This document shows positions 1-64,000 of a DNA stretch of 64,000 bases, in pieces. The notes under the pieces were generated by a model that made no database searches, was not told the origin of the DNA, and was given only the letters and a program-made list of their open reading frames with translations. Position 1 is the stretch's first letter. The number at the start of each line of letters is the position of its first letter. Location of the stretch: positions 62,525,965 through 62,589,964 of the forward strand of contig OX419758.1 in NCBI GenBank assembly GCA_948567375.1, in the 5' to 3' direction. A program made the translations under genes and the position numbers. This DNA comes from Lunularia cruciata (Eukaryota; Streptophyta; Marchantiopsida; Lunulariales; Lunulariaceae).

Positions 1-2990
1 TCGGAAGATTTGAGCAGATATAGCAATCTACGTATACAAATGTTGTGTTATTGTAGCATCATCGAGGAACACGTTTGCAGACGATATATGTATTGAATCA
101 GAGGAGAGGAAGTATTGCTGCGTGCGGATGTTGTGAAGAGAACTGCAATCGATCAGTTCATGAAGGAATTCTCGTAAATCTACATATCCAGGGGCTAGAT
201 ATTGTTTGTGAACCATCGCTGCGTAAAGAGCATCAGAAAAATGGTAGCGCCTGTAAGCTCAAGTGACTGTGTCAACTTGTAGGCTGAAGTTACTTGACCT
301 TATAGTTAATACGAGTCGCAGTGCAGTTCGACTTGCAATTGATTCCGGACTCACGTATAGTGTCACGGACTCCAGTTTGTTTTGAAATCTGGTTTAGGCG
401 CAATTATGACCTACCGAGGCGTGATTGACATACGTTATGGACAGTCTCAACTGCAACCGAGTTCGCCCTAGTGAGGAGGACAACAAATTTAAAACAGTCT
501 CTGAGTTGGTTTGAATCGAATTCGAGCGAAACAACTTCAATGTCAATTCGGATTACGAAAACCGAGAAACTAATTTCGATCACGAACATAGGCAAAATCG
601 CTTTGTCATTACGCTATACGCATTGGCAGAAGCAATAAGCCAATGCGTATAGGTTTGATGTGGTGTTCAAACCGTGAGATCTGGTATCGTTATCATTACC
701 TTCAGCGTGCATATGGAAAGTTAACCAACCCGGACACAAAGCACCGACCAGCCATAGCCTATAGATAAGGGACCTATCAGAGCGATATGTGTACGTTCTA
801 CTCCTTGTGCAATGTGTTGAAACTCGCGAACTTGCAGAGAAGTCGGGATCCCAGACATAAGAGGTGTCGAGCTCAACTCCCTTCGACTGCAACACGACAC
901 ACAATCAATATAATCCAGAACCTTCAACATCGTTGGTATCAGATACGAGCTAGAACTGTTCGATGATTGCGCTTCAACACAGCACCTCCAGTACACGACA
1001 CGTACAGAGCGTCGAGCCTCGATTTCAGCATCGGCGCTAACTGAAAGATACGACAGTAATTAAACCCTCACGTCCCGCGTAAGGAAGATCAACAATGCAC
1101 GCGTAAGTTGGCATCTTCACAGCAAGGTGATATGGCGCTTACAAGCTCATGGACCTCCCCTTCTCAGTCCGACCTTGGCTGCACTGTACAATCACAACAG
1201 TCCGATCATGCTCATAAGTGTCGACAGCGGAAGGCGACGTTTCCTGCAAATTAAAAATGATTACACCGGGACTGGTACTGGGCGTCAACGATAAGCAAGC
1301 ATGCCTCACACCGCGGACTCGTATAGGCATGCAAATCACCAGTAGCTCAATCAGGAATATCGTGTCAGTCCATATAATGCAAAGTACACCGATCGAGCCC
1401 ATGTAATTCTTTGCAATTGCCTTTATACACAAACTAGGATCATCGACCCCAGTCAAGAAACTTATCAGTGGTGGTAAGCTTTTCAAACTTTTAGATCTTT
1501 GGTTACAAAGTAAAGACCTGGAGAACACTTCTGTGCTCTGATCACGAGGTCGCAGTAGTGGAGTACGGACTCGCTTCTCTCATGACTGCGCTAACTGCAA
1601 CAGGTGGAAATAGAGCATGTTGAATCGTAAGGGGAACGAAAAGGATTGCACATGCCGAGCTGATGCAGGCTGCAAGAGCTCGCGTCCAACCTTCATATTC
1701 CTCGGTCATACCCGGCCACGGAGAACGGCTCCATCAAACTTTTGTACATGTACACAACAGCCTTGATCGAAAGTCGTGGAGAGAGTGCAACCCTCTAAAA
1801 GTCAGGCGCTTGGTGATTCCAAGAACTGTGCGAAATCCCGCTCTTCACGAGCTAGCACTCCCCCGCTAGAGATGACGACTTCACGCGGATGATAACACAG
1901 GCATAATATACAGATAAGATAGTATGCACAATATTCCCGAAACTTCTCGGATGACGGAACCTATACAACATGAAGTAGAAGCAAACTTGAGGGGCGAGGT
2001 GAACTCCGGTCCTCCAAGTTGTGGTTGCTGGTATCTATCACTCACGACGTACATGTCGGTGAATCACTTCCCTCCCGAGCAGGCGTTAGTTACGTCCCTA
2101 ATTGTCTCCGTGATCACGGCGATGAGCACATCCCCCCGCTCATGATTGTTGAGCAGCACATTGGCTCCAACTTCAGCCCACTCGTACGGACAGCAATCTT
2201 TCGGATTAGCCATGTTGAAGATAGAATCGCGAACTATGCAAGAAGTGCTTAAGTTACCGGGGTGCACAACGAGCACTCGGCACGGAGAATGCGCTCTTTC
2301 TGCCTGACAACCCAGCATTTATAGAGAGTGAGCTACGCTAGATTACTAACGCAGCCCCTGTACAATAATTTTGAAGCCAGTCACTATTCCATCACAGCGA
2401 AAAGAGAAAGCCATTTTCTGGATAAGCTGACGGGGGGACGCAGGTCAATCCGCGAAGACCGGTGACACAGTACGGTGATCCACCTGTCTTCTCCTGATAG
2501 TGAATACACGTTGTCGGTACACAAAACTCACTGTCCTTCACTCCATCCACACGCCTTCCCTCTCCGCCACAGAGCATCCCCGGCCGACAGAGAGACTCTG
2601 GAACCCGGTCGGGGAAACTGGTGCAGGTACCTCTTCTCAAGTTGGATCGCCCCAAATCCTTAAATTTCTGTTTAGGGTCTGAACTGCAAGCTACTTTGTG
2701 TTTACAAGAGATACGAAAACCATGAATCACACTTGTTGGAGCTTCGTTTGACAGTGGAGTCGGAATTTCGAAAGTCACTTGAGTTTCTAGGATGTTGATG
2801 AATTGGAAGCTGATGATCATGTGAAGACACCCATTCAAAGAAAATGTTGATAGTACTATGCACGTTGAGGATCGACATGTCTCCATAATTTCGGCCCATG
2901 AGGCGACACGTTTCGTGGTCCCCATTCAGCTCATTATTATGAGGATGCACACTTAAAGATGTTGTTCTTCCAGATCAGATCAGCACCGTC
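1..2990. repeat. Tandem 3-kb repeat, unit A (left edge cut by window)
   Basis: The unit is repeated downstream as unit B with an offset that drifts from about 3018 to 3040 bases. For example, the CTACGTATACAAATG segment near 29 recurs near 3048, and the stretch from 2341 recurs from 5381. Identity is high but visibly incomplete. Unit A keeps about 310 bases (roughly 1512-1822) that are missing from unit B. Minus-strand reading frames at 1139-1528 and 2064-2318 are partly kept in both copies. The changes between copies include many amino-acid replacements and a frameshift, so I see no good sign of selection on a protein. I recognise no gene in it. It could be a segmental duplication or a non-coding repeat family. 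Confidence 0.8.
614..652. repeat. Perfect 14-bp inverted repeat (hairpin), unit A
   Basis: The arms CTATACGCATTGGC (614-627) and GCCAATGCGTATAG (639-652) are perfect reverse complements around an 11-base loop. The same hairpin recurs in unit B at 3635-3676 (13-bp arms, A-rich loop) and in degraded form at 3793-3831. The function is unknown. A protein-binding palindrome, a foldback in RNA, or an old terminal repeat are all possible. Confidence 0.8.
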
Positions 2991-3634
2991 AATTTGCTGC
3001 AACTTTCCCGTCTCCCCAATCTGAAGAATTTGAGCCAGATATGGCAATCTACGTATACAAATGCTGTGTTATCGTCGTATCATCGAGGAGCACGTTTGCA
3101 GACGATATGTATTTGAGCAGAGGAATTACTTGTGTGTGGATGTTGTCAATGAAAGTGCAATCGATCGGTTCATGAAGGAATTCTCGTATTCCCAAATGTA
3201 CAGGGCCAGATATTGTTTGTGAACTATTGCTGCGTAAAGAGCATCAGATAATATGGTAGCGCCTGTAAGCTGCAGTGACTGTCAGCTCGTAAGCTGAAGT
3301 TACTTGACCTTATAGTTACTTACAGTTGCAGTTCGACTTGGAATTGGTTGCGAATTGATACAAAAGTGTCGGACTCTAGTCTGTTTTGAAATCTAGTTCA
3401 GGCGCACCCATGACCTAGGCGCAACCATGACCTACTGAGGCTTGATTGACCTACGTTTATGGACAGTCCCAACGGCTACCGAGCTTATCCTAGAGGGGAC
3501 GACAACAAATCTAAACCGTCTCTAAGTTGGCTTGAATTGAATTCTAGCAAAACAACTTCGACGTCAATTCGGATTACGAAAACCGAGGAACTAACTACAA
3601 TCACGAAGATAGGCAAAAACACTTGATCATTACG

Positions 3635-3676
3635 CTATACGCATTGGCAAAAAAAACAACATACCAATGCGTATAG
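3635..3676. repeat. 13-bp inverted repeat (hairpin), unit B copy 1
   Basis: The arms CTATACGCATTGG (3635-3647) and CCAATGCGTATAG (3664-3676) are perfect. The loop sequence differs from unit A while the arms are unchanged. Confidence 0.75.
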
Positions 3677-3792
3677 GGATCATGTGCTGTTCACAGGAAT
3701 TCGAGCAAAACAACTTCGAAGTCAATTCTGATTACGAAAACCTAGGAACTATTTTCAATCACGAAGATAGGCAAAAACCCTTTATCATTACG

Positions 3793-3831
3793 CTATACGC
3801 ATTGTCAAAAGCAGTATATCAATTCGTATAG
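3793..3831. repeat. Degraded inverted repeat, unit B copy 2
   Basis: The arms CTATACGCATTG (3793-3804) and CAATTCGTATAG (3820-3831) pair with one mismatch. This is the third occurrence of the hairpin, inside the internal duplication of unit B. Confidence 0.6.
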
Positions 3832-4185
3832 GGATCATGTCATGTTCAAACCGTGAAATCTAAAGTCTAGTATCTGGTACCGTTATCATTACTTTAGCGT
3901 CCATAAGGAAAACTAATCTACCCGAGCAAAGCGCGCGCACCAGCCGTAACCTATAGATAAAGAACCTATAAGAGCGATGTGTGTACGTTCTCTACTCCTC
4001 GTGCAATGTGTTGAAATTTGAGAACTTCCGGAGAAGTTGGGATCCGTGTCGAGCTCAACTCCGCTCGGTTGCAACGCGACACACAATCAATATGATCCAC
4101 AACCTTCAACTTTATTGGTACCAGATACGAAAGCTCGAACTGTTCAATGATTGCGCTTAAACACAGCACCTCCAGTACACGACAT

Positions 4186-4497
4186 ATACAGATCGTCGAG
4201 CGTCGTTTTCAACATCGGCGCTAATTGCGAGATACTACAGTAATTAAACCCGTATGCCTCTCGTAGTGAAGATCAACAATGCACGCGGAAGTGGGCATCT
4301 TCGCAGCAAGATGATATGGCGCTTACAAGGTCCATACAGATACATACAGATCGTCGAGTGTAGTTTTCAACATCGGCGCTAATTGCGAGGTACTACAGTA
4401 ATTGAACCCGGATGCCCCCCGTAGTGAAGATCAACAATGCACGGGGAAGTTGGCATCTTCACAGCAAGATGATATGGCGCTTACAAGCTCATGGACC
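4186..4497. repeat. Second internal tandem duplication in unit B (about 157 bp x 2)
   Basis: The stretch from ACAGATCGTCGAG at about 4188 through GATGATATGGCGCTTACAAG is repeated from about 4345. Unit A has it once (around 1000-1145). The unit length is close to that of the duplication at 3539-3855 although the sequences are unrelated. Confidence 0.75.
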
Positions 4498-5879
4498 TCC
4501 CCTTCTCAGGCCACCTTGGCTGCAGTGCACAATCACAACAGTCCGATCATGCTCATAAGCTTCGACAGCGGAAGGCGATGTTTCCTGCAAAGTCAAAGTG
4601 ACTACACCGGGACTGGTGCTGGGCGTCAACGATAAGCAAACATGCCTCACACTTCGAGCTCGTATTGTCATGCAAATCACCAGTAGCTCAATCAGGCATA
4701 TCGTGTCAGTCCATATAATGCAAAGTACACCGATCGAGACCATGTAATTCTTTGCAATTGCCTTTATACACAAACTAGGATCGTTGACCCCAGTCAAGAA
4801 ACTTATCAGTGGCGGTAAGCTTTTCAAACTTTTAGTTCTTTGGTTACAAAGTACTGTGCGAAGAACTGTGCGAAATCCCGCTCTTCACGAGCTAGCACTC
4901 CCCCGCTAGAGATGACGACTTCACGCGGATGACAACACAGGCATAATATACAGATAAGATAGTATGCACAGTATTCCCGAAACTTCTCGGATGATGGAAC
5001 CTATACAACATGAAGTGGAAGCAAACTTGAGGGGCGAGGTGAACTCCGGCCCTCCAAGTTGTGGTTGCTGGTATCTATCATTCCCGACGTTCATGTCCGG
5101 TGAATCACTCCCCTCCCGTGAAGAACGTTAGTTATGTCCCTAACTGTCTCCGTGAGCACGTTGATGAGCACATCCCCCCGGTCATGATTGTTGACCAGCG
5201 AATTGCCTCCAACTTCAGCCCACTCGTATGGACAGCAATCTTTCTGATTAACCATGCTGAAGAAAACTCGCGAATTATGCAAGAAGAACTTAGGCTACCG
5301 GCTTGCAGAACGAGCGTTCGGCATAGAGATTGCGCTCTTTCTACCTGACAACCCAGCATTTATAGGGAGTAAGCTACGCTAGATTACTAGCGCAGACCCT
5401 TAACAGCAATTTTGAAGACCAGTCACCATTCCAACACAGCAAAAGACCATTTACTGGATAAGCTGACGGTGGGACGCAGGTCAATCCGCAAAGACCGGTG
5501 ACACAATACGGTGATCCAAAGATTCACCTGTCTTCCCTTGATAGCGAATCCTAATTGTCGGTACACAAAACTCACTGTCCTTCACTCCATCCTCACGCCT
5601 TCCCTCTCCGCCACAGAGCATCCCCGGCCGACAGAGAGAAACTCTGGAACCCGATCCGGGAAACTGGTGCAGGTACCTCTTCTCAAGTTGGATGGCCCCA
5701 AATCCTTAAATTTCTGTTTAGGGTCTGAACTGCAAACCCCACAAAGCTACTTTGTGTTACAAGAGATATGAGAACCATGAATCAGACTTGTCGGGAGCTT
5801 TGTTTAACAATGGGTTGGAATTTGAACCTTACTTGAGTTCGATGAGTTCGATGAGTTCGAAGCTTATAGTAGGATGGTG

Positions 5880-8800
5880 TGCGTCTCGAGCGACATGCGC
5901 CTCACAGTGGACTTCGTGTTTAAAATTACTCACATAGTGTGGAGCCGCGGTGAGCATGAGTGTTCCCCTTGCTTGCAGTCTTCTAAAACGACAAGGAAAG
6001 CCTCTTAAACTACGTTAAATTAAGTATGGCCTCATTAAGCAGTTTCAAGTCCGCTGGAAACTTCCGATTTCCCCTTTCGTAAAGCATGTGCATCTTCTGA
6101 GATTATGAAAGGGAAACTGTCTGATGCTCTCAACACCCTCAGCTTCGCTTCCAGACGTTGTTTACTACATGTGCCTCCTCAGTCCTGTTTCGTTGTTAGA
6201 TTTCCCATGTACTATAGTATACCTTCAACTTCGCAGTTCCGTTCATTGCAGTAAAAGGAACTACAGTTCTGCATCTACTGTAGGTCTTCGTTTTGATCAG
6301 GCATCTCAAGACAGACGGTAAGCTAAGGTTAACTGTCCCTAGAAGTACTCTAGATCGATATTTGTACTGTATCCACCCTGTATGGGATTCATAGACTTGG
6401 TCCTAGCTCCCGTCGATGATGAAATCTAGTCGATGCCATGTCCAGTTGCAATTTGAAAGTTAATCTTATTCCACTTACCCATCTTTCAATTTTCAGGAAA
6501 CAGAATTAGGCTTTGGTTTGCGTGGCGAGCCGGAGTGAATCCGCAATATAATCTTATAGTCCACAGTAATAGGTGTAGGACCACAAAGGAAATAGCTGCA
6601 TGAGAAGAAGGACATTTCTCCTGTCCTACACGTCTCCCGGAGCGTCTAGATTTTAGATAATTAGGAAGGTGGGCCTTCACAATCAGGAAAAACCTTTCCG
6701 GAGAGAGCTCATTCCATAGATCATGGTGTGTGGACAGTTCACGTCTGGTATGGACGTAGCTAAAAAGGTGCTGCGCAATTCATCCCTATGCAACAGTTGA
6801 CAATCCGCTTAGAATGTTGCGTAATTTCCACCAACTTTCGAGGAGACTACCAAACGAAGGTCAGCTTAGCAGGGCTCCTTATATGGCTTTCTTGGAACTG
6901 TATGTGGAAATTTTCATCTATTTATAGTACACAATTTTGGAAAGAGAAACAACTTACACGCCACTGGGTTCTGATTTCAATGCTGCTTTCAACAAGCGTG
7001 CTCATGTGATCACATCACATGAGTTTGCTCAAAGATCTGCCCTATTATTTGCATTTGATGCATATGAGTTCGATTGCAGGGAATGGCGCGATGATAGACC
7101 GGTGATTCTACAGGAGACACATGATCGTGACAAATTGCATACTTATACATTGTAAATTTAGTCATACAAAGTATGAAGGATGCCGGATTGAAAAATTTGA
7201 GCTTCAGGTGACGAAGAATGAATTCGAATGATGTCAGCCAGAGGCTACAACGTCCTAATTGTAATATGCTGCATCATATTCACGAGAAGGTTAGTTGCAA
7301 ACAAGTGGTAAACCGTGTGAACATGCAGAGGTCCAAGATCTAACCAAAGAAATCTCCACCAGGTATCACGGTCCCTGAAAATCGCACGAAGCTTAGTCAT
7401 AACAGCAAATTCGGTTCCCTCTCTAGTTGCTGCCAAATACACATCTTCCAGTTAACTGAAAGCTTCCGAGTAGAATTGGCAATGTCCAAGGGAGTGTTCC
7501 ATTACAATCTATCAACAGCCCTAACCTGGAAATTTAAAACCGCTGGTAGGCCTTCGACGATTCAAGCACAGGTGGCAATCTCAGGTTCATGACGGAGCTT
7601 CATCAAATGGCAAGAAAGGCAAAAATAGAGCTCAGATTCTGAACGCCGGCGGAGGAAGCATTACGAAAAGACTCTGGATCGGTTTAAGCACACACTTTTA
7701 TTACATATGCGATCAGAAGTCAGAAGGCGATCACTCTTAAAATTACAGCAATTTATCCTCAATATTTATATCTTCAATAGCGAATTCTGCAATTAAAGAT
7801 AGCAGAATTCGATAGATGATATTAACTTGCTAGCTAACCACTGGCATTAATCACCCGAAACGCCCATCGACTCTGAATCAGAAGTTACGTCTACAATTAC
7901 AGAGAGACTTTTATATAAAATTCAACGAATTCGTAGAGTGAGGCTGCAAATGCTTACGACAGTGATCGATATCCACCTCCATCAGTTTCGACCTGTGATA
8001 CAGAAAAAATCGTTTACGGGCTCATCAAATTGCTGCTTTTCTGAAACATAGGCCTCTACACCTTGAAGCAGAAGATGCAGGTTGAGCCTCCGTCGAGCTT
8101 GCTCGCCTCCACATTGTCAATACGTACAATCTGCAACATAAACCTCCGCCGGCCAAACGATCGCGGTAGCCCTAGTTTTGTGATCTTCATAACGACAACC
8201 ACCCGTTGTGCACATGCAGTAACAATTAGCATCGTACTGCATCTCGAGCCAGAAGGACATGAGCGTGAGAGAACCCATGGCCATCATGCGGAATACGTTA
8301 TTCCTCGATAAAACACCTTCTCAACCTGCAGAATTACCTTCCATATCGAACTCAATTCAGGAAGTCTGACTGTTGTCGGATTTTTTCTTATTGTCGGAGC
8401 CACTCGGTGGCCCGACAAAAACTTCCTTCACTTTCCCGCCAGCCCATCCTAGTACCCCTTTCGTTATATCCCCCCGTTTCGGCATGGTCGCTCCTCCGTG
8501 TCCGTACAAAGCTCAGACTGCGGATGCACGCTTACACATGAGGTCAATTCATCCACAGTGCACGCAATGAACGAAACATATCAGTGCCTCAACAGATCCC
8601 AGCTTCTCTATGTATAAATCCTTGGGGGAACCGGGATCAGGATAACCACAGGTGGAATTCGGAAAGGCGGGTGTCAAAACTCTACCCCGAGAAGACCGGT
8701 GCCAGAACAGAAGACCACTTGCGGAGACGTCGTTTTCATGGCAAGAGAATTCAGAGGGGGGTTTCTCTATCCCTCCACGCTTTCAGGCTGCACCGTCCGA

Positions 8801-10200
8801 TTGATGCGGAAGTCGTGTTGCTGTTGGCTGTTGTTAACCTAACCTCTCTTCCACGTGGTAAACTGGGCAACGATGAGGTTCGGGCTTGGTGCGAGCAACA
8901 CAGTTTTTCTGCACCAGAGAGCTTTAATTTCTTCATTCTCTTGGCTGTGTTTTCCAAAGTTCCTTACCACCGACGGTGGAGTCGTTGTATGTGGCCCATG
9001 CAAATGAATGTGGAGCCCACAAGCTCACTCCTGACGTTGCTATGGTGACAATGTATCGATGTATAGTAGTATGACGGTTAATTTATAGCGTTACCTCCAG
9101 TCGCCCATCAATGCGATGATAAAGCTTAAAGTTGGAAGCTACGGGAAAAGCGTTTTTGGATATATAGCATTCCGGGAAAGGTACAAAGCTGCAGCTACAG
9201 GTTCGGGTGTTCTGGATCTGTGAAGGAGTAGTTGCTAAATTGAGGGGCTCTGAATCACTATCTGACCGCTCAAAGTCCCAACTCATGCGCCGGCCGAAAC
9301 GACGCGGACGCTCACAGGTAATGTCTCAGATAACAACTATACTACGTAACAAACAAATCGACATGAGTTCTGGTCGGGACTTCCACTTCACAAGAACGCG
9401 ACCTTAATTTTCAAATCAATACATGTTGAATCTGGAGAGTAGGGATGTCAGTAGACGAATTGTGACAAGTCTGTGGCACAACAACACCGATTTTGCTCAA
9501 ATGTAACGAATTCAAAATACTGTGAACACTTTATTACAGGACTACTGGTATTGGCAGAACGTGCATCTGAATTGAGGGACCCGGATAAGCATGCCTTGCT
9601 TGAAGCTAATATACAATGTTGATCACCGGCGAAAATATGAATCCCAGAGAGAGTAATAGTGAGCCCCCGAACAACACGCTTGTAGCGACAGGACAATACT
9701 GCAAATTCGTACATTCCCGCAGCATTTGAAGCGACTATATTCATTACACGCAAACACTGGCATGGCAATGTCGGGTGATGCTGCAGGGGCTGTGAGTGAC
9801 CATGGCGATCAACTTGATGATTAAGACCTCGATTGGAGCTAGATCGTCAGCTCATGTTTGTAGACTCTGTACGATTGGGCTCATTTTATTGGATTGTCAT
9901 GTACATTTCGAGCTCTCTGAGTTTCTCAAAATAGGTTTCTTCGATGCTCTGGAAGCTGCAGCAACACCGCTCGATCACCTCGATAGGCCTGTTTTCAGAA
10001 GCGAGGTTGCACGAGCAGCACACAGTCGCTATATACAGTCTGTAAACGCCAAACTCGTCAGGGCAACAGTGGCTCGTTGTGAGAACCCACCCTTTCGGAA
10101 AAAGATTGATTGTTTAAGTTGAAATGACGGCTCTCTGCACAAAGTAATGACTGTGGACTCCTCCTATTCCACTCCAACCGGCTATTATCAGACATTTCCA
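5880..10200. other. Low-copy region, no gene recognised
   Basis: Reading frames here are short and none shows a protein family I know. The longest (8584-9048, plus) reads as chance composition. A short plus-strand frame ending at 7155 looks somewhat coding-like but has no recognisable motif. No tRNA, rRNA or long repeat was seen. Confidence 0.5.
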
Positions 10201-10229
10201 GGAACCTCCCTGGGCTGGCCATGGGCCAA

Positions 10230-10860
10230 CTAACGTAGCTTCCCAAGACACTGCTTACAAGTATCCTTGCAGATATCATAAGTTTCCTTGCAAACTCCAT
10301 GTAAATTTCCAGCTAAATGCTCCACAACTTGCTTCTTCACATAGTTTGAGCCTCTTGTATTCTTCGGAGCATTAGACTTGGCGTTGTCTCCCTCCATAGT
10401 TACACAGCCGTAGTTGTTTGAGCAATTGAATTGCAAATGAGCAAAGAAGTGATGGATGGCACACTATGAATGGGTTACTGAAGTCCAGCACAAACTCGTC
10501 ATATGTATGTTCCACTTTTATATCAATCCCAGGGAACTCCATGACAAAAGTACGATGAGAAGATCCTCAAAGAATCTTCCAGCTGGGACCAACGATTGAC
10601 AAAAATACTATTGAGCCCAGCGCATCCATAGTTACTTGGATCGCTTTATCTCCAAAGTAACCACTATCTAGTACGTACGTACCTCTGTTGCTAGCTACCA
10701 AGTTCCATCGTCAGGTCTGGTTTAACCCATTCCAAGATGGCAGTTCCAGTGCTTACATAGGCACACGCCAAATTATCGAACCACCATTGGCTTCGGGCTG
10801 TAGTGTATGACCATTATGTACCCTGCAAACTGCGTTCCATGTGCTGATTTCCACACACAT
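10230..10860 (-). pseudogene. Coding-like segment broken across frames, unidentified
   Basis: On the minus strand three frames each give a run of protein-like sequence in succession. First is a short frame starting near 10860 that includes CRVHNGHTLQPEANGG. Next is a frame from about 10755 to 10690. Then comes a long frame from about 10670 to 10390 interrupted by a single TGA, including DIKVEHTYDEFVLDFSNPF. A further open frame (68 codons, 10436-10230) is Cys/Lys-rich near its end (CKETYDICKDTCKQCLGK). This pattern fits a decayed gene, or exons whose splice sites I could not place. I do not recognise the family, and chance remains possible. Confidence 0.25.
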
Positions 10861-11339
10861 TGGAATCACGGACCTAGGGTTAGGGGTGGTTGTGAGCCAT
10901 GGTGGTAGGCAACGATTCGACTAAGAATATGCTTCTAAAGAAGGGCACTAGTCAAACGAAGACCATGCCAGTGCCAACTGATATCGAGCACTCTGATAAC
11001 TTGTGCCTCAAGTTGAGAATCCCCAAACCTGAGAACTATATCTTCTCCTCACGCTTCGATATTCTCCACGCTAGCTTTTGAGAGAGGGAAATACCTGTAT
11101 ACTATCACACAAATCAGTCCTGAGTTCACCTTTCTCACGAATATGATTGAAGTTTATCTGGTGGCATGACCACTCTGTACCTGTACACGTATTCACTTCC
11201 ATCCAAGCGATATTGTTACTTGTTTGTGCGCCGTATGGTCTGATAGTAGACCGTATACGCGGATTCTGGTTTTTCTTTTCGCGATTTAATCGGATCTCCT
11301 GGCTTCCAACCGCGATTCTTTTGCTGGCTGATTAAGGCG

Positions 11340-11566
11340 CTCGTATTAAAGCTCTACTTTTATCGACGGTAGAGGACTTGGAAAAGGATTTATCACAATT
11401 ATGGGATGTTATTTCCGGGGCAGGCAGGGGTAGTGAAATGCGGTTGCGTCGCGTTTCCTCTGTCCCGAATGTGTTACAAACTCCAAAATTTGCGGCAGCT
11501 CGCACTACTACACGAACTTGGTTGGAGTTATACCCATTCATAGAAGAGAAACAGCGCTCTGTATGA
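11340..11566 (+). CDS. Short open frame, possible exon, unidentified
   Basis: About 75 codons are open after a TAA at 11332-11334. The predicted peptide starts hydrophilic with an acidic helix-like stretch (STVEDLEKDLSQLWDVISGA), then becomes basic and Thr-rich, and ends ...FIEEKQRSV. It contains several CpG codons unlike the AT-rich flanks further right. There is no family assignment, no upstream start and no clear splice acceptor. It may be an isolated exon, a pseudogene fragment or chance. Confidence 0.2.
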
Positions 11567-11569
11567 CTA

Positions 11570-14260
11570 CTGGCAGCTCAAAAGCGTACAGATCTAGAGA
11601 GTTTGTTGGGGTTTGGAACGTGTTCAAGGAGACGCTTGTGAGATGGCACATAAGTCATGATCGATCTTTCATGTTTCCTGTCCGTATAAAGTAAATCGGC
11701 TCGAATGCATTGCCAAGGACCTGCTTTCTCCTTGATACGTCCAAGTAGATCAGCAAGGAGGAAAGTAGAAAAGACTAGAAAAACAGGGACACCTATTGCA
11801 ACCAGTCACTTCTTTCTCTAATTCGCTTTGCGAGACGATTAAAAGCTCCAAGTAGACGCACTAGTCCATATAAGGCTCAAGATTTATGCCTTGTTACTCA
11901 CGCCCGTCATATCCTCCATCATTTTGGCTGTTCTAGAGCTCGTCGCTAGTCTGAGAGCTCTAGTTAGCAACCTAGCCTTCATGTAAAGGAAAGCGTTCTT
12001 CCGTTCTCATCCTTTTTCTACCCGCGTCATTTGTCGTCCTCTCTCTCAGCTGCCTCTTCAGACATGGAAGAGTTCTTCTGCGTTTTGTCTGAAGAATGAC
12101 CAAAATTCGCCTTCCACTCCTTCAACAAAGCTGATTATCGACATACATTTCATAGAGCGTGCAAACATTTTCTATTTTGAACTTTACCCGTACCCTTTAG
12201 TTAAACCACATGTACGGATTTAATTTTCTCTGTCGTTGAGCCAGTCGAGTACTACTCGTCGGTTTATCCGCTGTACAGTGCATACATTTGCCTTAGAAGT
12301 CAACAACGGCAACATGTGTGCGTGGATGGGGTGTAATAATTAAATATAACATTATACAATACGCAATTATATTGTACCATTCTTGTTTTGCATGTCAGGA
12401 GAGACAGAAGATCATGGGCAGCACTAGGGGAGCACCATTAAGAAAACATACTTTATTGTATAAGTATCAGTCAGACTTGTCTTCTTCCCAGGTTTCTTGA
12501 ACAAGGTAAAGAAGCATCTGATGGTTTACATCAGCAGGCAATTCATGCCTGATTTACTGCAAAGGATTTGGACATCTCGAACCCGATATCCCAAGAGCGG
12601 AGAGCAGAGGCGTGAAAAATCAGTGGCCGCTGTCGATAAACTTCAGCGATTCCTTTTATCCATGTGCTTGGTCTCAGCTACGTTATTGATTTCCTCTCTT
12701 GGTCTCTCGCTTCTCAGCTCAGTTTCTGGGATGATCCTCTCAGAATCTCTTGTTCTGCTCTATAATCAGCTAGACAAATATAATGTGCAGAAAGGCTATC
12801 GGCAGCCCTTATTCTCGAAGACAATTATGGTACTAGTGCCGATGTGCTGAGTACCTGTATGTAGCTTGATTGAGCTTTTTTTCTGCCCCGAAGCACTATG
12901 ACTCACCTCTGCCCTTTATAAGCAATCTACTCCTAGTGTCGCCTCCTTTGCTAACTATTTTATAAACTCAACCTCTTATTATGATGCCGACTCACACATC
13001 TACACGACGTCTAGCTGCAATAGTCGAGCTGCGTCCTCCTACCTAGCTCCAATTTGCGAGGGATATGTCAGTTTCTATTCTGTGTTTGAATCCCGTCAAA
13101 CAAATTCAGTGATAATCTGCTATTGCAGATTGCCACAAACTTCAGTCGCAGAAGGCTGCTGGCATTAATGTCACGATTCGGACAGGCTCCCTTCGCCCGG
13201 CTTATGAACGGATGTTCCCTTGGCACTAAATTCTGAGAGATCCACCTGAACATAATAAGATTCAAATCACTAGTGTGTCAAACCATGCACTATGTGGTCC
13301 TTTAAGACCCAGAGAACTGCCTTGTCTGCAAGGCTATTTCGCTTAATCTGACTCTATTCCAGCTGACATTAGATCACTATATTATATTTTCAATAGTCAT
13401 TGCAACTCTTGGATGGCTACTGTTGGAAGTAAAGCTAATCGAGCAGAATACAAACTTAATCTTCGTGTCACATAACCTTCAGAGGCGAAGGCAGTTCGAC
13501 AATTGGAGAATTCAAAACGGAAATTTAGGTACCTTGAAAGTTAACCCGCTAAGCTCGTAGATGCAATATGATATACTCTTGTCTTTGGCATGGAGCTGGA
13601 AAGGATAGAAACAAGGTTGCTCTCAGGGGGGACCATGGCCATCTACCCTTGTAAGTTCCATGTCTTTGGAATCTTGTTTATCTGCAAAGTCCCCAAAAGC
13701 ATAAAGCAGAGTATCTATATCTATTCGACATGAAGTAGAGTAGGATATGGGACCCAGGTTTTGCTTCTCTTGAGAAACTAGGATTCAAACAATCGCTTTG
13801 CTTTGAATTGTCTCTTGGCGCACCTCTTTTCTCCTTCGTCACCCAAAATGCTCCACCGATTGTGGTCGCAAAAGTACAAACTTGTGACCTGACCAATGGT
13901 TGAATATGAGACCCTTTAGAGTCCAAGTTCCCCCGCCGGGGCCCTACTACGTCATGATCATTTCTGTCCCTGTATGCCTATGGAACTTTCTTGGTTGACA
14001 TTTAAGGCACCATTAAAGAGGTGATCTAGAGCACGATTGGTTGAACATAGGTCATTGAAAGATGTAGATTCTGAACGATACTTGGTCTAGCTTATCCCTT
14101 AAAGACAGGGACAAACTCCGCGCATGCGAGCTCTTTCGCCGCTGTCCAAGTTCATGGGGTCGATATACACCCAGTGTGATGAAAGCCGGCGCCGTTAACT
14201 TACTGCACTAAGGCGTTGGTATCAGTCACGAGCTGGTAGCGATGGATACCGACTACCAAC
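11570..14260. other. Low-copy region, no gene recognised
   Basis: The longest frame (12497-12850, plus, 117 codons) has one hydrophobic stretch in its middle but no recognisable family. No convincing exons or repeats were seen. Confidence 0.45.
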
Positions 14261-14267
14261 GTCTGAT

Positions 14268-14336
14268 TCGACGTATCGATTTCTCACTCCCTCCGGTGCT
14301 TACGGTGCACCTTACGGTGCTTCGACGTATCAATTA
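14268..14336. repeat. Short direct repeats flanking ACGGTGC tandem motif
   Basis: TTCGACGTATCGATT near 14268 recurs as TTCGACGTATCAATT near 14321. Between them lie reiterated GGTGCTTAC/ACGGTGC words. This is a small local duplication with no known function. Confidence 0.6.
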
Positions 14337-14670
14337 GCTAGAGGTATACATTTGCAAGTGGTAACATCAGATCTAGAAACTGTAAATCTCAATACTCTGG
14401 TACACCTTTTAATCTCTTCCTCAAAAGAACAAACCGTCAAAGAGTAGTGAACTCTGACGGACCTCTCCAAGTACAGTATACCTCCAATTGCAAGTTGCTC
14501 GAGCTAGCATGAAAAGTTAACATGATATGTGGGTTCGTCTACGGAAATGATCACCTGTTGCACGAACTTAAAGTGATCTGCTCATCTCCATATTCGTTTT
14601 CTTCTGTCCGTGATACCCTAACTCTGTCCACCTGATATTCCTATGAGGCTGCAGATGGTATCTTACCCCA

Positions 14671-14713
14671 TACATAAATGTATGTACATTTGAAAAATAC
14701 ATACATTTATGTA
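14671..14713. repeat. Perfect 16-bp inverted repeat
   Basis: TACATAAATGTATGTA (14671-14686) and TACATACATTTATGTA (14698-14713) are exact reverse complements separated by 11 bases. It may be a small foldback or the remnant of a miniature inverted-repeat element. No target duplication is evident. Confidence 0.75.
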
Positions 14714-14719
14714 CAACTT

Positions 14720-17700
14720 CGCGCCGATAGCGGTCACCATTGAGCTAAAGACTGGGCAAGGCAAATACACGTACATCTCTAATAACGGTTAAGAGATTAT
14801 GCCACCCAACATCTAAGTAGATGGTGTTTGTGGCAACTTTTTCCGGATGCTGGAACAGACTCAGAAGCTTGGTTCGCTCGTCTCAGAGCCTAAAGCTGGC
14901 TCCTTGTAAGTGAATCTCTCCTTGGTATTGCATCTCGGCGATTCACCTTAACTGCGAAGAACTGCCACACCTGCCGAGCCTCTATTGCAGCGCTATTTAT
15001 GAGTAGAAAAAGATATATACTAGATGCTGCAGCAAATGCTGATGAAAATAGAGTATGTTAGAACATAATGAATAGAAATTTACCTATGTAATCCAATCAA
15101 CACACTCCTCCGATAAAGAAACCTTCCGATCATGAGTGGTTTAATTTAACATAAGTACTATATCTATTTCCTTTGCAAGAAACACTTTATGGAATTAACA
15201 CTGTTGGGAAAATGGGGAACCACGTACATTAGCACGGCCGATAGCGTGTGTCATGAAAGATTCTAACCGAAAGAAGAAGGATAAGAACTGCACTTTACTT
15301 TGTGCCAAGACCTGGAACTTAATCAATTTGTAAGAAATATCATGGCAGATCTATACCGCGTGTGATGTTTCAGAGAACCAAGTTGCGGACTTTGATAACA
15401 ACGTGAAGCTACTTACGCGATTGGATGAACGTAACCCTCGTGTGAGTCTCATGATCTGTCTCGAGATAGAGTCCCTGGGGTTCACGAAGGAAGCAGTAAA
15501 TCTGAGTCAGCTAAGCTGCAGTCATTGAGTACAGTTTTAACGCTCACTTAAGAAACAATAGCTATAGCTACACGACACGGATTGCTTGCCAGGAAACATA
15601 TATGCACATGTCTTAGACTAGTGAGTGAGGCATAAACCGGTGGTAGCAGAGGAATATATAAAAACGGTGCTGCAACGACTTTTGTCCCATGCTTGCACTG
15701 CTCTTGAATCAACAGTTCTGTGGGCCTTTACAACTTTAACCAGCATGTACAGCCGCCAGAGTTTTACTTTCAGTTTTACTTCTGCTGCTTTAACTGTGCC
15801 GCCACAAATATCATGCTCGCAGCACTCATATTATGACGATTGCACTTGTGAGAGAGTGACGTCGTAGCATGACGCGAACGTTTTGCGCAAGTGTGAAGAG
15901 TGTGGACGGTGGTCTAAGTGCCTCAAAAGTCAAGGTGCCGAAGGAGGAGCTCCAGGATCTCATTAGTATCTATTTGCTTTGTCTCACTTTTCAGGGCGCT
16001 ATCTCGGACGTGGGCCCGACGCAATGAGACCGAGACCACTTAATGCATAAGGGGACCACGCCCACGGCCATGAAAGTATCAATCGCTGTTGAAACTGTTG
16101 GGCATTTGAGCTTCCCAAATGGGTGCGAGAAAAGTTTGCAATGCCTAATACCAAAACAGAATCGCCCAAACTTCTCGTGCTGAGTGGGTTCTGGCTGTGG
16201 GTCCTACGCTTTCTTTCCGCTACCCACACTGTTGGTTGGTGATGTGACACACGGACAAACATACTGCAAATCCTGGATAAATGTAGCTAGCTATAACGAT
16301 AATTTCACGTTGAACGGATGCTCGATTAGAGATTCTGAAACGCTTGTCTGATGGAACCGATGTCAACCATTTGTCTTTCTAATATAAATAGTGCCCTTCA
16401 GATTGGAATCAGCTCTTGCTCATTTCTTGCACAAAAGAGACGCGGGTAGTTTGCCAATCTATAAATTGAGGCAAGACTGGATAGTCGGAGTATTGCGGTT
16501 ACTGCGTTACTGAGTTTCTTTGCGTTGGTTATTGAGCGTCCAAAATAGTGCTTTATTATCTATTTATTTACTTTATATTTTGTGTATTTCAATTGAATAT
16601 AGGAAAAAGAATTATTGATATTAAGGAATTTCAATAAGATATTAGATAATTTCGATACAATTTAAAGAATTACTCTAATCTCGGAATTGAAAGTATGTGC
16701 GAATGTATTAAACAAATTTAGGTGAAGTGATATCTCGAAATATGGTTACTCTTGAACAAACAAACAGATATGAAGTTGTCATCCCGTTAGTTGCTCCCCT
16801 TTATTATTCCGGACGAGGACATCACTCACACGACTTGAAAAGAAAAACGAGATGGTGTTCCAAAGTGGATTCCGGACATTTGTAGGGTCCGTCTTTTCGA
16901 AAATTTTGGACAAGAAATGCACCATATCTTAGACAGGAGAACATGGCGAAGCCACTAAAGTCAAAGCAAACATCCTTCCACGTCAACTTTCTGTCGCCTG
17001 ATGCCAGAACAGAAATAGGGGTTTTTTGTTTCTTCTCATTAGATTTCGTAGAAATGTGAAATGTTTTATGGTCGTTGGTCCCTTTATTATTTATGGGAGT
17101 AGTGTTGCGTGGTAGCGGCGGAAACCACGGTGTGAGGACATGTCTCACAAAATTGAGATCAAATTATATATTGTTTTTGCTAAATATCTGGGTCAACAAT
17201 CGAATCGAAACCCTACTCGATCCGATAATCACCCGTGACATGGACGAGTTTTGCGCCCTTACTCCAAGCATTCACGTCCATGCTTTCGTTACCCCGTGCT
17301 TACTCCCTTTATAATTGTCGAACGTACGCACCATGTAATTATCCCATCACTTCTCTTTGATATTCTTACAGTCGAACGTAGTGAATTTCCTTCACCTAAC
17401 TAGTCCGACGGGTATCGTGGTGATGGTCTTCACTTCAGTTGCTGTGCCACTCTCTCTTGCTCTAGTAGACACCACCCAAGTATCCATCTCTTGATTCACT
17501 TTTGCAATTGAGACCTTGCGTTGTCTATCTCTTCTCTGTAGGAGTACCTTTTGCGGACACTATCAACATCCACACATGAATTCGAACAGCTTTGGACAAG
17601 TCCACCTCCCTTCAAAAAGAGAGAAGGTAGCACCGGTTAAATAACCATCAAAAAGCATTTTTATCCTCTGAGCTTTTCCTTTCCAACGTACCTTCCTGAA

Positions 17701-18470
17701 ACACTTTCTGAGACAGAAGAGGGAGATGGTAATGTTCAGATAAGCCTCTAATGCCTCCCATTCTCTAGAATCTACAGTACCGCAGCTCTTGGTTTGAAGA
17801 TGGGTTGAAGTGCATGCGTCCTCCTCTCGATACGTAACACGTATATTTTCCCTATGCATAGGAGGACAATTGCAACTTTCATAGCTCGCTCGCCCAAATG
17901 TTGTTGAACTTTGTCAGTTTGACAATCTCTTGATTGTTGGTCTGATTCATGTCATTGATATCGAACTTTCATTTGTCCCTGCCCCCTTGTACTTCCGGGG
18001 AAGAGGTTTCACAGAGTAATATACAAAATCAAAACCAAATAAAGCATAATCATGGCATTGCGAACATCATGATATTCAACGTCAAAGCCATTCTTCTGCT
18101 AGCCTACGCCGGGAACTTATCATCACATGTTAATTGATGTTGGAAGTGTTGAAAAGTTAGCACTGTCCTTGTACAAAGCGAAATAATGAATTCACAAACC
18201 AAATACAAAGACCATACGCACTGAGCCACGGTCCATCAACACTCCTCACCGCCCCGCCTGGCTGGTTCTTTCCTCTCCACTTAGCTTAGTGAGCCCGAGT
18301 CTTGGCTTGTATCCATAGTTACGTTACGGCAAGTGTTCCTTCATCAGTACTCAGGTCCTATATTTCTCGTCTCTTGTGACTGATTATTTACAAAGTCACA
18401 TCGGTCTCTTGGGATTGCTTATTGACATGGGATATATTTCATGTCACATGTCATGCTGCGTTCATTCCTG
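14720..18470. other. Low-copy region, no gene recognised
   Basis: Several frames of 80-110 codons occur on both strands (for example 16822-17148 and 17563-17859, minus). None has a recognisable domain, and they are not linked by clear splice sites. Confidence 0.45.
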
Positions 18471-18475
18471 AGTCA

Positions 18476-18808
18476 GTCTAGACAGGAGTTCACTGGAATA
18501 ATTTATTCCTCAATAGGAAGGCGAGGGAACTTGCGGAACAAGAAGGAGCGTCACGGTGCGGACAGTTGAGAGTTGACATCGTTCAAATTTATTGATCGCG
18601 CGAGAGAGGAAGGGAGCAGGAAATAGGTATTCTAGACTGGAGATCACTGAAATGATTTATCCTCGGAATAATTTATTCGTCAATTGGAAAGAGGCGTGGG
18701 AACTTGCGAGGCAAGAGGGAGCGTCACGGTTCGGAGAGCTGAGAGTTGACATCCTTCAAATTTGTTAGTGAATTGATCGCGCGAGAGAGGAAGGCAGCAG
18801 GAAATAGG
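18476..18808. repeat. Tandem duplication, about 150-170 bp x 2
   Basis: The stretch from GGAATAATTTATTC (18495) to GCAGGAAATAGG (18627) recurs from 18665 to 18808 with scattered changes and a small insertion. Similarity extends slightly left of each copy (CTAGAC...GGAG...TCACTG). Both copies retain GATCGCGCGAGAGAGGAAG. Confidence 0.8.
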
Positions 18809-19114
18809 CTACATGAGCATGATCCGTTAACCGTTACTGATCTCTCGCTCGTCAATGCTACATATATAGGGACGAAGCCGCCAAGCCGCAAAAGAATGAA
18901 TGTCGATTTCTTCGAATTCTCATTCTCCAGGCTCCAGCCTTTATGGATGGTTGATGGTAAAACTGTATATTTTAAGTTACGACACACTCCCCCTTCAATT
19001 CCATCCCTTCTTCCGCGAAACTTCCCATGTGTTTCAAATCGAGGAGCTAAAACCACCTAACCATTTGCATCGATCTTATAATCCCTAGATAATCTAGTTT
19101 ATGGACTTCATCCT

Positions 19115-19949
19115 ATATATGATGTGCCATATTAGAGCACTATCTTTAACTACTTGGATCCGGTAACAAAGATCAGTACAGTACTGGTATCGTCTAATAC
19201 ATTCTCCAAGACGACAAGGTGAGTTCACTCCCGCATGAAAGCTTATTAACTGTTGCAGGTAATTTAGAACTCATGTCGTTGTTCATAAGAAGTATTTTGA
19301 TTTTCTCCATATACATAATACCAAATTCTGTATGTACCACATTCCATACGATGGGCTTCAAGTTATGTACGTATGAAGGTCAGAAAATTCTCATTCAGTG
19401 GTTTTGCCGTGTCGAACCAAGGAACTGAAACCATGAGCTGAATTGGTAAAAATCGTCAAGATTGAGAAGTGACTAATTTAGATCACCTTAGATAGGAAAT
19501 AATGATGTTGCTGATAAAGTTAACCAGCTTAGATATGCATGGCCTTTTTGTTGGAAAGATAACATTAATGTGACATGTTTCAAGAAGAATATAATCACAA
19601 GTAGTGCTGCATTTTCACTTAGAGAGTGCGTCAAAGAAACGTGTGCAGTGGTCATTCATTCGATTGTCATAATTTATATCTCGATGGTTACTGTATATCA
19701 TAATGTGTTGATTTAGATAGTCATTTACTCCTCCATTTGAGCTAAACTCCGTACAGTCGAGACGGAATTGAACATCAAATGTGGTTTCTCAAACAGATCA
19801 AAATCTGTATTGAATTTCCATATCAGTATATATGATGTCCCATATTAGAGAACTATCTGTAACCACTTGGGTTGCGGTAACAAAAATCAGTGCAGTACTG
19901 GATTCGTCTAAGGACATTCTTCAAGACGACAAGGTGAGTTCACTCTCGC
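19115..19949. repeat. Direct repeats of about 120 bp flanking about 600 bp; possible TRIM-like element
   Basis: The segment 19115-19233 (TATATGATGT...AAGACGACAAGGTGAGTTC) recurs at 19828-19949 with about one change in eight to ten bases. The overall size, with two short terminal direct repeats and no coding, is like a terminal-repeat retrotransposon in miniature. I do not see a clear tRNA primer site or target duplication, so an ordinary dispersed duplication is equally possible. The conserved AAG/GTGAGTTC word resembles a splice donor. Confidence 0.4.
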
Positions 19950-20369
19950 TATGGGGAAACCGTTTATTCAGAAACCGCAGGATTGCCCGGTGGCAAAAGT
20001 AGAACGGAACGGTGGTTGATGGTATCCACATTCCAGATTTACTTCAGTGACCTGCATCCTTGAACTTATGAGTTCCACGAATCCTGACAGACGCGTCTTG
20101 TTTGGCATTGTTCACTCGACCTGAAACTAGGAAATCATGCACAACGCTAGAGAATCTCTCGAATTTGATGATCATCTCATTCTTCGATTGCTGCTCTCGC
20201 TCAATTATAATTGGAACCGTAGAAACAGGAAGCGTTTTCCCTTCTCGGGTTTGGGGAATTCGTCACTACTGGGAATACAAATCTTTGCTGTTGCTCTTAG
20301 GTTCACCACTGGTTTAAGCTACACAGTGCGGCTAGAACTCAGAAAGACCTATGGAAAACACCTAAGTTT

Positions 20370-20443
20370 TGTCAGGAAGATGTCAACTCGACAACCTGTT
20401 CCTCTTCTGTTCTGCCTGTTGTCGAATTGACATCTTCCTGACA
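20370..20443. repeat. Near-perfect 26-bp hairpin
   Basis: The left arm 20370-20395 and right arm 20418-20443 are reverse complements at 25 of 26 positions; the exception is a G-to-A change that would be a G:U or A:C pair in RNA depending on strand. The loop is 22 bases and pyrimidine-rich. A stem this long and this well kept in unique sequence is uncommon. It may be a small-RNA precursor, a tiny foldback transposon or a terminator-like structure. It lies inside a short open frame (20137-20430) that is probably spurious. Confidence 0.7.
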
Positions 20444-20449
20444 TGATTC

Positions 20450-22500
20450 CTGACCTACGTGTACAATTAGCATCAATTATCCTTACTTAGGCTACCGTAG
20501 GTTGTGAGTTGCATCGAGAGATGAGTGTGGCATATGCATGCACCCTCCGATCAGGATCTCAGATCCGAGTTCAGGACGCTATCACATCTTATTGAACGAG
20601 TGACATTTCCTTTATCGTTCTGCACGTGATGAAGACTGGATGTAAAGTACTGTATCAGGTTCTTTCAGTGACATGTGAATTGTCAGATACAACCTTTCTA
20701 CCGTGTGAATCTAGTATGCATGCGAACACGACGGTCCTCTTTTACCTCTCGATTTTCTTCCTTAGCAGACGATTAGACACGTCCGTCAATCAACGATCCA
20801 ATAGCTCCTTCAAAATCCAGGTGGATGACATCATAAAGTTCACTTCGAGAAGCTTTAGAGTGTACGTAAATACAGCACAATCTCATGGCATGCATATTGC
20901 CAAACAGCTTCCATTGTCTCGATACAGGCATATATGTTGGATCTATTTAAATACCAACTCTTGCCTACTCAGATGCGACATCTAAAACTACAGTTCTAGT
21001 TCGTATAAGAGAAGGGATGAAAAGTCCCAGCGGAACTGTAGTATCATATTCCTCTGCACCTGTTAAACCTCAAACCCTGAACATGTTGTTCAATCTGGCA
21101 CTCCCTCTCTAGCAGGCTGATAAATGCTGGAGATCTAAAGAAAACTAGCGGGTCTTTAAAGGGTCGCAAGATCTTAGTGACATTCATTGCTCGTTGGCTA
21201 TACCTCTGTGTTTGTCAGGTGACAACTCTCTTCTTCTTCTTTCACATGAACTCTCTGAAGCATCGTAATCGTCCATGAAGTATGATGTCAACTCATATGG
21301 ACGAAACAGGACCACTGAACCATCATCGATGGCCTGTCAGAATACATAAGATATGCAATTTATATATGAAGACCAGAGACAGCACAGTGCCCGATACTTG
21401 GCACTTCTGCTCGAACCAGGTTAAAATATGTCATTACTAATAAGTTTTTACACCAAGTGAACCATTTTGCTTCATAGACTGGCCAAATAACTTTCCTTCT
21501 CTAAAATTATGTGCCATGGAGTCAAAGCTTTGTCGATCACGGAACTGCACAGTGGACCGCTGCCATGGTGAGAAAGCGACCTAGTCGTTATATTGTCTCA
21601 TGTATAGAAGTCGAGACAATATCAAAGTGATTGTGGGCTCAGGAACGAATTCGAGCCTCCAATGAAAGGTAGAGGTTGGGGTAGAAGACTACTCTTGGCA
21701 GCTAGAACGCGTCACATGTAGAAATTGTAATAACATGTACACACAGATCTGAGTTATGAGATAAGCTCGACACATACAACGATAGAAACAGTTCTTATGT
21801 GAAACGAATCTGATTGTATATAGATACAAATTCAGATATTTATTTACTTTTTTCATGACCAGCCATATATATCGTTACAGTTGCGGTGCAGTTCTCTTTG
21901 AAACTCACCAAATTTCAACAAGCTCAGTGGGATCCGGAGCGGACGTTTGGTACTCATGATTTGGGTTCTTCCTTATCTATTGTCAATTGAAAGCTTAAAG
22001 AGGTTTATGTACTTGCTAACCTTCCCAAACTCTTCGAATTCGCAAGACTGAAACATTGCAATCATTTGTCGGGCAAATTATTCCATCAAGTAAGCCTCAA
22101 CGTTTGCATTAATTTTGACTCCGTCCCTCCAACATTAATCAGGCCTGCTTCAGCAAGCGGCCAATGGTCCAAATCCTCAATCTCCTCTCAAGAAGATCTA
22201 GATTTTGTAGGATTCTAAATACTATGCTCTCAATTCGGTATTACTGGTTTAAGAGAATAACATCTAGCGCTTTGTGATTGTCTGATTTTGTTATATTCAT
22301 CGTTGAGCTATTTTGTTTTCACGGATAAAGTTTCCAGAACTTTACCTTCTCCTCCTGAAAATCTTCTCACACAAGCCTTGTTATTTGAAGAGATCCATCA
22401 TAAAATTATAACAAGGGGATTCTGGATGGGTGCCATGAATAATGCTAAGAACACTTACACAAGTCTCCAATACTTAGTGTTCGAGTTTTCACTTCTTTGC
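20450..22500. other. Low-copy region, no gene recognised
   Basis: A 119-codon frame at 20626-20985 (plus) has no recognisable domain. A 10-bp inverted repeat (ATATTGTCTC / GAGACAATAT, 21590-21622) is the only structure noted. Confidence 0.4.
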
Positions 22501-22862
22501 AGTCCCCATTGAATACTGCAGGGGGGCCCCAAAACATGATCACGGAAAACGAAACGCTACGATTCCAATAACTGGTGACACGTATCTCGTCCAAGAGACA
22601 GACTGGCAGAACGAACCAAGGAGGTCGATAAGCGGTGACATCTGAAGGCGCAAAAGACTCCCATTTAACCGTTAGGTTACATCTAATTGTATCCCGGTTA
22701 TGAGGAAGTCTCCCATCTTCCTCTTCCTTTTAACTCTATGATGATTACCAGTTCCTTAAGACCGAGGAGGCAACCGCGTATGATAAGAAGGATAAGAAAC
22801 TCCTCCTCAAGCAGGAGAAGGGAAAGACCTATTGGTAAAATGGAGCTAAGCTGCAACTACTT

Positions 22863-22895
22863 AAAAAAGCTACTGCATCGCAGTAGCCTTTTTTT
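22863..22895. repeat. Terminator-like hairpin with A and T tracts
   Basis: GCTACTGC (22869-22876) and GCAGTAGC (22880-22887) form a perfect 8-bp stem with a 3-base loop. Six A precede the stem, and C plus seven T follow it. In bacteria or plastids this would be read as an intrinsic terminator working in both directions. In a nuclear plant context it may be chance or mark an organelle-derived fragment, since the surrounding 22.5-23.05 kb differs in texture from the AT-rich DNA that starts just after it. No organelle gene was recognised. Confidence 0.35.
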
Positions 22896-23059
22896 CCTTT
22901 TGTTCCTAAAGGTGTACTTAATCGATTTTATACAAGAGTTCCGAGTGTTCAGTCAACCTCAGTACGGAACGACGTCATGTATTTTATGTTTTTGTCTACG
23001 TATATTGTTAGGAGTGGGAAGAAGATACGATAAAAGAAACACACATTCAAGTCCATAAA

Positions 23060-26000
23060 AATTCTGAATTAAATTTTCTACATCGCTTTGCCTTCTTTCC
23101 ATCGTACACATGTATGATGATGAAACTTAACTTAAATTAAATTTTCAATGTAATGATAGATGATTTTTATTGGTTGTATTTTAGTTTTTAGACTGTGATG
23201 TTAAGGTAATCGCAAAAATGGTATATATGTCTATTAAAATTATTATTTTTCCTTACTAAGATTCATTATACACTATATCACAGCACATATTAATATAAAT
23301 AATAAAATTTATTAATAATGAATTATATAAATACTAAAATTTTGATCGATCATATACATATATAATGAGTTCATATGTATTATGATATAGTTATAAATTA
23401 TAAATTTCTTTTACTAACCTTGATTTAAGTGCTTTTTATATGAAAGTGAACTCAACCAAAATAGACCTACCAATTAAAGTTCAAAAATTCTGATATGGAA
23501 TTATTCTTAACAATAACAATAATATTATTGATAGAAAATAAAATCTAGGTTGAAACAGTCCATACCATGCATTAAGAAAGCACATATATGACTATATGCA
23601 TCAACAAATAAAAAAACCCAATAAAATAAGAGAAATTAGGAAAATAAATGTGATCTAGATCAAGTAACATAGAACAAGAAACTAAAGTAAAATGAAAATT
23701 ATGAAAGATGATTGGCAATTTAATGACAAAAATTACATATTAGATAACTAAAATGTATTCCTAATAAGAATTAAGAAGCAAAGAGATAGTATATTAAAAG
23801 AAGATAAATAATTTTCCACGTTCAATAGAAATTATTTGTAGAGAATACTAAGCACATTAGAATTAAAGAGAGCACATCCAAAAGTTTTGGACTTGCACCT
23901 TAAATTATTTTAACTGGCACACAAAAAATGGTGTATAGAAGTACTATGTGGCTATTCTTATGAATTGCACTTTCCGGATGCTAGCATATATATGATTAAC
24001 ATCCACCTTAGTTATGATTGCTCATTATTATAATGAGAAAATTACCTCCTCGGTAAATAATATGTAATTCCCTTTGTATTGACGATGGAGGTTCAAGCTT
24101 TAAAAGAGAGAGGTCCTGATATCTATGTAAGGTCTAGACATGAAGGCTCCTCCTCAAGGCCAATTACAAATAAATATATCTTAGAATACATCTAGGAAAT
24201 AAACTCACTCTTGTCTAAATTAAGTTAAACTTGTTTTGGCATTGAAGATGTGTTTAGGGTCTGTAGGCTAGATTCCTATCAAACAACAGAAAATTTGGCT
24301 CTATAAGACATAAATATCCATTAGATCTTCACATCTACATAATATTGGGATCCATAAAATCTCTTGCGTTATTAGCATGTGTTAATCCGTCTCTTCTAAA
24401 CCCTTGTCGTCATAAGCTCGTAAGGGCTTAATGAACTTGACCCATACTACACTTGTTAGCTTGGAATGAGCTAATTTGGCACTATTCTCACTGAGCTCTA
24501 TCGAGTATGCTTTGCATAGCTTTCCACCAAGATCTTTGGTGCTTCCTTCAATATTCCAACTTTTGCATTTAGCCTTGACGATCTTGAGTTAATCTGCTGC
24601 ATTCCTCGACAGTACCCACAAAACTATCTTCAATTTTCTTCAGCATGGTTTAGAATCCAACAATGAACATACCAAAAGCTTGGATATCTTAGTAATCTTC
24701 CAATTAATAAGCATATTTTTTAAGTGAAGTCTACTTGATGTGACGTCATTGAGATTTCATCTTACAACTCTTTTAATCTATTGGGTTTAGAGGTTGGATC
24801 ATATTCTCTTATGACAAATGTAATAGTAAGACCAACAACTCCAACTATTACAAATCCATAAATCTATATCAATACAAACATATAGATTGATTAGTATGAA
24901 AGAACTAACTGTCATAAGGAGAAAAGCATTAAAAAAGGAGAATAGTATTATACAAATAAAAAGATCACAAGAAAGAGTTGAAAAAATGGACAAATATGAT
25001 AGAAAATAGATAAATTAGCACTACAATTTACCACAAGACCCTTGTCACACTAAATGAGCCCTTAAAATTATGGATGCATATAGCTAAGCATGAAAATATT
25101 CTTGGTATATGCTCATAATACCCTATCATACCTTGAGTGTGTCTCAACATCTAGAGTCAAAGATAAGTGTTTTGGTCAAACATGTTTTCCACTAATGATA
25201 GGTTTGCGCGACATATGGAACATGTATAGTAGTATATAACATATAGTGTTGAACCATGGTAAGCAAGACCCAAGCATCATATATATTGAATTTTTCTTAT
25301 CAGAATTCTTTGTGGTGCTACGATTCTTGTGATGAGATATTGAATATATGTTTTCCATCTATAGATCTTCCTTGTATTGATGAAAAAACTAAAAAAAACT
25401 AGCATCTTTCAATCACTTATTAGAAGTTCAATAAGGATGAGTTTAATAAAAAAAATTAGTGATATTGTATATAAATTGTTGATACAAGCAATACTCCTTT
25501 TGCAAGTAAATTATAGAATAATTGCCATATTATATGACTTGTCAAATTTATTCAAGTTATTATATTAGCAAATTAATCTCAGATGTTTAGATCATTTTTA
25601 TAATTTCATAATGCAGACATTCCAATACACACCATTCTTACTTTGATACCAATATAGAATACCAAAATCCAATAGAAAAAGTAGAAAAAGTGGAAAATAT
25701 AAAAATAAGAAATGGACCAGGAATTGTATACAAATTTCTCTAAATACTAAGAATTGTAAGGAATTGCTATCTTTATTTGAGATAAGTATAAGCTTATTTC
25801 CTTGAAGTTAATCATTAACTCTCTATGCAAGTTAAATTCCCATTAAAGTTACTTAAAAGCTACGAAAGCTCCACAACACCTTACAGCCTAGTCTGTTGGA
25901 AATTTCTTAAGTACCTTCCTAACCAACTTGGTGTTCAAGAATGTTCCTAAGTACCTTCTATTATTCTTTTATGAGATTTCCTATGTACTTTACGGCATTT

Positions 26001-26430
26001 CTTTTAGAAGCTTTTAGTAATCTATATAGGAATGTTCCACGAATTACTAAGGTAACTTCCATATAATTGTATATTATTGCAATTGATTTTCTATCTAAGA
26101 CAAAACATAGATTCTGCTTTGAATCTCCTTAAGACCTCCATTCTATAGAAATAAGGACATACATTCTTTAACTTGTTCTATGTAGCTTTCTAACTTCTCC
26201 ATAGAGACCTTCTCCTATGTATCTATATTTATAGTCCAGCCTTATATGAGTTCATGTAGTTGGTCCATATTCCATATAATATTTTGCTCAACTTAAGAAA
26301 TTGTCTCCCCTATTTTCTTTTTATAGAATTTTTATACATTAATATGATCAACGTACTTGGGTTATCTTCTTCTCTTGATAGATTTTATCCAAAATCTTCC
26401 TAATAACTTTTAATAGATTTTGAAGGGAAA
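23060..26430. other. AT-rich intergenic DNA, probably old repeats
   Basis: This is strongly AT-rich and CpG-poor, with only short AT-driven frames. A word resembling a retrotransposon primer-binding site for initiator tRNA-Met lies at 25641-25651 (reverse complement TGGTATCAAAG), with copia-LTR-like AT-rich sequence to its right. No coding domain could be read, so an old minus-strand LTR element is only a guess. Confidence 0.4.
25641..25651 (-). other. Possible primer-binding site of an eroded LTR element
   Basis: On the minus strand the sequence reads TGGTATCAAAG, one change from the TGGTATCAGAGC type site complementary to initiator tRNA-Met used by plant LTR retrotransposons. The sequence to the right lacks a clean TG...CA LTR end, so this is weak. 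Confidence 0.25.
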
Positions 26431-26439
26431 GTGCATAAA

Positions 26440-27400
26440 TGAAATCATGTTCAAGAGCTCTTCAAATCCACTGCTTTCTGATGAAGTGGAAGAGGAAAGC
26501 AATGACCGAACTCTGTGACAACAAGAGCTTCATGTAACTGAACTGCTGAGAAGTAACAAAATCCCCATGTCACCATACTAAGCTATATAATGATATTCGT
26601 ATTATTTAATTCGCAATGATAGAGGAAGGAAAGGAATTGAACAGGACCAGAAAGGATCTCCATCACCCGAACCACTTCGTAGGGCTCTAACTTTTGAAAT
26701 TTACAAAAAATTATTCATTTATTATAAGTGTCCTCTCTTATTGACATTGACAATGATAAGGATGTTGATGATCTATCTTGCAAGTAAACATAGAGTTAAG
26801 CACTCGCAAACCTAATATAAAATCCTTGTACAAAGTATCTACACCCATAATCAGTTTATCAGTTTATGCTTGCACCAACTAATTACTCCTTGCAATGGTT
26901 TAGGTGTACCAAAATCCATGAAATAAAGAATTCGGATTTGATTCCTTTACCTGGATGCATCCCGAAATAAACACCCATGTAACCCAATATTTTGTCCATG
27001 GTATCTATTGCATCTATATAGGCGGAGATCACCTGTGTAGGATATTTTCTTTCTCTTGAAGACTGTCTCGTGTAATGCAATGGATATGCAATGCCCGCAA
27101 TATCTTACAATTGACTCGTTTAATGTTTAATGCAGTAGCGTGCACTGCACGAAATGTGTGACAATTTTGGATGTGTGAAGATGGGTTCCGATGGTAGAAT
27201 TCAAACTAATCCTTAATGTGTTGAGACCCTACGCAGTCTCATCACAAGTTCGACGACGTAAAAGAAATGAACTCCACTTTCAACTTTACGCTTGAACACT
27301 GATTCGTAAGAACATGATCATTCGGGACAACGGTTGTGCATGTTGGTGTATACGAAAAGTTCGTCAACCATTTCTGTTATCTCCGGTGGTGATCATATGT
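26440..27400. other. Less AT-rich island with a possible exon
   Basis: CpG dinucleotides and mixed composition return here inside the AT-rich block. On the minus strand an AG acceptor at about 27030 and a CATCCAG|GTAAAG donor at about 26949 would bound an open exon. Its translation includes AIDTMDKILGYMGVYFGMHP. I cannot place the exon in a family and see no partner exons. It may be a relic of single-copy DNA isolated between repeat insertions. Confidence 0.25.
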
Positions 27401-27597
27401 ATGGACGTTGAATATGGCAATCACATAATGTGAGAAATAGTTCTAGGAGATCAAATGCTCCATCACAGCGAAACAGAACCAAATAGTATATCCCAATGCA
27501 AAAAGGAATATAAGTTATAATTATTATTAAGTGCAAGCATAAAGGCCAGAGTAAAAGAAAAAGGATAAAAACCTTATGGGAAACTGCTGCCCTATGC

Positions 27598-28150
27598 AAA
27601 AAATATGGAAAGAAGGAAAGTAATTTACTACTGAACGGCGTGATATAAGTTCTCATCCGATAGATGTGGAGGAAAGGTCGTAGACTAGACTTGATGGGAG
27701 TTCTTTTTATTCCTGCAAGTCTATTAGATCCAATATTTGAGAAAGCTATAAAAGAGTAATTGAAATATATGAAATATAAGATAAGCATGAAGTAGTCATG
27801 ATCCTTCTCTTTTGAAAGGATCCTCTTGCTACCTCTTGTCTTGAAGGAGACCATGGAAAAAATAACCCCAACACAAAGCAAATGGAAAATAATGAAAATA
27901 ATTTACTATTGAATGTTGATATAAGTCCTGCTGTGATATAGCCAATAAATTGGCAGGAAAGGTCCTAAATCTGATGGGAGTTTCTATTGCTATTACAAAT
28001 CTATGAGATCTAATGCATAAGAAGCATTGTAAAGTGATGATGAATCTATCTAAAGATATAAAATAAACATAATAGATAAAATAGCAAATCCCTCTCTTTT
28101 GCAAGCATCCTCTTGTTGCCTTTCAAAGGAGACCACCCCAAATGATGGGA
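27598..28150. repeat. Tandem repeat, monomer about 281 bp, two copies
   Basis: The words GGAAA.GA.GGAAA, AATTTACTA.TGAA, GGCAGGAAAGGTC/GGAGGAAAGGTC, GATGGGAGTT and CTCTTTTG.AAG.ATCCTCTTG recur in the same order from about 27598 and from about 27878. The long minus-strand frame 27393-27881 runs through the repeat and is almost certainly an AT-rich artefact. Confidence 0.6.
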
Positions 28151-28532
28151 AAAAAGAAGAAAAGTCCTAAAGCCAAAAGGTACGACAAAGGAGGAATTAA
28201 AGGATAACAACAATATATAGTGGTATTCTTTACCTCTATTGGGGTAGTACCTATTGCTTTTACTTTGATAGTTGCTTGTGCTAATGACTCTCCTCATGGG
28301 GGATTAGTGAACAATGCATTAAACCGTTTTAAATCAAATAGCCTATATCATGTGTTCTCTAAAGTCATTATAAATTTTTTGCTCTTTGATGAAATGTCTA
28401 AGCAAATCCAATAAACACTCAATCTATGATTAAAGCAACATATATCATCCATCCAAGAGATAAAATCCAAATGATGAGTAAAATGCATAAAAATCTCTAA
28501 AGCTAAAGGTACAACAAAGACATTATGGTAAC
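28150..28532. repeat. Complex repeat monomer left of the chromovirus
   Basis: The stretch with TTCTTTACCTCTATTGG, GATAGTTGCTTGTGCTAATG, CTCCTCATGGGG and ending AAAGGTACAACAAAGACATTA matches 34165-34570 on the other side of the chromovirus. A further, more diverged copy follows at 34585-34960. The chromovirus therefore appears to have inserted into a tandem array with a monomer near 350-400 bp. Confidence 0.6.
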
Positions 28533-29125
28533 TTTAATATTCCGAGGACAAGAGAACTTTCAAGAGAAACACAAGAGAAGAAACACAAAGCTTCAAATTC
28601 AATCTTCCGATGCCCAAAGGAGCACCTTGTCTTTACTATATAGCAAAGAAGATTCCCTCAAAAGAAGCTCCACTATTGGATCAGATACAAGGATTGATGA
28701 CATTTCAACAAGCTCCACCCTTAGATTAGTTGCATGGATTGGTGATATGTCAGTTCTGTCCTATTTGGTTGGTCACACAAGTTTTACCAAAGGGAATGTT
28801 TAGGGAATCTTCCAATAGAAAGCTCAAATTGCATGGGTGAGATACCATTGGAAAGCTCTTGATGAGATAAATAGTGGGGGGGAAAAGCCAAGCATTTTCT
28901 TGCAAAGGGGGGAATCTTCACATTTTCAAGGCCTAATTCCTCTATTTAGGCTTCCAAAATTAGCTCTAAAGTTTTCAAGGTGTTTTCAACAATTTCCTGA
29001 TTAGTGTAAATACTCTTTTGGTGACACCTCTATCTGATATACTTAGACCATCATATATAACATCCTTCCAGATGTTACCAAGCCAATTTTACCTCTATGT
29101 AATATATCTAGCTAATGGTATTACA
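28533..29125 (-). repeat. Chromovirus 3' LTR
   Basis: It starts as TTTAATATTCC (eroded TGTAATATTCC) and ends CTAGCTAATGGTATTACA at 29125, matching the solo LTR at 51102-51660 and the 5' LTR at 33580-34140. On the minus strand it is preceded by a polypurine tract (AAAAGAGGGGAGATT, 29126-29140). A second copy of the LTR end plus tract follows to 29241. Confidence 0.75.
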
Positions 29126-29290
29126 AATCTCCCCTCTTTTAAGATGCAACATCCTTGATGCAAATTTGTTGATCAAAAGATTATAATTTTCACCTCTAGA
29201 TAATATGCCTAGCTAATGGTATTACAAATCTCTCCTCTTTTAAGATGCAACATCCTTGTTACAAAGCTGTTGCTCAAAAGATTGTTGGAT
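29089..29290 (-). repeat. Duplicated LTR end plus polypurine tract (about 101 bp x 2)
   Basis: The block ACCTCTA..TAATAT..CTAGCTAATGG..., the polypurine tract complement CTCCTCTTTTAAGATG, and CAACATCCTTG...GATCAAAAGATT occur twice head to tail (from about 29089 and 29192). The element therefore has two potential 3' LTR start sites 101 bases apart. Confidence 0.7.
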
Positions 29291-29440
29291 CATGTTGTTG
29301 GACCGGTGCATGGATCAAGTTGGCTGATGGCTCCCATGTTGCCACATATAGTTTGTACTCTTTCCAATGTACAAGATATTCAACACGTGGATAGCGGGTA
29401 CCATTGATGCATTTCTAGAGAATATATTCAACTTCATATT
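29283..29440 (-). pseudogene. Chromodomain at the end of the chromovirus polyprotein
   Basis: On the minus strand the frame from 29432 reads VEYIL, a stop, then GTRYPRVEYLVHWKEY and ATWEPSANLI. This is the chromodomain pattern, with the aromatic residues, the Y-L-V-x-W-K-x-Y strand and the T-W-E-P motif before the final helix. Only one TAG interrupts it. In chromoviruses this domain guides the integrase to methylated histone H3. Its presence places the element in the chromovirus branch. Confidence 0.8.
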
Positions 29441-29559
29441 CCATCATCTTGTCAATGAGTGTTGGACAAGGTCAAATTTCTTGTATGGAAGGAAAGTGTG
29501 GCAATAGAGATGCATACATGCATAATAAGGAAACGTGGAACACTAGATGGATCTTCATG

Positions 29560-30620
29560 TGTTGTGGTAGCTCAAGATGATAGGCCATTGTGCCAATTTA
29601 TTGTAGGATGGGAAAAGGTCCAATAAAACAAGGTCTGAGCTTAGGAGGACCAATTAACATGAGGTTGGTTGTGGACAACTAGACTTGATCCCAACATTGA
29701 ACTCCACGTGTTGGAAATGTGTATGTGCATATTGTTTCTGTTAATTTTGGGCAATCTACAACCTGTACTTGGTGTTCTCCACACCTTGTTGGATTCAAAA
29801 ACAAAAGTGTTGATAATATCAAACTTGGTAACCACCAGGTGGATCTTCATCAAGCTTGAAGGTGTAAAAGGATGCTTTCCATACATGAGGAAGAATGGTG
29901 TGACCTATGTGAATGCATTCACTAAATTATTATAGGTAAATTCCACCCATGAAAGTAAGGTGTCCTACCTCTCTTGCTCATCCAAGGTGAATCCTTAGAG
30001 CATGTCCTCAATAGTGCAATTAGCCTGCTCTATTTGTCCATTGATTTATGGATGGTAAACCATAGACATGGCCAATTTGATTTTGAAGATACCAAAAAGT
30101 ATTCTCCAAAACAAACTATTGAATTGAGAGCCTCTATTGGTGATGAGCACTCAGACAAGCCATGGTGAGGAAAGATTACATCTAAGTACAATTGAGCTAA
30201 TTGTGGAGCATTCATGTCCTTGGTGGTAGGACGCATATGAATCATTTTGTTAAGTCAGTCAACAATGGAGTCAAACCTTAAGGTGATCTTGTGCAATTCA
30301 TAAACCAAATCCATGATTACCTTTCCTAATATTCTGTAGGAGTAGGTAGGGGTTGAAGGAGTCTTATGGGAGCTTTATTAGAAGCTTTATTTTATTGATA
30401 AAGTAGGCTGCTTCAAACATATTCCATCATATTATTGCTCATCTTGGGCCAATAGTAATGGCATTTGACTACATCTAATATCTTGTCCACTCCAACATGA
30501 CCTACAATGGCAAAATCATGACATTCCACTAGGATGGTGGTTCTTATGTTTGTTGCCTCTGGGATCCATAACTTGCCATCACAAAAAGTGAGTCCTTTGG
30601 TATTGGTGATGCCTTTGGAT
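29560..30620 (-). pseudogene. Chromovirus integrase (zinc, core and C-terminal parts)
   Basis: The zinc-binding region is at about 30420-30600 (HDFAIVGHVGVDK ... YYWPKM). The core lies at about 29960-30290 (KMIHMRPTTKD, then a second frame with VYHPQINGQIEQAN, the region that follows the DDE aspartates). The C-terminal GPF-type region is at about 29570-29680 (PPKLRPCFIGPFP and AYHLELPQHMKIH). At least two frameshifts and several stops separate these pieces. Confidence 0.8.
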
Positions 30621-30799
30621 GAACAAGCTCTTACAATCTATGAATCAGTTTTGTAGCAGCAAGAATCCTTGGCCATAATTTTAGGTTCATCTTGACCTTT
30701 ACCATTAGATTTTTTTCCATAGGCATTTGGATGAATGAATCTACAAGTTGCTTCTTGCCTTCCACATATGTGATCATCATGTTGAATCATTGTCTACAC

Positions 30800-32020
30800 T
30801 TTATTGATCAAATCTGTTCAAGATAGATCTTTTTTTGTCTTGAGTAGAGATTTGTGGTTTTTCTCCACTAAAAATGCCTTCTTGATAGTGCTTCTAATGC
30901 TATGCTGCAAGGACTATGTCCAACTCTTCTTGTTTAGTGGTGTGATAGTTGTAGTTTTTCGATAACAACTTTCAAGAGAAATATGCAATTGGATTCCATT
31001 CGTCATGCAACTCTTGTTGTAGGATTGCTCATATTGTTATACCTAATGCATCTATAGCCACTTGATTGGGTGTTTTGGATCATACCATTTCAAGATTGGT
31101 GCATGTAGTAATGCATCTTTCAATTTTTGAAAGGCCAATTATTGTGTGGTTCTCCACATCCACTTCCTTCCCTTGCCAAGTAGTGTCATTAGAGGTTGTG
31201 TAACCTTGGAAGTCCTTGAGAAATTAACGATAAAATTCCATCAATCCTAAGAAAACCTTGAGTTAAGTTTGATCTTCTAGAGCACCCCAATTTTGAATGA
31301 CCTCTATTTTATTTGTACCAATTGGATACCTTTTGCACTTACTCTATGCCCTAAGTAGTCCACTTCAAACTTGCCAAACTTGCACTTTGAGATTTTTTCA
31401 TACAAATGATTTTGTCATAAAATCCAGAGGACTTCTCTCAAATGTTGCTTGTGCTCCAACATCCTACTATAGACTAAGATGTCATCAAGGAAAATGATAA
31501 TAGATTTATCCAAGTATGGATAAAATATATCATTCACCAAACTCATGAAAATGGCTAGTATGTTGGTGAGGCTGAATGGCATCACCATGTACTCAAAGTG
31601 ACCATTTGAACCTTATTTGAACAATTGTTTTCTATAGATCTTCCTTTGCAAGCCTTATTTGGTTGTAACCACTCCGCAAATATAATGTGGTGAAATCTTT
31701 TTCCCCATTGAGTTGATCAAATAGATCATCCATGTGGAATAGATCATCCATGTGGAGTAAGGGATATTTTTTCTTTATCATTTGTTGATTTAGGCCCCAA
31801 TAGTCAATGCACATGTGCATTGTACCATCCTTCTTCTTCACAAACAAGACAACAGACCTATATGGTGATATGTTGTATTGGATAAACCCAATCTATATTA
31901 TATCCTCAATTTGAGCCTTACACTCCTCCAAGTCATAAGGTGATAGTTGATATGGGGCCTTACAAGGAGGTGTTTTCCCAAGAAGTATCTCAATTTTATG
32001 ATCTACTCTCCTTTTGGTGG
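30800..32020 (-). pseudogene. Chromovirus reverse transcriptase and RNase H remnant
   Basis: From about 32020 the frame reads RRVDHKIEILLGKTPP and LFVKKKDGTMHMCIDY. It continues to RSGYNQIRL and an LDDILVYS catalytic motif encoded at about 31466-31492, with DYLGH beyond. The YPL.MDDLF segment contains an exact 18-bp tandem duplication (31721-31738, 31739-31756) that repeats HMDDLF. RNase H connection motifs (AFQKLKDALLHAPIL, then NHKSLL in another frame) are readable at about 31150-30830 with several stops. Confidence 0.8.
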
Positions 32021-32128
32021 TAATCCTAAGGGCAAGTCATCTAGGAAGACATCTTGAAACTCATTGACCACGTCTTTCAATTTCTCAACAATTTGTCCAT
32101 CAAGTTATGCACTCTAGACTTCTCTTAA

Positions 32129-32566
32129 TTAGGTCCATAACACATATGTTTTTTTAGAGATAGCTAATGTCCTTATAATATAGAGAGGAAGTTCTTGCCT
32201 ATCTAATCTTTCTTTAATTCCAATGATATTCCATTTGCAAGTTCTCACTATTTTCTTTCTCCAATCTACCATGGGGTTGTAGTGCTCCATCCACAACATG
32301 CCTAAGATTGCATCATAACAAGCTAACCATATCACTCGCCACTCAATCTCTTCTTGATACTCTCCTATAGAGAGTGCTACCTTTCTAAGTAATGACTCAA
32401 TCCTCTCTATTTCACCATTTGGTAACTCTACTTCTTCCTTCTCATCCTTCTCTAGATCCATTTCCAACCTTATTGCAACAAAGTGAGACAAGAAATTCTC
32501 TATTGCTCCAAGGTCTTTCAATACTCTTGTTTGATTTCCTTTTAAGATTCCATTCATGACAATCAA
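32129..32566 (-). pseudogene. Chromovirus protease region
   Basis: The 145-codon open frame contains DLGAIENFLSHFVA, corresponding to the D-S/T-G-A active-site motif with the hydroxyl residue replaced by Leu. It also has the ILGMLWMEHYNPMVDWRKK block typical of Ty3 elements just after the protease. The changed active-site residue means the protease would be inactive. Confidence 0.75.
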
Positions 32567-32905
32567 TTGTGATTTTTTCTACCTCAACCTTTGCACACTC
32601 ATCCTCTTCTTCCCCTTTTTTTTTCTCTTCTCCATTGAGGCAATAAGGCCACAAGGTACATTTATTGGTGATCATCATTTTTTGATGTGATTTTTGCATC
32701 CTCCTCTTTAATTTATCTCTCCATGTTGTTCAAAGATAGCCTACATAGAGACCAAGGGCCTCTAAGAAGACAAGCATGACAATTGATTATTATGTACCCA
32801 ACTCGGCATAATTTTAGCAACAATGTTGTTTTTCTTGAGTCCCTTCTCCTTGTGGGACTCCATCTCTCCTTTCTCTCGTCCTTGCTCACCTTGGATAGGT
32901 CATGC

Positions 32906-33205
32906 TCATCTATCTTGGAACTGAATGTTGCCCAATTTTATTGGAATTGGCCCACCAAAGTGTGGTGTTTTAGCCCAATAATGTTGAGTCAAGACTACTC
33001 CTTCACCTTTTCCAAGTGCCATTGCTATTCTCTTAGCACAAGCAATGGCTTCAAAAATAGTGCAAGGGTTTTGTACCATTACTTCTTGGTAAATTTTCTC
33101 TTTTAACCCTTGTTTGAAATTATCCAGAGCTTCTACTGTACTCATATCAATTATTGTGACCTGTAGGGTTTGGGACAATTCTCCTTTCTTACATTGCCTA
33201 ATCAT
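32906..33205 (-). pseudogene. Chromovirus gag (capsid C-terminal part)
   Basis: A 99-codon frame with LDNFKQGLKEKIYQEVMVQN and TIFEAIACAKRIA matches the end of the retrotransposon gag domain. It is followed downstream on the minus strand by a degraded zinc-knuckle-like CHACL near 32780. The N-terminal part between here and the primer site is decayed. Confidence 0.65.
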
Positions 33206-33567
33206 TCTTGAACGTACATACTTGGCTTTACAATGCCTCCATGATCATCTTGATTTCCTGAAACTCATTCAACATCCCCTATTCCTTGCATCAGATCTTG
33301 CAACTACATATCCATAATTCTTACATGCAGAAAATGCTCAATTGCTACTTCCTACTTCAATAAAGAGTTAATATGATCACTCAAGAGGGGGCATGGAATA
33401 TTGGGATTACCATTGGAACTTCAAAGGCTATCACTTGTTGATAATATTCCTCACCAAAAGAGAAATTGCAAGAGAGATTGAGAAATGATACTATAGTTTC
33501 TCTCCTCAATCTCAATAGCACATTTTCTTCCACAAAGGGTGATCCACTCTCTTGGATTTAAATCCAA

Positions 33568-33579
33568 GCTCTGATTCCA
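33568..33579 (-). other. Chromovirus primer-binding site
   Basis: On the minus strand it reads TGGAATCAGAGC directly after the 5' LTR. This is one change from the TGGTATCAGAGC complementary to initiator tRNA-Met. Confidence 0.75.
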
Positions 33580-34170
33580 TTTTAATATTCCAAGGATAGG
33601 AAAATTTTCAAGAGAAACACAAAGCTTCACACTAAATCCTCTGATGCCCCAAAGGAGCACTATGTCATTATTATATAACAAAGAGAATTCTCTAAAAGAA
33701 AGCTCCACCCTTAGATCAGATATAGGGATTGGTAACATGTCAACAAGCTCCACCCTTAAATTAGTGATATGGATTGGTGACATGTTGGTTCTTGTCCTAT
33801 CTAGTTGGTCAAACAAGTTTGATCAAAAGAAATCTTTAGAGAATATTCCTATAGGGAGCTCAAAATCACATGGATGAGGTACCATTAGAAATCTCTTAAT
33901 GAAGCAAATATTGGGAGAGAAGGCAAGCCTTTCTTTCCAAAGGGAGTGAGTTGTCAATTTTCAATTTCTAATTCTTTTGTTTAGGCCTCCAAAATTGGCT
34001 TTGAAGTTTTCAAGGTGTTTTTGGCTCCTATCATATTAGTAGAAATATTCTTTTGGTGACACTCTATTTGATATACCTACTCCATCATATATAACATCTT
34101 TCCAAATGTTACCAAGCTAATTTTCACCTCTAGATAATATGTTTAAACATATTATCTAGAGTAGCTAGTG
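33580..34170 (-). repeat. Chromovirus 5' LTR with internal palindrome
   Basis: It starts TTTTAATATTCCAAGGATAGG beside the primer-binding site and follows the other two LTR copies to CACCTCTAGATAATATG at 34141. There a perfect 34-bp palindrome (34128-34161) interrupts it, followed by TAGCTAGTGGG, a degraded form of the LTR terminus. The true end is not clear. Confidence 0.7.
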
Positions 34171-34960
34171 GGTTTCTTTACCTATAGTGGTGGTAGTAGC
34201 TATTGCTTTCACTTGGATAGTTGCTTTTGCTAATGATTCATCATAGAGGAGGAGCTCATACCAATGACTCTCCTCATGGGGATTAGTGAACAATGTATTA
34301 AACCATTTAAATCAAATAGCCTATATCACATGTTCTCCAAAGTTATTACATCTATTGCATATTACCTTATCAAATTGTCCATATCAAATAGATCTTAAAT
34401 ATGCTCTCAAAATTCAATATATCTATTTTTGTTCATTGAGAAAATGGTCCAAAAAAATCCAACCACTACTCAATCTATAGGTAAAACCACTCTAAACCAA
34501 CCATCCAAAAGAGATGCTCAAATGATCAGAAAAATGCACAAAAATCTCTATAGCCAAAGGTACAACAAAGACATTAAAGATACCCATGGTGTATAATGAT
34601 ACTCTTTGCTCTCATTGTAGTTGCTTGTGCTAGTGAATCCTTATATAGAATTTGCTTGTGTTAATGATTCTCCTCCTACTCCTAAGAGATTAGAAACCAT
34701 TGCATCAAACTATCTATATTGCATGTTCTTGAAAGTTGATATATCTATTTTCAATTGCTGATTAAATGGTTCAAGTAAATCCAATCTCCACTCAATCTAT
34801 AGTTAAAACTAATGTATATCACCCGCCCATGTTTTCATTCACAAAAGATATAATTGAAGTAAATCCAATCATCATTCAATCTATAATTAGAACCATCAAA
34901 GAGATAGTTTAAGTAAATAAAACCACCATTCAATCTATAATTAGAACCAAATAGATCATA
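34165..34960. repeat. Complex tandem repeat right of the chromovirus
   Basis: One monomer (34165-34570) matches 28216-28530. A second, more diverged monomer starts about 34585 (ACTCTTTGCTCTCATTG.TAGTTGCTTGTGCTA...). It ends in smaller reiterations of a roughly 60-bp word containing ATTCAATCTATAATTAGAACC (about 34790-34960). Confidence 0.6.
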
Positions 34961-34969
34961 AGATCTATA

Positions 34970-35526
34970 TCAATTTTTGTTGAATAGCATTCCACATCCT
35001 AAACTCTAGTGAACCTTGCATCTAGAGCATATCATAGAAAACATATGTTGTCAATTCTCCACCTAGAATATACTGTAGAAAATACATACTATATGCATCA
35101 TGCAATTATGCCCATGAGTAGTGATTTGTAAACCTAAAACACTTAACCTCAAAGTGTTTGAATACCATATGGAAATTTGCAAGCGCCTTGATAATCAACA
35201 TAAAAACACCAATGGTAAACCCAAGTGTACACAATGAGAGAATAGCTCATGATGGTAGGGAAAGGATGCTAGAGGGAAATGATGAGCATATTAAAATAAA
35301 GAGGTTGTAAACTTGGTAGTCTCTAATTTTATCAGAACCTAAAATCTAGAAAGATGTAAAAGCAGGTTGAGATATCCTTCTCCTGAATCATGTTAAAATA
35401 CTGCAATACATACCTACCCATGCAAGACAAAAACAAAGTTGAAATACTGAGCATTTATGAGTGACTGCATGGAGTCAAACTTGTCAATGAGCATAGACAA
35501 TAAGGTTTTTTGAAATCTTTTGGCAC
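34970..35526. other. AT-rich spacer, nothing recognised
   Basis: No coding motif, repeat or structure was recognised between the tandem repeat and the copia element. Confidence 0.5.
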
Positions 35527-35531
35527 ATATC

Positions 35532-35777
35532 TGTTATGGAAATGAATAATGAGAGTGGGCTCTAGGGACACAAGTCTAGCTCAAATATATATAGGTAGAG
35601 AAGAAATACACAAGTAGTTGAGTCACTCCTCACCATAACTCTAAAGTGATGACTGACTAGAACTTGTGAGTAAAGAATAAAGCATGACTAAGGATTAAAT
35701 CTCCTATTTTCACTAAGTGCCAAGAGTATTAGCTTGTGATACTTCATCAACACTTCATCAACAATACTTCATCAACA
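35532..35777 (-). repeat. Copia 3' LTR
   Basis: 246 bases bounded by TGTTATGG and ATCAACA, matching 40741-40982. It contains a small 25-base reiteration of ACTTCATCAACA at its right end. No CpG dinucleotide is left in it. On the minus strand the polypurine tract CTTGAGGGAGAG (35778-35789) directly precedes it. Confidence 0.9.
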
Positions 35778-35896
35778 CTCTCCCTCAAGTTAACATCAAT
35801 ATCTTTGATTCTTGGATGAAATCTGAAATATTCAAATTCATCTCTAGGTAAAGCTTTGGTGAAAATATCAGCAACTTGCTCATCTGTAGGAATATA

Positions 35897-36121
35897 CTAC
35901 GGATCTATTTCTCCAGCCAATACCTTTTCTCTAATGAAATGATAATGGACCTCTATATATTTGGTCCTTGCATGAAATACTAGATTGCTAGCAAGTTTAA
36001 TACTGCTGATGTTATTGGTGTATAAGATTACAGGATCATGAAATATATATCCCATATCTTCTAATAAGGTGTGAAGCCAAATAGACTCACATGTAGCATT
36101 AATGGCACCCTTATATTTCAC
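35897..36121 (-). pseudogene. Copia RNase H fragment
   Basis: The frame contains [26 protein letters not shown] and [20 protein letters not shown]. These are the conserved end of the copia RNase H domain and give the family assignment without doubt. Confidence 0.85.
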
Positions 36122-36363
36122 TTCTGTTGATGATAAAGCAACATTAGGTTGCTTCTTTGATGACCAACTGATTACAAAACTTCCAAGACTGAAAATATAA
36201 CCTGATGTTGATCTTCAATCTTGAGCACTTCATGCCCAGTCTGCATTAGTAAAACCTTGTACAATGGGTAACTCACCAGTTGAATAGTGAAGATCAAATT
36301 GGATGGTAAACTTCACATAACATAAAATCCTTAGAACTATATCAAGATATGGCTTCCTTGGTG

Positions 36364-37420
36364 CTACACCAATTGACTCACTAGACCAACAGCATAGCTT
36401 AGATCTGGTCTATTAAGAGTCAAATGAATCTGACTTCCAATGATATGTCTGTACATATTTGGATCAGCCAACAACTCACCATCTTTAGCATTTAACTTAA
36501 TAGAAGTTGGGAGAGGAGTAGAAATATGTTTACAAGCAATCATAACAAACTTCTCAACATGTTGAGAGAATATTGGCATTGTAGTAACCAAAGGTTATTG
36601 CCATCTTGAATAAACTCAATATCCAACAAGTATTTGAGATTTTCCAAGTCTTTCATGTCAAACTCTCCCTTCAACTGATCTTGTACATATCGAATGAGAT
36701 CTTGACCAATACTAGTGATGATCAGGTCATCAGCATAGATGATCAACAAAACCACATTGCCACCAACTTGTAGTTTGTATAGTGAAGAATCTGAATTGCA
36801 AACTTGAAATCCAATGGATAGAAGATAGGAATTTATCTTGGCATTCCAAGCTTGTGGAGCTTGCTTAAGTCCATAAAGGGACTTTTCAATAAGCACTGTT
36901 TTTTTGGATATCTTGGATCTTCATATCTAGGTGGTTGGATCATGTAGACCTCCTCCTCCAAATCTCCATTGAGTAAAGCATTGATGAATTTCATCTGATA
37001 AAGCTAGCACTTATTGAAAGTGGCCAATGCTAAGAGAGCATAACTTGATGGCATCTTGGCAAGAGGGATAAAAGTCTCATCGAAATCAATTCTATATTGT
37101 TGTGAGCAACCATTTGCCACAAGCCTTGCCTTGTACCTATTCATTATACCATCAGAATTCTTCTTGACTGTAAAAATCTACATGCAGCAAATTGCCTTGT
37201 TACTAGGCAATAAATCAACCAACTCCCATGTTTTTTGGTGATGTAGGGCTACAACTTCAAGCTCCATGGCTTGCACCAATCTGCATAATGCATTGCTTCC
37301 TCAAGAGAATTTGGTTATCTTTCTTGTATAGCCTTTACCTTATGTGCATGATGTTGTTCTTAAAAACCTTCAACTTGAAAACTTCTCATTGGATATTTAA
37401 CTTTGTACTTGTCTTTTGTT
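36364..37420 (-). pseudogene. Copia reverse transcriptase, broken
   Basis: Frame 36896-36540 has KSLYGLKQAPQAWNAKI and the YADDLIIT catalytic motif. Frame 36591-36364 has the RHIIGSQIHLTLNRPDLSYA block that follows it. The start of the domain lies further right in other frames with several stops. The separate frames show at least two frameshifts. Confidence 0.85.
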
Positions 37421-37616
37421 GTTCAAGCTCAGATGTGCTACTTGTAGCCTCATCTAAATTACTTGAAATTCTTGTACTACGTGGTTGACAGACCATTTGT
37501 TCCAACAAAGGAGTAGAATCATTACTAGATAAAGTAGGGGGTAAATTTCTTATAGGTTGAGAACCTTGGATTAAAGACTTCTCAATGGCCTATTTTGACT
37601 TTGGATTTACAAATGG

Positions 37617-38640
37617 CTAAGATTGTGAGTGCTCACTAGAAACACCCGTAGCACTTGAAGTACTAGCCTCTGGTACAAAAATATTATGTGGACCAACCAA
37701 AGGGGTAGAGGGTGCTTCAAGTGGTAAATCATATGTGCAACTTGTAGGAGCATGATACCAGGATTTTAACTCCTCAAATACGACATCTATATTGAGATTA
37801 GAAATATTAAAATCAGGATTATAACACCTATATCTGGTAGAATTTGAGGCATATCCAAGAAAGACATTTTTGGCCTTAGGATCTAGTTTTTGCCTCTGCT
37901 TGTCAGGAACATGAAAAGCAAATACAACCAAAAACCCTCAGATTTGATAAATCAGGTTTCTTACTTGTAAGAGCTTGAAATGGTGTCATTTTCTATCTCC
38001 TAATGCAGTAGGAGATAGATTCATCATGTAAATTGCACAATAAATTGCTTCTGCCCAATAAAACTTGGGCATTGCCTTCTCATTGACCATGGCTCTTGAA
38101 ACTTCAGAAATATATTGGTTCTTCCACTCAGCATCTCCATTTTGTTGAGGTATGTAGCTGCAAGTAACTTCAAGATTGATACCTTGCTCATGTAGAAAAG
38201 CATGAAATTGGTTTGAAATAAACTCTCTTCCTAGAGCAGAATGTAGACTGAGGATAATATAACCATATTGCTTCTCCACAAGCTGCTTGAATATTTGGAA
38301 AATTGGAAGTACATCTGATTTAGCTTTCAGAAAGTATACCCATGTATATCTTGAAACGTAGTCAATAAGACAATATTTAGAGTAGATTAAACTCTTTTCT
38401 GAAGCAGCCCATATGTTGGTTGATGTGTATCAATTCTAATGCCCCGAGGCCCTTGTACCATGATGCTTAAAAGGTTTTCTAGCTTGCTTACCAAATTGAC
38501 AAGCCTCACAAACTCATAGAAGCAAAGGATCAAAAAATATCGGAAGCCCCATAACCAGATTTGAGGTAGGTAACACCTTTAATCTTTGTTGGCTTATGTG
38601 ACACACTCTTTTATGTCACATCTCAAGATCTAAAAAATCA
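37617..38640 (-). pseudogene. Copia integrase, broken
   Basis: Frame 38279-37986 carries LHSALGREFISNQFHAFL, then TCSYIPQQNG, matching the integrase core around its second and third acidic residues. The usual second aspartate of HSD is replaced (HSA). Frame 37931-37617 carries the linker between core and RT (DPKAKNVFLGYASNSTRYRC). The zinc-binding part lies near 38460-38640 and is eroded. Confidence 0.8.
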
Positions 38641-38760
38641 GTCGACCCATGAATAAACATAGCATTCAGATTTATAATAGTGTGGATCTTGATGTCTAAT
38701 TTAAACTTACTCCCAATTTTAATTCCAAGTTTGTATCCTATGAGCGTAGCAGATTTCTCA

Positions 38761-39638
38761 TACTTGTACACAAACACACTATCTTGGTTAAATAAGACAT
38801 GAAAGCCCTTCTCAATAATCTGGCCAATAGAAACCAAGTTCTTGGTGATTGTAGGTACGTGAAGGACTTTTCCTAAACTACTAAATTTGCAGATGGAGAT
38901 GAGAAAGAGAGAGTTCTTGTATGAGTATGCTCAATATCATCACCTTTATTCACATACAATAATTCAGGTAATAGGACTTAGAACTGAAAATACTAGCATA
39001 ATAGTCATATGGTTGGAGCACCCTAAGTCGATGAACCGCACTTCTTCACCATACTTGTACACAAACGCACCATCTTGGTTAAGACTTGAAAGCCCTTCTC
39101 AATAATCTGGCCAATAGAAACCAAGTTCTTGGTGATTGTAGGTACATGAAGGACTTTTCCTAAACTACTAAATTGGCACATGGAGATGAGAAAGAGATAA
39201 TTCCTGTATGAGTAGTAATATGCTCAATATCATCACTCATATTAAAAAAAAAATTTCAGATAATGGGACTTAGAACTGAAAATATTAGTCTGATGGGTCA
39301 TGGGTGGAGCACCCTAAGTCGATGAACCACACTTCTTCACCATACTTGTCTACAAACACACCATCTTGGTTAAATAAGACTTGAAAGTCCTTCTCAATAA
39401 TCTGGCCAATAGAATCCAAGTTCTTAGTGATTGTATGTAAGTGAAGGACTTTTCCTACACTACTAAATTGGCAGATGGAGTTGAGAAAAAGATAGTTCCT
39501 GTATGAGTAGTAATATGCTCAATATCATCACCCATATTCACAAACAATAATTTAGGTTATGGGACTTAGAACTGGAAATACTAACCTGATGGGTCATATG
39601 GTTGGAGCACCCTTAGTCGATGAACCACACTTATTCAC
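38761..39638 (-). repeat. Copia protease domain in three tandem copies of about 291 bp
   Basis: A block starting TACTTGTA/TACTTGTC recurs at 38761, 39052 and 39343, each 291 bases (97 codons) apart. Each copy encodes on the minus strand a degraded protease start (WFIDLGCS, the D-S-G active site region with Leu for Ser) and a conserved end (TKNLVSIGQIIEKGF). Copies differ by substitutions and small indels. One copia protease is about this long, so the whole domain is triplicated. Confidence 0.8.
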
Positions 39639-39725
39639 TCTTGGTCATCAATGCAACAGTGTTAATAGATGATCCTCTGAGTAGAAATGCTTCTCCATAT
39701 AGTTCTCTTGAGGGAATTTACCAGA

Positions 39726-40560
39726 TCAAATATCATCTTGCTTCTTGAAGCAAGTCTTCTCATAATGAGACTTTGATTTACAATATTTGTAGAATCTCTT
39801 CATTGTGGAATTGCCTTGTGTTGCATACTGCCTTTGTGAGGATTGACCTCTACCAACAGCACCCCACGAAGTGAACTTCCACATCTGCTTCACTTGCCTG
39901 ACCTCTCCCAGCAAACAGAACCTGATCTTGAGTAACAAGACCATCACCACCACCTTGCAGCCACATCTCTTCAGAGACTAACATTGGTACTAGCTCATCA
40001 AATAGAGGATAAGTATCTCTAACAGCTTTTGCTGTCTCAAAAGGTTTATACTCCTGTAGTGGACCTTGAATAGTCTAAAGAATCAAATCATCATCCTCAA
40101 CCTTAACTCCAATGCTATTCAGTTGCTCAACCAGACAACAAACATGATAAATATAATCAGTTATGCTTAAGTTCTCCTTAACCTCCATTAACTACTGCTT
40201 CAGTTGAAGCTTTCTTGCCTTAGTCGACGTCTGGAAAACATTTGCTAATGTACCCCAAACCTCCTTGGGAGTATCAACACCTTGTATGTAACCAAACAGT
40301 GATGGTGAAACACAAAAAGAAAGATAGTGCACAGCTTGATTGGCCCGTATATTCCAATCACACCTTTAGGATCTGCCTTTAGGATCTGAAAGAGCACCTA
40401 CATGACAAGTTTCAACACCTGTGACAATATCAAACAATTCTTAGCCTTTCAAGAAGACAGACATTCTATATTTCCATACAGAATGATTGTTCTTAGTCAA
40501 GGCTTCCCTGTCATGCCACCGTAAGTATCGAGTTTAGAACTCATAGTATAAACTCTAAAA
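39726..40560 (-). pseudogene. Copia gag, broken
   Basis: Frames read on the minus strand include IQGVDTPKEVWGTLANVFQT and TKARKLQLKQ, typical of the copia gag UBN2-type domain, then KPFETAKAVRDTYPLFDEL. Frame 39953-39726 ends with a zinc knuckle (FYKYCKSKSHYEKTC) in which the first Cys is replaced by Tyr. Confidence 0.75.
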
Positions 40561-40628
40561 ATCAGATCACTTGATAATCGAGCCCTTCTGCCAAATTGAA
40601 CTCAGAGGCTCTCGCCCGCATCTCTTTT

Positions 40629-40840
40629 GCTCTAATACCATGTTCCGGAAATGAATAATGAGAGTGAAGACACCAAAGTTCACCAAAGAATGGTCTCCGG
40701 GGACACAAGTCCGGCCCGTCTCTCTTCTACTCTGATACCATGTACGGAAATGAATAATGAGACCAGAGACCAAAGTTCACCAAAGATCTCCCGGGACACT
40801 AGTCCAGCTCGAATATGTATACATAGAGAAGAAATACACA
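40629..40840 (-). repeat. Duplicated LTR end and primer-binding site of the copia element
   Basis: Two primer-binding-site words complementary to initiator tRNA-Met occur about 100 bases apart on the minus strand (TGGTATTAGAGC at 40629-40640 and TGGTATCAGAGT at 40729-40740). Each is followed rightward by the same LTR-terminal sequence (GGAAATGAATAATGAGA...CCAAAGTTCACCAAAGA). The duplicated block is about 100 bp and includes the LTR end plus leader. Confidence 0.8.
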
Positions 40841-40982
40841 AGTAGTCGAGTCACTCCTCACCATAACTCTGAAGTGATGACTAACGAGCGACCTGGTGAG
40901 TAAAGAATAAAGTGTGACCAAGGATTAACTCTCCTGCGTTCACTAAATGCCAGGAGTATTAGCTTGTGATACTTCATCAACA
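40741..40982 (-). repeat. Copia 5' LTR
   Basis: 242 bases from TGTACGG to ATCAACA, next to the right-hand target duplication. It has seven CpG sites, whereas the partner LTR has none. At most of these positions the partner shows TG, CA or a related change. Confidence 0.9.
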
Positions 40983-40987
40983 ATATC

Positions 40988-41480
40988 GATGGGCCTAAGA
41001 CAGCATATGAGCTCATGGCTTCCCACTCCTATGTTCAGCTACGTGGATGGCTTCTCAACTGACATTTGAATTTATAGAAAAAGTGAACTTGTAATTCCGC
41101 CATGAAAAGCACACCTTAGTTTACTCCTACTAAATATTTTAAGCGCGCTACCAACTCACTAGTCTACAACAGTATCCGCGAAATTTGTAGTAAAAGAGGC
41201 TTGGACAGAGAAGAAGCCTTCTACCTTAATATGCGTGTTAAATGTGGGTTAAACTAGACAGAAAAACCTCTACAAAACATCAAAGCCAATTCTCTGCTAA
41301 TCGTATATACATATCGCTTATACAGTGGCCTGATTGGGATATAGTAGAGATACTACTGATCTACTTGTCGGCCTGTCAACCTCCCCTAAGTTTGTGTCTG
41401 TGTTGTTGCAACTCGACATGACTACTCTCGGAACAGGCTTCCTCTCAATAACGTAAGTTACGTTGTGCAACACCGTCTTT
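40988..41480. other. Spacer between copia element and ATXR2-type gene; 3' UTR expected here
   Basis: No repeat or coding motif was recognised. Transcripts of the minus-strand gene must end here or read into the adjacent LTR. I could not pick a poly(A) signal with confidence. Confidence 0.4.
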
Positions 41481-44400
41481 CTACCTTTGAAGCATTCCAG
41501 CTAAAGCGCGGCTGCTGAAAATCTTCATTGAACTTTCCTCTATACACCTTGAACAGGAGCACATGAACCCATAATCGGCAAGCAAGGCCTGCCTCTCCTC
41601 AAGATCATGATTTTCATCGATGTAGCTTATGGTGATCTGCAATAGTGGAATGGTGTAAAAGGTGTCAGCAGAAAAGTCGTTTGCACTAGGTACTTCCCTT
41701 CATCAATCTGATTTCAAACAAGTCCATTTTATTACGATGGATGACGATGAATTTAAATACCTCCTCTCCACTATAAATTTCTCCAGTGGCCAACAAAATT
41801 GCAGCTCCGTCTCTATCCTGCACCACACTTTGTCGTCAAGAAGATAGCATACACAGTAGCGTCATGCAAAAGGAAGACTGCATCTCCAGAAAAATTAGCA
41901 ATAAATTTAGGTGACAGAATACTGCTGTCATATTTTAGAAGACACACCTCGTCTCTTTTGAATGCTTTCGCATTTGGGCGACATGAGTGATTGATGCAGC
42001 TTTGTAGAGCGAAAAATCCGGTTCCTGCATAATGCAAAGTTAATTAAATGAAAAGCCGCCGAGGTGGATTCTATTGACAACTTAATTAAAACCCTTGTTC
42101 GTATCACTTCGTATCATTCAAATAGAAAGATAACCTCAACTAGACAACAGTAGCTGGGACTCGAGAGCCATACGCTACTCTACAGATTCTATGGAACTTG
42201 TCACCTTACTCCCCTTTCAAACTAGGAATGTTGGAAACGTAAGCAGCTAAAATTAAATGGAAATATTTTGAAACCTTATTACTCACGATCCGTAACAATG
42301 TCCAAATAAGCGCAGCATTCACTAGAAAGACAGATGGAATATACCACTACAGTAGGTTGCATAATCGGAGCCAAGAGCATCCAGAAATGGTCTCGTGATT
42401 GCGCCAGCTTGTACATTTTGTTCAGGTGGAAGGTCATCAATGTAGATGAAATAATCTTCAACGGGAGACGGAACGACGATTTCTCTACAGAACGCACATA
42501 ATCATGAGTGTTGGTCAGCAATGATGAATTCTACGTTTGGTGCGAACCTCATTGTCCAGTTCAAGATCTAACACTTAACGCACGGTATAGCTGGGAAACA
42601 AGTTTCATGACATAAGGGTTCTGTAATACGGAAAATTATAAAAACAAATCTGTTCCGAAGTGAATATCACTGATCATATTCTGAAAATGTTTCCATTCTC
42701 TGCAACAAACAACAAGCTCGACTGACATAAGTCTACTGTGGTCCACTTGACCAAACCTTTCGAGGTCTATCATTCTTCTTACCTTTCCACGGGATTGACA
42801 CGAGACGGATGATATGTTACCAACTATGTCTCAACAACATGACGGAGCGGGCATTACTTCAGCACGGCCTACTTGCCATTTGAAACCATTCAGAATAAAA
42901 GTTTCTTACAGATTGTTCAGCTCGAACATCCCGACGATATGACCGTACACCTCAAGATCAAACACTGGATCAAAAAGAATCAAGGAATCCAACATGGTTC
43001 CACCCAGCAACAAATATTCGTATGGATGAAAGGAAGGTTACCGAACAGCTACAGAAACTTTAGAGTTGTACTGAAAGACTTTGAATATTTACAGCAACAA
43101 TTCTTCTTCTGAAGGAATGACAGAACCTAAGCTTGAGAGCACAAGCAAACCCTCACCTGATACTAGTTATTTAAAAGTCTGTAGTACTTGAACGATATAT
43201 CGGCGTTGACAAAGAGTAAGGAAACCGAGATTCATTCAACATTACGACTCGATGGAAAATAGTAGAGGATACAGGCATCATATTCCTCATCATAAACAGC
43301 TTCCTTCAAGTACGTCAATGACTGCATGACAACCACTTCCAGGTGAGATACGTTGCGCAGCTGGACAGTGATCATTTTTAATACGTTAGTGTAGAGCTAC
43401 AGGTTTTTAGCCCATTACTTACCATGTACGCATCCTAGAGACTCGCTATCTAATTAAGGAGGTTTGAGGAAACCTGATTCGATACGCTCTGCTTTCGGAT
43501 GGTTACCTGGGTAGCAAGCTCCTTGAACTGATCTCTGAAGGCACTTTCTTGCGAAGGCTCAACATCATCAGGCGAAGCCACAGCTTCCCACCACCTGTCA
43601 GACACTAAATTCGATTAAACACGTCGAGTCCTCCTTGGAACACATGAATACACAGCCAAATTACAGGTGCTAGAAAGCGTACTCATGCCCTAAAACACAA
43701 AACGTGGTCTATGATGTATCTGCTCATATTCTGACATGTAAGAGATGGGAGATACAATTTTTTATAGCCCATTGCAAACGGCTCCCATGCTTCCAGTAAG
43801 ACATCAGGAGTTTGTTGCTCTTTGCCCTTTGAAGTAGAATACTTCGCAAGTTCTTTCTTCAAGTGTCTAGCCTTTAATATTGTTCCTGCAATGACCTTCA
43901 TATAGGAAGTATCTCTGTCAAAAACAAAAGAAAATCCACAATTGTAACAAACTTCTTGATTTCCTACACCATTTCAATATTTCTGTTGACGTCGCTAGAC
44001 CTCTGAACTTCAGTTAGGAAGTTCATCTTTTTTTTAAGGACAAATGATCAGCAACTATATAGTTGAGAAACATAAACTCTCTTCATTCAGTTCAGAAGCA
44101 TACCTGAGCAGCAACCAGAAAGATGTCATTAGATTCTGCCCAACCAAAATTGATGTTACAACACCCGACAAAGGTACTTTCATATACACGTCATATTCTC
44201 GTGATTTGAAATACTACGCTACTTCACAAAATAGGCATATTTCCCTATCTTCATCAAGGAAAGCAGTTAACATTACTCAGAAATTTACCGGTAGAGCATG
44301 AAACTCTTTCCTGAATGTATGGAACCATCGGTACTTAGATCTCCGGGTCACCCAACAAGTAAACGAAAAGTCCAACATATAAACCATCTAGAAAGTAGCT

Positions 44401-46529
44401 TTACAAGGTGTAAAACGATCAATAAAAGGCGTTACCATGGATCACAGAGTATATAGGAAATGAGAGCAGAAGTCGTTCGTAGAACGGTCGATCCACACCC
44501 AGTGAAGACCATAGATCACACAGTATATGTCCAAAGAAGAAAATAAAAACAACTTTGGAAGCTTCGAAAATTTACCGCAGGCATGCTCCTTAAATTTTGC
44601 AAGGGCCTTTTTGTCAGGACAAAGTGAGTGTGGACCCGTGCAGAGGAGCGAGTGATAGGTTCTCCATGCTTCATCTGCACAATCATCGCTGTGACCCCAC
44701 CCTTGTCAGACCTCTTTGTTACATGGACCATAGCGAAACGCAGCAATTTAGTACCACAAGCAGACATCATACCTTGAACACAGTTAGAGACAAACACATT
44801 TTCACCCAACATTCGGAGCTTCATTTCCCGGGAAGACGAGAATAGATCACAACTTGCACTTGTGTAGCTCATTACATCGTTCGCAGTATTACGAGCTAGC
44901 ACTCTCCCGAAGCCTCCTTGATGGAGACTTCGGGAGAGATCATACGGACCTGCAGTAGACGTCTTCTGAGCAACCCCCTGGACAGTTGACAATTGGTGGC
45001 AGCTGAAATTGCTCTGAGTAAGGAAGACGTAAGTCCCCAGTCAAGAGTGAATCAATTAATTCTGCTGATACTGGTTTCCTTTTCGCTGAAGGGCCCCCGC
45101 ATCTACAACCGTCTTCTTCAACATCACTCCCTTCTTTCTCTTCAGAGAGATCCATATCGGATCCCTCTTCTTCTCCAGCTTGATCATTGTCGTATGAGTG
45201 CTTGGGCCCGTCCACTTTGGATAGCAGTCTCCTCCCAATTTGTAATTCTATGCTACCAATGTACCGGAAACACAGACTGCACACTAAGGCATCTGGCTGC
45301 ATGACAGAAGGAATGTATAAATGTATAATCAATGTGCGTGCTAATTGTAAACGACCAACACTGAGATTTGAATTTGCATTCAAGCCAGCAATATTTCATC
45401 GATTTCTTACTTATTCTTGACAAGGAGTCATAGTTGCAATAATTTCAGAAAATGAGATAGGCCGAGGGTCCATGTTCTTGAGGTGCTCACCTTGTTGTGC
45501 TCGTGCTGTGCTCCAACTAACATACGCTCACGCAGCACCAACTCATCTTCCTCGAAGTCCTTGCCAGCAAATAAACCTGTAGAAACCACCATCGACGTCA
45601 AGGTAGGCTCAACCACTTAACACTGAGATTTCGACAATACATAGGATCTACAAACAGGTAATAAGAAAAGAAAGAGTTAACAGAAGAAAATTTATCTCCA
45701 AAAGCACAACCAATTGCCAAGCTGTACAAGCCAAAGCTTAAATATAAATCTCAAGTTGCTTACAATGCTGGCAAAGGAGTGTCAACAATTATTGATAATC
45801 ATGAGTAAAATAATCCGGCAGAACGGAGAAAGTAGCCTGTGGAGTTATGTACCTTTCCCAAACGCGCCTCCAATCTGCTCTACTTTCAATCCTGGTCCCT
45901 TGCCTGTACTTGCAAGGTTGTCATAGTATTTCTGCATAAAGAAACGTACGAGCGCAGAAAACGGAGTGAATTTAGCAACCTCACCTCTTAAATCTTCTCG
46001 CCACATCAATATCACGACATCGCACATAAAAAATGTAAAGAATTTTACCTCACAGCGGACTCCAGCGTAAAGCAAGCAGGAAAGCTCACTCAGCAGGAAG
46101 GTCCTATTAAATAAATCATCCCCTGAACACATGCGCTAACCTTCTCAATTCCAGGACCAGTTCAGCTGCAATTGTAGCAGATGAACTGATAACGATCACG
46201 ACTTTTGACCGGATGCTTTCGGATTCGATAAGAAAATTCAACATAATCAAGCAATCTCTAATAGATCGCATATCGATATAAAATCGGCACCTGCCTTCGC
46301 TCCAATTCAGCAAGCTCTCACTCCGGTGGAGTGACGGCGGTGGTTCCACTCTCCTAGTCTAGAAACTCCCTCAAACGTCCAACGCAACACGATTTTTTCA
46401 CTCAGAAAGACAGATTCATCATCTTCATACGGAATTGATCGAGTAGAAAACGAGACGATACTCAGAAGTAATGCATTGCTGTACCCGCATCGCCGCATCC
46501 GACGGCGTCTCCAGCAGCAGATTCGCCAT
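41481..46529 (-). CDS. ATXR2: ATXR2-type SET-domain histone lysine methyltransferase
   Basis: Joining 14 exons gives 1464 bases, 487 residues; the Arabidopsis ATXR2 protein is of similar length (about 470). All introns are GT-AG and all phases agree. The protein follows ATXR2 from end to end: an N-terminal KYYDNL region, GKGLFAGKDFEEDE at the start of the split SET domain, then a MYND-like cysteine region (CSLCFRYIGSIELQIGR, PGGCSEDVYC, CADEAW...LLCTG). In the middle are LLEAWEPFAMGYKK and a VYGHIVGMFELNN helix. The catalytic SET core has FALQSCINHSCRPNAKAF and ITISYIDE, followed by a post-SET FMCSCSRC zinc cluster. SET proteins transfer methyl groups from S-adenosylmethionine to histone lysines; Arabidopsis ATXR2 is linked to H3K36 methylation. 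An acidic insert (about residues 95-120) is the most diverged part. No stop, frameshift or missing catalytic residue was seen, so it is probably functional. Confidence 0.95.
41481..46529 (-). other. ATXR2: Exon map of the ATXR2-type gene
   Basis: Coding exons in transcript order: 46529-46485, 45931-45853, 45576-45491, 45296-44950, 44688-44576, 44135-44104, 43895-43756, 43594-43507, 43321-43273, 42964-42910, 42484-42345, 42024-41948, 41817-41761, 41636-41481. The sixth exon is only 32 bases. The ATG at 46529 is supported by an in-frame TGA at 46559-46557, a good start context (A at -3, G at +4) and the family N-terminus. The stop is TAG at 41483-41481. Alternative acceptors exist at exon 9 (one 39 bases upstream, in frame), but the chosen site aligns best with the family. 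Untranslated exons were not sought. Confidence 0.88.
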
Positions 46530-46530
46530 C

Positions 46531-46773
46531 TTAATCTCCCTCGAGCGCTCCCTTACTCAACACTACTACGGAAGGAAAAACTCCCCTCCCTAAAGATGTC
46601 AATCTTCCTACAGGAGCAAAGTTCCGACAGCAGCAGAATCTTGGTAAAAGATCGAGCTCATCGAGCTGGACTGTGCAGACGATATTCAAACTCGCGAGGA
46701 AGTGAGGAATCTCTTCATCTCCCATGAGTCCTGCTTCTAGTGAAGAATGCCTGTCGTCGCCAGGCGTGGGCAT
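46531..46773 (-). CDS. Possible upstream ORF before the ATXR2-type start
   Basis: An 80-codon frame (MPTPGDDRHSSLEAG...) on the minus strand ends with TAA at 46533-46531, one base before the main ATG at 46529. If the 5' leader extends this far, it would be an upstream ORF that could limit translation of the methyltransferase. The peptide has no known domain, and its coding status is unproven. The leader could also be shorter or spliced. Confidence 0.3.
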   Translation of the reverse strand: MPTPGDDRHSSLEAGLMGDEEIPHFLASLNIVCTVQLDELDLLPRFCCCRNFAPVGRLTSLGRGVFPSVVVLSKGALEGD

Positions 46774-46779
46774 GTGTCA

Positions 46780-47090
46780 CTAACACGTAGTAGTTACACA
46801 TTCTATCCCATCTAGAAGAGATACCGCCAAATAAGGTGGCTGCTTCGTGTCTATTTAGTGAGACTGTCAGTACTTTGTCCAGTCAACCTAAGAATGGTGA
46901 CGCATCAGCCCGATTGTGAGCTCAACGCAGTCTCCCGCATGTCAACAGAGTTACCCAAGTCTTGTTGCAGAAGCCTTGTTTCGAACGCGCACCATGGTGA
47001 ACTGTATACACCACGTACTCATACTGCACTCCATCCAAACATTTTGCCTTGCTTCGCGCAAGCGCAAAAAGTGAAAATTCATTGGTTTTA
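46780..47090. other. ATXR2: Upstream region of the ATXR2-type gene
   Basis: This CpG-containing stretch is the likely promoter and leader side of the gene and ends where AT-rich repeat DNA begins near 47.09 kb. I cannot name specific promoter elements. Confidence 0.35.
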
Positions 47091-49840
47091 AGGACTGTAT
47101 CGTCCATCCAAATTTTTTCTTGCCAATTCAAAATCTTTAAAAGATAAATAAGCAAAACCTTTAGTCATATTTGTTATCATTTTTAATTTTGCTTGGTTTG
47201 CATTTCACTATTTTAAGTTCATGTTGAAACAGTAAGAAAATCATCTTATGGCCAATTTCATAATTCATTGTCAATTAATCATTCATTTGATGTATTTTAC
47301 TCTATATATTTATTTATTTATTTATATATAATAAGCATTCACAACAACCACACTAAATCATCTTTTACAAACTATTCTTGTGATTTACACACTTGGGATA
47401 TAATACCGTCTAAACTCTCAGTGTGCAATTTTGAAGAGGTAGAGAGAAAAAATGGCTCTTATATTAGAATGCAACTTTACAAATTCCACAATGGAGGAGA
47501 AAAAAATTGTAAAATAAATTTATAATTCTTTGGAAAGGAAAAACTTACTTTATACATACATTATTACTTTCTAATAAACCAGAAATAACATACTAATTAT
47601 AAAAATAAACCTTCAATCTTGGCTACCCCTATTTACTCCTCTAATATCTATTTCTACAAAGAGGTCTAACATGTACTTATAAGTTACACGATGAGATTCG
47701 TATCTCATAGTGATCTTTGTTAGAAGTCTTCCACAAAAGTATATATACATAAATTTCTCACAAACATACTCTAAATTGGATTGAAATATTTTGATTATCC
47801 TTATAAAGAGTACCCTTTTACATCTTAGGAGCTTTATCCTCCCATTTCTCGTTCTAATTTTCTGTTATCCATTATTATTACTATTAATATTGTATGTAAG
47901 AATAACTATATATGAATTATAGTTATGATGATTTTTTCTTAAGACAAGTATCTAAATCAGTCAAATTAAGTAATAAAGAAACTGTTCATAATACTAATGG
48001 TTTGGAGCCATTGTGCTCAAAATTAGAGTAGTTTGGACAAGACGTACCGAAGTACCACATTAGTGAGAGAATTCACTCACGAGTCCCGCACAGCTATGGT
48101 TAGCTTCACTCATGAGACTCCTGACTACACCTAGACATCTATATATAAGTTCACTCTTGAACTATTCTTGACTCTCCTTAGTAATCTACATTTAACTTTA
48201 CCCATAATTTTTCACCAACTACCTTACTAGTCAATACGGTTGACTAGATGAGAGCAAGTTTAGTTTTGATTAACCAAAGATAGTTACATGCCGCTAGAAA
48301 TTGCCTATATTCACCTAAGTGTATTAATTTTCTCATATTGAGGCATGCAATACATACCTTAATATGCCTGAAATTATTCAAAACTACCCCCATTTAAAGG
48401 AATATATACTTGAGGTATAAATTCCTTTAATACGTAAATCGGCATAGAAGTTGAGAAACATCATCGGTATATGGATGGATCTTTTTGCATTACACTTGCT
48501 TAGTTTTTGTATAGGTGCGTCAATGAGTTTTCTTGGACTTTTAGAATAGACTAGAAAGGGTAGACTATACAGCAAAAATATTTAGCATTTAGATTATTTG
48601 AGCAAGGATGCTTCCAAGATGATCATAGTGTCTTTTGTGGATGTTTGAGAGGTAGTAAAGGTACCCTTTGATCTTGAGGAAGGGGCTCTCATCCAAGGGG
48701 CAGGCAAGAAGGAAAACGAGCTAGTCTAAAAGACACATAAGGAGTTAAATGCTTAGGATTAGTTTAGAAAATACAAATAAAAATAGTTATTAACAATCAA
48801 TCATCTACTCAATATTCTTAGTTGTAAGATATACATTTTCTATACAAAGGCATTACAAGAATAAAAACCAATCAATATTTTCATTTCTTGGAATAAAAAT
48901 ATAATAGCAAGAGCTTATAATCTTTGCATACCTCAAATCTATATTTTATATTAAAATCCTATCTATTCACAAAGAAAGAAACCAAGCTTATAAGCTAGCG
49001 CTATATATTAACAAGCACCATATAATCACATGAGAGATTAATTAAGTTTTTTATGAATACTTATACTTTTCTTACATAAGTAGTTAAAAAAACTAAAATA
49101 ATAAGATTATCGAAGGATCAACTGAATTACGTTAGAGCTCCACAAGAGAGTAGTGAATATATGCTCATTATTTAATTTATTTTTTTGTATTTATATATAA
49201 GTGTAAGATTTATCATGTTTTTCATATATAACATATATAGAATATATTTTTTGGAGTTTCACAATATATTCTTCAGATATTAAAATATTATTTATTAATT
49301 TAAAATACTCATATTTATTATATAAATATCTTATAAATTCTCCCTTATTAATAAAGAATAAAAGAGTGAATTTTGATTAATATTTGAATTTAAAACATTA
49401 ATATAAGTGAATAAATAATAATAATATAGAAGTTTCAATATTTCGTTTATATAACATACTTTAGATATGATTAGAGTGTTATTTATTTATGGTACACTTT
49501 GATAGTTTTCTTGTAATTTAAAGAATAGTTTTATGATTATTTTCTTAAAAATCAAGAATCAATCAAAGGAAGTAGCATTGAGATAAGATAAATGAATATA
49601 TACTACCCATATTCATTGGTTCTTTTTTCATTTGAGATATTTGCATACTATCATATATTTGAACCAAAATTAATATATTTTGTTATTTTAAAAAGTATTT
49701 GCTAAAATTTTCTCTATGGAATATGTGGTTCACATACTTTTTCAAAAGTTGTGTTTTAAATAGTTTTCTCTCTTTTCCATAGTGATATGGTAGAATAATT
49801 GCTTTTCAAGAAAGAATATCTCTCGGCTAAGTTCTATTTG
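47091..49840. other. AT-rich intergenic DNA, nothing recognised
   Basis: CpG-poor sequence with a short (TTTA)n run near 47308-47330 and no coding motif. It probably consists of old repeats beyond recognition. Confidence 0.45.
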
Positions 49841-51096
49841 GAGTTGTGTTGGTACATACAAGGGTATAAATAGAACAAGTACAAAGATGAATGCACTCCA
49901 AAGTCATGAACCCAAAGGAGTCAAGTCCAAAGAATAGGTGAAGGCAAAGAACTCAAGAACAAAGATTCTATGGACTTGAGGATCATACACCAATTTGAAT
50001 GCGCCGCTACTTAGATAAAGCACTAACACCGAGGACCATTGGTATCCACCAAAGGGCTCACATGGGTGGAGAATAGCTGCTCACCTCTTTATTGAAAAAT
50101 CTTCGCTATAAAATTGAGTGCACATCAAGCAATTTCACTCGTTGCCAAAAACTTTTAATCTCAAACCAAATGAGCAAGCAATACTCCTAGATCTTTGTAT
50201 TTCTTTGCAATTCTTTGTAGTCCTTCATAGTTGTCCAAATTTGGCCGTTTGTGCCTTATAGGAAACATGGTTTTCATTCCAAAAGCCAAGAGAAAGATCC
50301 TCAAAGCAATTCTTCCTCCCTTAATAATGAACAAGTGTGCAATTTATTGCATGAGTGAGTTAGTCTAGAGCAAGCTTCTCTCCTTCTTGCTTTGGAATTA
50401 AGGACTTAGTGATTTGGATCATCCAACAGATGAGAAGCAAGGTGGAAAGAGCTAATGGGATCTTTGAAGGAAACCCTTTGCATGGATAGAGGAGAATTAG
50501 AGGAATTTCATCGGGTTTGATAAAGCTCTCTCTAGATGTATGACTCTTGATACCAAATTTGGGCATGCATACTTGAGATGAACACCCAAACCATTGAGTC
50601 CTTCAATGAGAAACAATCCACAAACAATGGTTAAAGGATGTGAATTTACAAGGACCTTGCCCAAAGGGTGGTTGTTGAAGTAGTCATGAAATTGTTTTAG
50701 TCAAAAGGAACAACCTACATCAAAAGTAGCCAAGCCATCTTCTTTTAAGTATATGTATCAAGGAGAGCAAGTGAATTGTGCACATATGTTCTACCTATAG
50801 GCAAGGAGAATGTTCATACGATTTGAAGAAGATGGTAGAGCAGCCTACCTAGCTCCCTTGCTTTATACTTCTAATTGGACTAAAATTGCTTATGAAGGAG
50901 GAAAGGAGAAAGTTACTAAGCCACTATCACCTAGCAAGATACTTCACCTCACAACTCAATAAGAGGTTCATAATTTGGAAGTATCAAGTTGTAGATGAAG
51001 AAAATACTAAAACTCATTAGTTTTTATTGGTAGATGAAGAGTAAACCAACACAATCAAGAAGAAGAGATCATCACCATCAAGATCTTGAAACCTAG

Positions 51097-51665
51097 CCAA
51101 GTGTAATATTTTTAGGATAGGAGAACTCTCAAGAGAAATACAAGAAAAGGAATACAAAGCTTCACACTCAATATTCCAATGCCCTAAAGGAGCACCTTGT
51201 CTTTATTATATAGCAAATAGGAAACTCCACCCTTGGATTAGATGCATGATTAGGGATATGTCACCAAGCTCCACCCTTAAATTAGTTGCATGGATGATGA
51301 CATGTTGGTTCTTTTCCTATTTGGTTGGTCCAACAAGTTTGACAAGAGGGAATCTTTAGGGAATCTTCCTGTTGGAAGCTCAGAATCGCATGGATGATGT
51401 ACCATTGGAAAGTTCTCAATGAGACAAACATATTTCTGAAGAGGAAATTTATTTTTATTTTTAGGCCTAATTCATCTATTTAGGCATTTGAAATTGGCTC
51501 TAAAGTCTCCAAGGTGTTTTTGGCTCATGCCTTATTAGTAGAAGTCCTCTTTTGGTGACATCTCTATCTGATCTACTTAGTAAATCATATATAACATCCT
51601 TCCAAATGTTACCAAGCCAAATTTCACCTCTAAATAATATGTCTAGCTAATGGTATTACACCAAG
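51097..51665. mobile_element. Solo LTR of the chromovirus family with target duplication
   Basis: The LTR runs from TGTAATATT (51102) to GGTATTACA (51660), 559 bases. It matches both LTRs of the element at 28533-34170. It is flanked by a perfect 5-bp duplication CCAAG (51097-51101 and 51661-51665). There is no internal sequence, so it results from recombination between the two LTRs of a former full element. The orientation relative to the full element is the same (gag-pol would have been on the minus strand). Confidence 0.92.
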
Positions 51666-52049
51666 AGACCAAGGAAGAACCCCCACGTGATTAATGTATC
51701 TTTGGAGGATGAAGCAAAAGATATGAAGAAAGAAGAAGGAGAGGAAAACAACTCCCTCACCTTGCAAGAGTCAGTATCCAAATGAACGGCCAAGCACAAC
51801 ACAAAGATACACAAAATCTAGAATAATAGGGTGTAGATCAAGAAGACTATGCCAAAGATCAACAAGAAGAAATACAACTTTGGTTTGAAGAACCCCTTAG
51901 CCCCAACCAAGAAGTTGAAGAATATGATGAGGCCAAGGAGAATGTCAAAAAATAAACCAGAGGGAAAGTGGACATTGAAGAAGAAGAAGACCTTTGAGTG
52001 GAGTGCAATAGAGAGAAAAAGAAGAACCACACGAGTATAAAGAGCACCA

Positions 52050-52367
52050 ATGATGGATGGGTCAAATTTCGTTCTCAATTTGGTACAACCAGTGTTGAAA
52101 TTGATGGAGATGATCTTGCCTAAGTATCATGAGGTTTATGCAAATGTCACCAACTACACCTCTCTTGTCCAAAGGCTACACAAGTATATGTACATAAGGA
52201 AGGCAAAGCAAGGCAAGTGGAAGGAAGAGGTAAAAAAGAATCAGATTTTTTACAAGGAGGAGTGCAAGAAGGTGAATGCACTCATGCATGAGAACCCTAA
52301 AGTGAAGTGCAAAAACTCTTCCCTTGCTGCAGATCAGACCCATACAAAGAAGAATTTTGGAGGTTGA
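52050..52367 (+). pseudogene. Lys/Glu-rich open frame within the unidentified element
   Basis: A 105-codon frame (LVQPVLKLMEMILPKYHEVY..., then a basic KAKQGKWKEEVKKNQ stretch). It has helical, coiled-coil-like composition but no motif I recognise. Stops bracket it on both sides within similar composition (51849-52600), so it is probably one surviving piece of a longer decayed frame. Confidence 0.35.
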
Positions 52368-53229
52368 AAGAGACCTAAGAGCTCTTCAACTTGAACAAAA
52401 ATAGAAATAATAAGGGTACAAAGAGCAACTCAAGGCAAGAGACAAAGAAATGTTCAACATTTGGGAAGAACTCAAAAAGAGGTTAAATTTGTTACCCTAG
52501 AGTTCAAATGTTGAAGTATAGGAAGGAAGCAACCATACAATTTGAACAATTAGTCAAAGAGTTGAAGGAGGAGAAGGAGTAGAGTGCAACATACCAGTCC
52601 TAAATATTGGAGAAGGTGATAAGGAGGTTTCATCCTTGAATAATAAATCTAAAGAAACAAAGGTGAAGAACCTTCAATAGATCAAGGAATTTTGTGATCA
52701 GTTGGTAGCCATGATGGAGGAAGCAACTCAATGTAGAATGACAGAGATAAAGTTACATGAGCTGAAGTTATAGGTCCAAAATCTGGAAGAGAAAAATACA
52801 AAGATTAGAAGATGGAACAACTAGCAATCAGGCTCTAGGAGCATGAAGACAAGAAATTCACTAAGTCTGATGATACAATAGGCTTAGAAATTGCAAACTC
52901 AATGAGAAGATTGAACTCCTAATTAGAATTTATAAGGCAAATGTAGTTCGTTGTAGTAGAATCTAAGGCAAAGATCTTTGCAAAAGAAGTTCTTTGTAGT
53001 CGTAGGACCTTCAGAGATATAAACCTTGGAGTAGTAAGCCCAAAGAAGGCAATACTGCAAGTTGTCTTTTGGGAGGAATTGATATCTTTTATGACACGTG
53101 TAAGGTGCCTAATTAACCAACATATGAGTAGAATAGGATAAGACAAGAAGAGAGGATTAGCAATGTATAGTGAAGATGAACCAAGAAGATCTTTGGATTT
53201 GATCAACCATTAGATGTCTATTTAAAGCT

Positions 53230-55770
53230 TTAATCAGTTGGAAATAATTTTATTCAATCATTTTCCTTGAATATGAATAAATCAAAAGGACAATATGCTC
53301 TTCATTGCTTTTCCTTCATTTTGTGTATTGATGCATACCTTTGTTGAGTGATTGTGAGGAAACTTTGTAATAGGAACCTAAGTGATTGAGTAAGAGTGGT
53401 TATTCGTACTTGTGACTAGAGTATGGGATTCTTGAGAGTTTGTGAGGAGACAAGCAATGCCTTGATAGATAAAAAATGAACTCTTGTTTTGAATAATCCC
53501 ATAAGAGCAAAGATGAAGTATTACATCAATACAAAGAGCCTTCAAAGTTATACCTTATGTGAAGTGTAGTACATATTATTTGGAACTGATGTCTTTGTAC
53601 TAAAATAACCACTTTGGGTTTGATCAAATCATCACCTTCAAGAAATAGTTTGAGAATATTGTGAGAGTGATCTTTTAGATTTCCATTTGCTATAGTGCAT
53701 CATAGGGGTGACACTACACTCCTTGAGAGTAGTTCCTTCCCAGGTGGGTAAATAGATAACAATAAAGGATTGCAAATTATAACACTTCTCTTCAAATCTA
53801 GCCATTTCAGACCCATATCTTTGAATGAACGACATGTTTCTTGTTGATACCACTTTTTGGTTGACATTGGATTACCATAGAATAAGGAATAAATTTCAAA
53901 TTAGAGAAAAATGCTTAAACCAAAAACCTCTATATTTTTATCTAGAGTCCCTTGGACTAATTTCTTCATGCATTTTCATTTATAGATACCAAAAAATTAA
54001 GGTAAAAAGATAATATTATATGAATGCACATCTTTTTATCATTTTACAATCATAATTTGATACAAGTTGAGAAACATTGAGTACTTATATGAACTGATCA
54101 TTAGTCTAGATACTTAATTAGTGTGTATTTGTATCATCTATAATATTAAAAAAATATCGAGTTTATATTAGCATATCTTTGGATAGAGTAGTGATATTAA
54201 ATGACTAAAATGAGAATGATTAAGGAATTGGATATTTACTTTAATTTAGATATAAAATAAATATATTATATAAATCAGATAATTCCTAACGTATAGTCAA
54301 GGTAAGATTCTGATAGCAAGTAAGCTTAAAGGTCCTATCTTGACCTTACTCATAAATCATCATTCTCAATTAGACATAGTATAATATCTCCTTTGACATC
54401 TAAAAAATTTGTATAAAAAAATAAAGAAATATTGATGGAATTACTTGTTACATTTTATACGATACATATCAATACATATCAAAGCTCAAACTTGTTGTAT
54501 TGTATTGATTGTTCCTCTACCATGAATGATCAAATTTAGTTTTTCTTCCAGGAATTAATATTGGGATATGAAAGCTTAAGGCTTGATGAATGGGTGTTTA
54601 AGGTATCCATAGCATGTTACAAATAATGTCATCATATTGTGGACTTTGCCACACTGAAGTATTATTATCTGATATTGGGTTTTAGCTTGATTTTATCTCT
54701 TATACGTTATCCTAGTATTGCTTGATTGGATCTTCCTATCCTTCTTGTCATCCTATGTGCCATGTCGTTCTACATGATATTATATTCATATAGCTAACTT
54801 GTGTTGGATTTTATGATACTTAGGAGTTCATCATATACAAATAATATTTGGTATTGAATTCTTTTTCTAATACAGATCAAACACTAATTTTATAATAGAT
54901 TAATTGATAAATAAAATATAATCTCATGGAAGTGTTATATCTTTTTTTAAATGTATGTTTTCAATAGCAGTCTTATCTATATATTATTTATCAAATTTGA
55001 AGTATCATAATTTTTCTAAAGTGCTAACTTCAATTGTAAGCTACAATAAAAATAAAAATGTATATAGAAAAATATAATAATGAATAATACCTATACTTGT
55101 AATATATATGGTATTTTAATATTTAGTCATCAAAAGCTTTTTTAGATTACATATTAAGATCTTAAAATGCTTCAATGTATAGACATACTCCTTGTAGTCT
55201 TCCTCTAAAATGTTTAGAATATTTGGATCTTTTCTTAAAATATATATATAGAACCCTTAAAATACTAGAAATATTACCTATTGATACAAGATTTAATCTT
55301 AAGTATTCACAATAAATATACGAACTTGTATCTATATATTAAAGTAATGATAAATTACATTTGTATTGAGTCTTCTTGATTGCAATCAAATAATTATTTC
55401 CTAGTCATCCAATGACTTTTATGCTACTTTAGTTCCTCTAAAGGATTCATTGTAACATATATATTCTTCATGGAGAAGGATTGCATATATGTATGATATA
55501 TTAGTGTATGTGTAGGTAAATTACTATAAAAATTTCCAAGTAACATTCTTCATTTATCTATTTTTTGGACTTTTATTGATGGATCAATCATCCATATTTT
55601 TGTAATAATTAATTAATTATAAATAATTTTTAACCATCCACCTATTAAATTTAACCATCATGCTATCTTCTTGCCATTATTTTACATCTTTATTTGCACT
55701 CCTTAAAGTCTCAATTGATAGGTCTTTTTTCCAACTCCTTCTTTTGCAAGTTTCTACACTTCTAAAATGG
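53230..55770. other. AT-rich DNA, nothing firmly recognised
   Basis: A stretch near 53780-53830 (ACACTTCTCTTCAAATCTAGCC...) resembles 56217-56260, so part of this region may also belong to the unidentified element. The rest is AT-rich and without motifs. Confidence 0.4.
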
Positions 55771-55779
55771 GATTTCATG

Positions 55780-56620
55780 TGTGCACTTATTTGGATACAA
55801 AGAATACACCACCAAAGATCTTTCCATACAAAGGAATGGTATAGAGATATTGAGTTCAAAGAAGGGTACAAAGAGCACAATACAAATAATATTTGAAGCC
55901 AAAGATCTTCAAAAACAAAGATTGTTTGTTGATTTGAATGGCACCATCACTTGAATAAAGAACAACCACCAAGGACCATTGACACCCATCAAATAGTTCT
56001 CATATGTGGACAATGATAGCTCATTCTTTGAGGACCGTTACCAAAGAAGGTACCTAAGAGAGCAAAAGAAATCCTAATATGGTCAATGTTTCTTTGGATG
56101 CAGTGAAAGAGAAGCAGAAGTGCTGCAAGTGAAGAAGAAGTACCATGATTGCTTACATTACACTCTGTTGGGATTGGTTCATACCTTAGAGGTTAAACAT
56201 AAAAATAACTACAATAATGACACTTCTCTTCAATACTATTCATTTCCAACCCACATCTCAATGGGAATAAATTTTTTTTCCTATTATACTTTAAATTTTA
56301 TGACATTGAGTTGTCACATAAAATTTTGGCACCACTACCAAGGATACATTCTTTGGGGTGGCTAGATACAAAGAGTAAAAAAGGCAATGAATGTTGTTAG
56401 GGAAGTGAGTACCATAAGAAGTCATTCAAACACCTTGTGACTTATGAGCATACAAGAGAAATCAAAAGTGTAAAGCTAAGTGTTATGTAATAGAAAGAAA
56501 AGCTCAAGACAAAGTTGATAATATTCAAAGACACAAACAATGATAAAGACCAAATTGGCCCTTTGGCAATTGTGCCTACAAAAAGGATAGTTTGGCTTCA
56601 AAAACATCTTTGGGAAATTT
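55780..56620 (+). mobile_element. Unidentified decayed repeat element, copy 2 (partial)
   Basis: It matches the beginning of the element at 49850 and its segment after the solo LTR, here contiguous. The insertion of the solo LTR in copy 1 is thus seen by comparison. The copy ends where the Ty3 LTR begins near 56630. Confidence 0.45.
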
Positions 56621-56629
56621 TTTGTGTGA

Positions 56630-57214
56630 ATATATATTGATACAAAATATACATTTTTGTCAACATCATACACTATAAAAGCACAAATCCTATAAAAAAC
56701 CATACATAAACTCCAAAGACCCACAATAATCAGATCTCAACATTCAATACTCTTTGCCAACAAGCACTAATTACACCATCAAGCCTCACTTAGTCTAGCT
56801 AAGAGAATCCAAGCTCCACTTGCTAGCCTCTATCCACCGTACTAAGCGCTCAAATGCTCAACATAAAGGAAGTAAGCTCTATGGAGCTACACCTTGAAGT
56901 ATACTCCTTTGGAGTAGCTTGGGAGTCCAACCCTAATAGCATATTCAATCATGTGAATGGGAGTTGTATTGGCATGAATGGTGGCTCTAATGATGCAATT
57001 ATAAATCCTAAAGTGGTAGATGGCCACCACCAAGTAATGCATCAGTAGCTATTGATAAAATTATCTAGCAAGATATTGACTTTAACCTCCTAGAAAACTT
57101 GCTTAGGCATTATAAATGTTGTGACAGTTGTTGTGCAAATATAAATTTTTACATAATCACATTAATGTCCATATCATACAATATAGAAGCACAACTCAGA
57201 TAAGAAGTCATACA
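56630..57214 (-). repeat. LTR of the PHD-bearing Ty3 family, minus copy
   Basis: Its reverse complement matches 60237-60901 in order, including the internal repetition of a roughly 100-bp word (GTATGACTT...GTGCTTCTAT...TGTATGATGTTGAC...). The word is found at both ends of the LTR here (57214-57125 and 56728-56630) as there. Confidence 0.7.
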
Positions 57215-58460
57215 AACTCGTCTTCCTAGCTAGTGTTATGCCCTTCTAACTCTAGATAGCCTTCTGCTCAAAGTATGTCATATGCTCTATGAAAATCAAA
57301 GATTAGGAGGTCAAGTGGTAAGGAGTCCTATTTTTAGTCACTTGTCTACAATCTATATCACAAAAAGAGTGCACTAGCTATAATGTCAAGTACATTGAGG
57401 ACATAGCTATTGCCCTTGAGGAGCCAATATGAGGGGAGTGATCAAACATGTCATATGCCATCCTCCCAAGTAGCTATCACATAACACCATAGTAGCAACA
57501 AAACCACATAAAATACATTGTAAGCTTATAAGTACAACTGCCAAGCTTGGGTCCATCTTGGCATCAATGTTTGGGAGGTGGCATGATGTACAATTGCACA
57601 CATGATCCTTCCAAAAAACACCATAAAATCCTTCCAACATAAGGACTCTGTAAGGAAAAATCTCATGCCTTCTCAAGGTAGTGTAGCCTATAGTCACATC
57701 AATGATTGTGGGTGCAGTCTACTATAGATGTATATATCACCTAGATGAAAACAATAAATTTAGGATCTATAACCTCTTCCTTAAATAGTGGTATAATGTA
57801 AGGTATCCCTATGTTGAGAAATTGTTAAGTTCTCCAAGGCTATTGGCATCATTCATTAAAATATATTTTCTTGTTGAGAAGATATGCTCACCCATAAAAC
57901 CAAATCATCCAAGTCCAAAATTGTAGTAGCATCATGACAAATAGCTACATGTAAATTTGGATCTCATCCATAAATTAAAAAATAAGGAGAGAAGGATGCT
58001 AAGGAGGCTTGCTTGTTGAATTGATCACCCATAGTCAACCAAGGTTATTGAATCTCCCAAGTGGCCTCTCTACAAATTATACTTACATAATCTTCTCTTC
58101 ACCATTTGAATAACTTTCTTTGCTAAACTATCTAACTTAGGGTGATCTTGAGATGTAGTATGGTGATCAATCAAAGCCTTATCACACAAGACTTAAAACC
58201 CTCCCAAAACCTTAGCTAGTGCACCAAAATGACTAAGAACCCAATCTAGGAATGAGTAAGTTGTCCCTCATTGGACTTGTTAAGAGTGTCACCAACTCAA
58301 TCCACTTGGAGAAGTACTCTACCATAACCAAAAAATACCAATGATATCTCACAATCAATGAGAAAGGTCTAGCAAAGTCCAAACTCTAGCAACAATGAAG
58401 GCAACCTATTGTCAAAATGCTAATAGTATAAACTATAAGAACATATTGTTTCCTTGAAGA
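57215..58460 (-). pseudogene. Ty3/gypsy polyprotein end: integrase plus PHD finger, minus copy
   Basis: Minus-strand frames give the integrase core (VMVEYFSKWIELVTL near 58360-58310, ALIDHHTTSQDHPKLDSLA near 58170-58110). The C-terminal ASLASFSPYFLIYG block is near 58000-57960, and RDTLHYTTI...YRS near 57810. ORF 57697-57407 then has LEGFYGVFWKDHVCNC and a PHD-like zinc finger: CILCG at residue 61, VLCDSYLGGWHMTCL at residues 71-85, then PQGQ, a stop, and LCPQC just before the terminus. One zinc Cys is Tyr here. Several frameshifts and stops separate the pieces. Confidence 0.75.
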
Positions 58461-58469
58461 TATGAGTGG

Positions 58470-58910
58470 AGATGACTAGGATTGAAGAAAAAGTGTCACA
58501 ATTTTCTTATAAAAATGGAGCTCTTGAAGGTGATTTTTTATTCTACACAAAGGTCAAGCAGCCCCAAGAGTCTTTTGTTCATAGTTACCTATCCTTTTCA
58601 CACTACAATTTTGTGATAGTGTTCTACACTTCTCTTGAATGTGTCAACCCCAACAACATTGCAAGTTACTGATATGCTAGACCTTTCATTATATGTGGCA
58701 GTTTATGGTACTCCAGATCCACTATGGCATATTGCCCTAAGTCTTCAGATCCTTAAGAATCCAACACCCTAGTCAGGCCCAAATGCACTTCCGCATTCCA
58801 GCACTTGTGCTCTTACATTGAGTTCCTCACCACTATTGAATCAAATAGTCACAAAGCATACATAACATAGAAAATAATACTCCAAGGATCTTAGAGGTCC
58901 TCATGCATCT
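58470..58910. other. Spacer between Ty3 fragment and foldback, nothing recognised
   Basis: A 68-codon plus-strand frame (58466-58672) has no recognisable domain. The sequence may be more of the decayed Ty3 element. Confidence 0.35.
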
Positions 58911-58918
58911 ACTTCAAT

Positions 58919-59196
58919 AATAAAACCCAATTCATGGACACAAGGATATTTTGATCAAGCATATATGAAATTAGATGGAAAGGATAGATTTTTGAACTTG
59001 AGTTACTTTGGAATTAAGCCTCTTATTCTTCATACTAAAGCAATATGCTTCCTACCTTATACATTACACTTCCTACTAAAGTAATAGGAATCATTAGAGG
59101 TTTAGCCCTAAAGTAATTCAAGTTCAGAAATCCATCTTGTCCATCTAATTTCATGTATGCTTGATCCAAATGTCCATGTATCCATGAATTGGGTTC
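58919..59196. repeat. Long foldback: about 115-bp imperfect inverted repeat
   Basis: The left arm (58919-59036) and right arm (59080-59196) are reverse complements at roughly four of five positions. Shared words are CCAATTCATGGA, CAAGCATA.ATGAAATTAGATGG and TGAACTTGA.TTACTTT. The loop is about 40 bases and contains TTACACTTCCT. The transcript would fold into a long hairpin. Confidence 0.75.
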
Positions 59197-59276
59197 TACT
59201 ATTGAAGTAGATGCAATCTTGTGGGGCAAAATCCCCTTATTAACTCTACTCCTATTAATGCTAACCTATTGTAACT

Positions 59277-59297
59277 ACCTTACCTTACCTTACCTTA
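59277..59297. repeat. (ACCTT)n microsatellite, about four units
   Basis: ACCTT is repeated about four times in a row, followed by ATTTGGAG. Minor simple repeat. Confidence 0.7.
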
Positions 59298-59299
59298 TT

Positions 59300-59915
59300 T
59301 GGAGATAAAGGATGGTTCTACATTAGTCATGATTAGCTAGAGTTAGTCATAGCTAAGATAGAGGAGACCTTACTTTAGAGGAGGTGGAAAAGATGAACAC
59401 CAATATTTTGGATTCTAGTGTGTTGACTTGGTATTATTCTTAGGTGTTTGGCTTTGAGGAAAGAGTTGAGAACTCTTGGGCCCACAAGCCTTTTTGTTTT
59501 GGATTCTTCTATAGTCCAAGGATAGCCCATGTGAAGGAATCCTTGACTTAGTGGTTGTGTCAAGATAAGATCACATGCTAGTGGAACATGCCCATGTGAA
59601 TGGATATTCCTTTCTACTTTTTGACTTTACTTGAATTTTAGCCTAATAACTTGAGTTACTCTAGTAATTAGTAACTTTGGTGCATAACTATTTCACAAGT
59701 ATATAAACAAGGGGTGAGGAAGTACTTATCATCCTTTCATTTGCAACTATCTCTCTCTCATTGAGTTCTCTAGTGAGCAATGTCTTGAGTCTTGGAGTGT
59801 TAGCCTTGGACAAGTATGATGGAGTTGGGGTTCCTTGCATTCTTAGTCCATGGTGCGCTACCATAATAACCATCAGAGGTTCATCCTAAGTGAGAGACAG
59901 GCCGGCTCATAGTGC
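59300..59915. other. LTR-like sequence between foldback and PHD region
   Basis: This stretch interrupts the Ty3 copy whose PHD finger starts just after it. It has a TATATAAACAAGGGG word near 59700 followed by a CT-rich leader, as in many plant LTR promoters. No terminal repeats or target duplication could be shown, so this is a suggestion only. Confidence 0.3.
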
Positions 59916-59919
59916 AAGC

Positions 59920-60066
59920 TTGAGGTGTATGTTGTGTGGCTCTTTTGGTGGAGCTGCTACTATGTTAGTGTATGATAGCTGTTTGAGAGGATGGCATATG
60001 GCATGTATGACTCTTCCCCTCATGGTGGTTCCTCAAGGATAGTGGTTATGTCATAGATGTACTTGA
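59920..60066 (+). pseudogene. PHD finger at the end of the Ty3 polyprotein, plus copy
   Basis: In one frame from 59911 the sequence reads CMLCGSFGGAATMLVYDSC, then GWHMAC, then a TAG in place of a Gln codon, then WLCHRCT and TGA at 60064. This is the C4-H-C3 pattern of a PHD zinc finger, with one Cys changed to Tyr at a position that is Cys in the minus copy. Conversely the Tyr of the minus copy is Cys here. PHD fingers usually bind the histone H3 tail. The finger is at the very C-terminus of the polyprotein. Confidence 0.78.
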
Positions 60067-60221
60067 ACTATAGCTAGTTCATTCTTTATATGGTATAGAT
60101 TGCAAATAGGTGACAAACAATGGGACTCCATAGTACCCGGCCTCTTGATCTTTGCCTATTATAGGGTATACCATATGCTTAGAGTAGATGGCTATTTGGA
60201 GTTAGAGGGACCTAACCGCCA

Positions 60222-60236
60222 GCTAGGGGGGCAATT
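60222..60236 (+). other. Polypurine tract before the plus Ty3 LTR
   Basis: GCTAGGGGGGCAAT directly precedes TGTGACACTTT, the usual arrangement of polypurine tract and LTR start. It shows that the sequence on the left is the 3' end of an element on the plus strand. Confidence 0.65.
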
Positions 60237-60901
60237 GTGACACTTTAGAATCTATGTATGACTTATGATGTGTGAGTTGTGCTTCTATAGTGTATGATGT
60301 TGATAATGATGTATGTTGTGTAGCAATGCATATATGCACAACAATTATCATGCAATTTGTAGTGTCGCATCTAGATTGACCAAACACTGGAGTTGCAGTG
60401 ATAGTAGCTAGAGTTATTTCAATAGTTTCTCAAAGACTACTTTCCGACAGTCAGATTTTGTGTTTGGGGTACTGACTTCACAATGGGGCCTACCGTCACT
60501 TTGCACCATTTGCACCATTGAGTGTGCCGTCAATGAGGCCGTTAGGGTTCAGACCTAGCTCGAGTCCAAGGGGTATACTTTTGAAGTGTAGCTCTAGAGA
60601 GCTCACTTCTCTGATGTTGAGCCTTTGAGCTCCTGGCTATGGTGGATAGAGGCCGATGAGTGTCACCTGGATTCTCTATGCTTGAGTGGGTATGGCTTGA
60701 CTATAATCAATGCCTAATTGTTGGCAGTTTATAGAGTGACAGATCAAGTACTAATCTGAGTTGATTTGAGTTGAGAGTGGTAAACATTCTGATTATTGTG
60801 GCACTTTAGAGTCTATGTATGACTTATGTGTGAATTGTGCTTCTATAATGTATGATGTTGACAGCGATGTATGTTGTGTAGCAATGTATATACGCACAAC
60901 A
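60237..60901 (+). repeat. LTR of the PHD-bearing Ty3 family, plus copy
   Basis: It runs from TGTGACACTTTAGA to CGCACAACA. It contains a direct repeat of about 105 bases (60237-60341 and 60798-60901), also present in the inverted copy at 56630-57214. The LTR is shared between the 3' end on its left and the gag-pol sequence on its right, as in a body-LTR-body array left by unequal recombination. Alternatively the right part is the 5' end of a separate element. Confidence 0.65.
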
Positions 60902-62179
60902 AGAGCAATGTTATACCCCATGGGTTTAAGCATTGACTATTGGGAGGAGATAGCCTCCTATAGACCAGGTTGGTAGTCTGGTGAGGGACGGGTATGTCCT
61001 CTACCAATACGCTTCAATAGTGGCAGTCTTGGCTCACTACAATCCAAGACCATGGCAACATCAGTTTTAGCTTTTAGTGGTGCAGTTATTTGGCCTGGTG
61101 ACTTGTTGGAGGGGAATGCCCATGTAGAGGATACTCCAGTACTAGAGGAGATCACTCAGATTTGGACTAAGAGTGGGATTGTTCCATCTACCTTGGATGT
61201 TCCATTGTGGAGTTCAAAGAAGGCATTGTAGCATCATGCAAATCGTTGGTGCAACAAGCTTGGAGTGGAGCCTTTGTACCATTAGGAGATGAGTGGGAGG
61301 ATGAGCCTTTAGAGTTGATTGCTTTGACACCTCTAGATACCACACTCATCGCTTGGCAATATCTAGTAGAGGGGATATGTCTATTGGAGTTGTTAGGTGG
61401 GATTAGCATCGGACTAGATACGATATTCCAAGTGGGTATATGAGTACAAAGGAACCTGCATGTAGAGAGAGATGAGATTGCTAGGCAAGTCTCTCTACAT
61501 CATGTGGCACACTTGGCCTATTGGTATTTGGAGTTATTACCGATGTCAGCAATTAGAGGGTACCAAAAGGCTCTACTAGTAGACATTTCCTTACTAGGGA
61601 CGCATGATCTAGAGAAACATGGGCACCTATTAACTTGGTGATTTCTGGATGGCCATGTCAAGGATATACATGGGCTGGCTGAGGTTTGGGTCTTCAAGAT
61701 TCTCATTCTGGTGTGTTTTGGGAGATGTTATGAAAACTGCAACATCTCCATGTTCATCATTCTATTTCTCCAGCTTACCTTTTGAAAAAAAAAAACCTTT
61801 GATGGGTGATTCTTGCACGAGAGTGATGGTGAGTACACATAAGGTCCATTCTTGGATGGGACCTATTATATTTTTAGATGCAGCTAGAGTGGGATCACGG
61901 GCTCATTGTCTTTGTCTTTGATAGACAAACCTCTTACCTAAAGAGGTTTTACAACGTGCTTATCATGGGATTCAGTGACTTGACCACATTTTGGTTGATG
62001 ACATCTTGGATGTTAGGCGTCAGCCTAAGACAGTTGTAGTGGCTGATAGGTCACCTATGGCAGTGGTGAACCTAGTTGGACAGCCTAGAGTCTCATTTCC
62101 CACACTCATGAATTTTCCAAGCTCTCATGCTTTTTGAGAAGGAGGACCTGGACTTGTTTGGGACTCATAGTTATAGCAA

Positions 62180-62662
62180 TTGGTGGAGCCTAATGCCGAT
62201 AAGAGAGAGCGGGAAATGGGTTTTTGCACCAGTATTACTATTGTTCTAGTACTATTAGAATCATCCAGGCATCAGGTGTTAGGTCAAGCTATGGACGTGA
62301 ACTGTTTGACTTGGATCATGAGCCTTAGCTTGGCAGAGCAGCATAAGATGTGCTTGATATGCATCACCACTTGGACACTTGTGAGGCTTGTGCCTATCAA
62401 GACAATTCAGGCACATATTCGGGGCAATGGACCGAGTGGACATGGTATTCTTGGGACACATCCAATAGTTACTAAGGAGAGTGGTCTACTTGGAGTCCAT
62501 CCAGGTGAGCATGGGCTACTTGGATTACACCCTTGGTCTACTTGGGATGCAACTAGAGGACATATGCAGCTTGCAGCCAAAGTGGAGGGAGTTTTTCATA
62601 GAAAGATTGGGACCTCTAGTGGTTGCGAGCATGACACTATTGCTCCCAAGGGCCCAATGTAG
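62180..62662 (+). pseudogene. Open frame in the gag to protease interval, uncertain
   Basis: A 160-codon frame with a reiterated GLLGVHPGEHGLLGLHP segment caused by short DNA repeats (GTCTACTTGG words). I do not recognise a domain, and frame choice here is uncertain because neighbouring pieces of the polyprotein are in other frames. Confidence 0.3.
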
Positions 62663-62849
62663 TAGCCAGTCAATACGTCTTCCACTCCTACTACAATTAC
62701 ATAGGATACTTGGGAACCAAATCTTGGACCCAAGCTTACTGGATAGGAAAGACGGAGGGTTTGGAGGTTCTTGAGGAGCCACATGAGTTGTTTTGGCTTC
62801 AGTATGAAGGATTTAGGTGCTCTAAAAGGACCTAGTATATGGATTGAGC

Positions 62850-63700
62850 TGACTATTGATACACCAATTTTCCAATGTCCTTATTGATATAGTGATATGG
62901 AAAGGATATTGATTCAAAGCCGGAATAGTGACCTTTTTGAGGCTAGTTTGGTGGAGATTTCACATGGAGAGTATGCATCAACAACAGTGATGCAAGCCAA
63001 GTGGGATATGCATGGCAGGATATGCATGGCAGGATATGCATGGCAACTACATAGATAGGCAGATGTGTAGAGATTACCGTCTTATCAACCAATAGACCAA
63101 GGCTGATTGGTATGCTATGCCTACACTGGAGGAGATTTTTGATGCAATTGGGCATGCAAAGGTCTTCAGTACTTTGGATCTTCAAGTGGGATATCATAAG
63201 TTGCCAATCAAAAAGGAGGATAAGTCCAAGATAGCATTTTGGGCTATTGATCCTCATGGAAAGGATGTGTTATATCAATGGAGGTTCTTACCATTTGGGT
63301 TAAAGAACGCTCTTGCCAAATTCTAGAGGGTCATGGATAGGATCCTAGATGGATTGGACTTTGCTCGTGCTATATTGATGACATTTTGGTCTATAGCACT
63401 ACTATGGAGGAGCATGAGAGACAATTGTTGGAGGTGTTGAGAGGTTGAGATCTCATGGACTCAAATTACATCTTGGGAAGTATAGGTTCTTCCATGAGCA
63501 AGTTGAGTATTTGGGTCACACTATCTACCCTGGAGGACTTGGTGTTTAGGAAACCAAGGTGGAGGCTATTGCACATATCCCTTGGTCTACGGATGTGAGC
63601 AAAGTGCAAGCATTCTTTGGGTTCGCAAACTTCTGTTACTATTATGTTTGAGGATTTAGTGCCATTGCCAAGGCCTTGACAAAGCTGACCAAGCTTACAT
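62850..63700 (+). pseudogene. Ty3 reverse transcriptase, broken
   Basis: Pieces in order: VEISHGEYASTTVMQAK near 62950-63000; MCRDYRLIN near 63065-63090; ORF 63117-63326 with MPTLEEIFDAIGHAKVFSTL and YQWRFLPFGLKNA; the YIDDILVYS active site at 63371-63397 after a one-base deletion; then FFHEQVEYLGHTI near 63490. A TAG replaces the Gln codon after NALAKF. Three copies of a 14-bp word (GGATATGCATGGCA, 63004-63045) break the frame upstream. Confidence 0.82.
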
Positions 63701-64000
63701 AGGAGTGGTGTTGGGGAGATGAGTAGGAGAGAGCTTTTGTAGAGCTCAAGGAGAGTTTGACATCTACTCCTATTTTGAAGAGATCGAGCAGAGGATGACC
63801 ATTTCAGGTTCATATTGATTAGAGTATGTTGGGGCTTGGAGCAGTGCTCACCTAACATGATGATGAGGGGAAGGAGTTTGTGGTGGCCAATGCTAGTTGC
63901 TCCAAAAATTCAGCAGAGGTGAAGTATTGTTCATATGAGGGAGAGTGCTTGGTAGTAGTTTGGGTAGTAACATATTTCCAATGTTACCTATTTGGTAACC
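63700..64000 (+). pseudogene. Ty3 RNase H start, cut by window end
   Basis: RAFVELKESLTSTPIL, then LGLGAVLT and YEGECLVVVWVVTYFQCYLF follow the RT in nearly one frame with a few TAG/TAA stops. This is the standard Ty3 RNase H beginning. It runs off the right edge. Confidence 0.8.

Follow-up and report, generated by a model that had tools for sequence, protein, structure and literature searches.

The window, a 64,000-nucleotide stretch of the Lunularia cruciata genome, contains a Copia retrotransposon on the minus strand, the same strand as an ATXR2-type SET gene, and the element lies 498 bp past the stop codon of that gene. The gene (41481..45937; stop codon at 41481-41483) has a provisional start and 12 open coding exons that encode a protein of 482 amino acids. 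The protein was assigned to the ATXR2 type by a SET domain (E 1.3e-11) and a near full-length match to plant ATXR2, and a MYND domain falls just under the cut-off. Within the best 120 of 406 protein matches, the top ones are from Marchantia (74%) and from Riccia, where two species reach 70% and 69%, followed at lower rank by another liverwort and by mosses. This ranking points to a liverwort of the Marchantiopsida. The Marchantia match carries the label MpATXR10, and the match to Physcomitrium ATXR2 is 54%. The intact coding sequence suggests that the gene is active.

The retrotransposon is bounded by two long terminal repeats (LTRs) of the form TG...CA. The left LTR (35532..35777, minus strand, 246 bp) is the 3' LTR of the element, and the right LTR (40741..40982, minus strand, 242 bp) is its 5' LTR and faces the gene. 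A 5-bp target-site duplication, ATATC, flanks the pair at 35527..35531 and 40983..40987, and these ends are those of a Ty1/Copia element. The interior (35778..40640, minus strand) has broken frames, and its Pfam domains follow the Ty1/Copia order in the coding direction, with the integrase before the reverse transcriptase: Pol_BBD (38616-38930) and rve (37986-38429), both below the Pfam cut-off, and then SH3 (37617-37937) and RVT_2 (36540-36920), both above it. A stretch adjoining the left LTR (35778..35789, minus strand) is taken to be polypurine-tract-like, and the stretches at 40630-40640 and 40730-40740 presumably resemble primer sites. The inner end of the left LTR carries a short tandem expansion. 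On the right, an additional copy of about 100 bp (40641..40740, minus strand) repeats the inner LTR end and the primer-site-like stretch. The two copies in this duplication (40630-40740) are only about 80% alike, as if the duplication predated the insertion. A 295-bp unit occurs three times in 38759-39638, and in the other copies that cover this region (e.g. L011, L014, and L017) all three units align to one place. Shared rare states gave no clear grouping of LTRs (two in the examined pair; all-pair mean 0.74, maximum 4), and the pairing of the two LTRs therefore rests on position and on the duplications.

The region around the insertion site has a short duplicate of low copy number, in which the site is empty, on C12 at about 41.303 Mb (L009, 5352-5874). 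At this paralogous empty site, the sequence corresponding to window positions 35324-35531 directly abuts that corresponding to 40983-41157, with AAATC at the join. The identity to the window flanks is 80% on the left and 84-88% on the right, and a 35-bp piece (window 41371-41405) is in a different order at L009. The target-site duplication and the paralogous empty site show that the element entered as a single insertion. The left flank (35324..35531) has no CpG compared to seven at the empty site, where the window now reads TA, CT, CC, TG, CA, CA, and CT. The right flank (40983..41157) has five CpGs compared to six; in a gappy alignment, the window has CG at three of these six sites, TG at one, and gaps at two. 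The CpG loss in the left flank may be older than the insertion.

The initial annotation described a left LTR without CpG and a right LTR with seven, and both the coordinates and the counts hold. It also read TG or CA in the left LTR at several of the right-LTR CpGs, which is the case at three of the seven; the remaining four are AG, CT, TT, or a gap. At six of the seven right-LTR CpGs, half or more of the other family LTRs compared also read CG, and a sign test on the LTR-pair CpGs (7:0) gives 0.016. Taken by itself, the LTR pair is therefore evidence of moderate strength, and the main weight comes from the composition step and from the family. The CpG observed/expected ratio (o/e) is 0.09 in 28001-35531 and 0.05-0.20 in the element body to 40200, and it rises to 0.46 in 40201-40641. 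The right LTR stands at 0.65, and 40983-41480 at 0.77. Within the gene, the introns (0.75) exceed the exons (0.61), indicating that the CpG-normal right side is not a coding-sequence effect. A single change-point between CpG and TpG/CpA sites, fitted over 30-45 kb, falls at 40517-40520 with a log-likelihood gain of 96, compared to 8.7 for the best of 500 permutations, and the 3.3-log-likelihood support interval is 40164..40520. The step is thus located within the element, as first proposed, and the original estimate of about 40.2 kb becomes its outer limit, with the best estimate at about 40.52 kb. The interior was not CpG-poor originally, because 95 family CpG sites are inferred in 35778-40200, of which 2 remain CG in the examined copy and 75 now read TG/CA. 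The inferred family sites retained as CG number 4 of 11 in 40201-40641, 6 of 16 in the right LTR, and 0 of 16 in the left LTR.

The window holds two more sharp composition steps, at about 28 kb and 47.1 kb (CpG o/e 0.73 to 0.13; GC 0.47 to 0.28). Related LTR-like repeats at 28218-29125, 33581-34576, and 51104-51660 are CpG-poor throughout and flank an aspartic-protease-like open reading frame (32129-32578), perhaps as parts of another LTR element. The repeats at 28.5 and 33.6 kb are CpG-poor on both sides and show no contrast. Large direct repeats, 80-90% alike, occupy 1-5867 in CpG-normal DNA, and the open reading frames scanned there had no Pfam match.

Changes in the LTR pair were polarized against 15 other family LTRs, found mostly with the CpG-rich right LTR as the query. 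These 15 outgroups lean CpG-rich, which may affect polarity at CpG sites but should leave the remaining changes as balanced as they are. The left LTR has nine C>T/G>A changes (four CG, four CHG, and one CHH), and the right LTR has three, all CHH. Transversions (five left, six right) and T>C/A>G changes (three left, four right) are roughly balanced. The initial annotation had predicted an excess of CG loss on the left only, and sorting by context (CG, CHG, and CHH) located the C>T/G>A changes in the methylated contexts CG and CHG to the left LTR alone, eight compared to none, with 9 and 13 other changes on the left and right, respectively (Fisher 0.004). Leaving out two right-LTR transversions that adjoin a gap at the tip gives a Fisher value of 0.010. 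The four CG-context changes taken alone, in this one LTR pair, are not significant (Fisher 0.11). Loss at CHG sites alongside CG sites is the expectation for plant-type transposon methylation.

The genome (566 Mb, 74 contigs) was searched for other members of the family. Both LTRs were located for six elements: the examined one, four of ten matches studied in 10-kb stretches, and one of six further matches studied in smaller stretches. The last of these is C10:49.92 (L045/L053), and a mate LTR was not found within the stretches examined for the other five of the six. Judged by eye among the four other two-LTR elements, the target-site duplications TATCC and CCATT match, and GAAAC/GAAAG are one base apart; no clear duplication was seen by eye at C7:44.91. 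Across the 12 ends of the six two-LTR elements, LTR o/e follows flank o/e (Spearman 0.80, p 0.002). CpG is retained on the CpG-normal side in all four asymmetric elements, on the right in three and on the left in one (C10:49.92). In the two elements flanked by CpG-normal DNA on both sides, the body is decayed (o/e 0.12 and 0.19) and each LTR retains CpG.

A second set was listed with an interior query to avoid selecting LTRs by their own CpG content. Of 40 elements scored, 36 were examined, the four omitted having matches that stop short of the LTR side; L066, L076, and L079 were dropped for want of an LTR abutting the interior, and 33 left LTRs remained. With cut-offs of flank o/e ≥ 0.45 and LTR o/e ≥ 0.4, which were fixed after most of the data had been seen, the LTR is CpG-normal beside 21 of 23 CpG-normal flanks and CpG-poor beside 10 of 10 CpG-poor flanks (Fisher 7e-7; 2e-6 minus the examined element). 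The rank correlation between LTR and flank, which needs no cut-off, is 0.60 for the 33 LTRs (p 0.0002), in a set where similarity to the query may favor less decayed copies and the copies are perhaps not fully independent. Among the 26 elements new to this set, 20 of the 23 that bear an LTR were used (matched part ≥ 120 bp) and gave a Mann-Whitney value of 0.006. The two exceptions, L058 and L070, have LTR o/e values of 0.14 and 0.13 beside CpG-normal flanks, and there the edge would be the end of the element. The retention of CpG on the gene side, seen in the initial annotation, is thus not peculiar to this gene: among the elements examined, each LTR matches the CpG state of the outer DNA.

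The position of the step was fitted at 11 ends that adjoin CpG-normal DNA. These ends belong to the first ten loci and the examined element, and their LTRs come mostly from the CpG-rich LTR search. At 10 of the 11 ends the best step falls within the element (123-915 bp), and nine of the 11 have it 0.1 to 0.5 kb in; at the remaining end, C1:5.52, it lies 127 bp outside. The median over all 11 is 262 bp. A step fixed exactly at the element edge is poorer than the best step at every one of the 11 ends, by 2.8 to 10.2 log units. Moving the step to the inner LTR end improves the summed fit (-31.5 vs -64.7 for the element edge), which is still poorer than the free fit.

The CG and CHG losses confined to the left LTR, which are the mutational footprint of methylation, and the agreement between LTR and flank throughout the family support the original explanation that the gene-proximal end stayed unmethylated and the remainder was methylated. 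We infer methylation as the cause. Very probably, the body and the methylated flanks were under long-term CG and CHG methylation and an LTR beside unmethylated host DNA was spared. The Copia element would have inserted beyond the 3' end of the ATXR2 gene, and its interior would have been held methylated at CG and CHG sites until most CpGs were lost by deamination. The left LTR, adjoining CpG-poor DNA, would have decayed together with it, and the right LTR, on the CpG-normal gene side, would have stayed mostly unmethylated and retained its CpGs. The edge of the methylated domain would then fall within the element, in most cases 0.1-0.5 kb short of the end, with the LTR adopting the state of the host DNA outside. 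Element age is ruled out as the cause of the contrast because the two LTRs of one insertion are equally old, and the role as 5' or 3' LTR is ruled out because both occur on the retaining side.

Gene conversion, in which a younger CpG-rich copy overwrote the right LTR together with roughly 0.5 kb of the adjoining interior, would fit the finding that the right and left LTRs are no nearer to each other than to other copies. It is nevertheless very unlikely: the donor check raised for the right LTR by the initial annotation yielded no near-identical copy (the best other match is 87% identical among 40 of 219 candidates scored), the changes other than deamination are similar on both LTRs where a young overwriting copy should show fewer, and conversion would be needed on the CpG-normal side repeatedly, element after element. 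The idea that the LTRs were unequal at insertion, so that a recombinant or chimeric element brought the contrast with it, draws on the different LTR lengths and the partial duplication at the right end. Six of the seven right-LTR CpGs agree with at least half of the other LTRs, the left states are derived by the polarized comparison, and across the family the contrast tracks the flank and not the element; a chimeric origin is accordingly highly improbable. Selection could preserve the right LTR, CpGs included, if it served the gene as a 3' UTR or terminator, a role compatible with its strand and its place 498 bp after the stop codon. There is very little chance of this, as its other changes are as frequent as those in the left LTR, so it does not look constrained, and the pattern recurs at many loci. 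An assembly artefact joining two sequences near 40.2-40.5 kb can be practically dismissed, because the flanks adjoin at the paralogous empty site on another chromosome, the target-site duplication and empty site fit one insertion, the interior matches other copies continuously across the step (e.g. L014), and the same step is present in other family members.

The preferred reading, long-term methylation that spares the LTR beside unmethylated DNA, leaves two ways to set the edge. Open chromatin pushing in from the host side is the one we lean toward and consider reasonably probable, rather than an LTR that is simply not targeted, which is possible but doubtful. A broader proposal, likewise possible but doubtful, places the LTRs of this Copia family by default beyond the silenced domain, with silencing seated in the interior and halting near the LTR/interior junction unless the DNA outside is methylated, and with an edge stable for the age of the insertions. 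If this were true, many unmethylated LTR promoters would lie beside host DNA. The initially identical LTRs act as an internal control, and each old insertion would record in the germline, used here for the heritable cell lineage of the plant, the side on which methylation stopped. Across a family, long-term positions of methylation edges would thus be readable from an assembly alone. An edge that lies mostly inside the element and depends on the neighboring DNA is relevant to how a bryophyte accommodates genes and transposons side by side.

Among the titles listed from an openly licensed library, none dealt with the CpG asymmetry of plant LTR pairs. For a liverwort, the new points are the mutational record, the test across the family, and an edge that falls within the element; LTR asymmetry itself is already known from the mouse. 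In the Marchantia data considered here, LTR elements carry methylation (up to 30%), and genes have little of it (PMC5784723). In Welwitschia, methylated LTR elements turn GC-poor by C-to-T change (PMC8275611). The liverwort repeats would likewise have lost methylated cytosines by deamination, but the Welwitschia comparison is between element classes and ours is between the two ends of single insertions. In maize, the state of the DNA flanking a transposon differs between its sides, and spreading is often one-sided and independent of orientation (Noshay et al. 2019, PMC6752859; Eichten et al. 2012, PMC3521669); the flanking state of the liverwort element also differs between its two sides. In maize LTR families whose flanks carry little methylation, a CHH peak marks the element edges (PMC6752859), whereas the liverwort LTRs that adjoin CpG-normal DNA appear unmethylated on an evolutionary time scale. 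If the LTRs were outside the silenced domain by default, the arrangement would be the reverse of that in maize, whose element edges receive special methylation next to unmethylated DNA, and weak RNA-directed protection of edges in liverworts could be behind it. Six RNA-directed methylation proteins are reported only from angiosperms in a survey whose sampled bryophyte was a moss (PMC4607528).

The closest parallel is in the mouse, where the gene-side LTR of endogenous retroviruses (ERVs) near start sites was less methylated than the far LTR in three of three full-length cases by bisulfite analysis, an asymmetry attributed there to the spread of euchromatin out of the gene (Rebollo et al. 2012, PMC3491417). 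Only 5 of 34 ERV copies near genes were unmethylated in that work, most copies near genes staying methylated (PMC3491417). In both systems the two LTRs of one insertion differ, and on the liverwort side the difference consists of CpG content and CG/CHG decay, a mutational record alone. In the mouse cases described, methylation was measured, the copies lie near transcription start sites, and the LTR concerned is always the 3' LTR. The liverwort element lies beyond the 3' end of its gene and is not close to a start site; either LTR can be the retaining one, and most copies beside CpG-normal DNA show the effect.
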